NCBI GenBank assembly: GCA_022072025.1
Contig: JAJVIP010000036.1
Span: 1 to 40,229, forward strand
Direction: 5' to 3'
Length of the DNA: 40,229 bases
From: Elusimicrobiota bacterium
GTDB lineage: Bacteria; Elusimicrobiota; Elusimicrobia; F11
Part shown: positions 1 through 40,229 of the stretch, in pieces
How positions within the stretch are numbered: the stretch's first letter is position 1
How the letters are laid out: each line of letters begins with the position of its first letter
The notes under the pieces: model-generated
What the model saw: only the letters and a program-made list of their open reading frames with translations
The model's database searches: none
Told to the model about the DNA's origin: nothing
Translations under genes and position numbers: made by a program

Positions 1-127
1 GTCAGAAGTGAGAAGTCAGGAGAGGGAGTCGTCGGGGGAGAGTTTGGCGGAGTAGAAGATGAGATCGAGGAGCATGCGGCGGGAATCGGCGCTGGGCTTG
101 ATGCTCTTGGGATCGCAGCCGCCGTGG
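1..127. repeat. Terminal direct repeat, copy 1 (circular assembly overlap)
   Basis: Bases 1-127 are identical to 40103-40229. An exact overlap of 127 bases, an odd k-mer length commonly used by short-read assemblers, shows that the contig is circular or circularly permuted, with 40,102 unique bases. The overlap begins inside a heptamer array (units gtcagaa, gtgagaa, gtcagga), so the copy number of that array could be affected by assembly. It should not be read as a biological terminal repeat. Confidence 0.95.
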
Positions 128-363
128 AAATCGACGGGCCATGTCTTGGTCCAGGCATCGCGCAGGGCCGGGCCGGTGATGGCGGCCTCCACGGCTTCAC
201 GGCTGACCTTGGTGACATCGAGGCCGAGGCGGACGGTCAGAGGGGAGGTTTTGATGGGCTGGAATTTGAGGATGAGCTTGCATTCCTCGTTGATGAGAGG
301 AGTGAGCAGGTGACCGGCGAAGGTATGCAGATCGGCTTTGAGTTGGGCGGCGGTGATGTTCAT
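16..363 (-). CDS. Hypothetical distal-tail protein (115 aa)
   Basis: Not recognised by family. It lies 9 nt downstream of the 384-aa tail protein in the same late transcript, after the tape measure, where tailed phages keep minor tail and tip genes, so a small virion or tail-assembly role is inferred. The start at 363 follows GATCCCC and has no Shine-Dalgarno sequence. The sequence is soluble, with a hydrophobic stretch near residues 15-25 (AGHLLTPLI) and an acidic end (SPDDSLS). Its TGA stop sits at the edge of the CTCACTTCTGAC heptamer array that separates it from the next gene across the circle junction. Confidence 0.7.
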   Translation of the reverse strand: MNITAAQLKADLHTFAGHLLTPLINEECKLILKFQPIKTSPLTVRLGLDVTKVSREAVEAAITGPALRDAWTKTWPVDFHGGCDPKSIKPSADSRRMLLDLIFYSAKLSPDDSLS

Positions 364-372
364 GGGGATCGT

Positions 373-1527
373 TTATTTGAGGCTGGTCGGCCAGACGTAG
401 CGGGAGACGCGGCGCTTGAGATGGACCGTGATGCCACTGCTGAGAGTGTCCACGTGGGCTTCCTCGAACCGGCTCCAGCCATTCGGCCAGTTGTGAATGA
501 TGCTGTCCGTGTCGCCAAAAATGAAGACGCTGCGCACCGATGGTGGCGAGGGCGGTGTGGCACCTTCGCCGGAGGAATACGGGATGGTATTTGTGGCGAG
601 GGTGTCGGTGGTGAGATAGGTGTCGTTGCAGACGATCTCCGGCATGTGAACGGCGGAGTAACGCGCGTCCTCCCAGCCGTCGATGAAGTCCCAGATGATC
701 GGCTCGGAGGAGCTCATCTGCTGGCCGGCGCAGGTGATGATGCGATGATACGGCTTGTCCTCCTCCAGTCCGCGATAGACGCAATCGACAGTGGCCCAGT
801 CGTTGTTGTCATCGGTCTCGGTGCCCTCGACGAGGAAGAGATTCGCGTGATCCGGATGCCGCGCGCCGGGCGCAAACTCCGCCGCCTTCATCTCGCCCGC
901 GGTCATGTTGCTCGTGATGTTGACGAAGTTCGTGCCTGCCTGCGCATCGGCGAGGGTGGTGCAGAGCTTGCCGGTCGTGGCGGACAACACGTGGAAAAAG
1001 TAAACCGTGCCGAGGCTGCTGCTGCTCTGCGCCGTGATGCCCGCGCCACCGGTGAGACGGGCAAAGACAACGCGCTGGCCGGTGCTGAATCCATGCGCGC
1101 TGGGGGTGGTGACGATGTCATCGGCCTCGGTGGCGGTGCAGGCCTTCCACGCGTGATGCCACGTGAGATAACGCACCATGCGCTCATCCCATCCGATGGC
1201 GGTGGTGCGGCGCTTGCCACGACTGAGGATCTTCGTGGGCTTGGAGTTGTCGTGACTACCCTCGGAGAGGACATCAAGAAAGTAGATGCCCGGCACGCGT
1301 CCGGCATCGCCATCGATGCAGGGCACATCCTCACGCGCCCGGACGCTGCGAATGATCATGCCGGGACGATTTGGATGCGCCTGGCCTTCGACGAGATCAT
1401 CCGGAAAATCGGCGCTCCATGTCTCCTCCAAAGAATCCACAGTGAAGCGTTCGCGTGACAGCAAAGGACGCGGATCGGAGGTGAGGAAGAGGCCGCGGCG
1501 GCCTTGAATGACGAGGAAGGGTTTCAT
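373..1527 (-). CDS. Minor tail protein, distal-tail position (384 aa)
   Basis: The gene directly follows the tape measure, with a TAATG stop-start overlap (tape measure stop 1527-1529, start ATG 1527), which fixes the start at MKPFLVIQGRRGLF. The open frame continues upstream to 1857 only in the shadow of the tape-measure gene. The position after a tape measure is that of distal-tail or lambda gpM/gpL-type proteins. The sequence is rich in beta-type stretches and aromatic residues (IIWDFIDGWEDARYSAVHMPEIV) and has no transmembrane segment. Family unrecognised; a tail-tip structural role is inferred from position only. Confidence 0.8.
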   Translation of the reverse strand: MKPFLVIQGRRGLFLTSDPRPLLSRERFTVDSLEETWSADFPDDLVEGQAHPNRPGMIIRSVRAREDVPCIDGDAGRVPGIYFLDVLSEGSHDNSKPTKILSRGKRRTTAIGWDERMVRYLTWHHAWKACTATEADDIVTTPSAHGFSTGQRVVFARLTGGAGITAQSSSSLGTVYFFHVLSATTGKLCTTLADAQAGTNFVNITSNMTAGEMKAAEFAPGARHPDHANLFLVEGTETDDNNDWATVDCVYRGLEEDKPYHRIITCAGQQMSSSEPIIWDFIDGWEDARYSAVHMPEIVCNDTYLTTDTLATNTIPYSSGEGATPPSPPSVRSVFIFGDTDSIIHNWPNGWSRFEEAHVDTLSSGITVHLKRRVSRYVWPTSLK

Positions 1528-3536
1528 TATTCGAGGAGTCCTTTTTGCAGCACTTCGAGCATTTTCTGGAACAAATTCTGGTTCGACGTGTCTCTCTTTT
1601 CCGAGTTGTCCTGCGCGGCGGCAGCACGGGAGGCTCCGACGGCCATGGCCTTGCGACCGGCGAGGCCGAAGTCGCTTTGATTGAAGCCTGCTTGCAAGGA
1701 GGACCAGGCGGAGGGGCCGCGTTGAAGCATCTCCCATTCCGACGCGCCGGACTGCAAGGCATGCCAGTCGTTGAGACCACCGAAGCCGCGACGCGAGCCG
1801 CCACCGAGGGCGCCACGACTGCGACCGGCGGCGGCGCTGAGGGTGGCCCCTTTCCATGCCTGCCCCTGGCTGTAGCCATGGATTTTGCCATCATCGACGG
1901 CGGCGGTGCTGGCGGTGAAGGAGGTGGCGCGCTGCATGTCCTGCAGGTTTTGTGCGAGCATGAGGGCCTCATCGGCGCTGACGCCAGTCTCTTTGTGGAT
2001 GCGCTCGGCTTGCTTCAGCATCTCGACCTGCTCGCCACGTCCATCGCGGCGCATCTGCGCATATTGGATCTCTTTCGCCAGCTCCTCACGGGCCAGGCGC
2101 TTGCGCTCCTGCTCCGCCTGGATGGGCTTCATGAATTCATCACCCGCGCGTTTTGCCGCCTCTTTTTCGGCATCGCGCTTTTCATCCGCGGCCTTCACGT
2201 CGGCGCGTTGCTGCGCGACGGCGTCATCCATCTGCTTTTGCAAGTTGGCGGCCTCTTCCTGCATTTGCAGGGCTTTCAAACGGACATCCTGCATGCCGAA
2301 TTTTTCCGCGCCGGCGGCCCATTGGCCCAGGCCTGCGACGGAGGGCTCATAGAACATGCCGCCCTCGCGCTGCATGCGGGCAAAGATGGCATCCTGCTGC
2401 TCGCTGAGGGCCATGTAGCGCTCCTGCGGCCCCATGGCGGCGATCTCCTGCTCACGCATACGGGCGGCGATCTCATCGGCCTTTTTGCCTGCGAGCTCGC
2501 GAGGACGCAGGGCACTCATCGTGCCGGCATCGGCGGCGAGCTGGGCCTTTACCTCGGCGGGGAGATTGGTGGCGTTGATGGCGTTGATCTGCTTCGCCAG
2601 ATCGAGCTGCCGTTGCATGGCGTCCGCCTTCTCTGTTTCACCGGCGGCGCGCAGCTCGGCAATCTCCAGCGCCTTGGCGGAGGCATCAACGAGCTGCTCC
2701 TCGATGTCCATCTGCCGCAGTTGCAAGGTCATCTGCGCATTGGAGGCAGCGATTTGCAGCTCGCGCTCCGAAACGCCCATCATGACCGATGTGGCGAGGC
2801 GACCGAGGCTCATGCCCGGACCAGCGAAGGCACCGGCGCTTTGGATCTTGGCGGCAAAGTCGCCGTAGAGCTGGGTGAGCTGCTCCACACTGCCGGCGGC
2901 GGCGGTGATTTGCTGGCTGGCGTTTTTGGCGCTGTCAGCGACGGCGCGAAAACCTTCCGCGCCCTTTTCTCCCATCAACGCAAACGCGCCGCCGAGGGCC
3001 ACTACAGCGCCGAGGATGGCACCGCTGGCACCAAAGGCACCGAGCAACTGCGAGCCCTGCTGCGCCACGATGATGCTGGCACGGGTGCCCATCTGCGCCT
3101 GGACAATGACATCCTGAAGCTGCATGGCGGCATTGCCGATGGCCAGACGGCCGCCGCCGCCACGGGCCATGCCGCCCATGGAGCCGGACTGCGCGCGCCA
3201 CTGCGCCAGCAGGGCTTCATTGCCGGTCTGCACGCCGCTGCCGCGAATGATGCTGCTCTGCCGTTGCAACACAGGGATGACCTGCTGCTCAATGGTGCGC
3301 GCATACGTTTTCGCTCCCGCGCTTGCCGTCGTCCATGGGTTGACGGCCTTGGCACGTTCTTGTTCAGCGACGAGCTTGTGATACGCAGCCGTCAAGTGTG
3401 AGACTTCGCCGGCGTTTCTGCGGGAGCCGCTGCTCAGGCGCTCCTGAAACTTTTTGATTTCGCCATCGGCGGCGGCCAGTTGCGCCTGCAACTGGCTGAT
3501 TTCGAGCCGCATGGAGGCTTCAAGAGTGCGGTTCAT
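1527..3536 (-). CDS. Tail tape measure protein (669 aa)
   Basis: Tape measure proteins set tail length and help deliver DNA. Evidence: it is the longest gene of the tail block, with a coiled-coil N-terminus (about 1-50, MRLEISQLQAQLAAADGEIKKF), the characteristic element near residues 150-210 (AMQLQDVIVQAQMGTRASII followed by a Gly/Ala-rich hydrophobic segment ILGAVVALGGAFALMG), then long Ala/Glu/Lys-rich coiled coils (residues about 250-550) and a Gly/Ser-rich tail. The start at 3536 (MNRTLEASM) overlaps the upstream stop as ATGA, so upstream in-frame codons to 3617 are not used. A length of 669 codons predicts a tail of roughly 100 nm if the usual 1.5 angstrom per residue holds. Confidence 0.9.
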   Translation of the reverse strand: MNRTLEASMRLEISQLQAQLAAADGEIKKFQERLSSGSRRNAGEVSHLTAAYHKLVAEQERAKAVNPWTTASAGAKTYARTIEQQVIPVLQRQSSIIRGSGVQTGNEALLAQWRAQSGSMGGMARGGGGRLAIGNAAMQLQDVIVQAQMGTRASIIVAQQGSQLLGAFGASGAILGAVVALGGAFALMGEKGAEGFRAVADSAKNASQQITAAAGSVEQLTQLYGDFAAKIQSAGAFAGPGMSLGRLATSVMMGVSERELQIAASNAQMTLQLRQMDIEEQLVDASAKALEIAELRAAGETEKADAMQRQLDLAKQINAINATNLPAEVKAQLAADAGTMSALRPRELAGKKADEIAARMREQEIAAMGPQERYMALSEQQDAIFARMQREGGMFYEPSVAGLGQWAAGAEKFGMQDVRLKALQMQEEAANLQKQMDDAVAQQRADVKAADEKRDAEKEAAKRAGDEFMKPIQAEQERKRLAREELAKEIQYAQMRRDGRGEQVEMLKQAERIHKETGVSADEALMLAQNLQDMQRATSFTASTAAVDDGKIHGYSQGQAWKGATLSAAAGRSRGALGGGSRRGFGGLNDWHALQSGASEWEMLQRGPSAWSSLQAGFNQSDFGLAGRKAMAVGASRAAAAQDNSEKRDTSNQNLFQKMLEVLQKGLLE

Positions 3537-4327
3537 CGGGTGGTGAGCTTGAGGTTGCCTGAGGCGAGACGTTTGAGGTATTCCGTCCACATGCGGTCGA
3601 GGCGCTCGACGCGCCATTCGTTCATGACGATGCGGAGGCGGCGGGACATGTCCTTGATGCGCGGGCCGTATTTGACCTGGTTGACGGCGGCGATCTCAAT
3701 GCTGCCGCCCTGGGTATCGACCTTGAGGCGGCCGGGAGACGCGCCGTGTTTCGTGACGCCCGCGGGCAGGCGGGCGCGCAGGGCCTCCAGGGGCTCCTGC
3801 CAGCCGGAGGCAAGCCACCAGACGCGGGATTGATGCAGCTCGATGTATTCCTCCAGCGAATCGGGATCGCTGACGAAAAAGCGGAAGTTTTTGGGGCGCT
3901 TGCGGAAGTTCCGACGGTGATGCACGCCGCCATCGAAGGGATAAAGGATGCTGCCGGTGGTGGCGCGGAGGATGTCGTTGGCGGCTTGGGTCTCGCCCTG
4001 CTTGTGATGCTTCCAGAAGGCTTTGGCGGTGTTGGCCGGGGCTTTGGCCTTGATGAGGTCCATGGCATCGCGCGGCAGGCCGTAGAGGGCCCGGATGTCG
4101 GCGGCGATTTTCGACCGCGCCTGGGCGGCGGCCTTGCCGGTGTTTTGCAAGGTGCCTGCGCCGTAGGGAGGCGTGACACCGGCGACGCCGGGCATTTTAG
4201 CGGAGCCTCCGAAACAGATCCGCGCCTCTTCTTTCCACAACGTGACCAGGTCTTTTTTCGACGTGGCGGCCATCCGCGCGAACGCCGCGCTGTGACGAGG
4301 AAAGGCGATGGCGAGGCCGTCAGACAT
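3533..4327 (-). CDS. Tail protein of unknown family upstream of tape measure (264 aa)
   Basis: Not recognised. It sits between the moron block and the tape measure and couples to the latter through an ATGA overlap. The protein is basic and soluble, with RNFRKRPKNFRFFV near residue 140 and no membrane segment or signal peptide. The start at 4327 (MSDGLAIAF) follows CCCACCCCATCC with no Shine-Dalgarno; upstream lie a TTTGACACC motif and the mixed heptamer array. In phages of this layout a tail-completion or minor tail protein can sit here; that is inference. Confidence 0.75.
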   Translation of the reverse strand: MSDGLAIAFPRHSAAFARMAATSKKDLVTLWKEEARICFGGSAKMPGVAGVTPPYGAGTLQNTGKAAAQARSKIAADIRALYGLPRDAMDLIKAKAPANTAKAFWKHHKQGETQAANDILRATTGSILYPFDGGVHHRRNFRKRPKNFRFFVSDPDSLEEYIELHQSRVWWLASGWQEPLEALRARLPAGVTKHGASPGRLKVDTQGGSIEIAAVNQVKYGPRIKDMSRRLRIVMNEWRVERLDRMWTEYLKRLASGNLKLTTR

Positions 4328-4362
4328 GGATGGGGTGGGACTGACGGGGTGGTGGTGTCAAA

Positions 4363-4432
4363 GCGGAGGGCGGAGGGCGGAGAGCGGAGGGCGGAGAGTC
4401 AGATGTGAGAGGTGAGAGGTAAGAGGTGAGAA
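4363..4432. repeat. Mixed heptamer array, ten 7-nt units
   Basis: Ten consecutive 7-nt units in one register on the plus strand: five GCGGAGR units, then gtcagat, gtgagag, gtgagag, gtaagag, gtgagaa. The order (GCGGAGR block followed by GTSAGAR block) is the same as in the array inside the ParB-like gene at 22574-22629, which lies on the opposite strand. It fills the space between the 264-aa gene and the terminator of the moron block. Confidence 0.9.
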
Positions 4433-4434
4433 TG

Positions 4435-4461
4435 AAAAAGCCGCGCCTGGACGGGCGCGGC
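4435..4461 (-). terminator. Rho-independent terminator after the moron block
   Basis: Read on the minus strand, GGCCGCGCC and GGCGCGGC form an 8-9 bp stem with a 6-nt loop, followed by five U. It lies downstream of the 76-aa HTH gene and would stop moron transcription before the tape-measure operon. Confidence 0.8.
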
Positions 4462-4478
4462 CTTTCGGGTTTTGGGGT

Positions 4479-4507
4479 GATTATCCAGAAATGCGTTCTG
4501 GATAATC
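4479..4507. repeat. Perfect 12-bp inverted repeat at the end of the HTH gene
   Basis: GATTATCCAGAA and TTCTGGATAATC are separated by 5 nt (ATGCG). The repeat covers the last eight codons and stop codon of the 76-aa gene, so it is partly coding, and lies 18 bp from the rho-independent terminator. It could be an RNA 3' protective hairpin or a protein-binding site. No U-run follows. Confidence 0.75.
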
Positions 4508-4711
4508 ACTGTTCTGGCCCTTTGCTCGGCGGGGCCGCTTCGGACTGCGGACGCGGGAGAGAATCCATTCTTGCGTCCACGCGGGCGGGCTGCGGCGATC
4601 CGCGATCCAGTCCTCGACAGTCCTGTGGCTTAGCAGCGGCGACACGGCAGCGGCGACCTGCCTTGCGGTCAGGGCGCCTTTTGCGGTTTGAAGTTTTGCG
4701 GCGAAGGACAT
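4481..4711 (-). CDS. Small helix-turn-helix DNA-binding protein (76 aa)
   Basis: Residues about 12-48 (LTARQVAAAVSPLLSHRTVE then DWIADRRSPPAW) have the layout of a phage HTH: helix, turn, recognition helix, then a W-x-x-x-R-R-P-P-A-W segment seen in small regulators whose targets are often their own operon. The start at 4711 is fixed by a TGATG overlap with the upstream 82-aa gene. The C-terminus is basic (SPKRPRRAKGQ). With a perfect palindrome over the promoter of the same two-gene unit (5002-5020), autorepression is a reasonable inference. It is followed by a 12-bp inverted repeat and a terminator. Confidence 0.7.
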   Translation of the reverse strand: MSFAAKLQTAKGALTARQVAAAVSPLLSHRTVEDWIADRRSPPAWTQEWILSRVRSPKRPRRAKGQNSDYPERISG

Positions 4712-4959
4712 CAGATTCCGGTTTGATATTCTTCCATCATCTCCGCCCAGGCGGATGGATCGGATTCCTCCCACACTGGATCTCCATTTGTGTCGGCCAC
4801 TTTAACGCCGCCAAAGTCGTAGATGCGGATGCGCCAATCGTTCGAGCCTTGATGGTCAGGGTGATCGAATGTGCCCAGAAGAGTAATTTCTGTGATGCCG
4901 TCGATCTTGGCTTGAGCTTTGATTCCGGTGCTGTTGATGTCTTTGATGCTGATTTTCAT
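4711..4959 (-). CDS. Hypothetical acidic protein of the moron block (82 aa)
   Basis: Not recognised. It is the first gene after the palindromic promoter at 5000-5027. The start at 4959 (MKISIKDINSTGIKAQAK) is chosen because it is the first ATG after that promoter; the frame remains open upstream to 5163, but that part crosses the promoter and reads low-quality peptide. The protein is short and acidic with a beta-rich pattern (ITEITLLGTFDHPDH; EESDPSAWAEMMEEY). It is translationally coupled to the HTH gene. Pairing a small acidic protein with an HTH protein resembles a regulated accessory or toxin-antitoxin-like unit, but nothing proves that. Confidence 0.65.
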   Translation of the reverse strand: MKISIKDINSTGIKAQAKIDGITEITLLGTFDHPDHQGSNDWRIRIYDFGGVKVADTNGDPVWEESDPSAWAEMMEEYQTGI

Positions 4960-4999
4960 GATTTGATTTGGTGATGTCTGCCTCATTGCTGACAAGGTG

Positions 5000-5030
5000 A
5001 TAATACGGCATTGCCGTATTGGCGCAACAA
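5000..5030 (-). promoter_or_regulatory. Promoter with a 19-bp palindromic operator (moron promoter)
   Basis: The sequence AATACGGCATTGCCGTATT (5002-5020) is a perfect palindrome with 9-bp arms. On the minus strand a -10 box TATTAT (5005-5000) overlaps its right arm, and a -35-like TTGCGC lies 16 nt upstream (TTGTTG, 19 nt, is an alternative). The surrounding 60 bp are AT-rich compared with the genome. A dimeric repressor bound here would cover the promoter of the 82-aa and 76-aa genes. Confidence 0.65.
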
Positions 5031-5084
5031 CTATTTTCAGATTTTTTTCGGGGCGTAAATCGGGCCAGAACCAGGCGCGGCAGG

Positions 5085-5402
5085 TCAACGGGCAAAGCCC
5101 GTGCCTGCGCTTGGTTCGTTCTGCCTTGGCAGTCCTTCGATTTCGAGCAGCATTTCGCCGCACGAGTAGGCTAATAAATCAGCCGAAACTGAGTCGGGGC
5201 GTGGGCGGAGTATTTCGACATGCCACCCCCCTTCGGGGCCACACATGATGCCGCCTTTTCGTATTGGTTCCCATGTCACCGCTCCGACGTTGTATCCCTT
5301 GCGTTGGAGCGCCTTGCGAATCTTAGATTCACCTCGCGAAAATGGCAGAACCACGGCACTGCTGCCAACCTTCAAGGCGGATTTAGTCTTTCGTGTTTTC
5401 AT
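5085..5402 (-). CDS. Hypothetical protein coupled to the DNA methyltransferase (105 aa)
   Basis: Not recognised. The start overlaps the methyltransferase stop as ATGA (5399-5402), so the two are co-translated. The N-terminus is basic (MKTRKTKSALK); residues about 25-60 contain SRGESKIRKALQRKGYNVGA and IMCGPEGGWHVEI. Two Cys are present but no zinc-ribbon spacing. Coupling suggests an accessory role to the methyltransferase, or simply cargo in the same moron insertion. Confidence 0.65.
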   Translation of the reverse strand: MKTRKTKSALKVGSSAVVLPFSRGESKIRKALQRKGYNVGAVTWEPIRKGGIMCGPEGGWHVEILRPRPDSVSADLLAYSCGEMLLEIEGLPRQNEPSAGTGFAR

Positions 5403-6391
5403 GCGTCAGTCGCCGCCCCTTCGGTCGGCAGAGTTGGGTCGTTCCACCCATAGAAATCAGCGATCCCTCGCAGCCACACATGGGCGACTTGCGGCACAAG
5501 GGAGTTTCCAACCGCTGTCAGTTGGTTTCGAGCCATCCCGCCGGGAAGCCCATTAACCACAGGCTCAAGGCCGGATTGATGATACCACTTCGGGGAGGTG
5601 ATTGCTCTCTCGCGTAGATTTTGCGGGGCAGGGTGTCTTCCCGCTTCCGCTTGCCTGCCTCCTTCGCCATTCCGGGCGTGTCTTTCCAGTCGCGGGCGAT
5701 TGGAGTCGGAAGCCAGAATCCAGAGTCTTTCGCGTCGATGGCCTGCACCAAGGGCGGAAGCGGATACAACGTCCCATTGCACATCATACCCGAGATCGGC
5801 AAAGGTGCCGAGGATTCCACGGAAGGCTCTTCCTCCTTCAAGAGAGAGGATGGCACGCGGGTTTTCCAGGATTGCGAATCCGGGTCGTAGCTCTCCAATG
5901 ATTCGGAGGGTATCGGGCCAGAGCCAACGCTCGTCCTCACTACCACGCCTTTTCCCGACGAGGCTTGCAGGCTGGCACGGCACGCCTCCCGCAATGACAT
6001 CAGGATAGCCATATTCGTCGGCGAATTGGTCGGTTCCGATGCAGTCGCAATCGCCAAAGTCGATCCGTTCGGATTCGCTTGAGCATCGAGGGCACCAAAT
6101 AAGTTCATCGTCGTCTGGGTCTGGTTCGCAGTCATGGATTCTTCGGCAGAGTTTGGAGACATCGCCCACGTTGGGCACCTCGGGCCACCGGGCAGCAAGG
6201 ATTTGAGATTGGTATTCGGCCACCTCCGCAAAGGCGATGGTTCGGCCACCGGCCCATTCAGTAGCCAGTGCGAAGCCTCCGATTCCGCTGAATAGGTCCA
6301 ACACAGAAAAAGAGGTGGAACAAGTCGCAGAAGCCAATGCCTCCCGCGTAGGAGTCGGATCAGCAGCGGAGTTGATAGGCGCGGGAGTCAT
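5399..6391 (-). CDS. DNA (cytosine-5-)-methyltransferase (330 aa)
   Basis: Transfers a methyl group from S-adenosylmethionine to C5 of cytosine in DNA; in phages this usually protects the genome from host restriction. Motif I DLFSGIGGF (32-40), catalytic PCQ motif IV with Cys139 (GGVPCQPASLVGKRRG), motif VI as ENPRA (176-180) instead of the common ENV, motif VIII HRRERLWILA, and motif X GNSLVPQVA near the C-terminus. A Cys-rich insert (CPRC at 100-103, CDC at 115-117) precedes motif IV, as in many phage homologues. The start at 6391 (MTPAPINSA) is 17 nt after the frameshifted chaperone frame; upstream in-frame codons overlap that gene. All key motifs look intact, so activity is likely. Confidence 0.92.
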   Translation of the reverse strand: MTPAPINSAADPTPTREALASATCSTSFSVLDLFSGIGGFALATEWAGGRTIAFAEVAEYQSQILAARWPEVPNVGDVSKLCRRIHDCEPDPDDDELIWCPRCSSESERIDFGDCDCIGTDQFADEYGYPDVIAGGVPCQPASLVGKRRGSEDERWLWPDTLRIIGELRPGFAILENPRAILSLEGGRAFRGILGTFADLGYDVQWDVVSASALGAGHRRERLWILASDSNRPRLERHARNGEGGRQAEAGRHPAPQNLRERAITSPKWYHQSGLEPVVNGLPGGMARNQLTAVGNSLVPQVAHVWLRGIADFYGWNDPTLPTEGAATDA

Positions 6392-6407
6392 GGCTTTGCT
6401 TTTGCGT

Positions 6408-7120
6408 TCACAAATCACACTCGATGCCTTGCTGCTGGATCTGGCGGATGGCGGCGGCGGTGGCGCGGAGGTGGCGGCCGATGGTGCTGCGGGAGGGATC
6501 CGGCCAGATGACGGGCTCGCCATGCAGGATGGCGGCGGCGTGGATGGCTTCATGGGCGTCTTTGAGACTGATGTTCCAGTGGCGGTCGTGATGGGTGGTG
6601 CCGGGGAGTGCCCGGGCGAGCAGGGCGTGAAACCACGCCCACTCGCCGGGCAGGGCTAGTTTCCCAAGTCGCTTTTGCGGGTGTCTTTGCCGGGACGGGG
6701 GATGACGACGCTGTCGCGATGTTCGATGCGGAGGCGATGGGCGAGGCGGACGGCGGTGATGAGCTCGGTGTCCGGGATGGCTCCGTCATCAAGCCATTGC
6801 TCAATCGTTTGATGCAAGGCCTCGGCACTGGTGGCGGCGGCACGGATGGTTTCATCATCGTGGCTGGCGAGCCACAGCACGCGGGCGGCGGCGCGCCGGA
6901 ACCGGGACCAGTTGATGAATGAATCAGGATGGCGGCGTTGATCCTCCGGCATGGCGGCGAGTTCCTGGGCGATCTGTTCCTCCAGCACCGGCAATAGCTC
7001 CAAGGGGTTGTCGATTTTGGAAATCCACGATGTTGCCTCGGTGGCGAGGGACAAGTAGTAGCACTCGCGGTCCGAGGACCAGGGGCGCAGAGGGGTGGAG
7101 AGGAAGGTGTGGGGGAACAT
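6408..7120 (-). CDS. Frameshifted tail assembly chaperone, gpGT-like fusion (237 aa)
   Basis: This is the predicted -1 frameshift product of the 154-aa gene at 6656-7120. Ribosomes slipping on G GGA AAC (6665-6659) continue from CTA into an 83-codon frame ending at TGA 6408-6410, adding LALPGEWAWFHALLARALPG and then an Ala/His-rich helical tail. The layout copies lambda gpG/gpGT: zero-frame chaperone, slippery site at its very end, longer fusion in small amounts, located just before the tape-measure region. Here the tape measure is separated from it by the inserted methyltransferase/moron block. The 83-codon extension has no start codon suited to independent expression. Confidence 0.8.
6611..6665 (-). 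promoter_or_regulatory. Programmed -1 ribosomal frameshift signal
   Basis: Slippery heptamer GGGAAAC (6665-6659, X XXY YYZ with X=G, Y=A, Z=C) in the zero frame TTG GGA AAC TAG. After an 8-nt spacer (6658-6651), a long hairpin follows: lower stem CCCGGCGAG (6650-6642) with CTCGCCCGGG (6620-6611), one bulge; upper stem GGGCGTG (6640-6634) with CACGCCC (6629-6623); loop GTTT. Spacing and geometry are those of known phage G/GT signals; lambda uses GGGAAAG. Confidence 0.88.
6656..7120 (-). CDS. Tail assembly chaperone, gpG-like (154 aa)
   Basis: Soluble, acidic, helix-rich protein between the tail-tube gene and the tape measure, ending exactly at a canonical slippery heptamer followed by TAG. 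Lambda gpG-type chaperones coat the tape measure while the tail tube polymerises. No sequence family was recognised; the call rests on position and the frameshift signal. The start at 7120 (MFPHTFLSTPLRPW) follows CTCACCTGC, part of a heptamer array, without Shine-Dalgarno. Confidence 0.8.
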   Translation of the reverse strand: MFPHTFLSTPLRPWSSDRECYYLSLATEATSWISKIDNPLELLPVLEEQIAQELAAMPEDQRRHPDSFINWSRFRRAAARVLWLASHDDETIRAAATSAEALHQTIEQWLDDGAIPDTELITAVRLAHRLRIEHRDSVVIPRPGKDTRKSDLGN

Positions 7121-7124
7121 GCAG

Positions 7125-7159
7125 GTGAGAAGTGAGAGGTGAGAAGTGAGAAGTGATTA
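7125..7159. repeat. Heptamer array GTSAGAR, five units
   Basis: Plus-strand units gtgagaa, gtgagag, gtgagaa, gtgagaa, gtgatta. The last unit contains the TAA stop codon of the 276-aa gene, and the first lies 4 nt before the start codon of the 154-aa gene, so the array is the whole intergenic spacer. Confidence 0.9.
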
Positions 7160-7987
7160 GAGGTTGAGGCTGCCGGGGGGGGCGTGGAAGTGGCGCTCGA
7201 CGGCGGCGTGGACGTGGCCTTTGGCGTTGAGGGTGATGAGGGCCTGGCGGGCGGTGCCGGCGGGATCGGTGATCAAAAGATTGGCCTGCGCGAAACGGAT
7301 CTCTTTTTTGAGCAGGGCGCGGGCGTGAAGGGAATCGTAGCCGATGACGAGGGGATGCAACGGCTGGGTGTCCTCCAAGGCGAGACGACGCGGGCCGTGC
7401 TGCGCGAAAGCGATGAGAGTGTCGAGGGAATACTGATGCACGTGGCCGGTGTCGAGACGCACGGGGCGGCCCTGAATTGGCAGGGAGTAGCGATGGGCGC
7501 CGGGGCTGCCGCTGATGCGCGGCTGGAAGCCGAGGGGCATGAGGGCGGCGGTGAGAGCCATGTCATCGCACACGCGGACGGGATGCTGTGAGGCGGGCGG
7601 TGCGTCGCGGTGGATCTGCGCGTCGTAGAACATGGGCAGGCCATCGGCATCGCGCTCTGCTTCGAGGTGGAGGTGGAGTCCCTCGGCCTGGGCCTTGGCG
7701 AGGGCGTCGTAGGCCATCTGCGCACGCATGGCGACGGCCATGAGGTGACCGGGCTCCGCCGGCCAGGTTTCATTGGGCGAGGCGTTCACAGGCCGAAGAA
7801 AACGGCTGCTGCGCCAGTGCTCGACGAGACGGCGAAGCTGGAGCTGCGGGAAACGCTGGGAGGGCGCGTCAAAGCGGACGGTGATGCGGGTTTCCCGCGA
7901 GCTGGCGTGGATGGTGGCGTGGACTTCGCCAGGGAAGCCGAGGGCGAGGGCGGCGGAGGCGAGGCGGGTGTCGGAGATTTCGAGCAT
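7157..7987 (-). CDS. Hypothetical protein of the tail block (276 aa)
   Basis: Not recognised. It lies between the tail tube/121-aa genes and the chaperone gene and is bounded on both sides by heptamer arrays. The sequence is soluble with many His residues (HLHLEAERD; HVHQYSLD; HVHAAVERHFHAPPG) and a repeated R/L-rich helical pattern. The start at 7987 (MLEISDTRLASAALALGF) follows CTCACTCTCCCCTC. A minor structural or assembly role is inferred from location. Confidence 0.7.
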   Translation of the reverse strand: MLEISDTRLASAALALGFPGEVHATIHASSRETRITVRFDAPSQRFPQLQLRRLVEHWRSSRFLRPVNASPNETWPAEPGHLMAVAMRAQMAYDALAKAQAEGLHLHLEAERDADGLPMFYDAQIHRDAPPASQHPVRVCDDMALTAALMPLGFQPRISGSPGAHRYSLPIQGRPVRLDTGHVHQYSLDTLIAFAQHGPRRLALEDTQPLHPLVIGYDSLHARALLKKEIRFAQANLLITDPAGTARQALITLNAKGHVHAAVERHFHAPPGSLNL

Positions 7988-7996
7988 GAGGGGAGA

Positions 7997-8059
7997 GTGA
8001 GAGGTCAGAGGTGAGAAGTGAGAGGTCAGAGGTGAGAAGTGAGAGGTGAGAGGTGAGAG
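7997..8059. repeat. Heptamer array GTSAGAR, nine units
   Basis: Nine uninterrupted 7-nt units on the plus strand: gtgagag, gtcagag, gtgagaa, gtgagag, gtcagag, gtgagaa, gtgagag, gtgagag, gtgagag. The first six form a repeated triplet (21-nt higher-order repeat). It fills nearly the entire gap between the stop at 8064 and the start at 7987. Variation is confined to unit positions 3 (G/C) and 7 (A/G). Confidence 0.92.
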
Positions 8060-8063
8060 GTGG

Positions 8064-8429
8064 TCAGTGCTGGGTGCTTAGTTTTTCTTCGAGGGCGCGG
8101 AGGCGTTGATCGAGGGAGCGCTCGGAGGGTGTGGGAGGACGGGGGCGGCGGCATTCTTCGACGAGGCGGTTGAAGAAGGTGGCGATGCGATCGCTGCCAT
8201 CGCAATAGGCGCGGTCGTAAATGGCGGAGAGGAGATCGTCGAGGGTGTCGCCGGGATGGAGCTGGATGTGGAGATGCGGGAAGTGCGTCTGCCGCAGGAA
8301 CGAGGGCGAGGAGGTGCCGTCATCGTGGCGGATGTCGCCTGCCTCACGGAAGCCGCGGGCGAGCAGATCGGCGTGCTCGGCATCGGTCATGCGGAGCTCG
8401 GCGTGGCGGAGGTCGAAGACGGAGGGCAT
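8064..8429 (-). CDS. Hypothetical protein of the tail block (121 aa)
   Basis: Not recognised. It follows the tail-tube gene, a common place for small tail-assembly proteins. The protein is hydrophilic, with a His-rich centre (TDAEHADLLARGF; HFPHLHIQLHPGDT) and a C-terminal helix (LDQRLRALEEKL). The start at 8429 is preceded by CTGAAACCTGAAACTCGAA, a heptamer array of the YTGAAAC class, with no Shine-Dalgarno. Confidence 0.65.
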   Translation of the reverse strand: MPSVFDLRHAELRMTDAEHADLLARGFREAGDIRHDDGTSSPSFLRQTHFPHLHIQLHPGDTLDDLLSAIYDRAYCDGSDRIATFFNRLVEECRRPRPPTPSERSLDQRLRALEEKLSTQH

Positions 8430-8448
8430 TTCGAGTTTCAGGTTTCAG
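8428..8448. repeat. Heptamer array YTGAAAC class, three units
   Basis: Plus-strand units atttcga, gtttcag, gtttcag; on the coding strand CTGAAAC CTGAAAC TCGAAAT, with the last unit running into the ATG of the 121-aa gene. Confidence 0.8.
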
Positions 8449-8454
8449 AATGAA

Positions 8455-8498
8455 ATGCGCCGCATGAGGTCGTGAGGAGGGACGATCATGCGGCGCAT
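8455..8498 (-). terminator. Long hairpin between tail tube and 121-aa gene
   Basis: ATGCGCCGCATGA (8455-8467) and TCATGCGGCGCAT (8486-8498) are perfect 13-nt complementary arms with an 18-nt loop. On the minus strand the hairpin is followed by TTTCATTCT, a weak U-tract, so it may act as a partial terminator that keeps tail-tube mRNA more abundant than downstream genes. Confidence 0.6.
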
Positions 8499-8534
8499 GG
8501 AGGGGATGGGCTGGGGAGTTGGAGGGGAGGCCGA

Positions 8535-9017
8535 TTAGGCGGCGGAGGCGGGATCGTGGGCGATGCAGGGATAATACTTCGCCTGGAACTGGATGGTGGC
8601 GGCGGTCTCGGGAGAGAGGGCCAGCGTGGGGGCATCGACCTGGAGCAGCTTGGCGGGATCGCGCGTGAAGCCGAGGCGCTCGACGGCCGGGGTGATCACG
8701 TCGCCATTGGGCTCGGTGATGGCGGCGGCGAAGTGGGCGCAGGTGGCGATGTTTTGACCGGCGAAGACTTTCGCCATTCCGGAGGCATTGCCGTTGGCAT
8801 CGGGGATAACCTCGCCCTCAAAGTCGATGATGAGGCCGCGGGTGATCTGACGCGTGCGGACGATTTGATCGAGCGCGGCGGCGGAGATGTGGGCCTTGGT
8901 TTCGCGGCGCTCGGAATCGATGGTGAAACTGACGCTGGTGGTGAGCACGCCCGTCTCGGCCAGTTCACTCACGTTGAACGTGCCGACAGCGCCTTGATAA
9001 ATGGTGGGGGAATACAT
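8535..9017 (-). CDS. Probable major tail (tube) protein (160 aa)
   Basis: Position after the neck genes and before the chaperones, the strong hairpin downstream, and a beta-rich sequence with alternating Thr/Val (FNVSELAETGVLTTSVSFTI; RGLIIDFEGEVIPD) suit a tail-tube subunit. It begins MYSPTIYQGAVGT and ends in an Ala-rich tail. No specific family was recognised. The start at 9017 follows CTTCTCGCCACC with no Shine-Dalgarno. Confidence 0.6.
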   Translation of the reverse strand: MYSPTIYQGAVGTFNVSELAETGVLTTSVSFTIDSERRETKAHISAAALDQIVRTRQITRGLIIDFEGEVIPDANGNASGMAKVFAGQNIATCAHFAAAITEPNGDVITPAVERLGFTRDPAKLLQVDAPTLALSPETAATIQFQAKYYPCIAHDPASAA

Positions 9018-9021
9018 GGTG

Positions 9022-9042
9022 GCGAGAAGTGAGAGGTGACGG
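9022..9042. repeat. Short heptamer array, three units
   Basis: Plus-strand units gcgagaa, gtgagag, gtgacgg, lying between the stop of the 168-aa gene (9054) and the start of the tail-tube gene (9017). It is a short, eroded member of the GTSAGAR class. Confidence 0.7.
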
Positions 9043-9053
9043 GCGGGGAAGGA

Positions 9054-9560
9054 TCAGGGCGCGGCGACAACGACGGGGCCGCGCACGGGGCGGAAGATCA
9101 TCTTGTTGGCCGATTTCGCGATGCCGAGGAAGACGGGGTAATCGGCGGCGGCGAGATCGGCGATGGGGGCGATGCCACCGGCGGTGCCGCTGAGAACGTA
9201 GATGGGAGCCGTCATCGTGAGAGTGCCGCCGGGGGTGAGGTCGTCATCTTCCAAAAGGACGGTGATGGGCTGGCCGGAGCTGGCTCCATTGAGGGCCAGG
9301 CCGATGCTGCCACCACTGCCTGAGGCGGCGGCGGAGAGATCGGCATCGGCGAGTTTCCACGAACTGGCGGAGGAGTCGTAATAGACGATCTGCCCGGCGG
9401 TGATGGTGGCACCAGCGAGGCCGGGGACCGTCTTGGCATTGGCACCGGCGACGACATTGCCCGCGGTGACGGTGACATCGGCGGCGTGACTCGTGATCGG
9501 CGGGATCACGAAGGTGAAGGCCAGGATGGCGACGGAGAGGATGGAGAGGAGCTGCTTCAT
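9054..9560 (-). CDS. Head decoration-like protein (DUF2190-like) with signal peptide (168 aa)
   Basis: Residues 1-27 form a clear Sec signal peptide (MKQLLSILSVAILAFTFVIP with AxA-like cleavage after SHA). The mature part resembles the DUF2190/decoration family: AGQIVYYDSSASSWKLADAD, then IGLALNGASSGQPITVLL, then YVLSGTAGGIAPIADLAAAD and a short C-terminal strand. Decoration proteins bind the capsid surface and stabilise it. A signal peptide is not expected for a cytoplasmically assembled capsid component. The start at 9560 follows an octamer array ending in CCACCCC. Confidence 0.7.
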   Translation of the reverse strand: MKQLLSILSVAILAFTFVIPPITSHAADVTVTAGNVVAGANAKTVPGLAGATITAGQIVYYDSSASSWKLADADLSAAASGSGGSIGLALNGASSGQPITVLLEDDDLTPGGTLTMTAPIYVLSGTAGGIAPIADLAAADYPVFLGIAKSANKMIFRPVRGPVVVAAP

Positions 9561-9564
9561 GGGG

Positions 9565-9596
9565 TGGAGCGGTGGAGTGGTGGAGTGATGGGGTGC
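9565..9596. repeat. Octamer array TGGAGTGR, four units
   Basis: Plus-strand 8-nt units tggagcgg, tggagtgg, tggagtga, tggggtgc between the TGACACC junction motif and the start codon of the decoration-like gene. The same octamers appear in coding sequence at 10755-10778. Confidence 0.8.
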
Positions 9597-9627
9597 GTGA
9601 GGATGCGATGGAGGACGGGTGTCAAAT

Positions 9628-10152
9628 TCAGGCGGCCCAGGCGAGCACCGCGCCGGCCTCCAGGGTGAGAATCAAAGCGCTGGGGGGCAGCTTTTCGGCA
9701 TCGCGGTCAACGGTGGAGAGGCGGCCGACGTGACGGCTGATGAGGGTCCAGCCTTGACGGTCGTCGCTAGAGAGGGCCTCGACGTAGGCGGTGAAGGCGT
9801 CGTGATGGCGGAGCCGCCGCTCGATGATGTCCATGATCTCATCGGCATCGGCACGGGTGTGGCTGCGGGATTGTGAGACGGCATCCGTGGCGGCCTGCCG
9901 CAGAGTGGTGCAGAGGCGGATCTCGATGGCGAGGACGCGGCGGGCGGAGGTGCTGCCGGTTTCATCCGCACGAATGGTGATCTGCGGCAGGCTCATCTCC
10001 GCGCCGTCATCCATGAGGCGGCGCGGCAGCTCGGTGGTGGACGGCAGATCGAGATCGGTGATGCCGGCGTCGTCCGAGAGATCGGAGAGAGATGTGAGGG
10101 AGAGGTAGCCGTGGAGGATGGCGGCGTAAGTGTGGGATGGCGAGGTGCGCAT
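9628..10152 (-). CDS. Neck/tail completion protein (174 aa)
   Basis: The gene directly follows the 108-aa neck protein (stop 10154-10156, start 10152), in the place of lambda gpZ/gpU-type tail completion or terminator proteins. The protein is soluble and mixed alpha/beta, with IEIRLCTTLRQAATDAVSQS in the middle and a C-terminal beta region. The start MRTSPSHTYAAILHGYL is preferred over the upstream in-frame ATG at 10206, which lies inside the previous gene. Family unrecognised; role inferred from order. Confidence 0.7.
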   Translation of the reverse strand: MRTSPSHTYAAILHGYLSLTSLSDLSDDAGITDLDLPSTTELPRRLMDDGAEMSLPQITIRADETGSTSARRVLAIEIRLCTTLRQAATDAVSQSRSHTRADADEIMDIIERRLRHHDAFTAYVEALSSDDRQGWTLISRHVGRLSTVDRDAEKLPPSALILTLEAGAVLAWAA

Positions 10153-10153
10153 A

Positions 10154-10480
10154 TCAGCCGGGGAAGCGGTGGAGGGTGATGAACCAGGCGGGGGCCTGGG
10201 GATCATCGCCCGCGACGGAGTCGATGTGCCATTCGATGCCTTCGATGGTGACGACGGTGCCGCGGACGGGGGCGGTGGGGAGGATGGCCTTCCGCACGGT
10301 GGCGGTGGCGCGCTGGACGAGGACGGAGCCGGAGCCGTCCGGCATCATTTCACGCGCGGCGGCGGCACGGGTGACGGCGGCGGTGTAGCGCACGCCGGCG
10401 ATGAGGAGGGTGCCCGCGTGGAGGGACTCAAGAGTGCGCTGGTGGCGCTGGCGGGCGGCTTGGACGGCGGAGGGGCTCAC
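10154..10480 (-). CDS. Head-tail joining (stopper-like) protein (108 aa)
   Basis: Small beta-rich C-terminus of the type seen in gpFII/stopper proteins (VVTIEGIEWHIDSVAGD, then AWFITLHRFPG) after a helical N-terminus. It starts with GTG at 10480, 14 nt after the poly-U tract of a terminator, with the TTTTTTTGACATCC element just before it. Located between coat and tail-completion genes, it most likely forms part of the neck that connects portal and tail. Confidence 0.65.
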   Translation of the reverse strand: MSPSAVQAARQRHQRTLESLHAGTLLIAGVRYTAAVTRAAAAREMMPDGSGSVLVQRATATVRKAILPTAPVRGTVVTIEGIEWHIDSVAGDDPQAPAWFITLHRFPG

Positions 10481-10497
10481 GCCTGCGGGCGGATGTC

Positions 10498-10541
10498 AAA
10501 AAAAGCCCGGCGCGCTGAAACCATGAAACAGCGCGCCGGGC
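10498..10541 (-). terminator. Strong rho-independent terminator
   Basis: GCCCGGCGCGCTG and its perfect complement CAGCGCGCCGGGC make a 13-bp stem with an 11-nt loop (minus strand), followed by seven U that run directly into the GACATCC junction motif. It separates coat-level expression (upstream) from the neck and tail genes. Confidence 0.92.
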
Positions 10542-10594
10542 GATGGCAACCAAACAACGGTGGACGGGCCGCTGCAGATGTCAGGTGGAGGGTG

Positions 10595-10801
10595 TCAAAC
10601 CTGCTTTCGGAAGTAAGCGGCATGTTCGTTGCTGTAACGGCATGCGACGATGGTGATCAACTGCCAGCCATCCCGCTCCATGGTGGTGAGGATGCCGGGA
10701 AGCTCCTCGGGATGGGCAATCTTGACGGTGTGGGCCAGGGTGCTGGCAACGGACTGGAGTGATGGAGTGGTGGAGACTTGAGGTTTGGGTGCTTTGGCCA
10801 T
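10595..10801 (-). CDS. Small DUF4177-like protein (68 aa)
   Basis: Residues 33-66 (ELPGILTTMERDGWQLITIV, then an aromatic YF followed by RK) match the layout of small DUF4177-like proteins (helix, GW-x-L, strands). The role is unknown. It stands alone between two strong terminators, after the coat gene. Residues 10-18 (VSTTPSLQS) are encoded by an octamer repeat array (10755-10778), so part of the N-terminus derives from the dispersed repeat family. Its TGA stop forms part of a TTTGACACC junction motif. Confidence 0.65.
   Translation of the reverse strand: MAKAPKPQVSTTPSLQSVASTLAHTVKIAHPEELPGILTTMERDGWQLITIVACRYSNEHAAYFRKQV
10755..10778. repeat. Octamer array TGGAGTGR inside coding sequence
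   Basis: Units tggagtga, tggagtgg, tggagact, encoding residues of the 68-aa protein on the minus strand. Same words as the intergenic array at 9565-9596. Confidence 0.7.
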
Positions 10802-10817
10802 GGCGGCGGGAGGATGT

Positions 10818-10851
10818 CAAAAAAAACGGCCCGCCGGTGAGGGCGGGCCGT
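10818..10851 (-). terminator. Strong rho-independent terminator after the coat gene
   Basis: ACGGCCCGCC (10826-10835) pairs with GGCGGGCCGT (10842-10851) around a 6-nt loop, followed on the minus strand by eight U. It lies between the coat protein stop (10878) and the 68-aa gene, and the U-tract runs into the TTTTGACATCC motif. Confidence 0.92.
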
Positions 10852-10877
10852 CCAAACAACACACGAAGGATTCTTGA

Positions 10878-12215
10878 TCAGCCGAGGAGGGTGGCGACGA
10901 ACTCGGGCTTCCAGACTTTGACGCCGTAGAAGGCCATGAGCTTGATCTGGTTCATGCCGTAGCCTTTGTAGAGGCGGGCGGAGAAGCTGAGGCCGGTCTT
11001 TTCATCGACGAGCACGGCGATCTCCTCACCGACATCACCACCAGGCGGCTGGGCAGGCGGACGCATGGCGAGCTCGATGGCGGACTTGTGGAAGCCGACG
11101 TTGGCGGTGTAGCTGTCGCCGATGGTGATCTCGGAGGCGGTGGTGCCAGCGACACGGAGACCCGGATGATTGATGACGATGTCGCCGCTGGTGGCGGTGC
11201 TGCCGGTCTTGACGACGTATTTGTTGGCGGTGTCGGTGTCGAAGGCGATGACATCGCCAGCCTTGATGCCGGTGCTGTTGACGGTGCCGCCTTCGAAGGA
11301 CAGCGTGGTCTGGCCGATGGCCTCCGATCCGCTGAGATCGTAACCAGTGCCAGCTCCCTTGGTGTGAAGCTGCACGCCAGCGGAGGTGCGGATGGAGAAG
11401 CCGCTGATGTTGAGCAGCTCGCCACGACGGAGAGGGGAATCACTGCCTGCCTCGTTGACCTTGGTGAGCTGGGTGAGATTGCGCAGCTTGGTGCCGGCGG
11501 CGGAATTGATGATGAGGGAGAGATCACCATCATCAAGAGGACAGCCGTTGTCCTCCAGGATCTGGCGCAGGGCGTTGATGTCGTTGTGGTTCGACGCGAA
11601 GGGCGTGGTGCCGGCGGTGCCGGTGGCACGGGACGCGCCTTTGTAGGCGTATTCGCCGATGCTGGCCTCAATGGCGTTGATCATTTTGCGAATGCCCTGC
11701 TTGTAGAGCTGCTGCAGCGCAAGCTCAGCGCCGACGGTGTTGGCGAGCTGGGCAAACTGCTCACCTTTAAGCGGGATGCTGGCACCTGCATAAAGGCTGA
11801 GCGTGAGAGTCTCCGTCGAGGTGGTGATGTCCGCCGCATCCGGAGTCGTCATGGCCGGGGTGTAGGACGTTTCGAGCGTGGGCTCCGTGGTGCGCAGGGA
11901 AGTCACGGTGCCGCCGGCGGAAACGCCCTCGGAGCCGCCATTGACCATGACGCCCTGGCAGAAGCCGGTGGGCTCACGTGCGACCATGTCGCGGGCCTGA
12001 TAGAGGATCTCCGTGAGGCCGGTGAGGCTGATGTCATTGGCGCAGCAGCGGGCGGCGGGCTGCCAGTTGGTGTTGAGGGCGTTTGCGCCGATGAAGAAGG
12101 TGACGGCCATGGTGGTGATGGCACCGATGGGACCGAAGAGGGCGGCGGCTTTGAAGGTGATGGCGACGAGGGCCACAGCGAAGCAAAGACCGGCGATGAG
12201 CTTGAGGTATTTCAT
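10878..12215 (-). CDS. Major capsid protein, P22 coat-like, with hydrophobic N-terminal extension (445 aa)
   Basis: Main shell subunit. Canonical coat sequence starts near residue 63 (DISLTGLTEILYQARDMVAR, an N-terminal helix as in P22-type coats). Residues about 305-375 (GDVIAFDTDTANKYVV, DIVINHP) resemble the inserted beta domain of P22 gp5. The hallmark FHKSAIELAMRPPAQPP and the YGVKVWKPEFVATLLG end complete the match. Unusually, residues 1-48 carry two hydrophobic segments (KLIAGLCFAVALVAITF, then IGAITTMAVTFFIGANAL), like a signal peptide or membrane anchor. The start at 12215 is the first ATG after an upstream TGA and a TTGACACCC junction motif; ATG at residue 36 would remove only the first segment. 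Confidence 0.85.
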   Translation of the reverse strand: MKYLKLIAGLCFAVALVAITFKAAALFGPIGAITTMAVTFFIGANALNTNWQPAARCCANDISLTGLTEILYQARDMVAREPTGFCQGVMVNGGSEGVSAGGTVTSLRTTEPTLETSYTPAMTTPDAADITTSTETLTLSLYAGASIPLKGEQFAQLANTVGAELALQQLYKQGIRKMINAIEASIGEYAYKGASRATGTAGTTPFASNHNDINALRQILEDNGCPLDDGDLSLIINSAAGTKLRNLTQLTKVNEAGSDSPLRRGELLNISGFSIRTSAGVQLHTKGAGTGYDLSGSEAIGQTTLSFEGGTVNSTGIKAGDVIAFDTDTANKYVVKTGSTATSGDIVINHPGLRVAGTTASEITIGDSYTANVGFHKSAIELAMRPPAQPPGGDVGEEIAVLVDEKTGLSFSARLYKGYGMNQIKLMAFYGVKVWKPEFVATLLG

Positions 12216-12265
12216 GATGAGGGTAGGCGATGGAGGTGGAGGTGTGGAGGTGGGAAGGGTGTCAA

Positions 12266-13327
12266 TCAGTCGTCCGTGAGCTTGCCGCCGGCGGCCATGA
12301 AGGCATTGCGCTCAGAATGGGGGAGTTTGTTGAAGGCGCTGCGGGCCATGACCTTGTCCTCTTTTTTGGGAGGAGGTGCGGTGACGGCTGGATTGCCACC
12401 GGCGGCACTGGCGGGGCCGTTGGTGAGCAGGGCTTTGATGTTGGCGAGCTCGGTTTCGAGGGCGGTGATCTTGGCCTTGTCGGCGGCGGTGGCGTCGGTG
12501 ATGCGCTTGCCGAAGGCGGCTTTGACGTCGGCGTCTTCGAAGTCGATGACGACGTTTTTGGATGGCGGCTGCCATGCGTCGATGGCGGTGACGATCTGGT
12601 CTTCGGTGGCGTTATCGGCAAACGCGATGCCGATCTTCTTGGCGAGGGCGAGGAGTGCTTTCATTTCGGAGGGAGTGAGTTGAGGATGAGGATCGGCGTG
12701 TGCCGGTGGTGGCGCGGAGGTGTCAAACAGGGCGGCGGGGAGCATGGTGAAAAGCGGGCTCCACTCAGCCTTGAAAGCGCGGGCCTTGGTGCTGCCATTG
12801 CTGCGGGTGGCGAAGCCTGCTTTGACGGCTTCCTCGCCGAAGAACCAAGTGCCGATCTCTGTCTTCATTTTGTCGCGGATTTCTTCCTCGGGCATGGCGA
12901 GCTTGGCGCGGTAGATGCCGATGATGCGCTCTTCAAACTGGCGGGCGAGATCGGCACCGGCTTGGAGTTGATCGGGATTACCACGAATGCCGGCGGTGAC
13001 GCGGTGGATCATGACGCGGCCATTGGCGGCGATGATGCGCTCATCGGCAGCGAGGATGATGACGGATGCCATGGAGGCGGCTGTGCCGACGATGTTCATG
13101 GTGACTTTGCCAGTGAACTCGCTGATGGCATCATAGATGCTGAGCCCGTCCTCACAGCTTCCGCCTGGACAATCGACATTGAAGGTGACGTTTTTGCCTT
13201 TGTGCGGGCGAAGGGCATCCAAGAAGGATTGCGTGCTGATGCCGAATGCGCCGATTTCGTCGAGGAGATCGATTTCGACGGTGTTGCTAGCAGAGGCGGT
13301 GATGGTGAACCATGTTTTGCGGGACAT
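12266..13327 (-). CDS. ClpP-type prohead protease with scaffold-like C-terminus, gpC-like (353 aa)
   Basis: Residues about 30-190 are a ClpP/S49-type serine protease: NVDCPGGSCEDGLSIYDAI, then nucleophile Ser in GTAASMASVI (near 87), then MIHRVTAG with the catalytic His (near 109). The C-terminal third (about 220-353) has a linker, a short coiled coil (AADKAKITALETELANIKAL) and a Lys/Asn-rich end, as in proteases with a fused scaffolding segment. The enzyme cleaves scaffold and itself during head maturation. It sits between portal and coat as in lambda. The start at 13327 follows GCGGCCACC without Shine-Dalgarno. Confidence 0.9.
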   Translation of the reverse strand: MSRKTWFTITASASNTVEIDLLDEIGAFGISTQSFLDALRPHKGKNVTFNVDCPGGSCEDGLSIYDAISEFTGKVTMNIVGTAASMASVIILAADERIIAANGRVMIHRVTAGIRGNPDQLQAGADLARQFEERIIGIYRAKLAMPEEEIRDKMKTEIGTWFFGEEAVKAGFATRSNGSTKARAFKAEWSPLFTMLPAALFDTSAPPPAHADPHPQLTPSEMKALLALAKKIGIAFADNATEDQIVTAIDAWQPPSKNVVIDFEDADVKAAFGKRITDATAADKAKITALETELANIKALLTNGPASAAGGNPAVTAPPPKKEDKVMARSAFNKLPHSERNAFMAAGGKLTDD

Positions 13328-13357
13328 GGTGGCCGCGAGATGTCAAAAGGCGGCGGA

Positions 13358-14980
13358 CTACGAACGGGCGTCCATTTCGGTGAGATCCTGTGCCACAGCT
13401 TCCGGTGAGAGGGTGCTGAGCATGGAGCTGCTGCTGCTGGTGGTGCGCTGGCCGAGGCCAAGGATGAGGGCGATGGAGGCGGGGATGGTGACCTGCTCGA
13501 TGGGCTGGCCGGTGGCGCGGTGGACGGCGTATTTGAGGAGGTCGATTTTTTGATCGATGGCGGCACGGCGGGTCATGGTGCCGTTGGCACCGGTGATCAT
13601 CTCGACGAGGTCGTCAGGGGTGATGAGGTTTTCGCCGAGCTGCTCCATTTTGGCTTTGTGATCGCGGCCGGCATCGGCGGAGGGATCGGGATCGGTGACG
13701 AAGTCGATGACGTTCCAGTCTTCGACTTGGGCGTATTTGCTGAGGGCTCCGCCGGGCATCATGGCGGTGCCGATGACTTTTTCCCAGATCCATTGGATCA
13801 AGGGGTAGAGCTTGGAGCGGAGGCCTTCGTGGGCGCGCTTTACTTGCTCGAGGAGTCCGCGGTATTCGGTGCCGCCGACTTTGCCGCGCATGAAGATCCA
13901 CTCGGGCGGGTAGCCGAACTCGAAGATGAAGGGATGGAGGAGGTCTTCGAGGATTTGCTTGAAGGGGACGCCTTCGGTGGGGTTGGTGAAGAAGTTGAAC
14001 TGCTCGTCACTGGAGAGAGGGATGAAGATGGCTCCTTCACCGATCTCGACGAAGCGACGGCCGGTGTCGGCGGCGGGATTGCCGGACTGCTCGGCGGTGA
14101 GGACCTGCTGCATGGCGTTGAGGACCTTGCCGTCTTTGGTGGTGGTGGCACCGAGGAGGGCGGCGCGGACTTTGGCGCTGTGCTTGCGGAGGGCTTTGAG
14201 GTCGAGGACGTCGAGGAGGTCCGGGCCGGCGGCGAAGATGGCGGGATCGCCGTGGTATTGATTGATGCGGCTGGGATCTTTGAGGTGGAAGACGTTGCGA
14301 TGGCCGAGCGCGTTGATGGCGGGGATGTCGATGTATTTGCCGCTGGTGAAGGCGCTGGTGTCGTCCTGATTGAGGCGGATTTTGACGAGCTGATCGAGGC
14401 CGTTGTAGAAGAGGCCGTCGAAGCAGCGCTCGGCACGGGTGTCCTTCACATCGCCATTGGTGAGCTGGTCACGGGTGATGGTCTGGAGCTGAAAAGCGCG
14501 TTTGGATTTGTCATTGAGGCTCCAGGCGAGGCCGGCGGGATCGAAGACGGGGAGGATGAAGTTTTCGCCATCGCCGAGCATGCCGGCGAGCCACATGGAC
14601 TGGAGCTGGAAGAAGGTCTGCTCTTTGCGGAGATCGACGGCGGGGGAGTCGGCCCATTTGGAAAACAATGCAGTGGCATCGCGCTGGAAGTCGGGGTTCT
14701 GGCTGATGCTTTTGGCTCCGATGCCTTTGCCGACGGCCTCGCGCGGGAGCTGTCGGCAGGCGTAACGGACCTGGGGGATGCCGTTTTCGCTTTGGAGATA
14801 ACGGGAGATTTGAACGATGTCTTTGGAGCGCTGGATGCGCTCGAGGTGCTTGTTGCTCCACGGCTGCCAGGTGGGCAGGGTGCGATAACTGCCGGAGGAC
14901 GCGGGGAGGGCGGCGTTGAGCACGGGGCTGTTGACGATGCCAGTGGTGCCGGTGATGGCGGTTTTTTTGCGGCGGGCCAT
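13358..14980 (-). CDS. Portal protein, lambda gpB-like (540 aa)
   Basis: Forms the dodecameric ring through which DNA enters and leaves the capsid. Family features of lambda-type portals: RSKDIVQISRYLQSENGIPQ near the N-terminus, LGDGENFILPVFDP near 125, FQLQTITRDQL, then NVFHLKDPSRINQYHGDP, and the conserved FGYPPEWIFMRGKVGGTEYR near 400. The start at 14980 (MARRKKTAITG) follows GAGAACAAAACC. The frame is open upstream only because it reads through the heptamer spacer (peptide NREQRTENREQ), which is not likely to be translated. It sits between the gpW-position protein and the protease, the lambda order. Confidence 0.92.
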   Translation of the reverse strand: MARRKKTAITGTTGIVNSPVLNAALPASSGSYRTLPTWQPWSNKHLERIQRSKDIVQISRYLQSENGIPQVRYACRQLPREAVGKGIGAKSISQNPDFQRDATALFSKWADSPAVDLRKEQTFFQLQSMWLAGMLGDGENFILPVFDPAGLAWSLNDKSKRAFQLQTITRDQLTNGDVKDTRAERCFDGLFYNGLDQLVKIRLNQDDTSAFTSGKYIDIPAINALGHRNVFHLKDPSRINQYHGDPAIFAAGPDLLDVLDLKALRKHSAKVRAALLGATTTKDGKVLNAMQQVLTAEQSGNPAADTGRRFVEIGEGAIFIPLSSDEQFNFFTNPTEGVPFKQILEDLLHPFIFEFGYPPEWIFMRGKVGGTEYRGLLEQVKRAHEGLRSKLYPLIQWIWEKVIGTAMMPGGALSKYAQVEDWNVIDFVTDPDPSADAGRDHKAKMEQLGENLITPDDLVEMITGANGTMTRRAAIDQKIDLLKYAVHRATGQPIEQVTIPASIALILGLGQRTTSSSSSMLSTLSPEAVAQDLTEMDARS

Positions 14981-14986
14981 GGTTTT

Positions 14987-15035
14987 GTTCTTTGTTCTCT
15001 GTTCTCTGTTCTCTGTTCGCGGTTCTCTGTTTTGG
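14987..15035. repeat. Heptamer array NNNGAAC class, six to seven units
   Basis: Plus-strand units gttcttt, gttctct, gttctct, gttctct, gttcgcg, gttctct, then a degenerate gttttgg. On the coding strand this reads AGAGAAC repeats. It fills the whole space from the stop codon of the 113-aa gene (15036) to just before the portal start (14980). Confidence 0.92.
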
Positions 15036-15377
15036 TTACGCGTCGAGGACTTCGTGCGGTGAGTAGCCGGAGGCGAAGCGGAAACCGAAGGGACGGCTGA
15101 GGGATTTGGTGACTTCGCCGGCGATCTCGCTTTCGATTTCTTCGATGGCGCGCTGCAGGGCCATGCGGCGCTGCTCGGGGCTGGAATCGCGGAACTGCGC
15201 GGAGTGGGAGGAGCCTTCGAAGGTGGAGGCGGTGACTTCGGCCCCGCTGCGATCCTCGGCGAGGAGGAGGTATTGACCGGTGAGCCACTGCTTCTGCGCC
15301 GGGAGCTCGCCGGGGTGCAACATCCGCGCATGGAAGCGGTAGTCGGAGATGAGATCGGCGATGTTGACGGCGGCCAT
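15036..15377 (-). CDS. Small head protein at the gpW position (113 aa)
   Basis: It lies between large terminase and portal, where lambda keeps the head-completion protein gpW, and like gpW it is small and helical (NIADLISDYRFHARMLHPGE; RRMALQRAIEEIESEI). It is longer than gpW (68 aa), and no sequence family was recognised, so a head-completion or terminase-accessory role is inference. The start at 15377 comes 23 nt after the terminase stop, behind TTTTTGACATC. Confidence 0.65.
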   Translation of the reverse strand: MAAVNIADLISDYRFHARMLHPGELPAQKQWLTGQYLLLAEDRSGAEVTASTFEGSSHSAQFRDSSPEQRRMALQRAIEEIESEIAGEVTKSLSRPFGFRFASGYSPHEVLDA

Positions 15378-15400
15378 GTCGGCCGGGTGATGTCAAAAAC

Positions 15401-17227
15401 TCAGGGGACGATGCCGGCGGCGCGCATGGTCTGGAAATCCACGCAGGCGTATTTGGAGCAGTCGCCGTAGTGGTCGTGGGGGACGCGTTGCCAGTCGCCG
15501 TGATCGTCGCGTTTTTGGCCGGTGTGGCCGAGTTTGACTTCGGGATCGGCATCGCAGGGCAGGTGGAAGCCGCCGTCGAGGTTTTTCATGAAGCGGTTGG
15601 CGTAGAGCATGTTTTTGATCTCGGTGTCATTGAAGACGAGGAGCTTCATGCTGGGACGGGTGGCGACGCGGGTTTCGTGAAGCTGGCCGTGCTTGGCATC
15701 GGAGCCTTTGACGGGGATGAAGAAGCCTTTGGAGGCGGCGCAGACATCGAGCTGGTCGTCTTGCTGCCATCCGGTGTCGAGGTAGCCGCGCTGTGCCCAC
15801 ATTTTTTCGCCGGTGCCATCAATGAGGATGTGGCGGGCGCGGAGGAAGTCTTTGGCGAGGAGATCTTTGGAGGAGACGAGGGTGCCCCAATCGCAGACCC
15901 AGATGCCGCCGTCTTTGGCGACGGCGACGAGCTCCCAATGGGAAGTGGCTTCACCGGGGTCACAATTGAGGAGGAGGGAGAGGGGCCTGAAGGGCAAAGT
16001 GCCGCGGCGGTAGATGGGGCGGCCGTCTTTGCCATCGGCGATGCATTTGATGATGTGCTCCATTTTGACCTGGACGCTGTATTGGGTCCACGGGCGGGCG
16101 AGACGTGAGTTGTAGAAGTCCTGAAGGCCGAACATGTCCTTCCGGGCATCGAGGAAGTCCCAGGCCATGGTGCCGAACGATTTGGTGGGGGAGTAGAAGG
16201 AGGGGAGGATGAAGGTGCGGCGGTTGCTGGCGGCGCGGGGGTTGTGCTTTTTTTCGACACAGCCTTCGACCATGCTTTGCTTGTGGAGCTCGCTGATCTG
16301 GCAGCCGTTGTGCGGGCAGATGTAGCGAACGGTTTCACGCACGCGGCCTTCATCCCACTGGCCGGAGGCGTCGCGGGCGTTTGGGTCCCAGATTAGGCTT
16401 TGATAATCGCGGGGGATGCTGATGCCGAGGCCTTCACTGTATTCCTCGACGTCCTCGGGGCGGCCGATGAAGTCGAGGTAAAACCATTGATGGCAATGGG
16501 GACACTCGACGTGGAAGTGGGTCTGATCGCCGGCGAGGATGTATTGCCAGAAGGGATGCGAGGGGCTGTTGGGCGTGGAGGAATAATAGTGGAATTCGAG
16601 GGCACCGAAGCCGTCGGTGCGCTTGGGGATGAGGTGGAAGGGATGGGCCTCGGGGGCCTGATCGCTTTCGCTTTGGATGAGCTTGGCGGCTTCGTCGCAG
16701 AGGGTGATGCCGTAGGATCCGCCGGAGAGGGCACCGGGGGAGTTGCCGCCGACGAGATTGATGAAGCCGCCCTCCATGTCCATGGCGAGGGCGCGGTAGC
16801 GATCGGAGTTGGCGGGTTTTTTGGCGGCGAGGACGGGGTTTTCGTCGATGAGTGGCTGCAGTCGCTTTTCGCTGATTTCGCTCTTGGTCCATTTTTCGGA
16901 GCTGCCGACGATGAGGATGGGCATCGGGGCATTGCAGATGCGATAGGCGGCCCCGAGGGTGAGCATGGTGGTCTTGGCGATCTGGACGCCGGCGGAGACG
17001 CCGCATTCATTGATGGCGGACTCGGGGTTGAAGCATTCGAGGATGGGCCGCTGGAATGGGCGCGTGGCGGTGCGGAATGGCCCGGCGCTGTTCGGGGCCA
17101 TCTTGCGCGGAAGGATGATGTTTTGCTCCAGCCACGGCACGACGGCGAGGCGCTTGGACCGGCGGAATACGTTGAAGACCTCAAACTGGATCGCCGCGGC
17201 TTTTCGCTGGAGCTGTGTGGGGTTCAT
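15401..17227 (-). CDS. Terminase large subunit, GpA family (608 aa)
   Basis: ATP-driven motor and nuclease that cuts and packages phage DNA. GpA-type features: N-terminal VVPWLEQNIILPRKMAPNSA, Walker A-like SAGVQIAKTTM near 80, ILIVGSSEKWTKSEI, Walker B GITLCDEAAK near 178, the FHVECPHCHQWFYLDF and RYICPHNGCQI Cys pairs typical of the family, and the C-terminal nuclease region with DCDWGTLV-like and HDHYGDCSKYACVDF segments. It overlaps the small subunit as ATGA (17224-17227). GpA-type terminases usually cut at cos sites, suggesting cohesive ends. Confidence 0.93.
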   Translation of the reverse strand: MNPTQLQRKAAAIQFEVFNVFRRSKRLAVVPWLEQNIILPRKMAPNSAGPFRTATRPFQRPILECFNPESAINECGVSAGVQIAKTTMLTLGAAYRICNAPMPILIVGSSEKWTKSEISEKRLQPLIDENPVLAAKKPANSDRYRALAMDMEGGFINLVGGNSPGALSGGSYGITLCDEAAKLIQSESDQAPEAHPFHLIPKRTDGFGALEFHYYSSTPNSPSHPFWQYILAGDQTHFHVECPHCHQWFYLDFIGRPEDVEEYSEGLGISIPRDYQSLIWDPNARDASGQWDEGRVRETVRYICPHNGCQISELHKQSMVEGCVEKKHNPRAASNRRTFILPSFYSPTKSFGTMAWDFLDARKDMFGLQDFYNSRLARPWTQYSVQVKMEHIIKCIADGKDGRPIYRRGTLPFRPLSLLLNCDPGEATSHWELVAVAKDGGIWVCDWGTLVSSKDLLAKDFLRARHILIDGTGEKMWAQRGYLDTGWQQDDQLDVCAASKGFFIPVKGSDAKHGQLHETRVATRPSMKLLVFNDTEIKNMLYANRFMKNLDGGFHLPCDADPEVKLGHTGQKRDDHGDWQRVPHDHYGDCSKYACVDFQTMRAAGIVP

Positions 17228-17883
17228 AACGTGAGCTCGGCCATGAGGGCATCGAGCGCGGGGTTGAATTCGTTTTCCCGCAGATCCAAGATGGCCTGGC
17301 GGGCAAAATGCGGCTTTTCGGGATTGGCTCGCTGCGCGATGCGGTCGTCGAAGGTGATCATGAACGCGGCGAAGCGATGGATGGCGGCGCGGGCTTCCTC
17401 CCAGGCTGACATGGGCTGCAGTCGGCCGCTTTCGAGCTCGGATTGAACGCGACGCTGGCGGGCGAGGTGGTAGCTTTTGAGGGCGTCGGCGGCGATTTTG
17501 ACGAAACCGATGGCTGCCATGGGATCCGAGCGCTTGAGGGCCGCGTCACGCTGGGTGTTTGCCGCGACAAGACCTGTCCAGGCTTCGCATTCGGCGTATT
17601 CCTCGGGTGTCCATTCGTGGCGGGGCTTGGACATGGCTGGCGGCGCGAGGTGCACCACCTCTTCACCCGGCGCTGACTGCCCCTGCATGAACCGTGAAAG
17701 GGCGACTTTTTGCTCGGAGGTAGCTTCTTTCGCCTTCAAGGCCTCTACGCCCTGAGTCGCCACAAACGCGACATAATCCGGGTGGCGGTTTTTGGCATGA
17801 TGCTGCGCCGTCCGCAGTGAGCGGACGCCTTTTGCCGCCATGTAGAGCTTTACCAGCCCGGCTTCAGCGTGAGAGCGCGCCAT
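17224..17883 (-). CDS. Terminase small subunit (219 aa, putative)
   Basis: First gene of the late block, coupled by ATGA overlap to the large subunit. Residues 1-45 (ARSHAEAGLVKLYMAAKGVR, SLRTAQHHAKNRHPDYVAF) look like a winged-helix/HTH DNA-binding head; the rest is helical with Arg-rich stretches, as in small terminase subunits that recognise the packaging site. It is preceded by the repeat-rich non-coding region 17884-18429, a plausible cos/pac region. The start at 17883 lacks a Shine-Dalgarno; a TTTTGACATG element lies 13 nt upstream. Confidence 0.75.
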   Translation of the reverse strand: MARSHAEAGLVKLYMAAKGVRSLRTAQHHAKNRHPDYVAFVATQGVEALKAKEATSEQKVALSRFMQGQSAPGEEVVHLAPPAMSKPRHEWTPEEYAECEAWTGLVAANTQRDAALKRSDPMAAIGFVKIAADALKSYHLARQRRVQSELESGRLQPMSAWEEARAAIHRFAAFMITFDDRIAQRANPEKPHFARQAILDLRENEFNPALDALMAELTL

Positions 17884-18429
17884 GATTGCGCAAACATGTC
17901 AAAAGCGCAAAACGCAGGCTAAAAACGCAACAATTGCGCTCCTGCATTGCGCAAACCGCTTTACGCCATCACTCCCAAAAAAGCAAAGAGACGAAACACC
18001 CGAACAGACCCCCCCGGCCTCAAAAAGATTCCTTTAACCCATCACTCTCAGCGGCGCATTTTTAGCAATCATATACCAACACCTCACTTTACCCTCAAAA
18101 CCCTCAAAACCCTCAATTTCTCCCACTGAATTCCAGTTTGAGGGTTTTTGCTCACCCTCATTAAAATGGAGGCACAAACCCAGCTCACCGCGACATTGTG
18201 CCAAATCGCCCCCAAAATTTGCCCTTCTTACTTGAGGGTCTTGAGGGTTTGTCGTTTCCTTTTGCTATAAAATGAGGGTCGGAGGCGGCGGCGCGGGAGC
18301 GCATGAATCGTCGCGGCTTCGCCGCATGCTGGCGCATCTCGCGCCAGATCCAGACCGGAGGCGGCCGCCGCTCTACCTGGGGCGTTGCGATCGTCGTGGA
18401 CCGTGCCCGCGGCTCCTCTTGCGGCCTGC
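17884..18429. other. Gene-free early/late boundary: candidate origin or packaging region
   Basis: This 546-bp stretch holds no convincing gene. It contains, from left to right, several GCGCAA/TTGCGC words near the terminase start (17886-17955), an AT-rich segment (about 17960-18280) with eight ACCCTCA/TGAGGGT iterons, and a GC-rich segment with short hairpins (CTGGCGC-5 nt-GCGCCAG near 18330). Lambda-like phages place cos just upstream of the small terminase gene, and iteron clusters beside a replicative helicase gene often mark origins; either or both could apply. Confidence 0.6.
18091..18279. repeat. Iteron cluster ACCCTCA/TGAGGGT, eight copies
   Basis: Three tandem 9-nt copies, ACCCTCAAA, ACCCTCAAA, ACCCTCAAT (18091-18117), then TTTGAGGGT inverted (18137-18145), ACCCTCATT (18154-18162), two tandem inverted CTTGAGGGT (18231-18248) and ATGAGGGT (18272-18279). 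Four copies point each way, giving a roughly symmetric cluster in AT-rich DNA. This suits binding of an initiator or small terminase. Confidence 0.85.
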
Positions 18430-20271
18430 CTAGCCCTTCACCTTCTCGACATCGATGCGTCGCGGATTGCAGTTCTTCACGCTTATAAAAGCCCACACGT
18501 TACCATCTTCCGTGCGAAAATGCCGCTCGTGTAGCTCCCGTGTCAGCGCCTTGCCCAGAGTCCCCGCCGCCTTGCCCGTCATCCACTCGCTCGCCGCCTT
18601 CAGCGTCTCGGGATCTATCACCCCTTCGCCGCCCTCACCCTCCCACAGCCCATCCACATCGTCCGCCGCCGCCACCTTCTCCGCCTTCTGCGGCCGTTTA
18701 AAAGCCGGGCACGCCAGCACCGCCTCCACACTCCGCTCGTCACCCAGGCAGCCACACACCGCCTCGATGCCATGACGTCTCGCGATCCCGGCAAACTCCC
18801 TCACCAGCACTGGAAACCGCTCGCGCATCTCCCCAGTCTTAGGATCAGGGCCAAACTCCGCCACCGCCAGCTTCGCCAGCAGCGACCAGTCACGGCTCCG
18901 CGTATCACCCACACGCTCATTCGTGTTATCCAGCATGCAGTCCCACTTCTCCTTCACCGCCTGGCCCACATGCCAGACCACCGCCGGAGCGAACCGCGCC
19001 CAGTTGTGAAAACTCCCCAGCTCGCGCCCCGGCTTCCGCGGCCTCCCCGCCTCATTCCAGCTCCGCACCAGGCTCCAGCAGCACGCCAGCAGCGATTGAC
19101 GGTTTTGAGGGTCACGCCAAAAATCCTCGTCGATGATCTTCGCATCCGGCGGCAGCACCCGATCCACACCCGCCAACGGATTGTATAGATCGCAAAGCAA
19201 AGAGCGACGTTGGATGTCCCGCGACCACGTCACGTTGTTCGCACTCCCCAGCACGATCGTATCGATCTTATACCGCTCGATCTTCATCCCGCCCATCAGG
19301 CGAAACTCCGGCTCGCTCGACTCGATGAACGTATCCAGCATCGGCAGCCGCAGCTCTCGCCCGCCCCAGTCGATGTTCTCAAAGTTCACATAATCCACCC
19401 CAGCCCGAGCCACCGAGAGCAAATACTTCCGCAGCTCCTCCTCACCATCCGCCTCCAGGTTATAAAACGCCTGGCTCCCATGCACCGCAAACGTGATCAG
19501 CCGCGTCAGCAGCGACTTCCCGCTCTCCGGCAAATTCGCCCCGATGAAAAACGCCGGCGCTCTCCCATGAAAGCACCCGCGCCCAAACATCGTCACCAGC
19601 GCCGCCAGCCAGATCGCATAATCACGCTCCTTCTGCCGCCACCCAAACGTCCGCGTCAGCCCATCCAGCCAAAAGAGCGCATCACTCAGATGCATCTCCG
19701 TATCGAATTTCACCTCATCCTCCGTCCAGGTCATCGCCTCGCGATCAAACCCCTTTGGCAGCAGCCGCATCTCATCATTCGCACCGATAAACGGCAGCCG
19801 CACCCCGCTCACCTTCCGCAGCTCCGGCAGACTCATCTTAAAGTCCACACTCTTCATGATCAGCCGCGATTGCCCCACGCTCAAATCCCCATCGATCATC
19901 GCACTCTCCCCATTCGGCCCCGCATCCTTCTCATACCCTGAGAAGAGCACCACCTGCCCCCCGTTGGGCGAGCTTAGCCACGTGCAAAACGTCTCCGCAT
20001 CCATCACATCAAACTTCCTCTCCGCCGCATTCCGATACACGATCTCCCCGTTGCGACGAAACAACAGATCCCGCCCCGCCAGCACATCACACAGTTGCGG
20101 GATCAGCTTCGACGGCGCAGGCCTCGCCCTCTCACGCCCCACATACAGACTCCGCGCACGCAGCGCCGCACCCTCCGGCAACGGCAGCCCGCCCCGCGCC
20201 GCCAGCGGCGCAAACGCCTCCGCCATCAGCGCCGCCTTATCGGCACCCGGTTGATCGCTCGAAATGACCAT
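18430..20271 (-). CDS. Replicative helicase-like P-loop NTPase (613 aa)
   Basis: A P-loop GANLPESGKS (residues 244-253) and a Walker B-like stretch VDYVNFENID (292-301), followed by a sensor-like LGSANNVTW and arginine-rich ERYKIDTIV/QRRSLLCDL segments, fit phage/plasmid superfamily 3-like primase-helicases; the N-terminal 240 residues have no recognised domain. It is the last gene of the early operon, next to the primase gene and the iteron region, so a role in DNA replication is inferred. The C-terminal region (about 500-613) looks like a small winged-helix or linker. The start at 20271 follows TTTGCACGCATC. Confidence 0.75.
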   Translation of the reverse strand: MVISSDQPGADKAALMAEAFAPLAARGGLPLPEGAALRARSLYVGRERARPAPSKLIPQLCDVLAGRDLLFRRNGEIVYRNAAERKFDVMDAETFCTWLSSPNGGQVVLFSGYEKDAGPNGESAMIDGDLSVGQSRLIMKSVDFKMSLPELRKVSGVRLPFIGANDEMRLLPKGFDREAMTWTEDEVKFDTEMHLSDALFWLDGLTRTFGWRQKERDYAIWLAALVTMFGRGCFHGRAPAFFIGANLPESGKSLLTRLITFAVHGSQAFYNLEADGEEELRKYLLSVARAGVDYVNFENIDWGGRELRLPMLDTFIESSEPEFRLMGGMKIERYKIDTIVLGSANNVTWSRDIQRRSLLCDLYNPLAGVDRVLPPDAKIIDEDFWRDPQNRQSLLACCWSLVRSWNEAGRPRKPGRELGSFHNWARFAPAVVWHVGQAVKEKWDCMLDNTNERVGDTRSRDWSLLAKLAVAEFGPDPKTGEMRERFPVLVREFAGIARRHGIEAVCGCLGDERSVEAVLACPAFKRPQKAEKVAAADDVDGLWEGEGGEGVIDPETLKAASEWMTGKAAGTLGKALTRELHERHFRTEDGNVWAFISVKNCNPRRIDVEKVKG

Positions 20272-20283
20272 GATGCGTGCAAA

Positions 20284-20919
20284 TCAGAGCTTCTTAAACT
20301 CCACCACCCACACCCACGGATTCGCGTCCCACGAGCCCGCGCCGTTGATCGACTCCCAAAGCACGCGATACGCACGAGATGGTTTTGCATGACCCACTCC
20401 AGCTCGATCAGCGTCCGTGAAATAAAGATACCGCCCAGGCGACTCTCCTCCATCGTCACTCCACTCACTTTGGACACCTTCCGCGGTTGCATCAGCCTCA
20501 CTGATGTCCTGCAGCCGCTCCACCCTCACACTCACGATCTCCAGCGTGATGCGGCTCAGGCTGCGATACATAAATCGCCCCCGCGTTTCATCACCCAGCG
20601 ACCACGCACGCCGCTCTCGCAGCTTTTGCAGTTCCGCCGCAGTCAGAGACGCGCATCGTCTCTCACCGTCCAAAAACTGCACCTCCACCTCCACCTCCTT
20701 CGCGCCCGTGGTCAATCCCGGAGCCGCCACAATAGCATGCTCCTCCCTCACCCACAGCCGATCCCCAGGCTTACCATACAGGCATAGCTTCAAAAGCGCC
20801 TCCTCTGGAGGACCGCCAAGCAAATGGCAATCCCTCACCACCCTCCTCGTCTGCGTCTTCCGCCCGCTCAAAATCGCCCGCACCATCGGCCCGCTAAACA
20901 GAATCGGTTTCTCTTTCAT
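20284..20919 (-). CDS. ASCH-domain-like phage protein (211 aa)
   Basis: The start MKEKPILFSGPMVRAILSGR, followed by KTQTRRVV, PGDRLWVREE, RITLEIVSVRVERLQDISEA and the end SWDANPWVWVVEFKKL, matches a widespread family of phage and prophage proteins related to ASCH domains, thought to bind RNA or modified nucleotides; the exact role is unknown. The start at 20919 is one of only two in this genome with a clear Shine-Dalgarno (GAGGAGGAAGAG before ATG), so the in-frame ATG at 20997 is not needed. Confidence 0.8.
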   Translation of the reverse strand: MKEKPILFSGPMVRAILSGRKTQTRRVVRDCHLLGGPPEEALLKLCLYGKPGDRLWVREEHAIVAAPGLTTGAKEVEVEVQFLDGERRCASLTAAELQKLRERRAWSLGDETRGRFMYRSLSRITLEIVSVRVERLQDISEADATAEGVQSEWSDDGGESPGRYLYFTDADRAGVGHAKPSRAYRVLWESINGAGSWDANPWVWVVEFKKL

Positions 20920-21016
20920 AAACTCTTCCTCCTCTTTGGTTGGTTGTCTCAGTTGCTCGTTTCCAAATTTCAAAAAAATCCCCTGCCCCATCCGCACCGC
21001 GTCAAATCAGCCGCAC

Positions 21017-21050
21017 CTCTCACTTCTCACGTCTCACATTTCACACTCAC
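21017..21050. repeat. Heptamer array GTSAGAR on the minus strand, crossing a stop codon
   Basis: Plus-strand units ctctcac, ttctcac, gtctcac, atttcac, plus a 6-nt remnant; on the minus strand gtgaaat, gtgagac, gtgagaa, gtgagag. The array encodes the last seven residues (VSVKCET) and the stop codon of the primase gene, then continues into the spacer. Confidence 0.85.
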
Positions 21051-22127
21051 CGGCACCCTGTCCCCGATGCACTCCCCATACCTCGCCTCCGGGTTGAAAT
21101 AGATCAGCCGCTGACACCGCGCCCCCTGCTCGAACGGCACAAACTGCCCGTCCTTCATCTTCCCCTCCCGCCACGTGTTCGGCATCCGCATCGCCGCCGT
21201 CGGATTGCTCAGACTCTGCGGATCAAACCCCAGCGCCGTCATCACCTCACGCGCCGCCGTGCGGATTCGCGTGAACTCATCATAACTCTCCGCATCCACC
21301 CGCACCAGCGCATGCAGACTCCGCCCCGCACTCGTCGTGATCGCCACCACCGGCATCCGCACCTGCGCCAGCGCATTCAGCCACTCCTCCTGCGGCGCTT
21401 CGTCCGATTCCCACAGCATATACCGCCATGCCACCACACTCCTCATCGTCCGCCTGCTCAGCGTCGTCTTCCCGCTAACCGGATGCCACTTACCGTCGCA
21501 CGGCTGGATCATCATCACACATCCTTCGCGACTCCGCTTCGGCCCCTCCTTCACCCGCTGCGCCCGCTGGTCCGGATTCTTCCCCAGCGCAAACCACGCC
21601 CCACGCCAGCGCATGTAGTCCCCCACGCTCCGCATCGCCGTAAAACACATCACCATCTCATCATGCCCATACAGCGCATCGATGAAGGCACCGCACTCCA
21701 CCTTCCCCGGATCAAACGCCGAGCGCTCCCGCAGCCAGGCAAAATCACACCGCCACTCCGGACGTTGGATCGCCTTCAGCTTCACCGCGTCAAACTTCAC
21801 CTTCTCTTTCGACTTCGCCGCCGGCACATAGATCGGCCGCTCCGGCCCGCCCTCCCCATCCACCAGATACCCCTGCGGAAACCGCTGCGGACTCCGAAAC
21901 ACCGAGCGCACCTTGTGCTGCAGATCCCGCTCCGTCCACTTCTCCCCCAGCCTTGCATTGTATTCATTCAGCACCATCCAGCACTCCGACTCCGTCAGCC
22001 CCTTCGCCCCCCCAAAGCCCCAAAAGATCGAGCACACCACCCGAAACGTCGTCGCATGCCCCCCCTGTCCCGAAATCGCATCCGGACAAGCCGCCACAAA
22101 TCGCCTCACACGTTCGATCAGTTCCAT
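21027..22127 (-). CDS. Putative primase (archaeo-eukaryotic primase-like) (366 aa)
   Basis: The N-terminus (MELIERVRRFVAACPDAISG then QGGHATTFRVVCSIFWGFGL-type) matches the helical domain often attached to phage and plasmid primases (CPDAISGQGGH...TERDLQHKVRS). The region VVAITTSAGRSLHALVRVDA carries the S-x-H motif II plus a following Asp of AEP primases; LGFDPQSLSNPTAAMRMPNT is typical of the C-terminal part. A clear DxD motif I was not found, so activity is uncertain. The start at 22127 follows GAGAACACG. The frame upstream reads only repeat. Role: priming phage replication with the adjacent helicase. Confidence 0.7.
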   Translation of the reverse strand: MELIERVRRFVAACPDAISGQGGHATTFRVVCSIFWGFGGAKGLTESECWMVLNEYNARLGEKWTERDLQHKVRSVFRSPQRFPQGYLVDGEGGPERPIYVPAAKSKEKVKFDAVKLKAIQRPEWRCDFAWLRERSAFDPGKVECGAFIDALYGHDEMVMCFTAMRSVGDYMRWRGAWFALGKNPDQRAQRVKEGPKRSREGCVMMIQPCDGKWHPVSGKTTLSRRTMRSVVAWRYMLWESDEAPQEEWLNALAQVRMPVVAITTSAGRSLHALVRVDAESYDEFTRIRTAAREVMTALGFDPQSLSNPTAAMRMPNTWREGKMKDGQFVPFEQGARCQRLIYFNPEARYGECIGDRVPVSVKCET

Positions 22128-22130
22128 CGT

Positions 22131-22190
22131 GTTCTCAGTTCTCAGTTCACAGTTCCCCGTCAATCCAGTCATCCAGGTCACCGCGGTCAC
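22131..22190. repeat. Composite array: four heptamers plus three and a half nonamers
   Basis: Plus-strand heptamers gttctca, gttctca, gttcaca, gttcccc (22131-22158), then 9-nt units gtcaatcca, gtcatccag, gtcaccgcg and gtcac (22159-22190). It runs from the TGA stop of the ParB-like gene to 3 nt before the primase ATG. The composition and order equal those of the array at 25774-25840. Confidence 0.92.
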
Positions 22191-23644
22191 TCCGCCTCTC
22201 TCACCCCCAGCGTCTCCTCCACCACCCCCAGCGCCTCCTCATCCGCCGCGCACAGCGCCCGCGCCACACAGGCCAGCAGGCACCAGCGCAGCCCCTTGCG
22301 ATGCACCCCATCGCGATTCAGCTCGCCCATGATGCTCGCATATACCTCCCGCGGCAGCACCTCCGCCAGCGCCTCCCATTGCGTCCCCATCAGCGCCTCC
22401 CAGAGACCATTCTGCATCGCCGCCGCCGGCTTCAGCATCAGCGCCCCATGCACCTTTCGCCACCGCACCTCATCAAAGCCAGCATCCGCCAGCTCCTCAC
22501 GCTGCAAAGCCCGTTCACCCAGTTCATCATCCACCGGCAGATCCTTGCCAGCCCCCGAGAAATCACCATCCACCTCTGACGTCTCACTTCTCACCTCTGA
22601 CTCTCCGCCCTCCGCCCTCCGCCCTCCGCTCTTCCCCCCCCGCGCCTTCAGCACACGCACGTCACTCATCGAGTCCGCATCCCGCACCGCGCTCACCTTC
22701 ACCAGCAGCACATGCTTTTCCGTCCGCGCCGGAGCCGGAGCCACATGCCACGGCACCCCCAGGCACCGCGCCAGATCACCCCACGTCATCGGCTCCCCCG
22801 GATTCACCAGCATCGAGGCCTCAATGTGCTCCTCGCACATCACAAACGCCGTCTGCGGCACCGCCTCGCTCATCACGAATTGCTCCCGGTCCTCCCACGC
22901 CACCACATCCACCGCCGTCGCGTCCATCCCACCCGCCACCAACTTCCGCTTCACCTTCGGAGCCAGCACCGCCCACTCCTTCCGCCAGCGCTCCGGCTTC
23001 AGGAATTGGTTTTCGATCCACACCCGCGCCTGCGCCTCCGTCATCGGCTCCTGCGTGATCGGATGGCACAGCATGTCGTCCATCGCCAGCTCCATCTGCT
23101 CCTTCGAAAGCTGCCGCATCAGCCCCGCCGTCCCCAGCGCCAGCTTCCCTTTATAAACCGCCTCCTGCACCCGATGCGGCAGCGTCCCCAGGTCCAGGTA
23201 AAGCTGCACCGTCTCCGCACCGCGATGCATCACGCCGATCAAACGCTCCTTCTCAATCCCCATCCCCATCGCCGTGCGACACGCCATCGCCAGCTCCCGC
23301 GCATCAAACGGGTCCGCCCCGTTCTGCATCGTGATCAAATGCAGAAACGCCTCATTCTCATCAAAATCCCACACCTTGCACCACAGCGCCTCCAGGCCCA
23401 GCCGTGCCGCCGCCTCCCGCCGCCGATGCCCCTGCATCAATCGCATCACCCCCTGCCCATCGCGGAAAACATGCACATCCTCCCGGATCCCCTCATGTCT
23501 CAGTTGCTCCGTAAACGCCTCCATCTCCCGCAGCTCCCCGCCCCGCGGATTCCGCTCCCAGGGTTGAATCAAATGCAGCGCAATCCTCGCCCGCTGCGGT
23601 TCCATCGTTGTCGTGTTCGTGTTCGTGTTCATCGTGTTCATCAT
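22187..23644 (-). CDS. ParB/Spo0J-like protein (up to 485 aa)
   Basis: Residues about 18-90 form a ParB N-terminal domain: LIQPWERNPRGGE, EAFTEQLRHEGI, VFRDGQGVMRLMQGHRRREA with the GHRR box, then a helical DNA-binding region. In phages such proteins may act in partition, transcription or as nucleases. The N-terminus is ambiguous: MNTMNTNTNTTTM is encoded by 6- and 9-nt repeats, and MEPQRARIAL at 23605 may be the true start. Residues about 339-357 (GGRRAEGGESEVRSETSEV) are encoded by a heptamer array (22574-22629), so a repeat has entered the reading frame in the linker before the C-terminal domain. Confidence 0.8.
   Translation of the reverse strand: MMNTMNTNTNTTTMEPQRARIALHLIQPWERNPRGGELREMEAFTEQLRHEGIREDVHVFRDGQGVMRLMQGHRRREAAARLGLEALWCKVWDFDENEAFLHLITMQNGADPFDARELAMACRTAMGMGIEKERLIGVMHRGAETVQLYLDLGTLPHRVQEAVYKGKLALGTAGLMRQLSKEQMELAMDDMLCHPITQEPMTEAQARVWIENQFLKPERWRKEWAVLAPKVKRKLVAGGMDATAVDVVAWEDREQFVMSEAVPQTAFVMCEEHIEASMLVNPGEPMTWGDLARCLGVPWHVAPAPARTEKHVLLVKVSAVRDADSMSDVRVLKARGGKSGGRRAEGGESEVRSETSEVDGDFSGAGKDLPVDDELGERALQREELADAGFDEVRWRKVHGALMLKPAAAMQNGLWEALMGTQWEALAEVLPREVYASIMGELNRDGVHRKGLRWCLLACVARALCAADEEALGVVEETLGVREAE
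22574..22629. repeat. Mixed heptamer array inside the ParB-like gene, eight units
   Basis: On the minus strand: three GCGGAGG, one GCGGAGA, then GTCAGAG, GTGAGAA, GTGAGAC, GTCAGAG. It has the same two-part order as the intergenic array at 4363-4432 but lies on the opposite strand and inside a coding frame. Confidence 0.9.
23605..23644. repeat. AACACG repeat at the start of the ParB-like gene
   Basis: On the minus strand ATGAACACG occurs twice, then AACACG twice and ACAACG, leading to ATGG at 23605. It encodes the MNTMNTNTNTTT peptide if translation starts upstream and makes the true start uncertain. Confidence 0.75.
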
Positions 23645-23677
23645 TTCAAGTTTCAGGTTTCAGGTTTTCAGTTTCCC
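23643..23677. repeat. Heptamer array YTGAAAC class, five units
   Basis: Plus-strand units atttcaa, gtttcag, gtttcag, gttttca, gtttccc. It fills the spacer from the stop codon of the helicase-methyltransferase gene (23678) into the first ATG of the ParB-like gene. Confidence 0.9.
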
Positions 23678-25012
23678 TCACGCCGCCCGCCTCATCTCCT
23701 CACGCGTCAGATCAAACAGCGTCGGCACCTCCAGCTCCGCCTCCACTTGCTCCGCGTAGCCGATGCTGAATCGCCAGTATTCCTCATTCAGCTCCGTCCC
23801 CAGCGCATGCCGCTTCATCTTCAGCGCCTGATACGCCACACTGCCGATCCCCATGAACGGATCATAAACCGTCTCCCCCTCGTTCGTGTAGCGCGTGATC
23901 AGCCGCTTGATGATGTCCAGTTGCAGCGGGCACACATGCTTCTCCTCACCGCGGCGGCTCTGCTCCGTGTTCAGCGTCCGCATCCGCGCGATGTCCGTCC
24001 AGATGTCCTTGTGACGGCTCACCGGCGGGAACAGCATGAAGCTCGATGGCAGCTTCCCGCGCTCCTCCAGCGCCTTCGCCAGCGCCACATGCTCCTCATG
24101 CGTGTAGCCACCGCGCAGCGAGTAGCGCATCCACATCGCCTTCAGCTCCTCCATGTTCATCCCCATCATCATCTCAGGATCCGGCAGCCGGTCCCCGTCG
24201 CTGCGCCACAGGCCCGCCGCGTCGATCTGCCAGTCTGCACGCGTGTATTCTGCCTTCGACTTCGTCACCGGCACATCCGCATACGCATTATCCAGCTCAC
24301 TCGGCAGCTTGCGGAAAACCAGCACATACTCCGGCATCCCCGCGCCCATCTTGCTGCTATCCTTCGCGTTCTCGCTGTTCCGTTGAAAAAACCGCGTCAG
24401 CGCCTCCCCGCTGTCCATCACTCCCAGGAACGCCGCATAGTGAATCAGCTCCTTGTAGCGATTCGGCGACGGCGTTGCCGTATAGACAAACCGAAACGGC
24501 ACCTCCGCGAACAGATCCAGGAACTCCTGATACGTCTTCGATCCGAACGACCGCAGCACACTCGCCTCGTCCAGTCCCGCCCCAGCGAAATGCTCCAGCG
24601 TGATGTTCCCATCACGCACCCGTTCATAGTTCGTGATCAGATACGGACTCCGCGCCGCCAGCACCTCCTCATTCGTGCGCACATACTCCAGGTGCATCCC
24701 CATCGCCGGACCATCCACCTGCGTGAACTCCTGCCGCACGCCCAGCGGGGCCACAATCAAATAGCGCCCGCCCGTTGCCTCATGCACCCACCGCGCCTGC
24801 TGCAGATGCATCCGCGTCTTCCCCATGCCGAAGTTCGCAAACACCGCCCGCCGTCCACCGCGGCACGTCCATTCACAAATGTCCCGTTGATGCGGAAACA
24901 GCTTCGGACTCACCGGCGAAGGCGGCACGAATCCCGCCCTCTCCGCCCGTGGCATCTTCGCCCGCAGAAAGTCCATGTATTCCTCCCGTGTCTTCAGTCG
25001 GCGGTCACTCAC
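23678..25012 (-). CDS. Helicase-DNA methyltransferase fusion, internally shortened (444 aa)
   Basis: The N-terminal half is the first half of a SNF2/DEAD-type helicase: Walker A FGMGKT (61-66), GLDEAS (147-151), YTATPSPNRYKELI (177-190). The C-terminal half is the end of a DNA N6/N4 methyltransferase: MPEYVLVFRK (226-235), LNTEQ...EKHVCPLQLDII, motif I DPFMGIGS (384-391), then GTELNEEYW. The helicase second domain and the methyltransferase catalytic D/N/S-PP-Y/F region, present between these blocks in the usual fused phage proteins, are missing around residues 211-226. The GTG start at 25012 overlaps the upstream stop as GTGA. It probably binds S-adenosylmethionine but is not obviously able to methylate. 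Confidence 0.8.
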   Translation of the reverse strand: MSDRRLKTREEYMDFLRAKMPRAERAGFVPPSPVSPKLFPHQRDICEWTCRGGRRAVFANFGMGKTRMHLQQARWVHEATGGRYLIVAPLGVRQEFTQVDGPAMGMHLEYVRTNEEVLAARSPYLITNYERVRDGNITLEHFAGAGLDEASVLRSFGSKTYQEFLDLFAEVPFRFVYTATPSPNRYKELIHYAAFLGVMDSGEALTRFFQRNSENAKDSSKMGAGMPEYVLVFRKLPSELDNAYADVPVTKSKAEYTRADWQIDAAGLWRSDGDRLPDPEMMMGMNMEELKAMWMRYSLRGGYTHEEHVALAKALEERGKLPSSFMLFPPVSRHKDIWTDIARMRTLNTEQSRRGEEKHVCPLQLDIIKRLITRYTNEGETVYDPFMGIGSVAYQALKMKRHALGTELNEEYWRFSIGYAEQVEAELEVPTLFDLTREEMRRAA

Positions 25013-25770
25013 TCCACCACCCCGCTTTCCATCTTCACCGCGCTCGAACGGACCGCGGGCACTCCTGCCCGCTTCGGTGCATCCTTCCTCGCCCGGTTCC
25101 TCTTCCCCCGCATCGCCACGCTCAGCGCCTCCCGGCAGTGCTGCCGTTTCATAAACCAAAACTCCCCCGTCCCTTTGCGACCGCTCACCCGCTGCGCCCG
25201 GCGCACCATCTCCAAAACGAGGCTCTTCATCGCCGCGCTGATCGCGCTCCGCTTGTTCGTCGCCGTCAGCCCGATCGCTTGCCCCATCGTCGCAAAACTC
25301 CGCGCGATCACCGGCCGCACGCTTTCATCCGGCACAAACGCATACACCAAGCACAGCGCCCGCTTCCCCACCTCCCGCTCGCTCCAGCCATTTGCCGTCA
25401 GCAGCTCCACCATCAGCCGGCCGCTCACCGGCTCCCACTCGATCCCCGGGCACCGCGCCATCACCCCGCGCACCTGATCCCAATCCCGGCGGCCGTGCCA
25501 CAGATCCCGGCACAGCAGATCCGGAGCCATATACGACACCACCACCGCCAGCCGGTCCCGGATCTCCCGCGTCGACGTCACCCCCTGCGTGATCGCCATC
25601 ACCATCGAAAGCAAACACCGCGCCCGCGCCATCCCATCCCCATTCCGCATTCCGCATTCCTCCACCTCCATCAGCAGCTCATCCGGCGCGCGACCGTGCA
25701 GCGCATCAAAACCCAGGTCAAACGCCTCCTCCTGCGCGATGTCATGCAGCTCATTGCTAAAAGGTTCCAT
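25009..25770 (-). CDS. Hypothetical early protein (253 aa)
   Basis: Not recognised. A helical, soluble protein with Cys-containing segments (SYMAPDLLCRDLWHGRRDW; LTATNKRSAISAAMKSLVLE) and a basic tail (MRGKRNRARKDAPKRAG) that could bind nucleic acid. It is coupled to the helicase-methyltransferase gene by GTGA overlap, suggesting a shared process. The start at 25770 (MEPFSNELHDIAQEEAF) lies 3 nt after a composite repeat array (GAGAACACC-ATG). Confidence 0.7.
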   Translation of the reverse strand: MEPFSNELHDIAQEEAFDLGFDALHGRAPDELLMEVEECGMRNGDGMARARCLLSMVMAITQGVTSTREIRDRLAVVVSYMAPDLLCRDLWHGRRDWDQVRGVMARCPGIEWEPVSGRLMVELLTANGWSEREVGKRALCLVYAFVPDESVRPVIARSFATMGQAIGLTATNKRSAISAAMKSLVLEMVRRAQRVSGRKGTGEFWFMKRQHCREALSVAMRGKRNRARKDAPKRAGVPAVRSSAVKMESGVVE

Positions 25771-25773
25771 GGT

Positions 25774-25840
25774 GTTCTCAGTTCTCCGTTCGTGGTTCGT
25801 CGTTGCTCGTCATTCAGGTCAGTCCGGTCAATCAGGTCAC
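25774..25840. repeat. Composite array: five heptamers plus three and a half nonamers
   Basis: Plus-strand heptamers gttctca, gttctcc, gttcgtg, gttcgtc, gttgctc, then nonamers gtcattcag, gtcagtccg, gtcaatcag and gtcac. The terminal gtcac contains the TGA stop of the 84-aa gene, and the other end lies 3 nt before the ATG of the 253-aa gene. Same architecture as 22131-22190. Confidence 0.92.
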
Positions 25841-26091
25841 CACAGCCACCCCATCTGCTCCCGGCGTTTCGCGATCAGCTCCCTCTCCCGCTGCGCCTCG
25901 TGCCACTCATTCACCGCCGCCGTCAGCCACAGGATCTGCATCCGCACCTCCACCTCCAGCCACGCCGCATCCATCCCCGGCGTGTCCAGGATTCCTTTCA
26001 GCAGCTCCGCGCTCCGGCGCATGCTCGCCCTCGCCTCCTCCGCCCGCTCCTCCGGCCGCGGCCCGTAGATCGAATCACTCGCAGCACTCAT
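25837..26091 (-). CDS. Hypothetical small early protein (84 aa)
   Basis: Not recognised. Entirely helical and charged (PRPEERAEEARASMRRSAEL; AQRERELIAKRREQMGWLW), soluble, of the size of small phage early proteins. The start at 26091 overlaps the end of the 87-aa gene by 17 nt. Its stop codon is embedded in the composite repeat array. Confidence 0.6.
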   Translation of the reverse strand: MSAASDSIYGPRPEERAEEARASMRRSAELLKGILDTPGMDAAWLEVEVRMQILWLTAAVNEWHEAQRERELIAKRREQMGWLW

Positions 26092-26338
26092 GCCGGCCCT
26101 CCTCGTTCACCGCGCACGTCGGCGCGTGGGTAGGGACGCGCTGCGCCGCGTCCGTCTTCGCTTGTAGTTTCATCAACTCCCCCTCCACCACCCCGGCGCA
26201 CACCGAGGTGATCACCAGCAGCTCCTTCAGCCGCTCATCATCCACCGCCAGCCGCCGCACAAAGCGCAGCGTCTCATCAATCACCGCGTCCAGCACCACA
26301 CCGTCACGGCCTTGGATCGTAATAGTAAAGTCACTCAT
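26075..26338 (-). CDS. Hypothetical small early protein (87 aa)
   Basis: Not recognised. Starts MSDFTITIQGRDGVVLDAVI with an ATGA overlap to the 117-aa gene, which fixes the start; in-frame codons further upstream read Gly/Ala-rich shadow sequence. A beta hairpin followed by a helix, ending in a Cys-containing tail (TCAVNEEGRHECCE). Part of the tightly packed early operon. Confidence 0.65.
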   Translation of the reverse strand: MSDFTITIQGRDGVVLDAVIDETLRFVRRLAVDDERLKELLVITSVCAGVVEGELMKLQAKTDAAQRVPTHAPTCAVNEEGRHECCE

Positions 26339-26688
26339 GCCGCTCGTCTCCCTTCCGTGTTTCCGCGCACCGCATGCTTCCGACGGCGGATCCTCCCCGC
26401 CGCATACTCCTCCGCGTGCAGCACATCCGCGCGCGGATACAGCGCATCCCAGCCGCGCGTCCCCGCCAGCGGTTGCAGTCCCCACTCGCGCGCCTTCCGC
26501 GCCAGGTAGGTCAGCCGCAGCTCCGGCGTCTCCGCCGCGATGTGCCAGCGCTCCATCAGCTCTAGCGCCGTCAGCGGCCGCGTCGCATCCTCCGGCACCG
26601 GCAGCGCCCGCGTCACCTGCTCCCGCAGCTCCCGCAGCTCCCCCAGCATCAATTCCACACACTCCCTCAGTTGTGCCAGACCGTTCAT
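26335..26688 (-). CDS. Putative excisionase-like/HTH early protein (117 aa)
   Basis: An N-terminal coiled coil (LRECVELMLGELRELREQVT) is followed by TRPLTALELMERWHIAAETP, a segment resembling the helix-turn-helix of MerR/excisionase-type proteins, and a basic C-terminus (AAGRIRRRKHAVRGNTEGRR). DNA binding is likely but the target is unknown. ATGA overlaps on both sides show translational coupling. Confidence 0.6.
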   Translation of the reverse strand: MNGLAQLRECVELMLGELRELREQVTRALPVPEDATRPLTALELMERWHIAAETPELRLTYLARKAREWGLQPLAGTRGWDALYPRADVLHAEEYAAGRIRRRKHAVRGNTEGRRAA

Positions 26689-27197
26689 GACACACCTCCC
26701 GCGTTGATGTCTTGGATCGCATGCACCGGGCTCTCAGTGATCCTGCACACCGGGTATTTCATCCGCACTTCCGCGGCCTCAGCCAGTCGCTGGTCCTGCA
26801 GTTGCTGCTTCAGTTGCTCCAATTTGCGTTCCGTCTTGCGGATGCTTTTCAGAATGTGCTCGTTGTTCGCCGTTGTCGGCATCGCCGCATTCACCGCGTC
26901 ATCCAGCCAGGCAGATTCGCCGCTGGATGAAAACGCCACCATCACTTGCCAGCTCACGACGTTCTTGAGCGGATACTTGCCCGCCCCTGGTCTCATCTCG
27001 TAATTCGAGCTGGCAGTCACCTCCAATTTCACGCGGGCGTGATGGAACTTCTCATCTTTCTCTGCCAGTTCGCGGGCCAGCAGCGTCAGGTCAAACACCT
27101 CGCCATTTGAGGGATCACCGTCGCCATAATCCAACATCACCAGCACGCGCTGCACATCACGTTCCCTCTCCACAGTAGGCTTTGAGAACAGTCTCAC
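26685..27197 (-). CDS. Hypothetical early protein (170 aa)
   Basis: Not recognised. Residues 1-95 are beta-rich with VQRVLVMLDYGDGDPSNGEV and VKLEVTASSNYEMRPG; residues about 110-150 form a coiled coil (ILKSIRKTERKLEQLKQQLQ). Coupled to neighbours by ATGA overlaps (27194-27197 and 26685-26688). Confidence 0.65.
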   Translation of the reverse strand: MRLFSKPTVERERDVQRVLVMLDYGDGDPSNGEVFDLTLLARELAEKDEKFHHARVKLEVTASSNYEMRPGAGKYPLKNVVSWQVMVAFSSSGESAWLDDAVNAAMPTTANNEHILKSIRKTERKLEQLKQQLQDQRLAEAAEVRMKYPVCRITESPVHAIQDINAGGVS

Positions 27198-27733
27198 CGC
27201 GCACCCCCTTCCCGCTGAAACTTAAAACTGGAAACATCAAACTCCCCATCCCCCTCCAGCGTCCGCCGCAGCTCCCCCAGCGTCCGCGTCACGCGATCCA
27301 GGTGACACTGCGCGCCCTCCAGCGCGTCGCCGTAATCTTCCACGCTCAGCGTCCGCTGCGCTCCCTGCACCAGCCTCAGCGCCGTCCGGCACTCCACCCG
27401 GCACGCCTCCACGATCCGCGCCGCATCCTCCGCCTCCATCTCCGGCATGCACTCCAGCATGAGATCATCCTCCGTGCCCGCCGGCGGCAGCATCTGGCTC
27501 CACGCCCACGCCGCCATCGCGCACAGCCCCAGCGTCCCCACGATCCCAAACGCCACCCACTCCGGCACACCGGCAGTCCTCACACCTGAAACCTCAAACG
27601 TAAAGCGTGCCACCACGCTCCACAGCCATCCGCACAGCGCCGAAAGCCCCAGCAGCACCAGCACCGCCAGCAGCGTCCCCCGCCACTCCCGGCGCGACCG
27701 TCTCGGCCCCGCATATTCCAGCCCATACTTCAT
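27194..27733 (-). CDS. Two-pass membrane protein containing repeat-encoded peptides (179 aa)
   Basis: Two transmembrane segments (about 20-42, GTLLAVLVLLGLSALCGWLW; about 60-80, FGIVGTLGLCAMAAWAW) followed by a cytoplasmic helical domain. The peptides FEVSGVRTAG between the segments and FDVSSFKFQ at the C-terminus are encoded by YTGAAAC-class heptamers (27579-27599 and 27215-27242), so dispersed repeats shape both the loop and the tail. It is coupled by ATGA overlap to the sigma factor gene. The role is unknown; membrane proteins in early operons can act in superinfection exclusion. Confidence 0.7.
   Translation of the reverse strand: MKYGLEYAGPRRSRREWRGTLLAVLVLLGLSALCGWLWSVVARFTFEVSGVRTAGVPEWVAFGIVGTLGLCAMAAWAWSQMLPPAGTEDDLMLECMPEMEAEDAARIVEACRVECRTALRLVQGAQRTLSVEDYGDALEGAQCHLDRVTRTLGELRRTLEGDGEFDVSSFKFQREGGAR
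27215..27242. repeat. Heptamer array YTGAAAC class inside coding sequence, four units
   Basis: Plus-strand units ctgaaac, ttaaaac, tggaaac, atcaaac, encoding FDVSSFKFQ of the 179-aa membrane protein on the minus strand. Confidence 0.8.
27579..27599. repeat. Heptamer array YTGAAAC class inside coding sequence, three units
   Basis: Plus-strand units ctcacac, ctgaaac, ctcaaac, encoding the periplasmic-loop peptide FEVSGV of the 179-aa membrane protein. Confidence 0.65.
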
Positions 27734-28545
27734 GCCGCCACCCCGCTTTCCAGCGTCGCACGTGACGCTTTAAACTTCGCCCCCTCCACCGCCTCCGCCC
27801 GCACAAAAAACCGCCGCCCGATCTGCCTCGCCTCCGGCAGCCGCCGCGTCCCGCGATACAACTGCAACCGAACCGCATGCGGCGTCACACCTTGCTCCTC
27901 CGCGCGCTGCGCCAGCCACGTTTTCATCGGCACCCAGCCCGCCAGCAGGTCCTTTTTATCCACCTTCACCCCCATCAGTCGGCGCAGCCTGGTCATCGCA
28001 CGCTCCATCAGGCACTGCACCCATGTGTGAGACACGCCCATCTCCGCCGCCACCTCGCGTTGCAGCCGCCCCTTCATCACGCACTCCACCACCACCCGGC
28101 GCTCCGGCTCAGTCAGTTTTTCCAGCGCCCGCATCATCGCCGTGTGCCGGTCATCCGCGCTCCACGTCTCCGGGTCCGGCATCGTCAGCGCCCCGTGCAT
28201 CGTCCGCTCCTCATCGCCGTCCATCGCCTCATCCAGCCGCATAAACGACACCGCCTTCCCCTGCGGATACCGGATCAACTGGCTCTTCCGCCACACAAAA
28301 TTCCGCATCAGGTTATCCACCCATCTCCCCGCATAGGTCAGCAGCGTCACCCCGCGCGTCGCGTCGTAGTGATCCATCGCCTGCCACAGCGCGATCCTCC
28401 CCTCCTGCATCAGATCATCCGCATACATCTCCAGATGCGGCATCGCCGTCATCCACCGCATCGCCCGGCTTCTCACAAAGCCCTCATGCAGCTCCAGCAC
28501 CTCCTCGGTGCCCAGTTGGTCCTGTCTGTTCGCCTCAATACTCAT
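27730..28545 (-). CDS. Phage-encoded sigma-70 family factor with extra C-terminal HTH (271 aa)
   Basis: Region 2 at about 40-90: YADDLMQEGRIALWQAMDHY, DATRGVTLLTYAGRWVDNLM, the core-binding and -10 recognition segment. Region 4 at about 143-192: LTEPERRVVVECVMKGRLQR, EVAAEMGVSHTWVQCLMERA, an HTH for -35 recognition. No region 1 or 3 is apparent. Residues 200-258 (WVPMKTWLAQRAEEQGVTPH, then GRRFFVRAEAVEG) form an unusual extension resembling an excisionase/MerR-type winged helix. It probably redirects host RNA polymerase to late promoters. The start at 28545 (MSIEANRQDQ) is favoured; the frame is open to 28650. Confidence 0.85.
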   Translation of the reverse strand: MSIEANRQDQLGTEEVLELHEGFVRSRAMRWMTAMPHLEMYADDLMQEGRIALWQAMDHYDATRGVTLLTYAGRWVDNLMRNFVWRKSQLIRYPQGKAVSFMRLDEAMDGDEERTMHGALTMPDPETWSADDRHTAMMRALEKLTEPERRVVVECVMKGRLQREVAAEMGVSHTWVQCLMERAMTRLRRLMGVKVDKKDLLAGWVPMKTWLAQRAEEQGVTPHAVRLQLYRGTRRLPEARQIGRRFFVRAEAVEGAKFKASRATLESGVAA

Positions 28546-28681
28546 CGTCGTGTTGCTTCGTTGCTGTGATTTCAAACTTCCTCGTCTCCCAAAAAGGTCC
28601 CGCCTGCGCCCGCGCTCCCCTGGGGCATCCATCGTGGTGATGCCGAACATCAGACGCGGCGGGAAAACTCCGCCCCTCCCC

Positions 28682-28710
28682 GCGCTGCGCAGCCCTCACC
28701 TGCGCAGCGC
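28682..28710. repeat. 10-bp inverted repeat upstream of the sigma factor gene
   Basis: GCGCTGCGCA and TGCGCAGCGC with a 9-nt loop lie in the 236-nt leader between the 60-aa gene and the sigma gene. On the transcript this is a strong hairpin within a leader that also contains very short ORFs (for instance a 14-codon frame). It may act as an attenuator; no U-tract follows. Confidence 0.6.
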
Positions 28711-28781
28711 CGTCGTTCTTCTCCTCGTGTTCCGTTTCATCGTTGGCCCTCCGGTTTCATGGTTTTTTCAGGGGAAAAAGG

Positions 28782-28964
28782 TCAGGCCAGCTCCGCCAGC
28801 AGCGTCTGCAACGCGTTCCGGCCATCACAGGCCGCGTCCACCAGCCGCCGTGCCTGCCCCGGTCCTTTGACCAGGTCCGCAGCCTTCGGAGCCCCCGCAA
28901 TCTTCGCGCGCAGGATCTCCAGCGCGGCAGCCAGCTTTTTCGATTCCGTAGCAGTCAGTTTCAT
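28782..28964 (-). CDS. Hypothetical small early protein (60 aa)
   Basis: Not recognised. Helical: MKLTATESKKLAAALEILRA, KIAGAPKAADLVKGPGQARR, ending LQTLLAELA. The start at 28964 follows CAACCCAAAGCACAAACC, an A/C-rich leader without Shine-Dalgarno; a GTG at 29000 overlapping the upstream gene is an alternative. Confidence 0.6.
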   Translation of the reverse strand: MKLTATESKKLAAALEILRAKIAGAPKAADLVKGPGQARRLVDAACDGRNALQTLLAELA

Positions 28965-28986
28965 GGTTTGTGCTTTGGGTTGAGGT

Positions 28987-29184
28987 TCACATCCACTCAC
29001 TGCGCCCGAAGAACACCAGCCCGCCCGAGATCGGGCACTTCAAGGCAATCTGGCCGGACTCATTGGCATCCACATGATGCGTGCTGCCCGCGTGAAACTG
29101 CCAGCCATGCACGGTGCGGTAGTTGATGAGCAGCTTCTTGGGGCGGGGCGTTGCAGAGTTGGTGAAGTTGACTTTCATGGTCAT
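28987..29184 (-). CDS. Hypothetical small early protein (65 aa)
   Basis: Not recognised. Starts MTMKVNFTNSATPRPKKLLI (a second ATG lies two codons later) and continues with GWQFHAGSTHHVDANESGQI; beta-rich and soluble. The leader CAACTCAACCCAACCCAAACC is again A/C-rich with pentamer-like repetition (CAACC). Second gene after the early promoter. Confidence 0.6.
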   Translation of the reverse strand: MTMKVNFTNSATPRPKKLLINYRTVHGWQFHAGSTHHVDANESGQIALKCPISGGLVFFGRSEWM

Positions 29185-29215
29185 GGTTTGGGTTGGGTTG
29201 AGTTGCGTTGAAAAA

Positions 29216-29407
29216 TCAGGCCGCCTTCGCCGCCGTGGCCGTTGCCGCCGCCACCGTCGGCCCGCGCCGCGCCTCCCGGCGCATCCGCAGCGCCTCCACC
29301 AGGATGCTCTCAATCGGCACCTGCCGTCTCATCGACTCATCCAGCAGCTCCCGCTGCTCGTCCGGGTTGAGTCTGTCGCTGAAATCAAGAGTGAGGGTGG
29401 CTTTCAT
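29216..29407 (-). CDS. First early-operon gene, small helical protein (63 aa)
   Basis: Starts MKATLTLDFSDRLNPDEQRE at 29407, about 17 nt after the predicted +1 of the early promoter. The pattern (a short strand then two helices, LLDESMRRQVPIESILVEAL) resembles a ribbon-helix-helix-like fold, followed by an Ala/Thr-rich tail (VAAATATAAKAA). As the first gene facing the repressor across a shared operator region, it takes the place of a Cro-like regulator; that is inference. Confidence 0.65.
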   Translation of the reverse strand: MKATLTLDFSDRLNPDEQRELLDESMRRQVPIESILVEALRMRREARRGPTVAAATATAAKAA

Positions 29408-29412
29408 TTGTT

Positions 29413-29504
29413 CAATGGGTAACGAATAGGACAATAAACAACCCATTGGGTATGTCAAAACAAAAGTTGGACATTGTATTAAAAACGGGTAACTTTTGTT
29501 ACCC
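29413..29504. promoter_or_regulatory. Lysis-lysogeny control region with palindromic operators
   Basis: The early promoter on the minus strand has -35 TTGACA (29458-29453), a 16-nt spacer and -10 TATTGT (29436-29431). Within the spacer lies ACCCATTGGGT (29441-29451). A perfect GGGTAAC-TTTT-GTTACCC palindrome (29487-29504) abuts the repressor ATG (29505), and a half site AATGGGTAAC (29414-29423) lies at the early transcript start. Shared words (TGGGTAAC/ACCCA) suggest three operators for the divergent repressor, controlling both directions, including its own TATTAA -10 (29477-29482). Confidence 0.75.
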
Positions 29505-29909
29505 ATGACTAAAGAACAGCTCGAATCCCTGCGGAAGTCGCGCGGCCTCACCCGCGAACAACTTGCCGCCGATCTCGGCGGATGCACCGCTCAAGCCATT
29601 GTGAAATGGGAGCGCGGCGAACGCGCCATCCCCGCTTGGGTGGAAGAAAAGATGATGCGGGCCATTCCGGTCACCTTACCTTTGGATGAACTTCATTTAC
29701 TCCTCGATGAGGCCCAGGCCAGCGGACTCAGTGCCGATCAGATCATTGCTGAAGCCATACGCCTCTGGCTGAAAACCAAACGCCCCGCTGAAAACCTCAT
29801 CCCCATCGGCACGCGGCGTGAAGTCAGCTACAAAACAAGCGGCGGCAGCGGCGGCTCCCACGACATCTCCCAAGTCGCTGAAGAGCACGAAAAACACATC
29901 CAGCCCTAA
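29505..29909 (+). CDS. CI-like repressor, HTH_3 family (134 aa)
   Basis: The only plus-strand gene. Residues 1-50 are an XRE/HTH_3 domain: MTKEQLESLRKSRGLTREQL, AADLGGCTAQAIVKWERGER with the canonical W-E-x-G. Residues 60-95 form further helices (LDELHLLLDEAQASGLSADQ), and a Gly/Ser-rich tail follows; there is no LexA-type peptidase domain, so induction would not be by simple self-cleavage. The ATG at 29505 is used because the operator palindrome ends at 29504; an upstream TTG lies inside the operator. It should maintain lysogeny by blocking the early promoter. Confidence 0.85.
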   Translation: MTKEQLESLRKSRGLTREQLAADLGGCTAQAIVKWERGERAIPAWVEEKMMRAIPVTLPLDELHLLLDEAQASGLSADQIIAEAIRLWLKTKRPAENLIPIGTRREVSYKTSGGSGGSHDISQVAEEHEKHIQP

Positions 29910-30360
29910 ACAACAAAAGCCGCTCACTGAGCGGCTTTTTCATGGGCGGCATCCAGCGCATCAACAGCTTCTTGTATTCGATTTCCGGATACTTTTTCAT
30001 CATCTCCGCCACGAACTCTTCCAAGGGCAGGCACTGCTCCAAATCACCCAGCATGGAAAAGCGGAACACCCAGTTCACAAAAACAGGACCGCCAAACGCA
30101 TTCTTCGCGCGCACCTTCACCGCTTGCCAGTAGCCCGCCTCATGCTCAATCAAGCGGCTGCGGCGCATGATTTCAGCCTCGGGATCCGGCACCGTCTCGC
30201 GCAGATAGGTCTTGATGCGTTGCATCGTCCGCTCCTCAATCGAACCTTTGCCGGCTGAAGCCTTCTCCTCAGTCCGTTGGCCATCGCGCAGCCCGATCAC
30301 CGCGAACACACCCGCCACAAGAATCATGCAGAAGAAGAGAAACTTTTGCCCGCCGCTCAT
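29824..30360 (-). CDS. Membrane-anchored protein between integrase and repressor (178 aa)
   Basis: One N-terminal transmembrane segment (MSGGQKFLFFCMILVAGVFA) is followed by a soluble domain with RTMQRIKTYLRETVPDPEAE and FGGPVFVNWVFRFSMLGDLE. Family unrecognised. The location beside repressor and integrase fits a lysogenic-conversion or superinfection-exclusion gene. The last 28 codons overlap the 3' end of the convergent repressor gene and cover a bidirectional terminator; the Arg/Cys-rich end (RCRGSRRCRRLFCS) is therefore of doubtful quality. The start at 30360 is chosen at the membrane segment; the frame upstream reads a repeat array. Confidence 0.65.
   Translation of the reverse strand: MSGGQKFLFFCMILVAGVFAVIGLRDGQRTEEKASAGKGSIEERTMQRIKTYLRETVPDPEAEIMRRSRLIEHEAGYWQAVKVRAKNAFGGPVFVNWVFRFSMLGDLEQCLPLEEFVAEMMKKYPEIEYKKLLMRWMPPMKKPLSERLLLFRAGCVFRALQRLGRCRGSRRCRRLFCS
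29915..29940. terminator. Bidirectional rho-independent terminator
   Basis: GCCGCTC (29919-29925) and GAGCGGC (29929-29935) with a 3-nt loop, flanked by AAAA and TTTTT. It ends the repressor transcript 6 nt after its stop; in the other direction it lies inside the convergent membrane-protein frame. Confidence 0.9.
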
Positions 30361-30387
30361 CCCCGCACCATGCCCACCACCGCCATC

Positions 30388-30415
30388 TTGCAACCTGAAA
30401 CTTGAAACCTCACCT
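30388..30415. repeat. Heptamer array YTGAAAC class, four units
   Basis: Plus-strand units ttgcaac, ctgaaac, ttgaaac, ctcacct, overlapping the stop codon of the integrase gene (30410-30412). Orientation is opposite to the members at 8428, 23643 and 37551. Confidence 0.8.
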
Positions 30416-31534
30416 CCCCTCCGGCGGCCGCAGCGCAAAAAACCGCCGTGCCTCCGCCTTCGTCTTCAGCGCGCGGTAATTCGTGTGCAGCACCTCCGCG
30501 CTCCGCTGCCCCAGGATCGCCTGCAATTTTGCCTCGTCCTCGTGCATCGCATAATGCATCGAGGCGAACGTGTGCCTCAGCCCGTTGTGCGGCCAGCGCC
30601 TCAACCCCGCCGCCTGCCAGAACCGCGGCCACAACGTCTTCAAATTCGCCGGAGCCACCGGCCCCGTCTGCATCCTCTCCTCCGTCCATCCCGCCGCCCG
30701 GATCCACGCCAGCATCTGCGGCGTCAGCTCCACCACCCGGCGTTGCCGCGTCTTCACCTTCCGCGCCGCCGCGATCACTGTGCCCGCCTTCGCGTCCAGC
30801 TCCTCAAACCGCAGGCGCTCCAGCTCCGCCCGTCGCATCCCGCGGAACATCGCCAGCACCACAAACGGCATGAACCTCGGCACCTCCAGCGCATACCTCA
30901 GCAACTGCTCACATTCCCCCACCGACAGCACCTCGATCTCCTGCGGCATCGCCGTCACCTCCTCGATCCCCTCACACGGATCATGCCCCGCGTGCCTCTC
31001 AGACACGGCCCACTTGAACAAACTGCGCACATGCCCCAGCGCCTTGTTCTGCGTGCTTGCCGACCACCCCTGGCTCCGCCGCCAAGCCCGCACGTCATCG
31101 CGCGTCAGCTCATGCGCCTGACGGCTCGGAAACGACCGTCCCAGGCTCCTCAGCACATGGCGATACGTCTCCAGCGTCCGCTGGTCCCGCCCCAGCTCCT
31201 CACGGCTCCAAATAAAATCCTCGATCACCTCCGTCAGCAGCTTCGGGCGCGACACCTTCAACCCGTGCGCCATGAAAAACTCCACCGCCTCCAGGATCGA
31301 CGCCCCCGCCTTCGCCAGCCGTTCCCGTGCCGCCAGAAACTCCGCCATCTCCACCGGCGACGCCGCCACCCCCAGCGCCCCCAGCCGTCGCTGCGCCTCC
31401 CGCGCCGCCACCAGCGCCCGTTCCGCCTCCTCCCGGTCCTCAAACGCCACCCGCTTGCGTCGTCCCTCCACGACGCCATAATCGAGCTGCCACGACACGG
31501 AGCCCCCGGCATTGGTCCTCTTGCGTAAAATCAC
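30410..31534 (-). CDS. int: Tyrosine recombinase, probable integrase (374 aa from GTG)
   Basis: The C-terminal catalytic domain has Arg in VVLAMFRGMRRAELERLRFE, the H-x-x-R box HNGLRHTFAS, LGQRS in place of the usual LGH, and the nucleophile Tyr in LHTNYRALKT. The middle region (LTEVIEDFIWSREELGRDQR, TLETYRHVLRSLGRSF) is the core-binding domain, and the N-terminus has a strand-rich arm-binding-like part (WQLDYGVVEGRRKRVAFEDR). The frame is open to an ATG at 31597, but GTG 31534 leaves the arm-type repeats of attP outside the gene and is preferred. It sits beside the attP core, so it is the likely phage integrase. Confidence 0.85.
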   Translation of the reverse strand: MILRKRTNAGGSVSWQLDYGVVEGRRKRVAFEDREEAERALVAAREAQRRLGALGVAASPVEMAEFLAARERLAKAGASILEAVEFFMAHGLKVSRPKLLTEVIEDFIWSREELGRDQRTLETYRHVLRSLGRSFPSRQAHELTRDDVRAWRRSQGWSASTQNKALGHVRSLFKWAVSERHAGHDPCEGIEEVTAMPQEIEVLSVGECEQLLRYALEVPRFMPFVVLAMFRGMRRAELERLRFEELDAKAGTVIAAARKVKTRQRRVVELTPQMLAWIRAAGWTEERMQTGPVAPANLKTLWPRFWQAAGLRRWPHNGLRHTFASMHYAMHEDEAKLQAILGQRSAEVLHTNYRALKTKAEARRFFALRPPEGR

Positions 31535-31544
31535 CCCACACCAT

Positions 31545-31701
31545 GAGTGACGTCCGAGTGACGCGCAAACCGTCTTTTCCCATCCTCCCGCGTCCATTCC
31601 CGTCCTCTCACCCTCTAGTGAGAGTGGCGACCCCTACGAGAATCGAAGATGGGTCGGGGCTTGTAAAGTCAAGGCTTGCAGAGTTGGGTGACGTTCGAGT
31701 G
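31545..31701. other. attP: attP region: tRNA 3'-end core with arm-type repeats
   Basis: On the minus strand 31647-31625 reads TTCGATT (T-loop), CTCGT (T-stem 3' side), AGGGGTC (acceptor 3' side), G, CCA: exactly the 3' end of a tRNA gene with correct spacing. The phage sequence 5' of the T-loop does not pair, so no complete tRNA is present. Flanking direct repeats GTGACGTCCGAGTG (31547-31560) and GTGACGTTCGAGTG (31688-31701), plus a second GAGTGACG at 31556, look like integrase arm sites. An inverted heptamer pair CTCTCAC/GTGAGAG (31605-31624) abuts the CCA end. Confidence 0.75.
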
Positions 31702-31763
31702 CCGGATCAGCGGCGGGAGGTGGTGAGCTTGGGGGCTTTGGTGAGCATGCTCACGCGTGGGTG

Positions 31764-32006
31764 TCAATCGGCGGCGCGATTGAGCCGCGTGCGAATCCAC
31801 TCGCTGAGGTCGAGGCCTGTCTTGCGGGCTTTGAGGTTCCAGCCTCCTTTATCGGCCGCATGGCAGCGGATGCGGATGACGGTATCGTAGCCGTCATCCT
31901 TGGCGGCGTTTTGGTTTTTGAGCGGCGCGCCGCGCTTCCTTGTTTTGTCTGACGTCATGCGGCGGAGGATGCGATGCCGGCGGAGGGATGGCAAGGGCGA
32001 TTTCAT
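31764..32006 (-). CDS. Small basic DNA-binding protein (80 aa)
   Basis: The segment RKRGAPLKNQNAAKDDGYDT followed by VIRIRCHAADKGGWNLKARK, TGLDLSEWIRTRLNRAA has the layout of ribbon-helix-helix/MobC-like proteins (basic G-A-P-x-x-N-x-N-A-A-K start, one strand, then a helix-turn-helix with LSEWIR). The start at 32006 overlaps the recombinase stop as ATGA; an internal ATG at 31958 (MTSDKTRK) is possible. Coupled to the recombinase, it may serve as directionality factor. Its TGA stop lies in a TTGACACCC junction motif, just before attP. Confidence 0.7.
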   Translation of the reverse strand: MKSPLPSLRRHRILRRMTSDKTRKRGAPLKNQNAAKDDGYDTVIRIRCHAADKGGWNLKARKTGLDLSEWIRTRLNRAAD

Positions 32007-32944
32007 GGGGTGCGATGTTCTGGCAGCGCTAGCACCGGGCGCGGGTGAAAATAGTCCATCGCCTCTGTCTGGGAGGCGAGGCCGTCGTAGTGTCTCACGA
32101 GCAGATCGAGCTTTGTGTGTCCAAGCACTCGTGCGGTGACAGCCGGATTGCCGGTGAGTGCGGTGAAGTAGGTGGCAAAGGTGTGTCTAAGCACGTTTTT
32201 GGGCAGTTTGAGGCCGGCGCGTTTCATGGCGCGGCTTTTGGCCTCGGCCCAAAATTGATAACGGGTCAAGGTGGTCACGCCAGGCACAAAGGGACCACTG
32301 CCTCGATGGTAGAGCGCGAGCTGTGCCCAAAGGATCGTGGGCACGCCATCGATGACGCGAGGCCGCCGGACCTTTGTCATGCAGCCATCGATCCGCAGAC
32401 GGCGATCCGCGAGATGGATGCAGCTCCAGTCCATGCGGGCGATCTCAAACGGTCGCAGACCGGCCCAGAGCGCGAGGGCGAGGGCTGGCTTGAACTCTTC
32501 CTCCATCGCGTGGTAAAGCGCGTGCGCATCTGCCACGCGCAGATAAGTCGGGGCCGGATTGTCGGTGCGCGGTGGTGGCGGAGCGACAGGCATCGGACAG
32601 ACGGCGAGCAAGCGCCGGCGGACGGCCCAATTCAGAAAAACGCGCAGCTCTTCAGCGAACGAATTTCCTTTATGCGTTCGCAGCCGATCACACAGCGCGG
32701 TGCTGATGTCACGGAGCGCGATGTCGCCGAGCGCGGCTTTGGCCCGTCGGCCAAAGTTGCGACAATGGGAGAGGGTGCTTTCCCTTAAATTGCGGGCGAT
32801 CTGCGAAGCGTAAAATTCATCGAAGGCCTCGGCGAAGCTGAGTTCGTCCGCGTTTTTTTCGACGCCAAAGGTTTCTTCCTCCAGCCTGGACTCGTGTGAG
32901 TCCAGGCCGCCAAGCATGCGGCGGATGAAGGTCATGAGTTTCAT
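32003..32944 (-). CDS. Second tyrosine recombinase (313 aa)
   Basis: Core-binding domain at about 35-130 (SFAEAFDEFYASQIARNLRE; VFLNWAVRRRLLAVCPM). Catalytic region: Arg in LALWAGLRPFEIARMDW, a K-containing beta turn (CMTKVRRPRVID), NVLRHTFATYF where the first His of the usual H-x-x-R is Asn, LGHTKLDLLV with His, and nucleophile Tyr in VRHYDGL. It lies in a three-gene cassette, coupled by ATGA overlaps to the RNase H-like gene upstream and the small basic protein downstream. A temperate phage needs only one integrase, so this one may act in another reaction or be the mark of an inserted element. Confidence 0.85.
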   Translation of the reverse strand: MKLMTFIRRMLGGLDSHESRLEEETFGVEKNADELSFAEAFDEFYASQIARNLRESTLSHCRNFGRRAKAALGDIALRDISTALCDRLRTHKGNSFAEELRVFLNWAVRRRLLAVCPMPVAPPPPRTDNPAPTYLRVADAHALYHAMEEEFKPALALALWAGLRPFEIARMDWSCIHLADRRLRIDGCMTKVRRPRVIDGVPTILWAQLALYHRGSGPFVPGVTTLTRYQFWAEAKSRAMKRAGLKLPKNVLRHTFATYFTALTGNPAVTARVLGHTKLDLLVRHYDGLASQTEAMDYFHPRPVLALPEHRTP

Positions 32945-33894
32945 GCTGCCACCTCCTCGATCATTTTCACGGTGAGCTGCGACCAGGTGAGTCCGCTTTT
33001 GTTTTTCAGGGCCGTCGCTTTTTCAGGAAAAGGATGGCAGCCGCCCTCGACGAGGGCGATGAACTCCGCCCGCTCCTCCACTGTGAGTTCCGAGCTTTGA
33101 AGCGCCGCGAGCACCACGGCGCACTTTTCGCCGCGGCGAGGCTGCGGCATGGAGGGAATGACGGCCGTGGAAACAGCCTTCGTCTCGACAACCGAAGCAG
33201 GCACCGCCTCGACTTCAACAACGACCGCGACTTGTTTTTTCACCGGCTCCGCACCGATGACGGTGATGAGAGACGCGAGGTCGCCGTCATTCCATTTTTT
33301 GAAGCCGGTGGCGGTGGTCCATTTGTCTGCCGGATTGGAGGTGCCACGAATCCACTCCATCGTGAGGTCGAGATTCATGCGTTTGGCGGCCTGGGCGAGG
33401 ATGGCAGGCTTGCCACTGAGTGAGCAAAGCCACTGCGCATCGACGATGAGGGTGAGTTTCACGGCTTGCTGGCCGGCGGCATTGGCCGCCTGGCGGGCGA
33501 ACCAGAGGGCTTTGAGAGCAGCGGACAGCTCTCCGCTGCTTTGCTCGCCATTGTAGCCGTCGCGGTCGTCATCGAAAAAGCGGCCATACCAGACGACTTC
33601 GCCGTCTTCATCACAAATGGCGAAGCGGTCGCACGATGCTTTCGCGTCGCTGTAGAGCGTGATCTCATGCGTGCAGGCGGCCGTGAGAGCCTCAGCCTTG
33701 GCAGCTTGATGACCGCTGCGCAGCGCATCGTAGTCGATGCCGTTGGCGAGGAGGGCCTTTTTAAAGGCGCTGAATCCGGCGCGGCTGTCGAGGCCGTTTT
33801 CGCGGCTCCATTGAAAGAGCTGGCCGTGATTCATGCCGCGCAGTTCGTTGATGGCGGCGGTGACTTTGTCCTTGATCGTGAGCTTCGATTTCAT
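32941..33894 (-). CDS. RNase H-fold protein (317 aa)
   Basis: Residues 76-200 fit an RNase H fold with all four carboxylates: Asp83 in HEITLYSDAKASCDRFAI, Glu122 in SSGELSAALKALWFARQA, Asp152 in LTLIVDAQWLCSLSGK, and Asp190 in WIRGTSNPADKW (the N-x-x-A-D motif). The N-terminal 70 residues are helical, with possible nucleic-acid binding (FSAFKKALLANGIDY); the C-terminal 120 residues have a Val/Pro-rich linker and a helical domain (TVEERAEFIALVEGG). It could remove RNA from RNA-DNA hybrids. A weak Shine-Dalgarno-like AGAGG precedes the ATG at 33894. It leads a cassette with a recombinase. Confidence 0.7.
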   Translation of the reverse strand: MKSKLTIKDKVTAAINELRGMNHGQLFQWSRENGLDSRAGFSAFKKALLANGIDYDALRSGHQAAKAEALTAACTHEITLYSDAKASCDRFAICDEDGEVVWYGRFFDDDRDGYNGEQSSGELSAALKALWFARQAANAAGQQAVKLTLIVDAQWLCSLSGKPAILAQAAKRMNLDLTMEWIRGTSNPADKWTTATGFKKWNDGDLASLITVIGAEPVKKQVAVVVEVEAVPASVVETKAVSTAVIPSMPQPRRGEKCAVVLAALQSSELTVEERAEFIALVEGGCHPFPEKATALKNKSGLTWSQLTVKMIEEVAA

Positions 33895-33963
33895 GTTCGT
33901 TTATCCTCTGTCGAGTTCGGAGAGCCGCTCCGGCGGGTGTCAGCGGATGCTGATCACGACGCA

Positions 33964-33992
33964 TCTCTAATGTTTTTGTTTTGTGGCGTCAA
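33964..33992 (-). promoter_or_regulatory. Possible promoter of the RNase H/recombinase cassette
   Basis: On the minus strand TTGACG (33992-33987), a 16-17 nt A-rich spacer and TTAGAG or TAGAGA as -10 lie in AT-rich DNA just after the strong terminator at 34007-34038 and about 75 nt before the ATG at 33894. The -10 box is poor, so this is tentative. Confidence 0.35.
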
Positions 33993-34006
33993 ATCAATTT
34001 TAATGC

Positions 34007-34038
34007 AAAAACGGCCCCGCCCGGTGAGGGCGGGGCCG
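34007..34038 (-). terminator. Strong rho-independent terminator at the end of the late operon
   Basis: CGGCCCCGCCC (34012-34022) and GGGCGGGGCCG (34028-34038) form a perfect 11-bp stem with a GGTGA loop on the plus strand; on the minus strand the stem is followed by five U. It separates the lysis/late genes from the RNase H/recombinase cassette. Confidence 0.93.
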
Positions 34039-34115
34039 TGAGAGTGGCGAGTTGGTCGAGGTGCCTTTGGAACGCGGCTCTCACCGCGCATGCGTCTTCG
34101 TGTGGGGTAGATAAA

Positions 34116-34376
34116 CTAGCTGGCGGCCTGCGGCTCCGGGATCGGGGTCCAATCGACGTAGAATTTCTGGCCGGGCTTGTAAACGCCGAGAAGCTCAGGA
34201 TTGGCGATGGAGAGCTTCAACTCTCCCGACGGCGAGAACTTGGCGAAGGTGTTGTCCTCGTCAGTGCCGTCGGCAGGATAACTGCCCGATTTGCAGACAG
34301 GGCGGGCAACGATTTGTTCCGTCGTGCCATAGAGGTTGACTTCGTGAATCTGGACTTTGCAGCGCATGGCTTTCAT
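34116..34376 (-). CDS. Small conserved phage protein of unknown function (86 aa)
   Basis: The pattern MKAMRCKVQIHEVNLYGTTE, then DEDNTFAKFSPSGELKLSIA, then GVYKPGQKFYVDWTPIPE is shared by a common family of short tailed-phage proteins (NTFxKxTPSGxLxLxIxN...PGxxYYxDF); its function is not established. Last gene before the late terminator. The start at 34376 follows CACTCACGATC; a second in-frame ATG lies three codons further. Confidence 0.75.
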   Translation of the reverse strand: MKAMRCKVQIHEVNLYGTTEQIVARPVCKSGSYPADGTDEDNTFAKFSPSGELKLSIANPELLGVYKPGQKFYVDWTPIPEPQAAS

Positions 34377-34407
34377 GATCGTGAGTGATGGGGGTTGGAG
34401 TGTGGAA

Positions 34408-34614
34408 TCAGGGCTGGACGTTGACGGGTTGTTTGGCAGCGGGCTTGGAGAGGCTGTTGGCGAGGCCGGTGGCGGCTCCGCTGATGGCTCCTTGTTTGCC
34501 GCCGGCGGCGTAGCCTGCGGCGGCTCCGGCGAGAGTGCCGAGAGCGGCGCGTTCGATGTCGGGATTCGTGCAGGCGCTGAGGGCTGCGAGGGCGAGGAGG
34601 AGGAAGAGCTTCAT
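34408..34614 (-). CDS. Small lipoprotein with glycine-zipper region (68 aa)
   Basis: Type II signal peptide with lipobox LSAC (MKLFLLLALAALSACTNPDI; Cys15), followed by a Gly/Ala-rich segment (AALGTLAGAAAGYAAGGKQG) typical of glycine-zipper proteins and a short polar tail. Next to a holin-like gene it could be an outer-membrane spanin-type or lysis accessory lipoprotein, although its glycine zipper also fits an inner- or outer-membrane insertion role. The start at 34614 lies 18 nt after the upstream stop. Confidence 0.75.
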   Translation of the reverse strand: MKLFLLLALAALSACTNPDIERAALGTLAGAAAGYAAGGKQGAISGAATGLANSLSKPAAKQPVNVQP

Positions 34615-34632
34615 AGCAATCGCGATGGCGTG

Positions 34633-35127
34633 TCAATTTTTCGGCGGCACGGGCATCTCAGCAGTAGTGGGTTTGACCTTGGGTGAAAAACGATGCTCCA
34701 GTCGCTCAGCTTCGCGCGCGGCGATGCCCTCGCTGCGTTTGTAGAGCTGGGCAACAAAGGGCTTGGAGAGGACGAAAAAAATCGCGCTGCTCAATCCGCC
34801 GACGCTGCACAGCAGCACGGGCTTCACAGCGACGGCAGCGAGTGATGGGTGCATCATGGCAAGCACCTGCGGGGCCAGCACGCCACCGAAGAGCGCGATG
34901 ATGCCGCGGCCGATGACGATGCGCCGTGTTTCGGGCGTGGGATTGAGCATGATGAGTCCGCCTGACACGATCAGGCTGCCGATGAGAGGCAACACGAAGA
35001 GCAGCAGCTCAATAGTGTTGGGATCGCCTGGACTTGTGCTGGCAAGCAGCAGTCCTCCGAGGGCGGTGATGGACGTGGTGACGCCAAGGATGACGGTATC
35101 CAGAACGTGATGGAGTTGGTTTTGCAT
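34633..35127 (-). CDS. Holin-like four-pass membrane protein (164 aa)
   Basis: Four hydrophobic segments: about 10-30 (VILGVTTSITALGGLLLA), 40-62 (IELLLFVLPLIGSLIVSGGL), 70-92 (IVIGRGIIALFGGVLAPQVL) and 100-122 (VLLCSVGGLSSAIFFVLS), with a charged C-terminal tail (KRSEGIAAREAERLEHRF). It lies directly after the tail fibre gene and before a lipoprotein, a common lysis-cassette place, so a holin role is inferred. The start at 35127 (MQNQLHHVLDTVI) comes 11 nt after the fibre stop; the upstream frame lies inside the fibre gene. Confidence 0.7.
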   Translation of the reverse strand: MQNQLHHVLDTVILGVTTSITALGGLLLASTSPGDPNTIELLLFVLPLIGSLIVSGGLIMLNPTPETRRIVIGRGIIALFGGVLAPQVLAMMHPSLAAVAVKPVLLCSVGGLSSAIFFVLSKPFVAQLYKRSEGIAAREAERLEHRFSPKVKPTTAEMPVPPKN

Positions 35128-35138
35128 GATGGGAGAAC

Positions 35139-37550
35139 TTACAGGTAAGTGATGATCAAGGCATAGCCGCCTGCGCCCGCGCCGCCGGGACCAGAGTTGC
35201 CGACGTCGTTGGTGGCCGCGCCGCCGCCGCCGCCGCCGCTGCCAAAGCCGCCGCCTGCGCCACCGGCTCCGGCATTCGTGGTGGTGGATGACGCGCCCCC
35301 TCCGCCGCCGGTGCCGCTGCCACGGCCTGCGTTGCCGTTGCCGCCCGCCGTCGTGGTGCTCCAACTGCCGGCGGTGCCGCCTGCCACAGTGCCAAGCGGT
35401 GTGTTGCCCATCACGCCGCTAACTCCGCCGTTGGAGGCTTGGTTGCCGCTCGTGATGCCACCGCCTGCGCCGCCGCCGGTGGGCAGGCTTGGGACTGACG
35501 TGCCGCCATTGCTTCCAGCGCTACCTGTTCCAGATGCCGCGCCTCCCGCGGATGGGTTCGCCGAGGTCGCGCCAATCGCGGTGGCATTTGCTGTGTTAGT
35601 TCCGGCGGTTCCTGCCGCGTTCGTTCCGCCGCCGCCGCCGCCGCCGCCGGTGGCAGTCATCCCGGCAAAGGTCGTATTGCCACCCGCCGTGCCGGGGTTG
35701 CCGTTGCTGTTGTTGGCGGTCTGCGCCGCGCCGCCGCTGCTGCCACCAATGCCGATGGTGACGCTCTCACTCGATGCCAGCTCCGTGGTCAGGGTCCAAA
35801 ACTCAACGACCGCACCGGCCGCGCCGCCGCCACCGCCGCAGCGCACTTCGCCGGACGCTCCTTTGCGACCGCTGCCACCCTGGCCGCCCCCGGCGACGAG
35901 TCGGACGAAAACGCGTTTCGGTGTCGATGGCGAAGGATTGGTCCATGTGTCATCGGCGGTGTAAAGCCGGTTGTCCGTCGTGGCGCTGCCACCGCTGGCG
36001 GCGGCCCATTTGACGCCGCTGGCCTCGGCGCTGTCCACCGTGAGGACGTGGCCATTCGTTCCGCCGACGGCGACGCGGATGTTGTCGCTGCCGTTGTGGA
36101 CGATCAGATCGCCTTTTGTGGTGGTCGGAGCGAGCGCGTCAAAAGCCGCCGTCTGCGAGGTCTGCCCGGTGCCGCCATTGGCGACGGGCAGGGTGCCGGT
36201 GATGCCGGTGGAAAGGGGCAGGCCGGTGGCGTTGGTCAGCGTGATGGAGGACGGCGTGCCGAGATTTGGCGTCGTGAGTGTCGGAGAGGTGCCGAAGACC
36301 AATGCACCGCTGCCCGTCTCATCGGTGACAGCCGAGGCCAGATTGGCGCTGGAAGGTGTCGCCAGCATCGTGGCGACGCCGGTGCCCAGTCCGCTGATGC
36401 CGGTGGAGACAGGCAGGCCGGTGGCGTTCGTCAGTGTCAAAGCTGTCGGAGTTCCGCCATCGACAAGCACCGCGCCGCCTTGCCCGACATCGACGCCCAA
36501 CGCATCCGCGACACCATTGCCAAGCGAAAGCTGTGATGGCGTGATGCCGCCAGCCAACGCGTTCGCGGGCACGGAGGCCGCTTGCAGTGCATCGCCGGGG
36601 AGGTTCGTCAGGTTGCGCGCATCGTAGGCATTGAGTGTGTTGTAACTGCCTCCAGTGACATCCACGTTGAGAGTCCATCCTGTGTTCGTGCTGGGCGCGG
36701 AGACAGCACCCGCCACATTGTTTGTGACCACCACTTCATTGCCTGAGACCGTGGCGCTCAACCTGGAACTCAGATCAATCGCCGCTTTCAATTTCGTCGC
36801 CACATCCGCGGCGTCGTCCGCGCTATCAAGGGCCACTTCAACAAGGACGACGGGGGGGAACCCCGGAATCACGGGCGCGGTGCCAGATCCGCTCACCTTG
36901 AACCAATAAGCCTCCGGCTGCGTGGTCGTGTAAAAAAGCACATATTCACCGGCGGTGCCAGAAGCCGGACCAGTTACAACGGTCGTCACCTGCGCATCGG
37001 TGACGACACTGAACGCGGCTTTGCCGTCCAGCGCGGTCTGTGTGGCTGTGCTGATGGGCTTGCTGGCATCACTCGTGTTGTCCACGTTGCCGAGGCCGAC
37101 GGCGGCGGCGTTGAGCGTCTGCCACGATTTGTCACCGCGCCAATACTGGCCGGTGGTTCCTGCGGCGATGATGGGCTCATAGGTGCTGGCGGCCGTGGCG
37201 GTGGTGAGGTAGCTACTCAGATCGCTGGTCAGTGCCAATGTGCCGGCCAGATCGCGCACGGTGAGCGTGCGGCCGGTGGTGAGCGTGCCGGAAAATGTGA
37301 GCGTGGCACCCGTGATGCTGCTGGCGATGTTGTCGAGACCGCCGCCGCCACCGCCGCCAAAACCGGTCACCGTGCTGCCGCTGGCGGCCACAATGCTGCC
37401 ACCGCTGGCGATGGTGAGTGTTTTGCCGGAAGGGACGACGAGGTTTTCAACGAGGCCGTTGTTGCTGATCGTTTTCGTGACGGACTTCGTCTGCGAGAGC
37501 GCCGTCGTGGTGGCGAGCAGGAGGGCGAGGAGGAGGTGGAGACATTTCAT
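35139..37550 (-). CDS. Tail fibre with glycine-rich C-terminal domain and signal peptide (803 aa)
   Basis: Residues 1-20 ([20 protein letters not shown]) are a Sec-type signal peptide, unexpected for a tail fibre. The middle (about 60-530) contains fibre-type repeats: [38 protein letters not shown] followed by ANGGTGQT, and [12 protein letters not shown]. Residues about 550-803 are a Gly/Ala/Ser/Thr-rich domain with runs of eight glycines, like glycine-rich adhesin tips thought to pack polyglycine helices, ending in [10 protein letters not shown]. Probably binds the host surface. The start at 37550 follows CTTGAAACCTGAAAC (heptamer array). Confidence 0.85.
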
Positions 37551-37579
37551 GTTTCAGGTTTCAAGTTTGAGGTGCCAGA
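37551..37579. repeat. Heptamer array YTGAAAC class, four units
   Basis: Plus-strand units gtttcag, gtttcaa, gtttgag, gtgccag plus one base; it fills precisely the gap from the TGA stop of the 119-aa gene (37580-37582) to the ATG of the fibre gene (37550). Confidence 0.9.
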
Positions 37580-37939
37580 TCAAAAGGACGCCATGAAATG
37601 ACGGGCGATGTTTTCAGGCGTCTGTGCTCCCTTGCTGAGCCGAATTTGTCGCAAAAAATGCCGCCCCACTGTGACCAGCCCCGATGTGATCACTCCAGTT
37701 TCCAAACAGCGGCCAAACTCGTTTTTCTTTTCTGTGTCGCTTATGATGTAATAACCCGCTTCATGTTTTCGGAAGCATTCTACGGCTTCCGTCGGAGTGG
37801 CATGACCATCCTCCGCGTGGTCACAGCGCTGGCAGCACTCGTGAGTATAAGTGCCAGTGGAATTGGTGTAAGTGTAATGCCAGCGGCCGGTATGCTTGCC
37901 GTCTTTTTGCAGTTCGAGAGGTTGGAATACTTCAGCCAT
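37580..37939 (-). CDS. Hypothetical Cys/His-containing protein (119 aa)
   Basis: Not recognised. ECCQRCDHAEDGH (residues about 34-46) with later Cys55 and Cys78 could make a small zinc site: TYTHECCQRCDHAEDGHATP then VECFRKHEAGYYI. Located between a tip protein and the fibre gene, so a fibre-assembly or accessory role is possible. The start at 37939 (MAEVFQPLELQK) is 12 nt after the previous stop. Confidence 0.65.
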   Translation of the reverse strand: MAEVFQPLELQKDGKHTGRWHYTYTNSTGTYTHECCQRCDHAEDGHATPTEAVECFRKHEAGYYIISDTEKKNEFGRCLETGVITSGLVTVGRHFLRQIRLSKGAQTPENIARHFMASF

Positions 37940-37951
37940 AAATGGGGTGTG

Positions 37952-38734
37952 TTAAGCGACGCGTTTCCAGATCTGCGCGTTGGTGGTGGCGTTGTAGTCG
38001 TCCGGGCGGACGATGCCGTTGGCGCTGTCCTCGGCCGTGGTGCCGGCAAACAAGCGCCACCATTGCAACTCGTCGGCCACGTAGAGCACGACGAGGATCA
38101 GCGATTTGCCGACGGTCGGAATGCCATCGAGCGCGGTGGCACCGCCGCCGGTGAGGGCGGTGATGGCCTTGTAATACAAGGGCGCGGAGGGCACGGGCTG
38201 CGTGGTGCTGATGACCGCGCCATCCGTGCCGCGGGCGACATCGCTTTGCACCAGCACGGGAATCCATTGAGAGGATTGAACGACGCCGGAGAGGCTGGTC
38301 TCGATTTGCAGATGGCAGTAGTAGCTGCCGGTGCCGGCGGGGAGGAGATCGTCGAGGTCGTCGCCACTGAGATCGAGCGTGCCGAGGTAAAAGCCGCCGG
38401 GATCGTCGGTGAGATCGGTGGCGGCGTTGTCGCTGAGGCTGGCCGGTTTGTCCCAGTCGTCATCCTCGACGGCGGCGAGGGGATCACCGTTGTGATCGTC
38501 CCATTTTTTCAGCACGGCGCGGAGGGCGGTGCCATCGGCGAGGAGATCGGCGTCGTCATCGTTCCACGGATCGAAAAACCGAAGGCGCAGCGTCGGTGTG
38601 TCGCCGCGTTGCAACACGAGGACATCGGCCGGCGGGCAGCCAGGGGAGGGCTCCACGCCGCCGAAGGGCGCAAAACCGCCCATGGTGTTGACGACGCGGC
38701 CGGTGCGCAGATTGACGTAAGCGGTGTGGATCAC
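37952..38734 (-). CDS. Tail tip/baseplate-type structural protein (260 aa)
   Basis: Beta-rich acidic protein: TPTLRLRFFDPWNDDDADLL, GGFYLGTLDLSGDDLDDLLP, GSYYCHLQIETSLSGVVQSS. The layout, an N-terminal domain describing a value range followed by DAVxxG-like strands, resembles upper-baseplate/receptor-binding scaffold proteins, but no family was identified. The GTG start at 38734 follows TTTTGACACGCG, which contains the stop of the Lar-like gene. Confidence 0.6.
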   Translation of the reverse strand: MIHTAYVNLRTGRVVNTMGGFAPFGGVEPSPGCPPADVLVLQRGDTPTLRLRFFDPWNDDDADLLADGTALRAVLKKWDDHNGDPLAAVEDDDWDKPASLSDNAATDLTDDPGGFYLGTLDLSGDDLDDLLPAGTGSYYCHLQIETSLSGVVQSSQWIPVLVQSDVARGTDGAVISTTQPVPSAPLYYKAITALTGGGATALDGIPTVGKSLILVVLYVADELQWWRLFAGTTAEDSANGIVRPDDYNATTNAQIWKRVA

Positions 38735-38749
38735 GCGGGAGGACGCGTG

Positions 38750-39022
38750 TCAAAACCGCGTCAACTGCTCCGCTCTTTGGTTCCAGCGCATCGCGGCGAC
38801 TCGGCTGCGCTCTGTTTTCGTTGACTCGAAATCCGGCCACTTCCCACCACCCATTGTGGGCCGCCATGCTGGCGGCCCCTCAATAAAACATTTCGTGCAC
38901 CTCCCGCACTCGCGCCCTCCGTGCAAGACGCGCAACTCTGCCTCTCCGCCGCAGAAGGGGCATGGTAGCAACCTGGGCGAAGCGGCAGGCGGGGCGGAAT
39001 CCATGGCGGGCAGGTGTGGCAT
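38750..39022 (-). CDS. Lar-like zinc-ribbon protein (90 aa)
   Basis: Residues about 19-85 match the restriction-alleviation (Lar) family layout: LLPCPFCGGEAELRVLHGGR, ECGRCTKCFIEGPPAW, then SRVAAMRWNQRAEQ (the family's A-x-x-x-W-N-x-R end). Two CxxC pairs form a zinc ribbon. Known Lar modulates type I restriction; many phage members are uncharacterised. It lies oddly among tail genes, expressed late. The start at 39022 (MPHLPAMDSAPPA) follows the previous stop by 4 nt; the longer frame to 39175 is a shadow. Confidence 0.75.
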   Translation of the reverse strand: MPHLPAMDSAPPAASPRLLPCPFCGGEAELRVLHGGRECGRCTKCFIEGPPAWRPTMGGGKWPDFESTKTERSRVAAMRWNQRAEQLTRF

Positions 39023-39026
39023 AGTC

Positions 39027-39416
39027 TCACGCCAGCGGATGCCAGATGAGGCCGATGACCATGAGGCGTGAGCTGTCGAAATCACCCGGCGCGTTGAGGT
39101 GGACGGTGGCGGGCGATCCTGGCGTGACAGTGGTGGTGGTCTCGGTGCCCTCGGACCACTCCGCGTCCTCGACATCGCCGTCGAGGGTGTCGATGCGGTA
39201 AATTACCTGGCAGGGGAGCGGGGTGTGCACCGTGAAACGGCCGTCGGCATCGTTGTCGGCGGCCGCGCCGACGATCTCGACCGGCGCGGAAAAAAAACCA
39301 CCCCCGGGGAGGGAGTTGAAGAGGCCGAAACGCGTCGTTGTCTCGATGGTATCAAATTCGCCAAACTCACCTCCAGCGGTGGCCGTCTCAATGAGCAGGA
39401 TGCCTTTGATGTTCAT
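39027..39416 (-). CDS. Hypothetical tail-tip protein (129 aa)
   Basis: Not recognised. Beta-rich (MNIKGILLIETATAGGEFGE; FTVHTPLPCQVIYRIDTLDG; TTTTVTPGSPATVHLNAPGD), acidic, soluble. Coupled to the 210-aa gene by ATGA overlap (39413-39416). Probable virion component by position. Confidence 0.65.
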   Translation of the reverse strand: MNIKGILLIETATAGGEFGEFDTIETTTRFGLFNSLPGGGFFSAPVEIVGAAADNDADGRFTVHTPLPCQVIYRIDTLDGDVEDAEWSEGTETTTTVTPGSPATVHLNAPGDFDSSRLMVIGLIWHPLA

Positions 39417-40045
39417 GACGATGCGTAGCCGACGGCCATGAGCGCGGTGCCGGAGCCGGTGAGATCATCCTCCCAGGACAAGCCGATGGGACCGTAGCCG
39501 TTTTGCAAGGTTTTGACGCCATCGACAAAAGTGGCGAGCAAAAACTTGAACGGCGAGGTGCTGCGCAGCAGATCGCCGCTGTTCGGGGCGGTGCTGGTGA
39601 CGGCGATGGAGACGCCGAGGCTGGAGAGGTTGTGGAAAAACGTGCGGCTGGAAAGGATGGTGCTGTTGACGCTGCCGGAGACGGTGACGACGACATGCTC
39701 CGTGCCGGATCCGGAGAGTGACAAGGTGGGCGCTGGTGAATTCGTGATGGGTGTGCCGCTAATCGTCGGCACCACGCCGCCGATGGTTCCGGCGATCACA
39801 CGGCCGTCGGAGAGCACCTGGAGCGGAGGCGCGGCACCGGCGGCCGCGCCGGATGCGACGCGGAAGATTTGCGCGCCATCGGCACCCGTGGTGACGTTTT
39901 GCGCGCCGTCGATCTGCACATGAGCTCCTGTGCCGCGCATGAGCTGCTGCAGCACGCTTTCCACCGCGCGACGCCAGGCTTTCAAGCCGGTAGGCAGGCG
40001 GGGGAGCTTGCGCGGGGTGGTGTTCGTGGAGAGAGGGACGGACAT
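39413..40045 (-). CDS. Putative tail fibre/tip protein (210 aa)
   Basis: N-terminal basic helical part (PRKLPRLPTGLKAWRRAVES, VLQQLMRGTGAHVQ), then a beta-rich Ser/Thr/Gly region (ISGTPITNSPAPTLSLSGSG; VVVTVSGSVNSTILSS). This design, a short anchoring helix followed by fibrous strands, suits a tail-tip or fibre connector. The start at 40045 (MSVPLSTNTTPRKL) follows CTCCTCCCC, just after the ten-unit heptamer array. Confidence 0.65.
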   Translation of the reverse strand: MSVPLSTNTTPRKLPRLPTGLKAWRRAVESVLQQLMRGTGAHVQIDGAQNVTTGADGAQIFRVASGAAAGAAPPLQVLSDGRVIAGTIGGVVPTISGTPITNSPAPTLSLSGSGTEHVVVTVSGSVNSTILSSRTFFHNLSSLGVSIAVTSTAPNSGDLLRSTSPFKFLLATFVDGVKTLQNGYGPIGLSWEDDLTGSGTALMAVGYASS

Positions 40046-40053
40046 GGGGAGGA

Positions 40054-40123
40054 GTCAGAAATAAGAGGTGAGAGGTGAGAGGTGAGAGGTGAGAGGTGAG
40101 ATGTCAGAAGTGAGAAGTCAGGA
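40054..40123. repeat. Heptamer array GTSAGAR, ten units, across the circle junction
   Basis: Plus-strand units gtcagaa, ataagag, four gtgagag, gtgagat, gtcagaa, gtgagaa, gtcagga, exactly 70 nt. It spans from just before the start codon at 40045 to the stop codon of the 115-aa gene. The circular overlap begins at a unit boundary (40103), so copy number should be checked on long reads. Confidence 0.9.
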
Positions 40124-40229
40124 GAGGGAGTCGTCGGGGGAGAGTTTGGCGGAGTAGAAGATGAGATCGAGGAGCATGCGGCGGGAATCGGCGCTGGGCT
40201 TGATGCTCTTGGGATCGCAGCCGCCGTGG
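40103..40229. repeat. Terminal direct repeat, copy 2 (circular assembly overlap)
   Basis: Exact second copy of bases 1-127. It repeats the 3' part of the 115-aa gene at 16-363 and should be removed when the circle is closed. Confidence 0.95.
40118..40229 (-). CDS. Partial repeat of the 115-aa tail gene (assembly overlap)
   Basis: This is the C-terminal part of the gene at 16-363, duplicated only because the window ends with the 127-bp overlap. It runs off the window at 40229 and is not a second gene. Confidence 0.9.
   Translation of the reverse strand, partial: HGGCDPKSIKPSADSRRMLLDLIFYSAKLSPDDSLS

Follow-up and report, generated by a model that had tools for sequence, protein, structure and literature searches.

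Arrays of seven-nucleotide units at the gene junctions of a phage genome and its relatives

Previous surveys, as cited in PMC4679880 and PMC4692102, indicated that heptanucleotide long simple sequence repeats are over-represented in bacterial genomes (Mrazek and colleagues 2007), and according to the same two accounts earlier authors suggested that the 7-nt step reflects the length of DNA held by the polymerase. TAACTGA direct repeats have been described in marine Beggiatoaceae, cyanobacteria, and Bacteroidetes (MacGregor 2015, PMC4679880), GGGNATC and GGGGAYT heptamer repeats in Xanthomonas and Nostoc (Rehm and colleagues 2015, PMC4692102), and STRR heptanucleotides in filamentous cyanobacteria, for which three tandem heptanucleotides are mentioned in Calothrix (PMC4692102). 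Units of 7 nt dominate the intergenic repeats of many bacteria. A search of mainly open-access journal papers gave no earlier description of arrays of this kind in a family of phages, and a search for heptanucleotides together with Verrucomicrobia returned nothing.

Here we describe arrays of this kind in a phage contig of 40,229 nt (the window, i.e., the whole stretch of DNA that was analysed). The two ends of the window have 127 exact bases in common, which indicates that it represents a circular or circularly permuted phage genome of 40,102 bp. It has genes for a terminase, a portal, a P22-like coat, and a Clp-type head protease, and further encodes two tyrosine integrases, a sigma factor (27730–28650), and two DNA methylases. 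The terminase is 78–82% identical to those of IMG/VR contigs and 30% identical to that of Akkermansia phage Moulinsart; a scan for relatives of the ORF at 1527–3617 found none. The GC content of the window is 62.6%, compared to 39–59% in the sampled readable contigs of its bin (G000), and GTSAGAR triplets occur in this bin only on the window contig and in 0 of 40 relatives. Because of this GC mismatch and the confinement of the triplets to the phage contig, the binned organism was set aside as the phage host; the bin is probably not the host, and the phage contig is probably misbinned. Other contigs of the bin (sampled loci L122–L141) carry a few heptamer arrays of their own, with the unit GTACTTG.

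The circular phage genome contains at least 10 clear 7-nt arrays, which are listed here with the weaker ones.

4363–4432, plus strand: composite of five GCGGAGR units (4363–4397) followed by five GTSAGAR-type units (4398–4432)
7125–7156, plus strand: GTSAGAR, filling the gap from the stop of ORF 7157–7987 to the start of ORF 6656–7120 (both minus strand)
7988–8063, plus strand: GTSAGAR, roughly 10 units showing a higher-order repeat of 21 nt, stop-to-start between ORFs 8064–8429 and 7157–7987 (minus strand)
8428–8447, minus strand: TGAAACY, two to three units at the start of ORF 8064–8429 (minus strand), after a hairpin
9022–9035, plus strand: GTSAGAR, weak, two units
14984–15032, minus strand: NNNGAAC, between the connector (15036–15377) and portal (13358–14980) genes
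21014–21045, minus strand: GTSAGAR, oppositely oriented and extending over the end of the primase-like ORF 21027–22190
22131–22155, minus strand: GAACTGA, between the ParB-like and primase-like genes
22571–22629, minus strand: the composite again (GCGGAGR followed by GTSAGAR), read in frame within the ParB-like ORF
23643–23669, minus strand: TGAAACY, between ORF 23678–25159 and the ParB-like start
25637–25660, minus strand: GGAATGC, inside ORF 25009–25770, missing from the first-pass annotation of this DNA
25774–25805, minus strand: NNNGAAC, upstream of ORF 25009–25770
27216–27242, plus strand: TGAAACY, degenerate, inside ORF 27194–27733
27580–27599, plus strand: TGAAACY, degenerate, inside ORF 27194–27733
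30389–30408, plus strand: TGAAACY, degenerate, adjoining the stop of the integrase ORF 30410–31597
37544–37570, minus strand: TGAAACY at the start of the tail-like ORF 35139–37550, filling the gap to ORF 37580–37939
40054–40229, plus strand: GTSAGAR (40054–40123), then the rest of the 127-bp overlap with 1–127

The last array crosses the circular join, and positions 1–21 are therefore part of it. Junctions hold nine of the arrays, whereas one is part of the reading frame of the ParB-like ORF and a few weak ones lie in ORFs; by the ORF calls, those at 7125, 7997, 14984, 22131, 23643, 37551, and 40054 run exactly or nearly exactly from stop to start. The first-pass annotation had described the arrays as intergenic linkers, often spanning precisely this distance; the array at 22571–22629 is not a linker, and those at 27215 and 27579 are likewise inside ORFs. 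Units of the GTSAGAR, GAAC, and TGAAAC classes occur in both orientations relative to the genes of the window. The composites at 4363 and 22571 have an identical internal boundary, GCGGAG-AGTCAGA, with the 22571 copy inverted; translated in frame, the latter lies in a variable linker of the ParB-like protein that is of low complexity in a relative too. The 4363 array separates a terminator hairpin from the TTTGACA box of the gene at 3533–4327 (minus strand), and fold prediction suggests that it is itself unstructured, adjoining a strong hairpin.

These arrays consist of tandem 7-nt units beyond chance, lie mostly outside coding genes, and vary by whole units between close relatives; by such sequence criteria, they belong to the bacterial heptanucleotide repeats. 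They resemble the repeats surveyed by Mrazek and colleagues, as cited, in favouring 7-nt units and in being mostly intergenic, and polymerase-linked slippage has been proposed for the bacterial ones; unlike those surveys, which in the citing accounts concern bacterial chromosomes, the present case is a phage family, i.e., a phage-borne instance of a known bacterial DNA habit. TAACTGA repeats are likewise heptamer direct repeats, many of them just upstream of starts, and mixed heptamers are known from Microcystis (PMC4679880). However, Beggiatoaceae have one fixed unit, whereas the phages have several per genome and many across relatives, and no single unit dominates the window (GTSAGAR, GCGGAGR, GAACNNN, and TGAAACY). 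The GGGNATC and GGGGAYT repeats are also degenerate at set positions, intergenic, and variable in unit number and sequence between close relatives; unlike these G-quadruplex formers, most phage units lack G-rich runs, and runs of at least three G appear only where GCGGAGG units abut. STRR repeats, likened here by unit length, are heptanucleotide tandem repeats too, but belong to cyanobacterial chromosomes and comprise few units, and the present arrays lie on a contig whose terminase, portal, and coat matches mark it as phage. The repeats of Borg elements (PMC9879509) are similarly fast-evolving and extrachromosomal and can add disordered protein segments (compare the in-frame array at 22571); Borgs, however, are huge linear archaeal elements.

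The arrays are far more numerous than chance would produce. The window contains 11 period-7 segments with a score of at least 12, compared to a mean of 0.0 in 20 Markov shuffles and to 0–6 segments for other periods in the same scan. In 2,237 bp of junction sequence there are 9 arrays, against a mean of 0.09 (0.087) and a maximum of 1 over 300 dinucleotide shuffles and 0–1 arrays of periods 4–6 and 8–12; these junctions were picked partly with the arrays in view, which biases the count towards arrays, and the whole-window counts, free of this bias, are the cleaner test. GTSAGAR doublets (30 vs. 0.17 expected), GAAC triplets (10 vs. 0.15), and TGAAAC doublets with up to two mismatches (18 vs. 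1.6) are all in excess in the window. The six YTGAAAC loci are significant as a set and singly weak, mostly with 2–4 degenerate units (e.g., 8428, 27215, 27579, and 30388); the array at 9022 has two units. Thus, the units that the first-pass annotation had described were present at all of its loci, the proposed family of in-register heptamer arrays with several unit classes was borne out, and shuffled sequence of the same composition did not yield comparable numbers of in-register 7-mers. Period 7 is dominant and not exclusive, as arrays of period 9 also occur in the window (25809–25839); their unit, GTCANTCNG, recurs in relatives, e.g., in the portal-protease gap of L045.

Arrays were then counted in 101 phage sequences, comprising the window and 100 loci retrieved by four phage genes. 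Period 7 accounts for 46 distinct arrays, compared to 0–20 for the other periods from 4 to 15, the next being 14 (20 arrays, a multiple of 7), 9 (17), and 6 (14). The units of the relatives are mostly unlike those of the window. For example, different relatives have GAACNNN, TCTCACN, NNNNTTC, CACTGAG, a 9-nt unit, or a short non-repetitive sequence between connector and portal. The ParB-primase junction has a GAACTGA class common to the window and L079, in which the unit order differs. Close relatives differ by 59 distinct indels of 5 nt or more, and 22 of these are multiples of 7, at least three of which, 21 nt long, look coding. Indels within arrays mostly comprise whole units; the CCTTCAT arrays of L034 and L049 differ in length by 63 nt. 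At matching sites in contigs of separate metagenomes, arrays have the same unit in differing number. Of the features that the first-pass annotation had proposed to compare at homologous junctions, the presence of period-7 arrays with varying unit number was found in relatives, and unit identity often differs at the same junction. With both properties shifting between close relatives at fixed junctions, this phage family offers a small, fast-evolving system in which to measure the process. The portal-protease gap of L027, L036, L048, and L067 carries different hairpins at one conserved junction, two of which are made up of inverted heptamers.

A genome scan for four GTSAGAR units in tandem identified at least 120 stretches of named genomes in many phyla, with Bacteroidota, Verrucomicrobiota, Cyanobacteria, Acidobacteria, Nitrospirae, Chloroflexi, Planctomycetes, and others among the matches listed. 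The 853 kb around these sites, selected for having one array, contain 155 arrays of other units with period 7 and at most 20 of any other period from 4 to 13. Stretches that were not selected for arrays agree in part with this enrichment: 200 kb each of G284, G299, and G293 contain 33, 16, and 2 period-7 arrays, respectively, and 100 kb each of G291 and G242 contain 12 and 0. The first-pass annotation had set the phage arrays apart from known bacterial heptamers, a distinction that is not supported, given the same GTSAGAR unit in many phyla with many other 7-nt units around it. The period is common to 161 unit classes of 1,172 possible, which weakens explanations resting on one recognised sequence. 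Within genomes, 131 of 827 pairs share units, compared to about 41 in letter-permuted controls, and 9 of 44 pairs do so in the window, compared to about 1; units within a genome are thus alike about three times more often than in controls, which points to copying between loci. Arrays in convergent gaps outnumber those in divergent gaps (21 vs. 7), so some positional constraint may exist, and the units in bacterial tandem gaps lie in both orientations (38 vs. 28); these gap and orientation counts are weak, as the gene caller used for the host loci was crude and placed half of the arrays inside ORFs, many of them probably spurious. Several candidate properties of the units were rejected: low structure (mean fold energy is slightly weaker than that of permuted units, and 81 of the 161 are less structured), a stop-codon or start-codon role (most sense units lack a stop), and a strand-specific function (both orientations are seen in the window and in bacterial gaps).

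These results probably reflect bacterial heptanucleotide repeats carried by phages, which grow and are trimmed in 7-nt steps, are occasionally copied between loci, and are tolerated as spacer. An array would be seeded by a short chance or copied sequence in a gap between functional elements, would grow and shrink by one or a few units through slippage or unequal recombination, would collect point mutations at a fixed phase, and would at times be copied elsewhere in its genome. Since a step of 7 nt changes the reading frame, selection would presumably exclude most arrays from genes and leave them as spacer, which may be their only role. Among the results, it is the unit-step indels that point to slippage as the copying step. 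Slippage alone does not account for a period of 7 over 5, 6, 8, or 10, nor for the phase held in strongly degenerate arrays, and the sharing of units within a genome requires ectopic copying besides. Slippage or unequal recombination together with copying between loci nevertheless fits as the reading that needs the least invention. A copying process that spreads and edits units had been among the suggestions of the first-pass annotation, and whole-unit indels and the composite shared by 4363 and 22571 fit adding, removing, and copying.

The same annotation had also suggested translation-initiation leaders and linkers for module exchange. As leaders, the arrays would be unstructured 5′ regions, free of Shine-Dalgarno sequences, that aid ribosome start, with a 7-nt step matching an RNA-binding (e.g., cold-shock) protein. 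Several arrays do end only a few bases from a start codon, the 4363 array is predicted to be unstructured beside its hairpin, and such a role has been proposed for TAACTGA repeats by MacGregor (PMC4679880). The leader role is nonetheless unlikely and fits badly with units in both orientations in the window and in bacterial tandem gaps, with arrays inside genes or behind convergent genes, and with orthologous genes that lack arrays or have unrelated units; moreover, these phages have a start-proximal element of another kind, the box TTGACA-N13-ATG. One unit at many junctions of a genome, and a composite present twice, would supply the short homologies by which phages could exchange gene modules, but arrays also occur at junctions whose flanking genes remain adjacent across relatives, and relatives often have no common unit at an array junction, making this role very unlikely. 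The arrays are thus probably not a new linker or leader system.

That the period is fixed and the sequence free would also be expected of a dedicated enzyme, an error-prone or hairpin-copying polymerase or a transposase, writing 7-nt units regardless of sequence, and two Bacteroidota genomes have palindromes with mirrored heptamer arms. Arrays written by a reverse transcriptase would have a linked or co-occurring RVT_1 domain, and the first-pass annotation had proposed to look for this enzyme or a transposase, but no RVT_1 was found in the array-bearing genomes G299, G300, G293, and G285, and the phage proteins scanned gave no RVT_1 or transposase Pfam match. Y1_Tnp is present in 10 of 11 genomes, two of which gave few or no arrays when small samples of them were scanned, and is not discriminating; both enzymes were rejected as linked candidates for want of a discriminating pattern in the 11 genomes, ancestry ignored. 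We consider a dedicated enzyme quite improbable, and assign an equally low probability to a DNA-copying activity shared by bacteria and phages that duplicates DNA in 7-nt steps whatever the sequence, at least partly via hairpin intermediates. Such an activity, if real, would leave both heptamer arrays at junctions and mirrored palindrome arms, and phages would move its products between hosts. Short-read assembly can collapse or expand tandem repeats, but an artefact is extremely improbable given the same-unit arrays of differing unit number at matching places in separate metagenomes, and a read far exceeds the length of an array of two to five units.

The start-proximal box has the form TTTGACAY-N12-ATG on the minus strand of the window (e.g., 10799–10821, 13325–13347, 15375–15397, and 17881–17903), and one example stands behind a hairpin.

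10799–10853, minus strand: terminator-like hairpin that leads into TTTTTTGACAT-N12-ATG

In the window, TTGACA is confined to the coding strand, with 15 occurrences. Of the 389 TTGACA sites in the phage relatives, 145 have an ATG exactly 19 nt from their first base, compared to about 5.5 per other offset, although the loci are related and overlapping and the sites are not independent events; in the bacterial sets and the other viral sets that were tested, TTGACA-N13-ATG stays close to background. The box may act as a promoter or as a start signal of the phage, which has its own sigma factor gene.

Dispersed palindromes were observed in two bacterial genomes. In a Saprospiraceae MAG (G300; L162 and L435–L463), a palindrome of about 69 nt, GTAGAGTACACC...GGTGTACTCTAC, is present in 14 copies. 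Most of these have inverted heptamer arrays on both sides, as two arms that are mirror images down to their unit variants. The arms are 85–100% identical over 19–80 nt within a copy and differ between copies, and most of them are heptamer arrays. Hymenobacter piscis (G299; L157 and L405–L431) has REP-like pairs with CATCCTGAGCGNAGCGAAGGAYC, which matches the whole genome 87 times in forward and 85 times in reverse orientation, and a few copies of these pairs have mirrored repeat arms.
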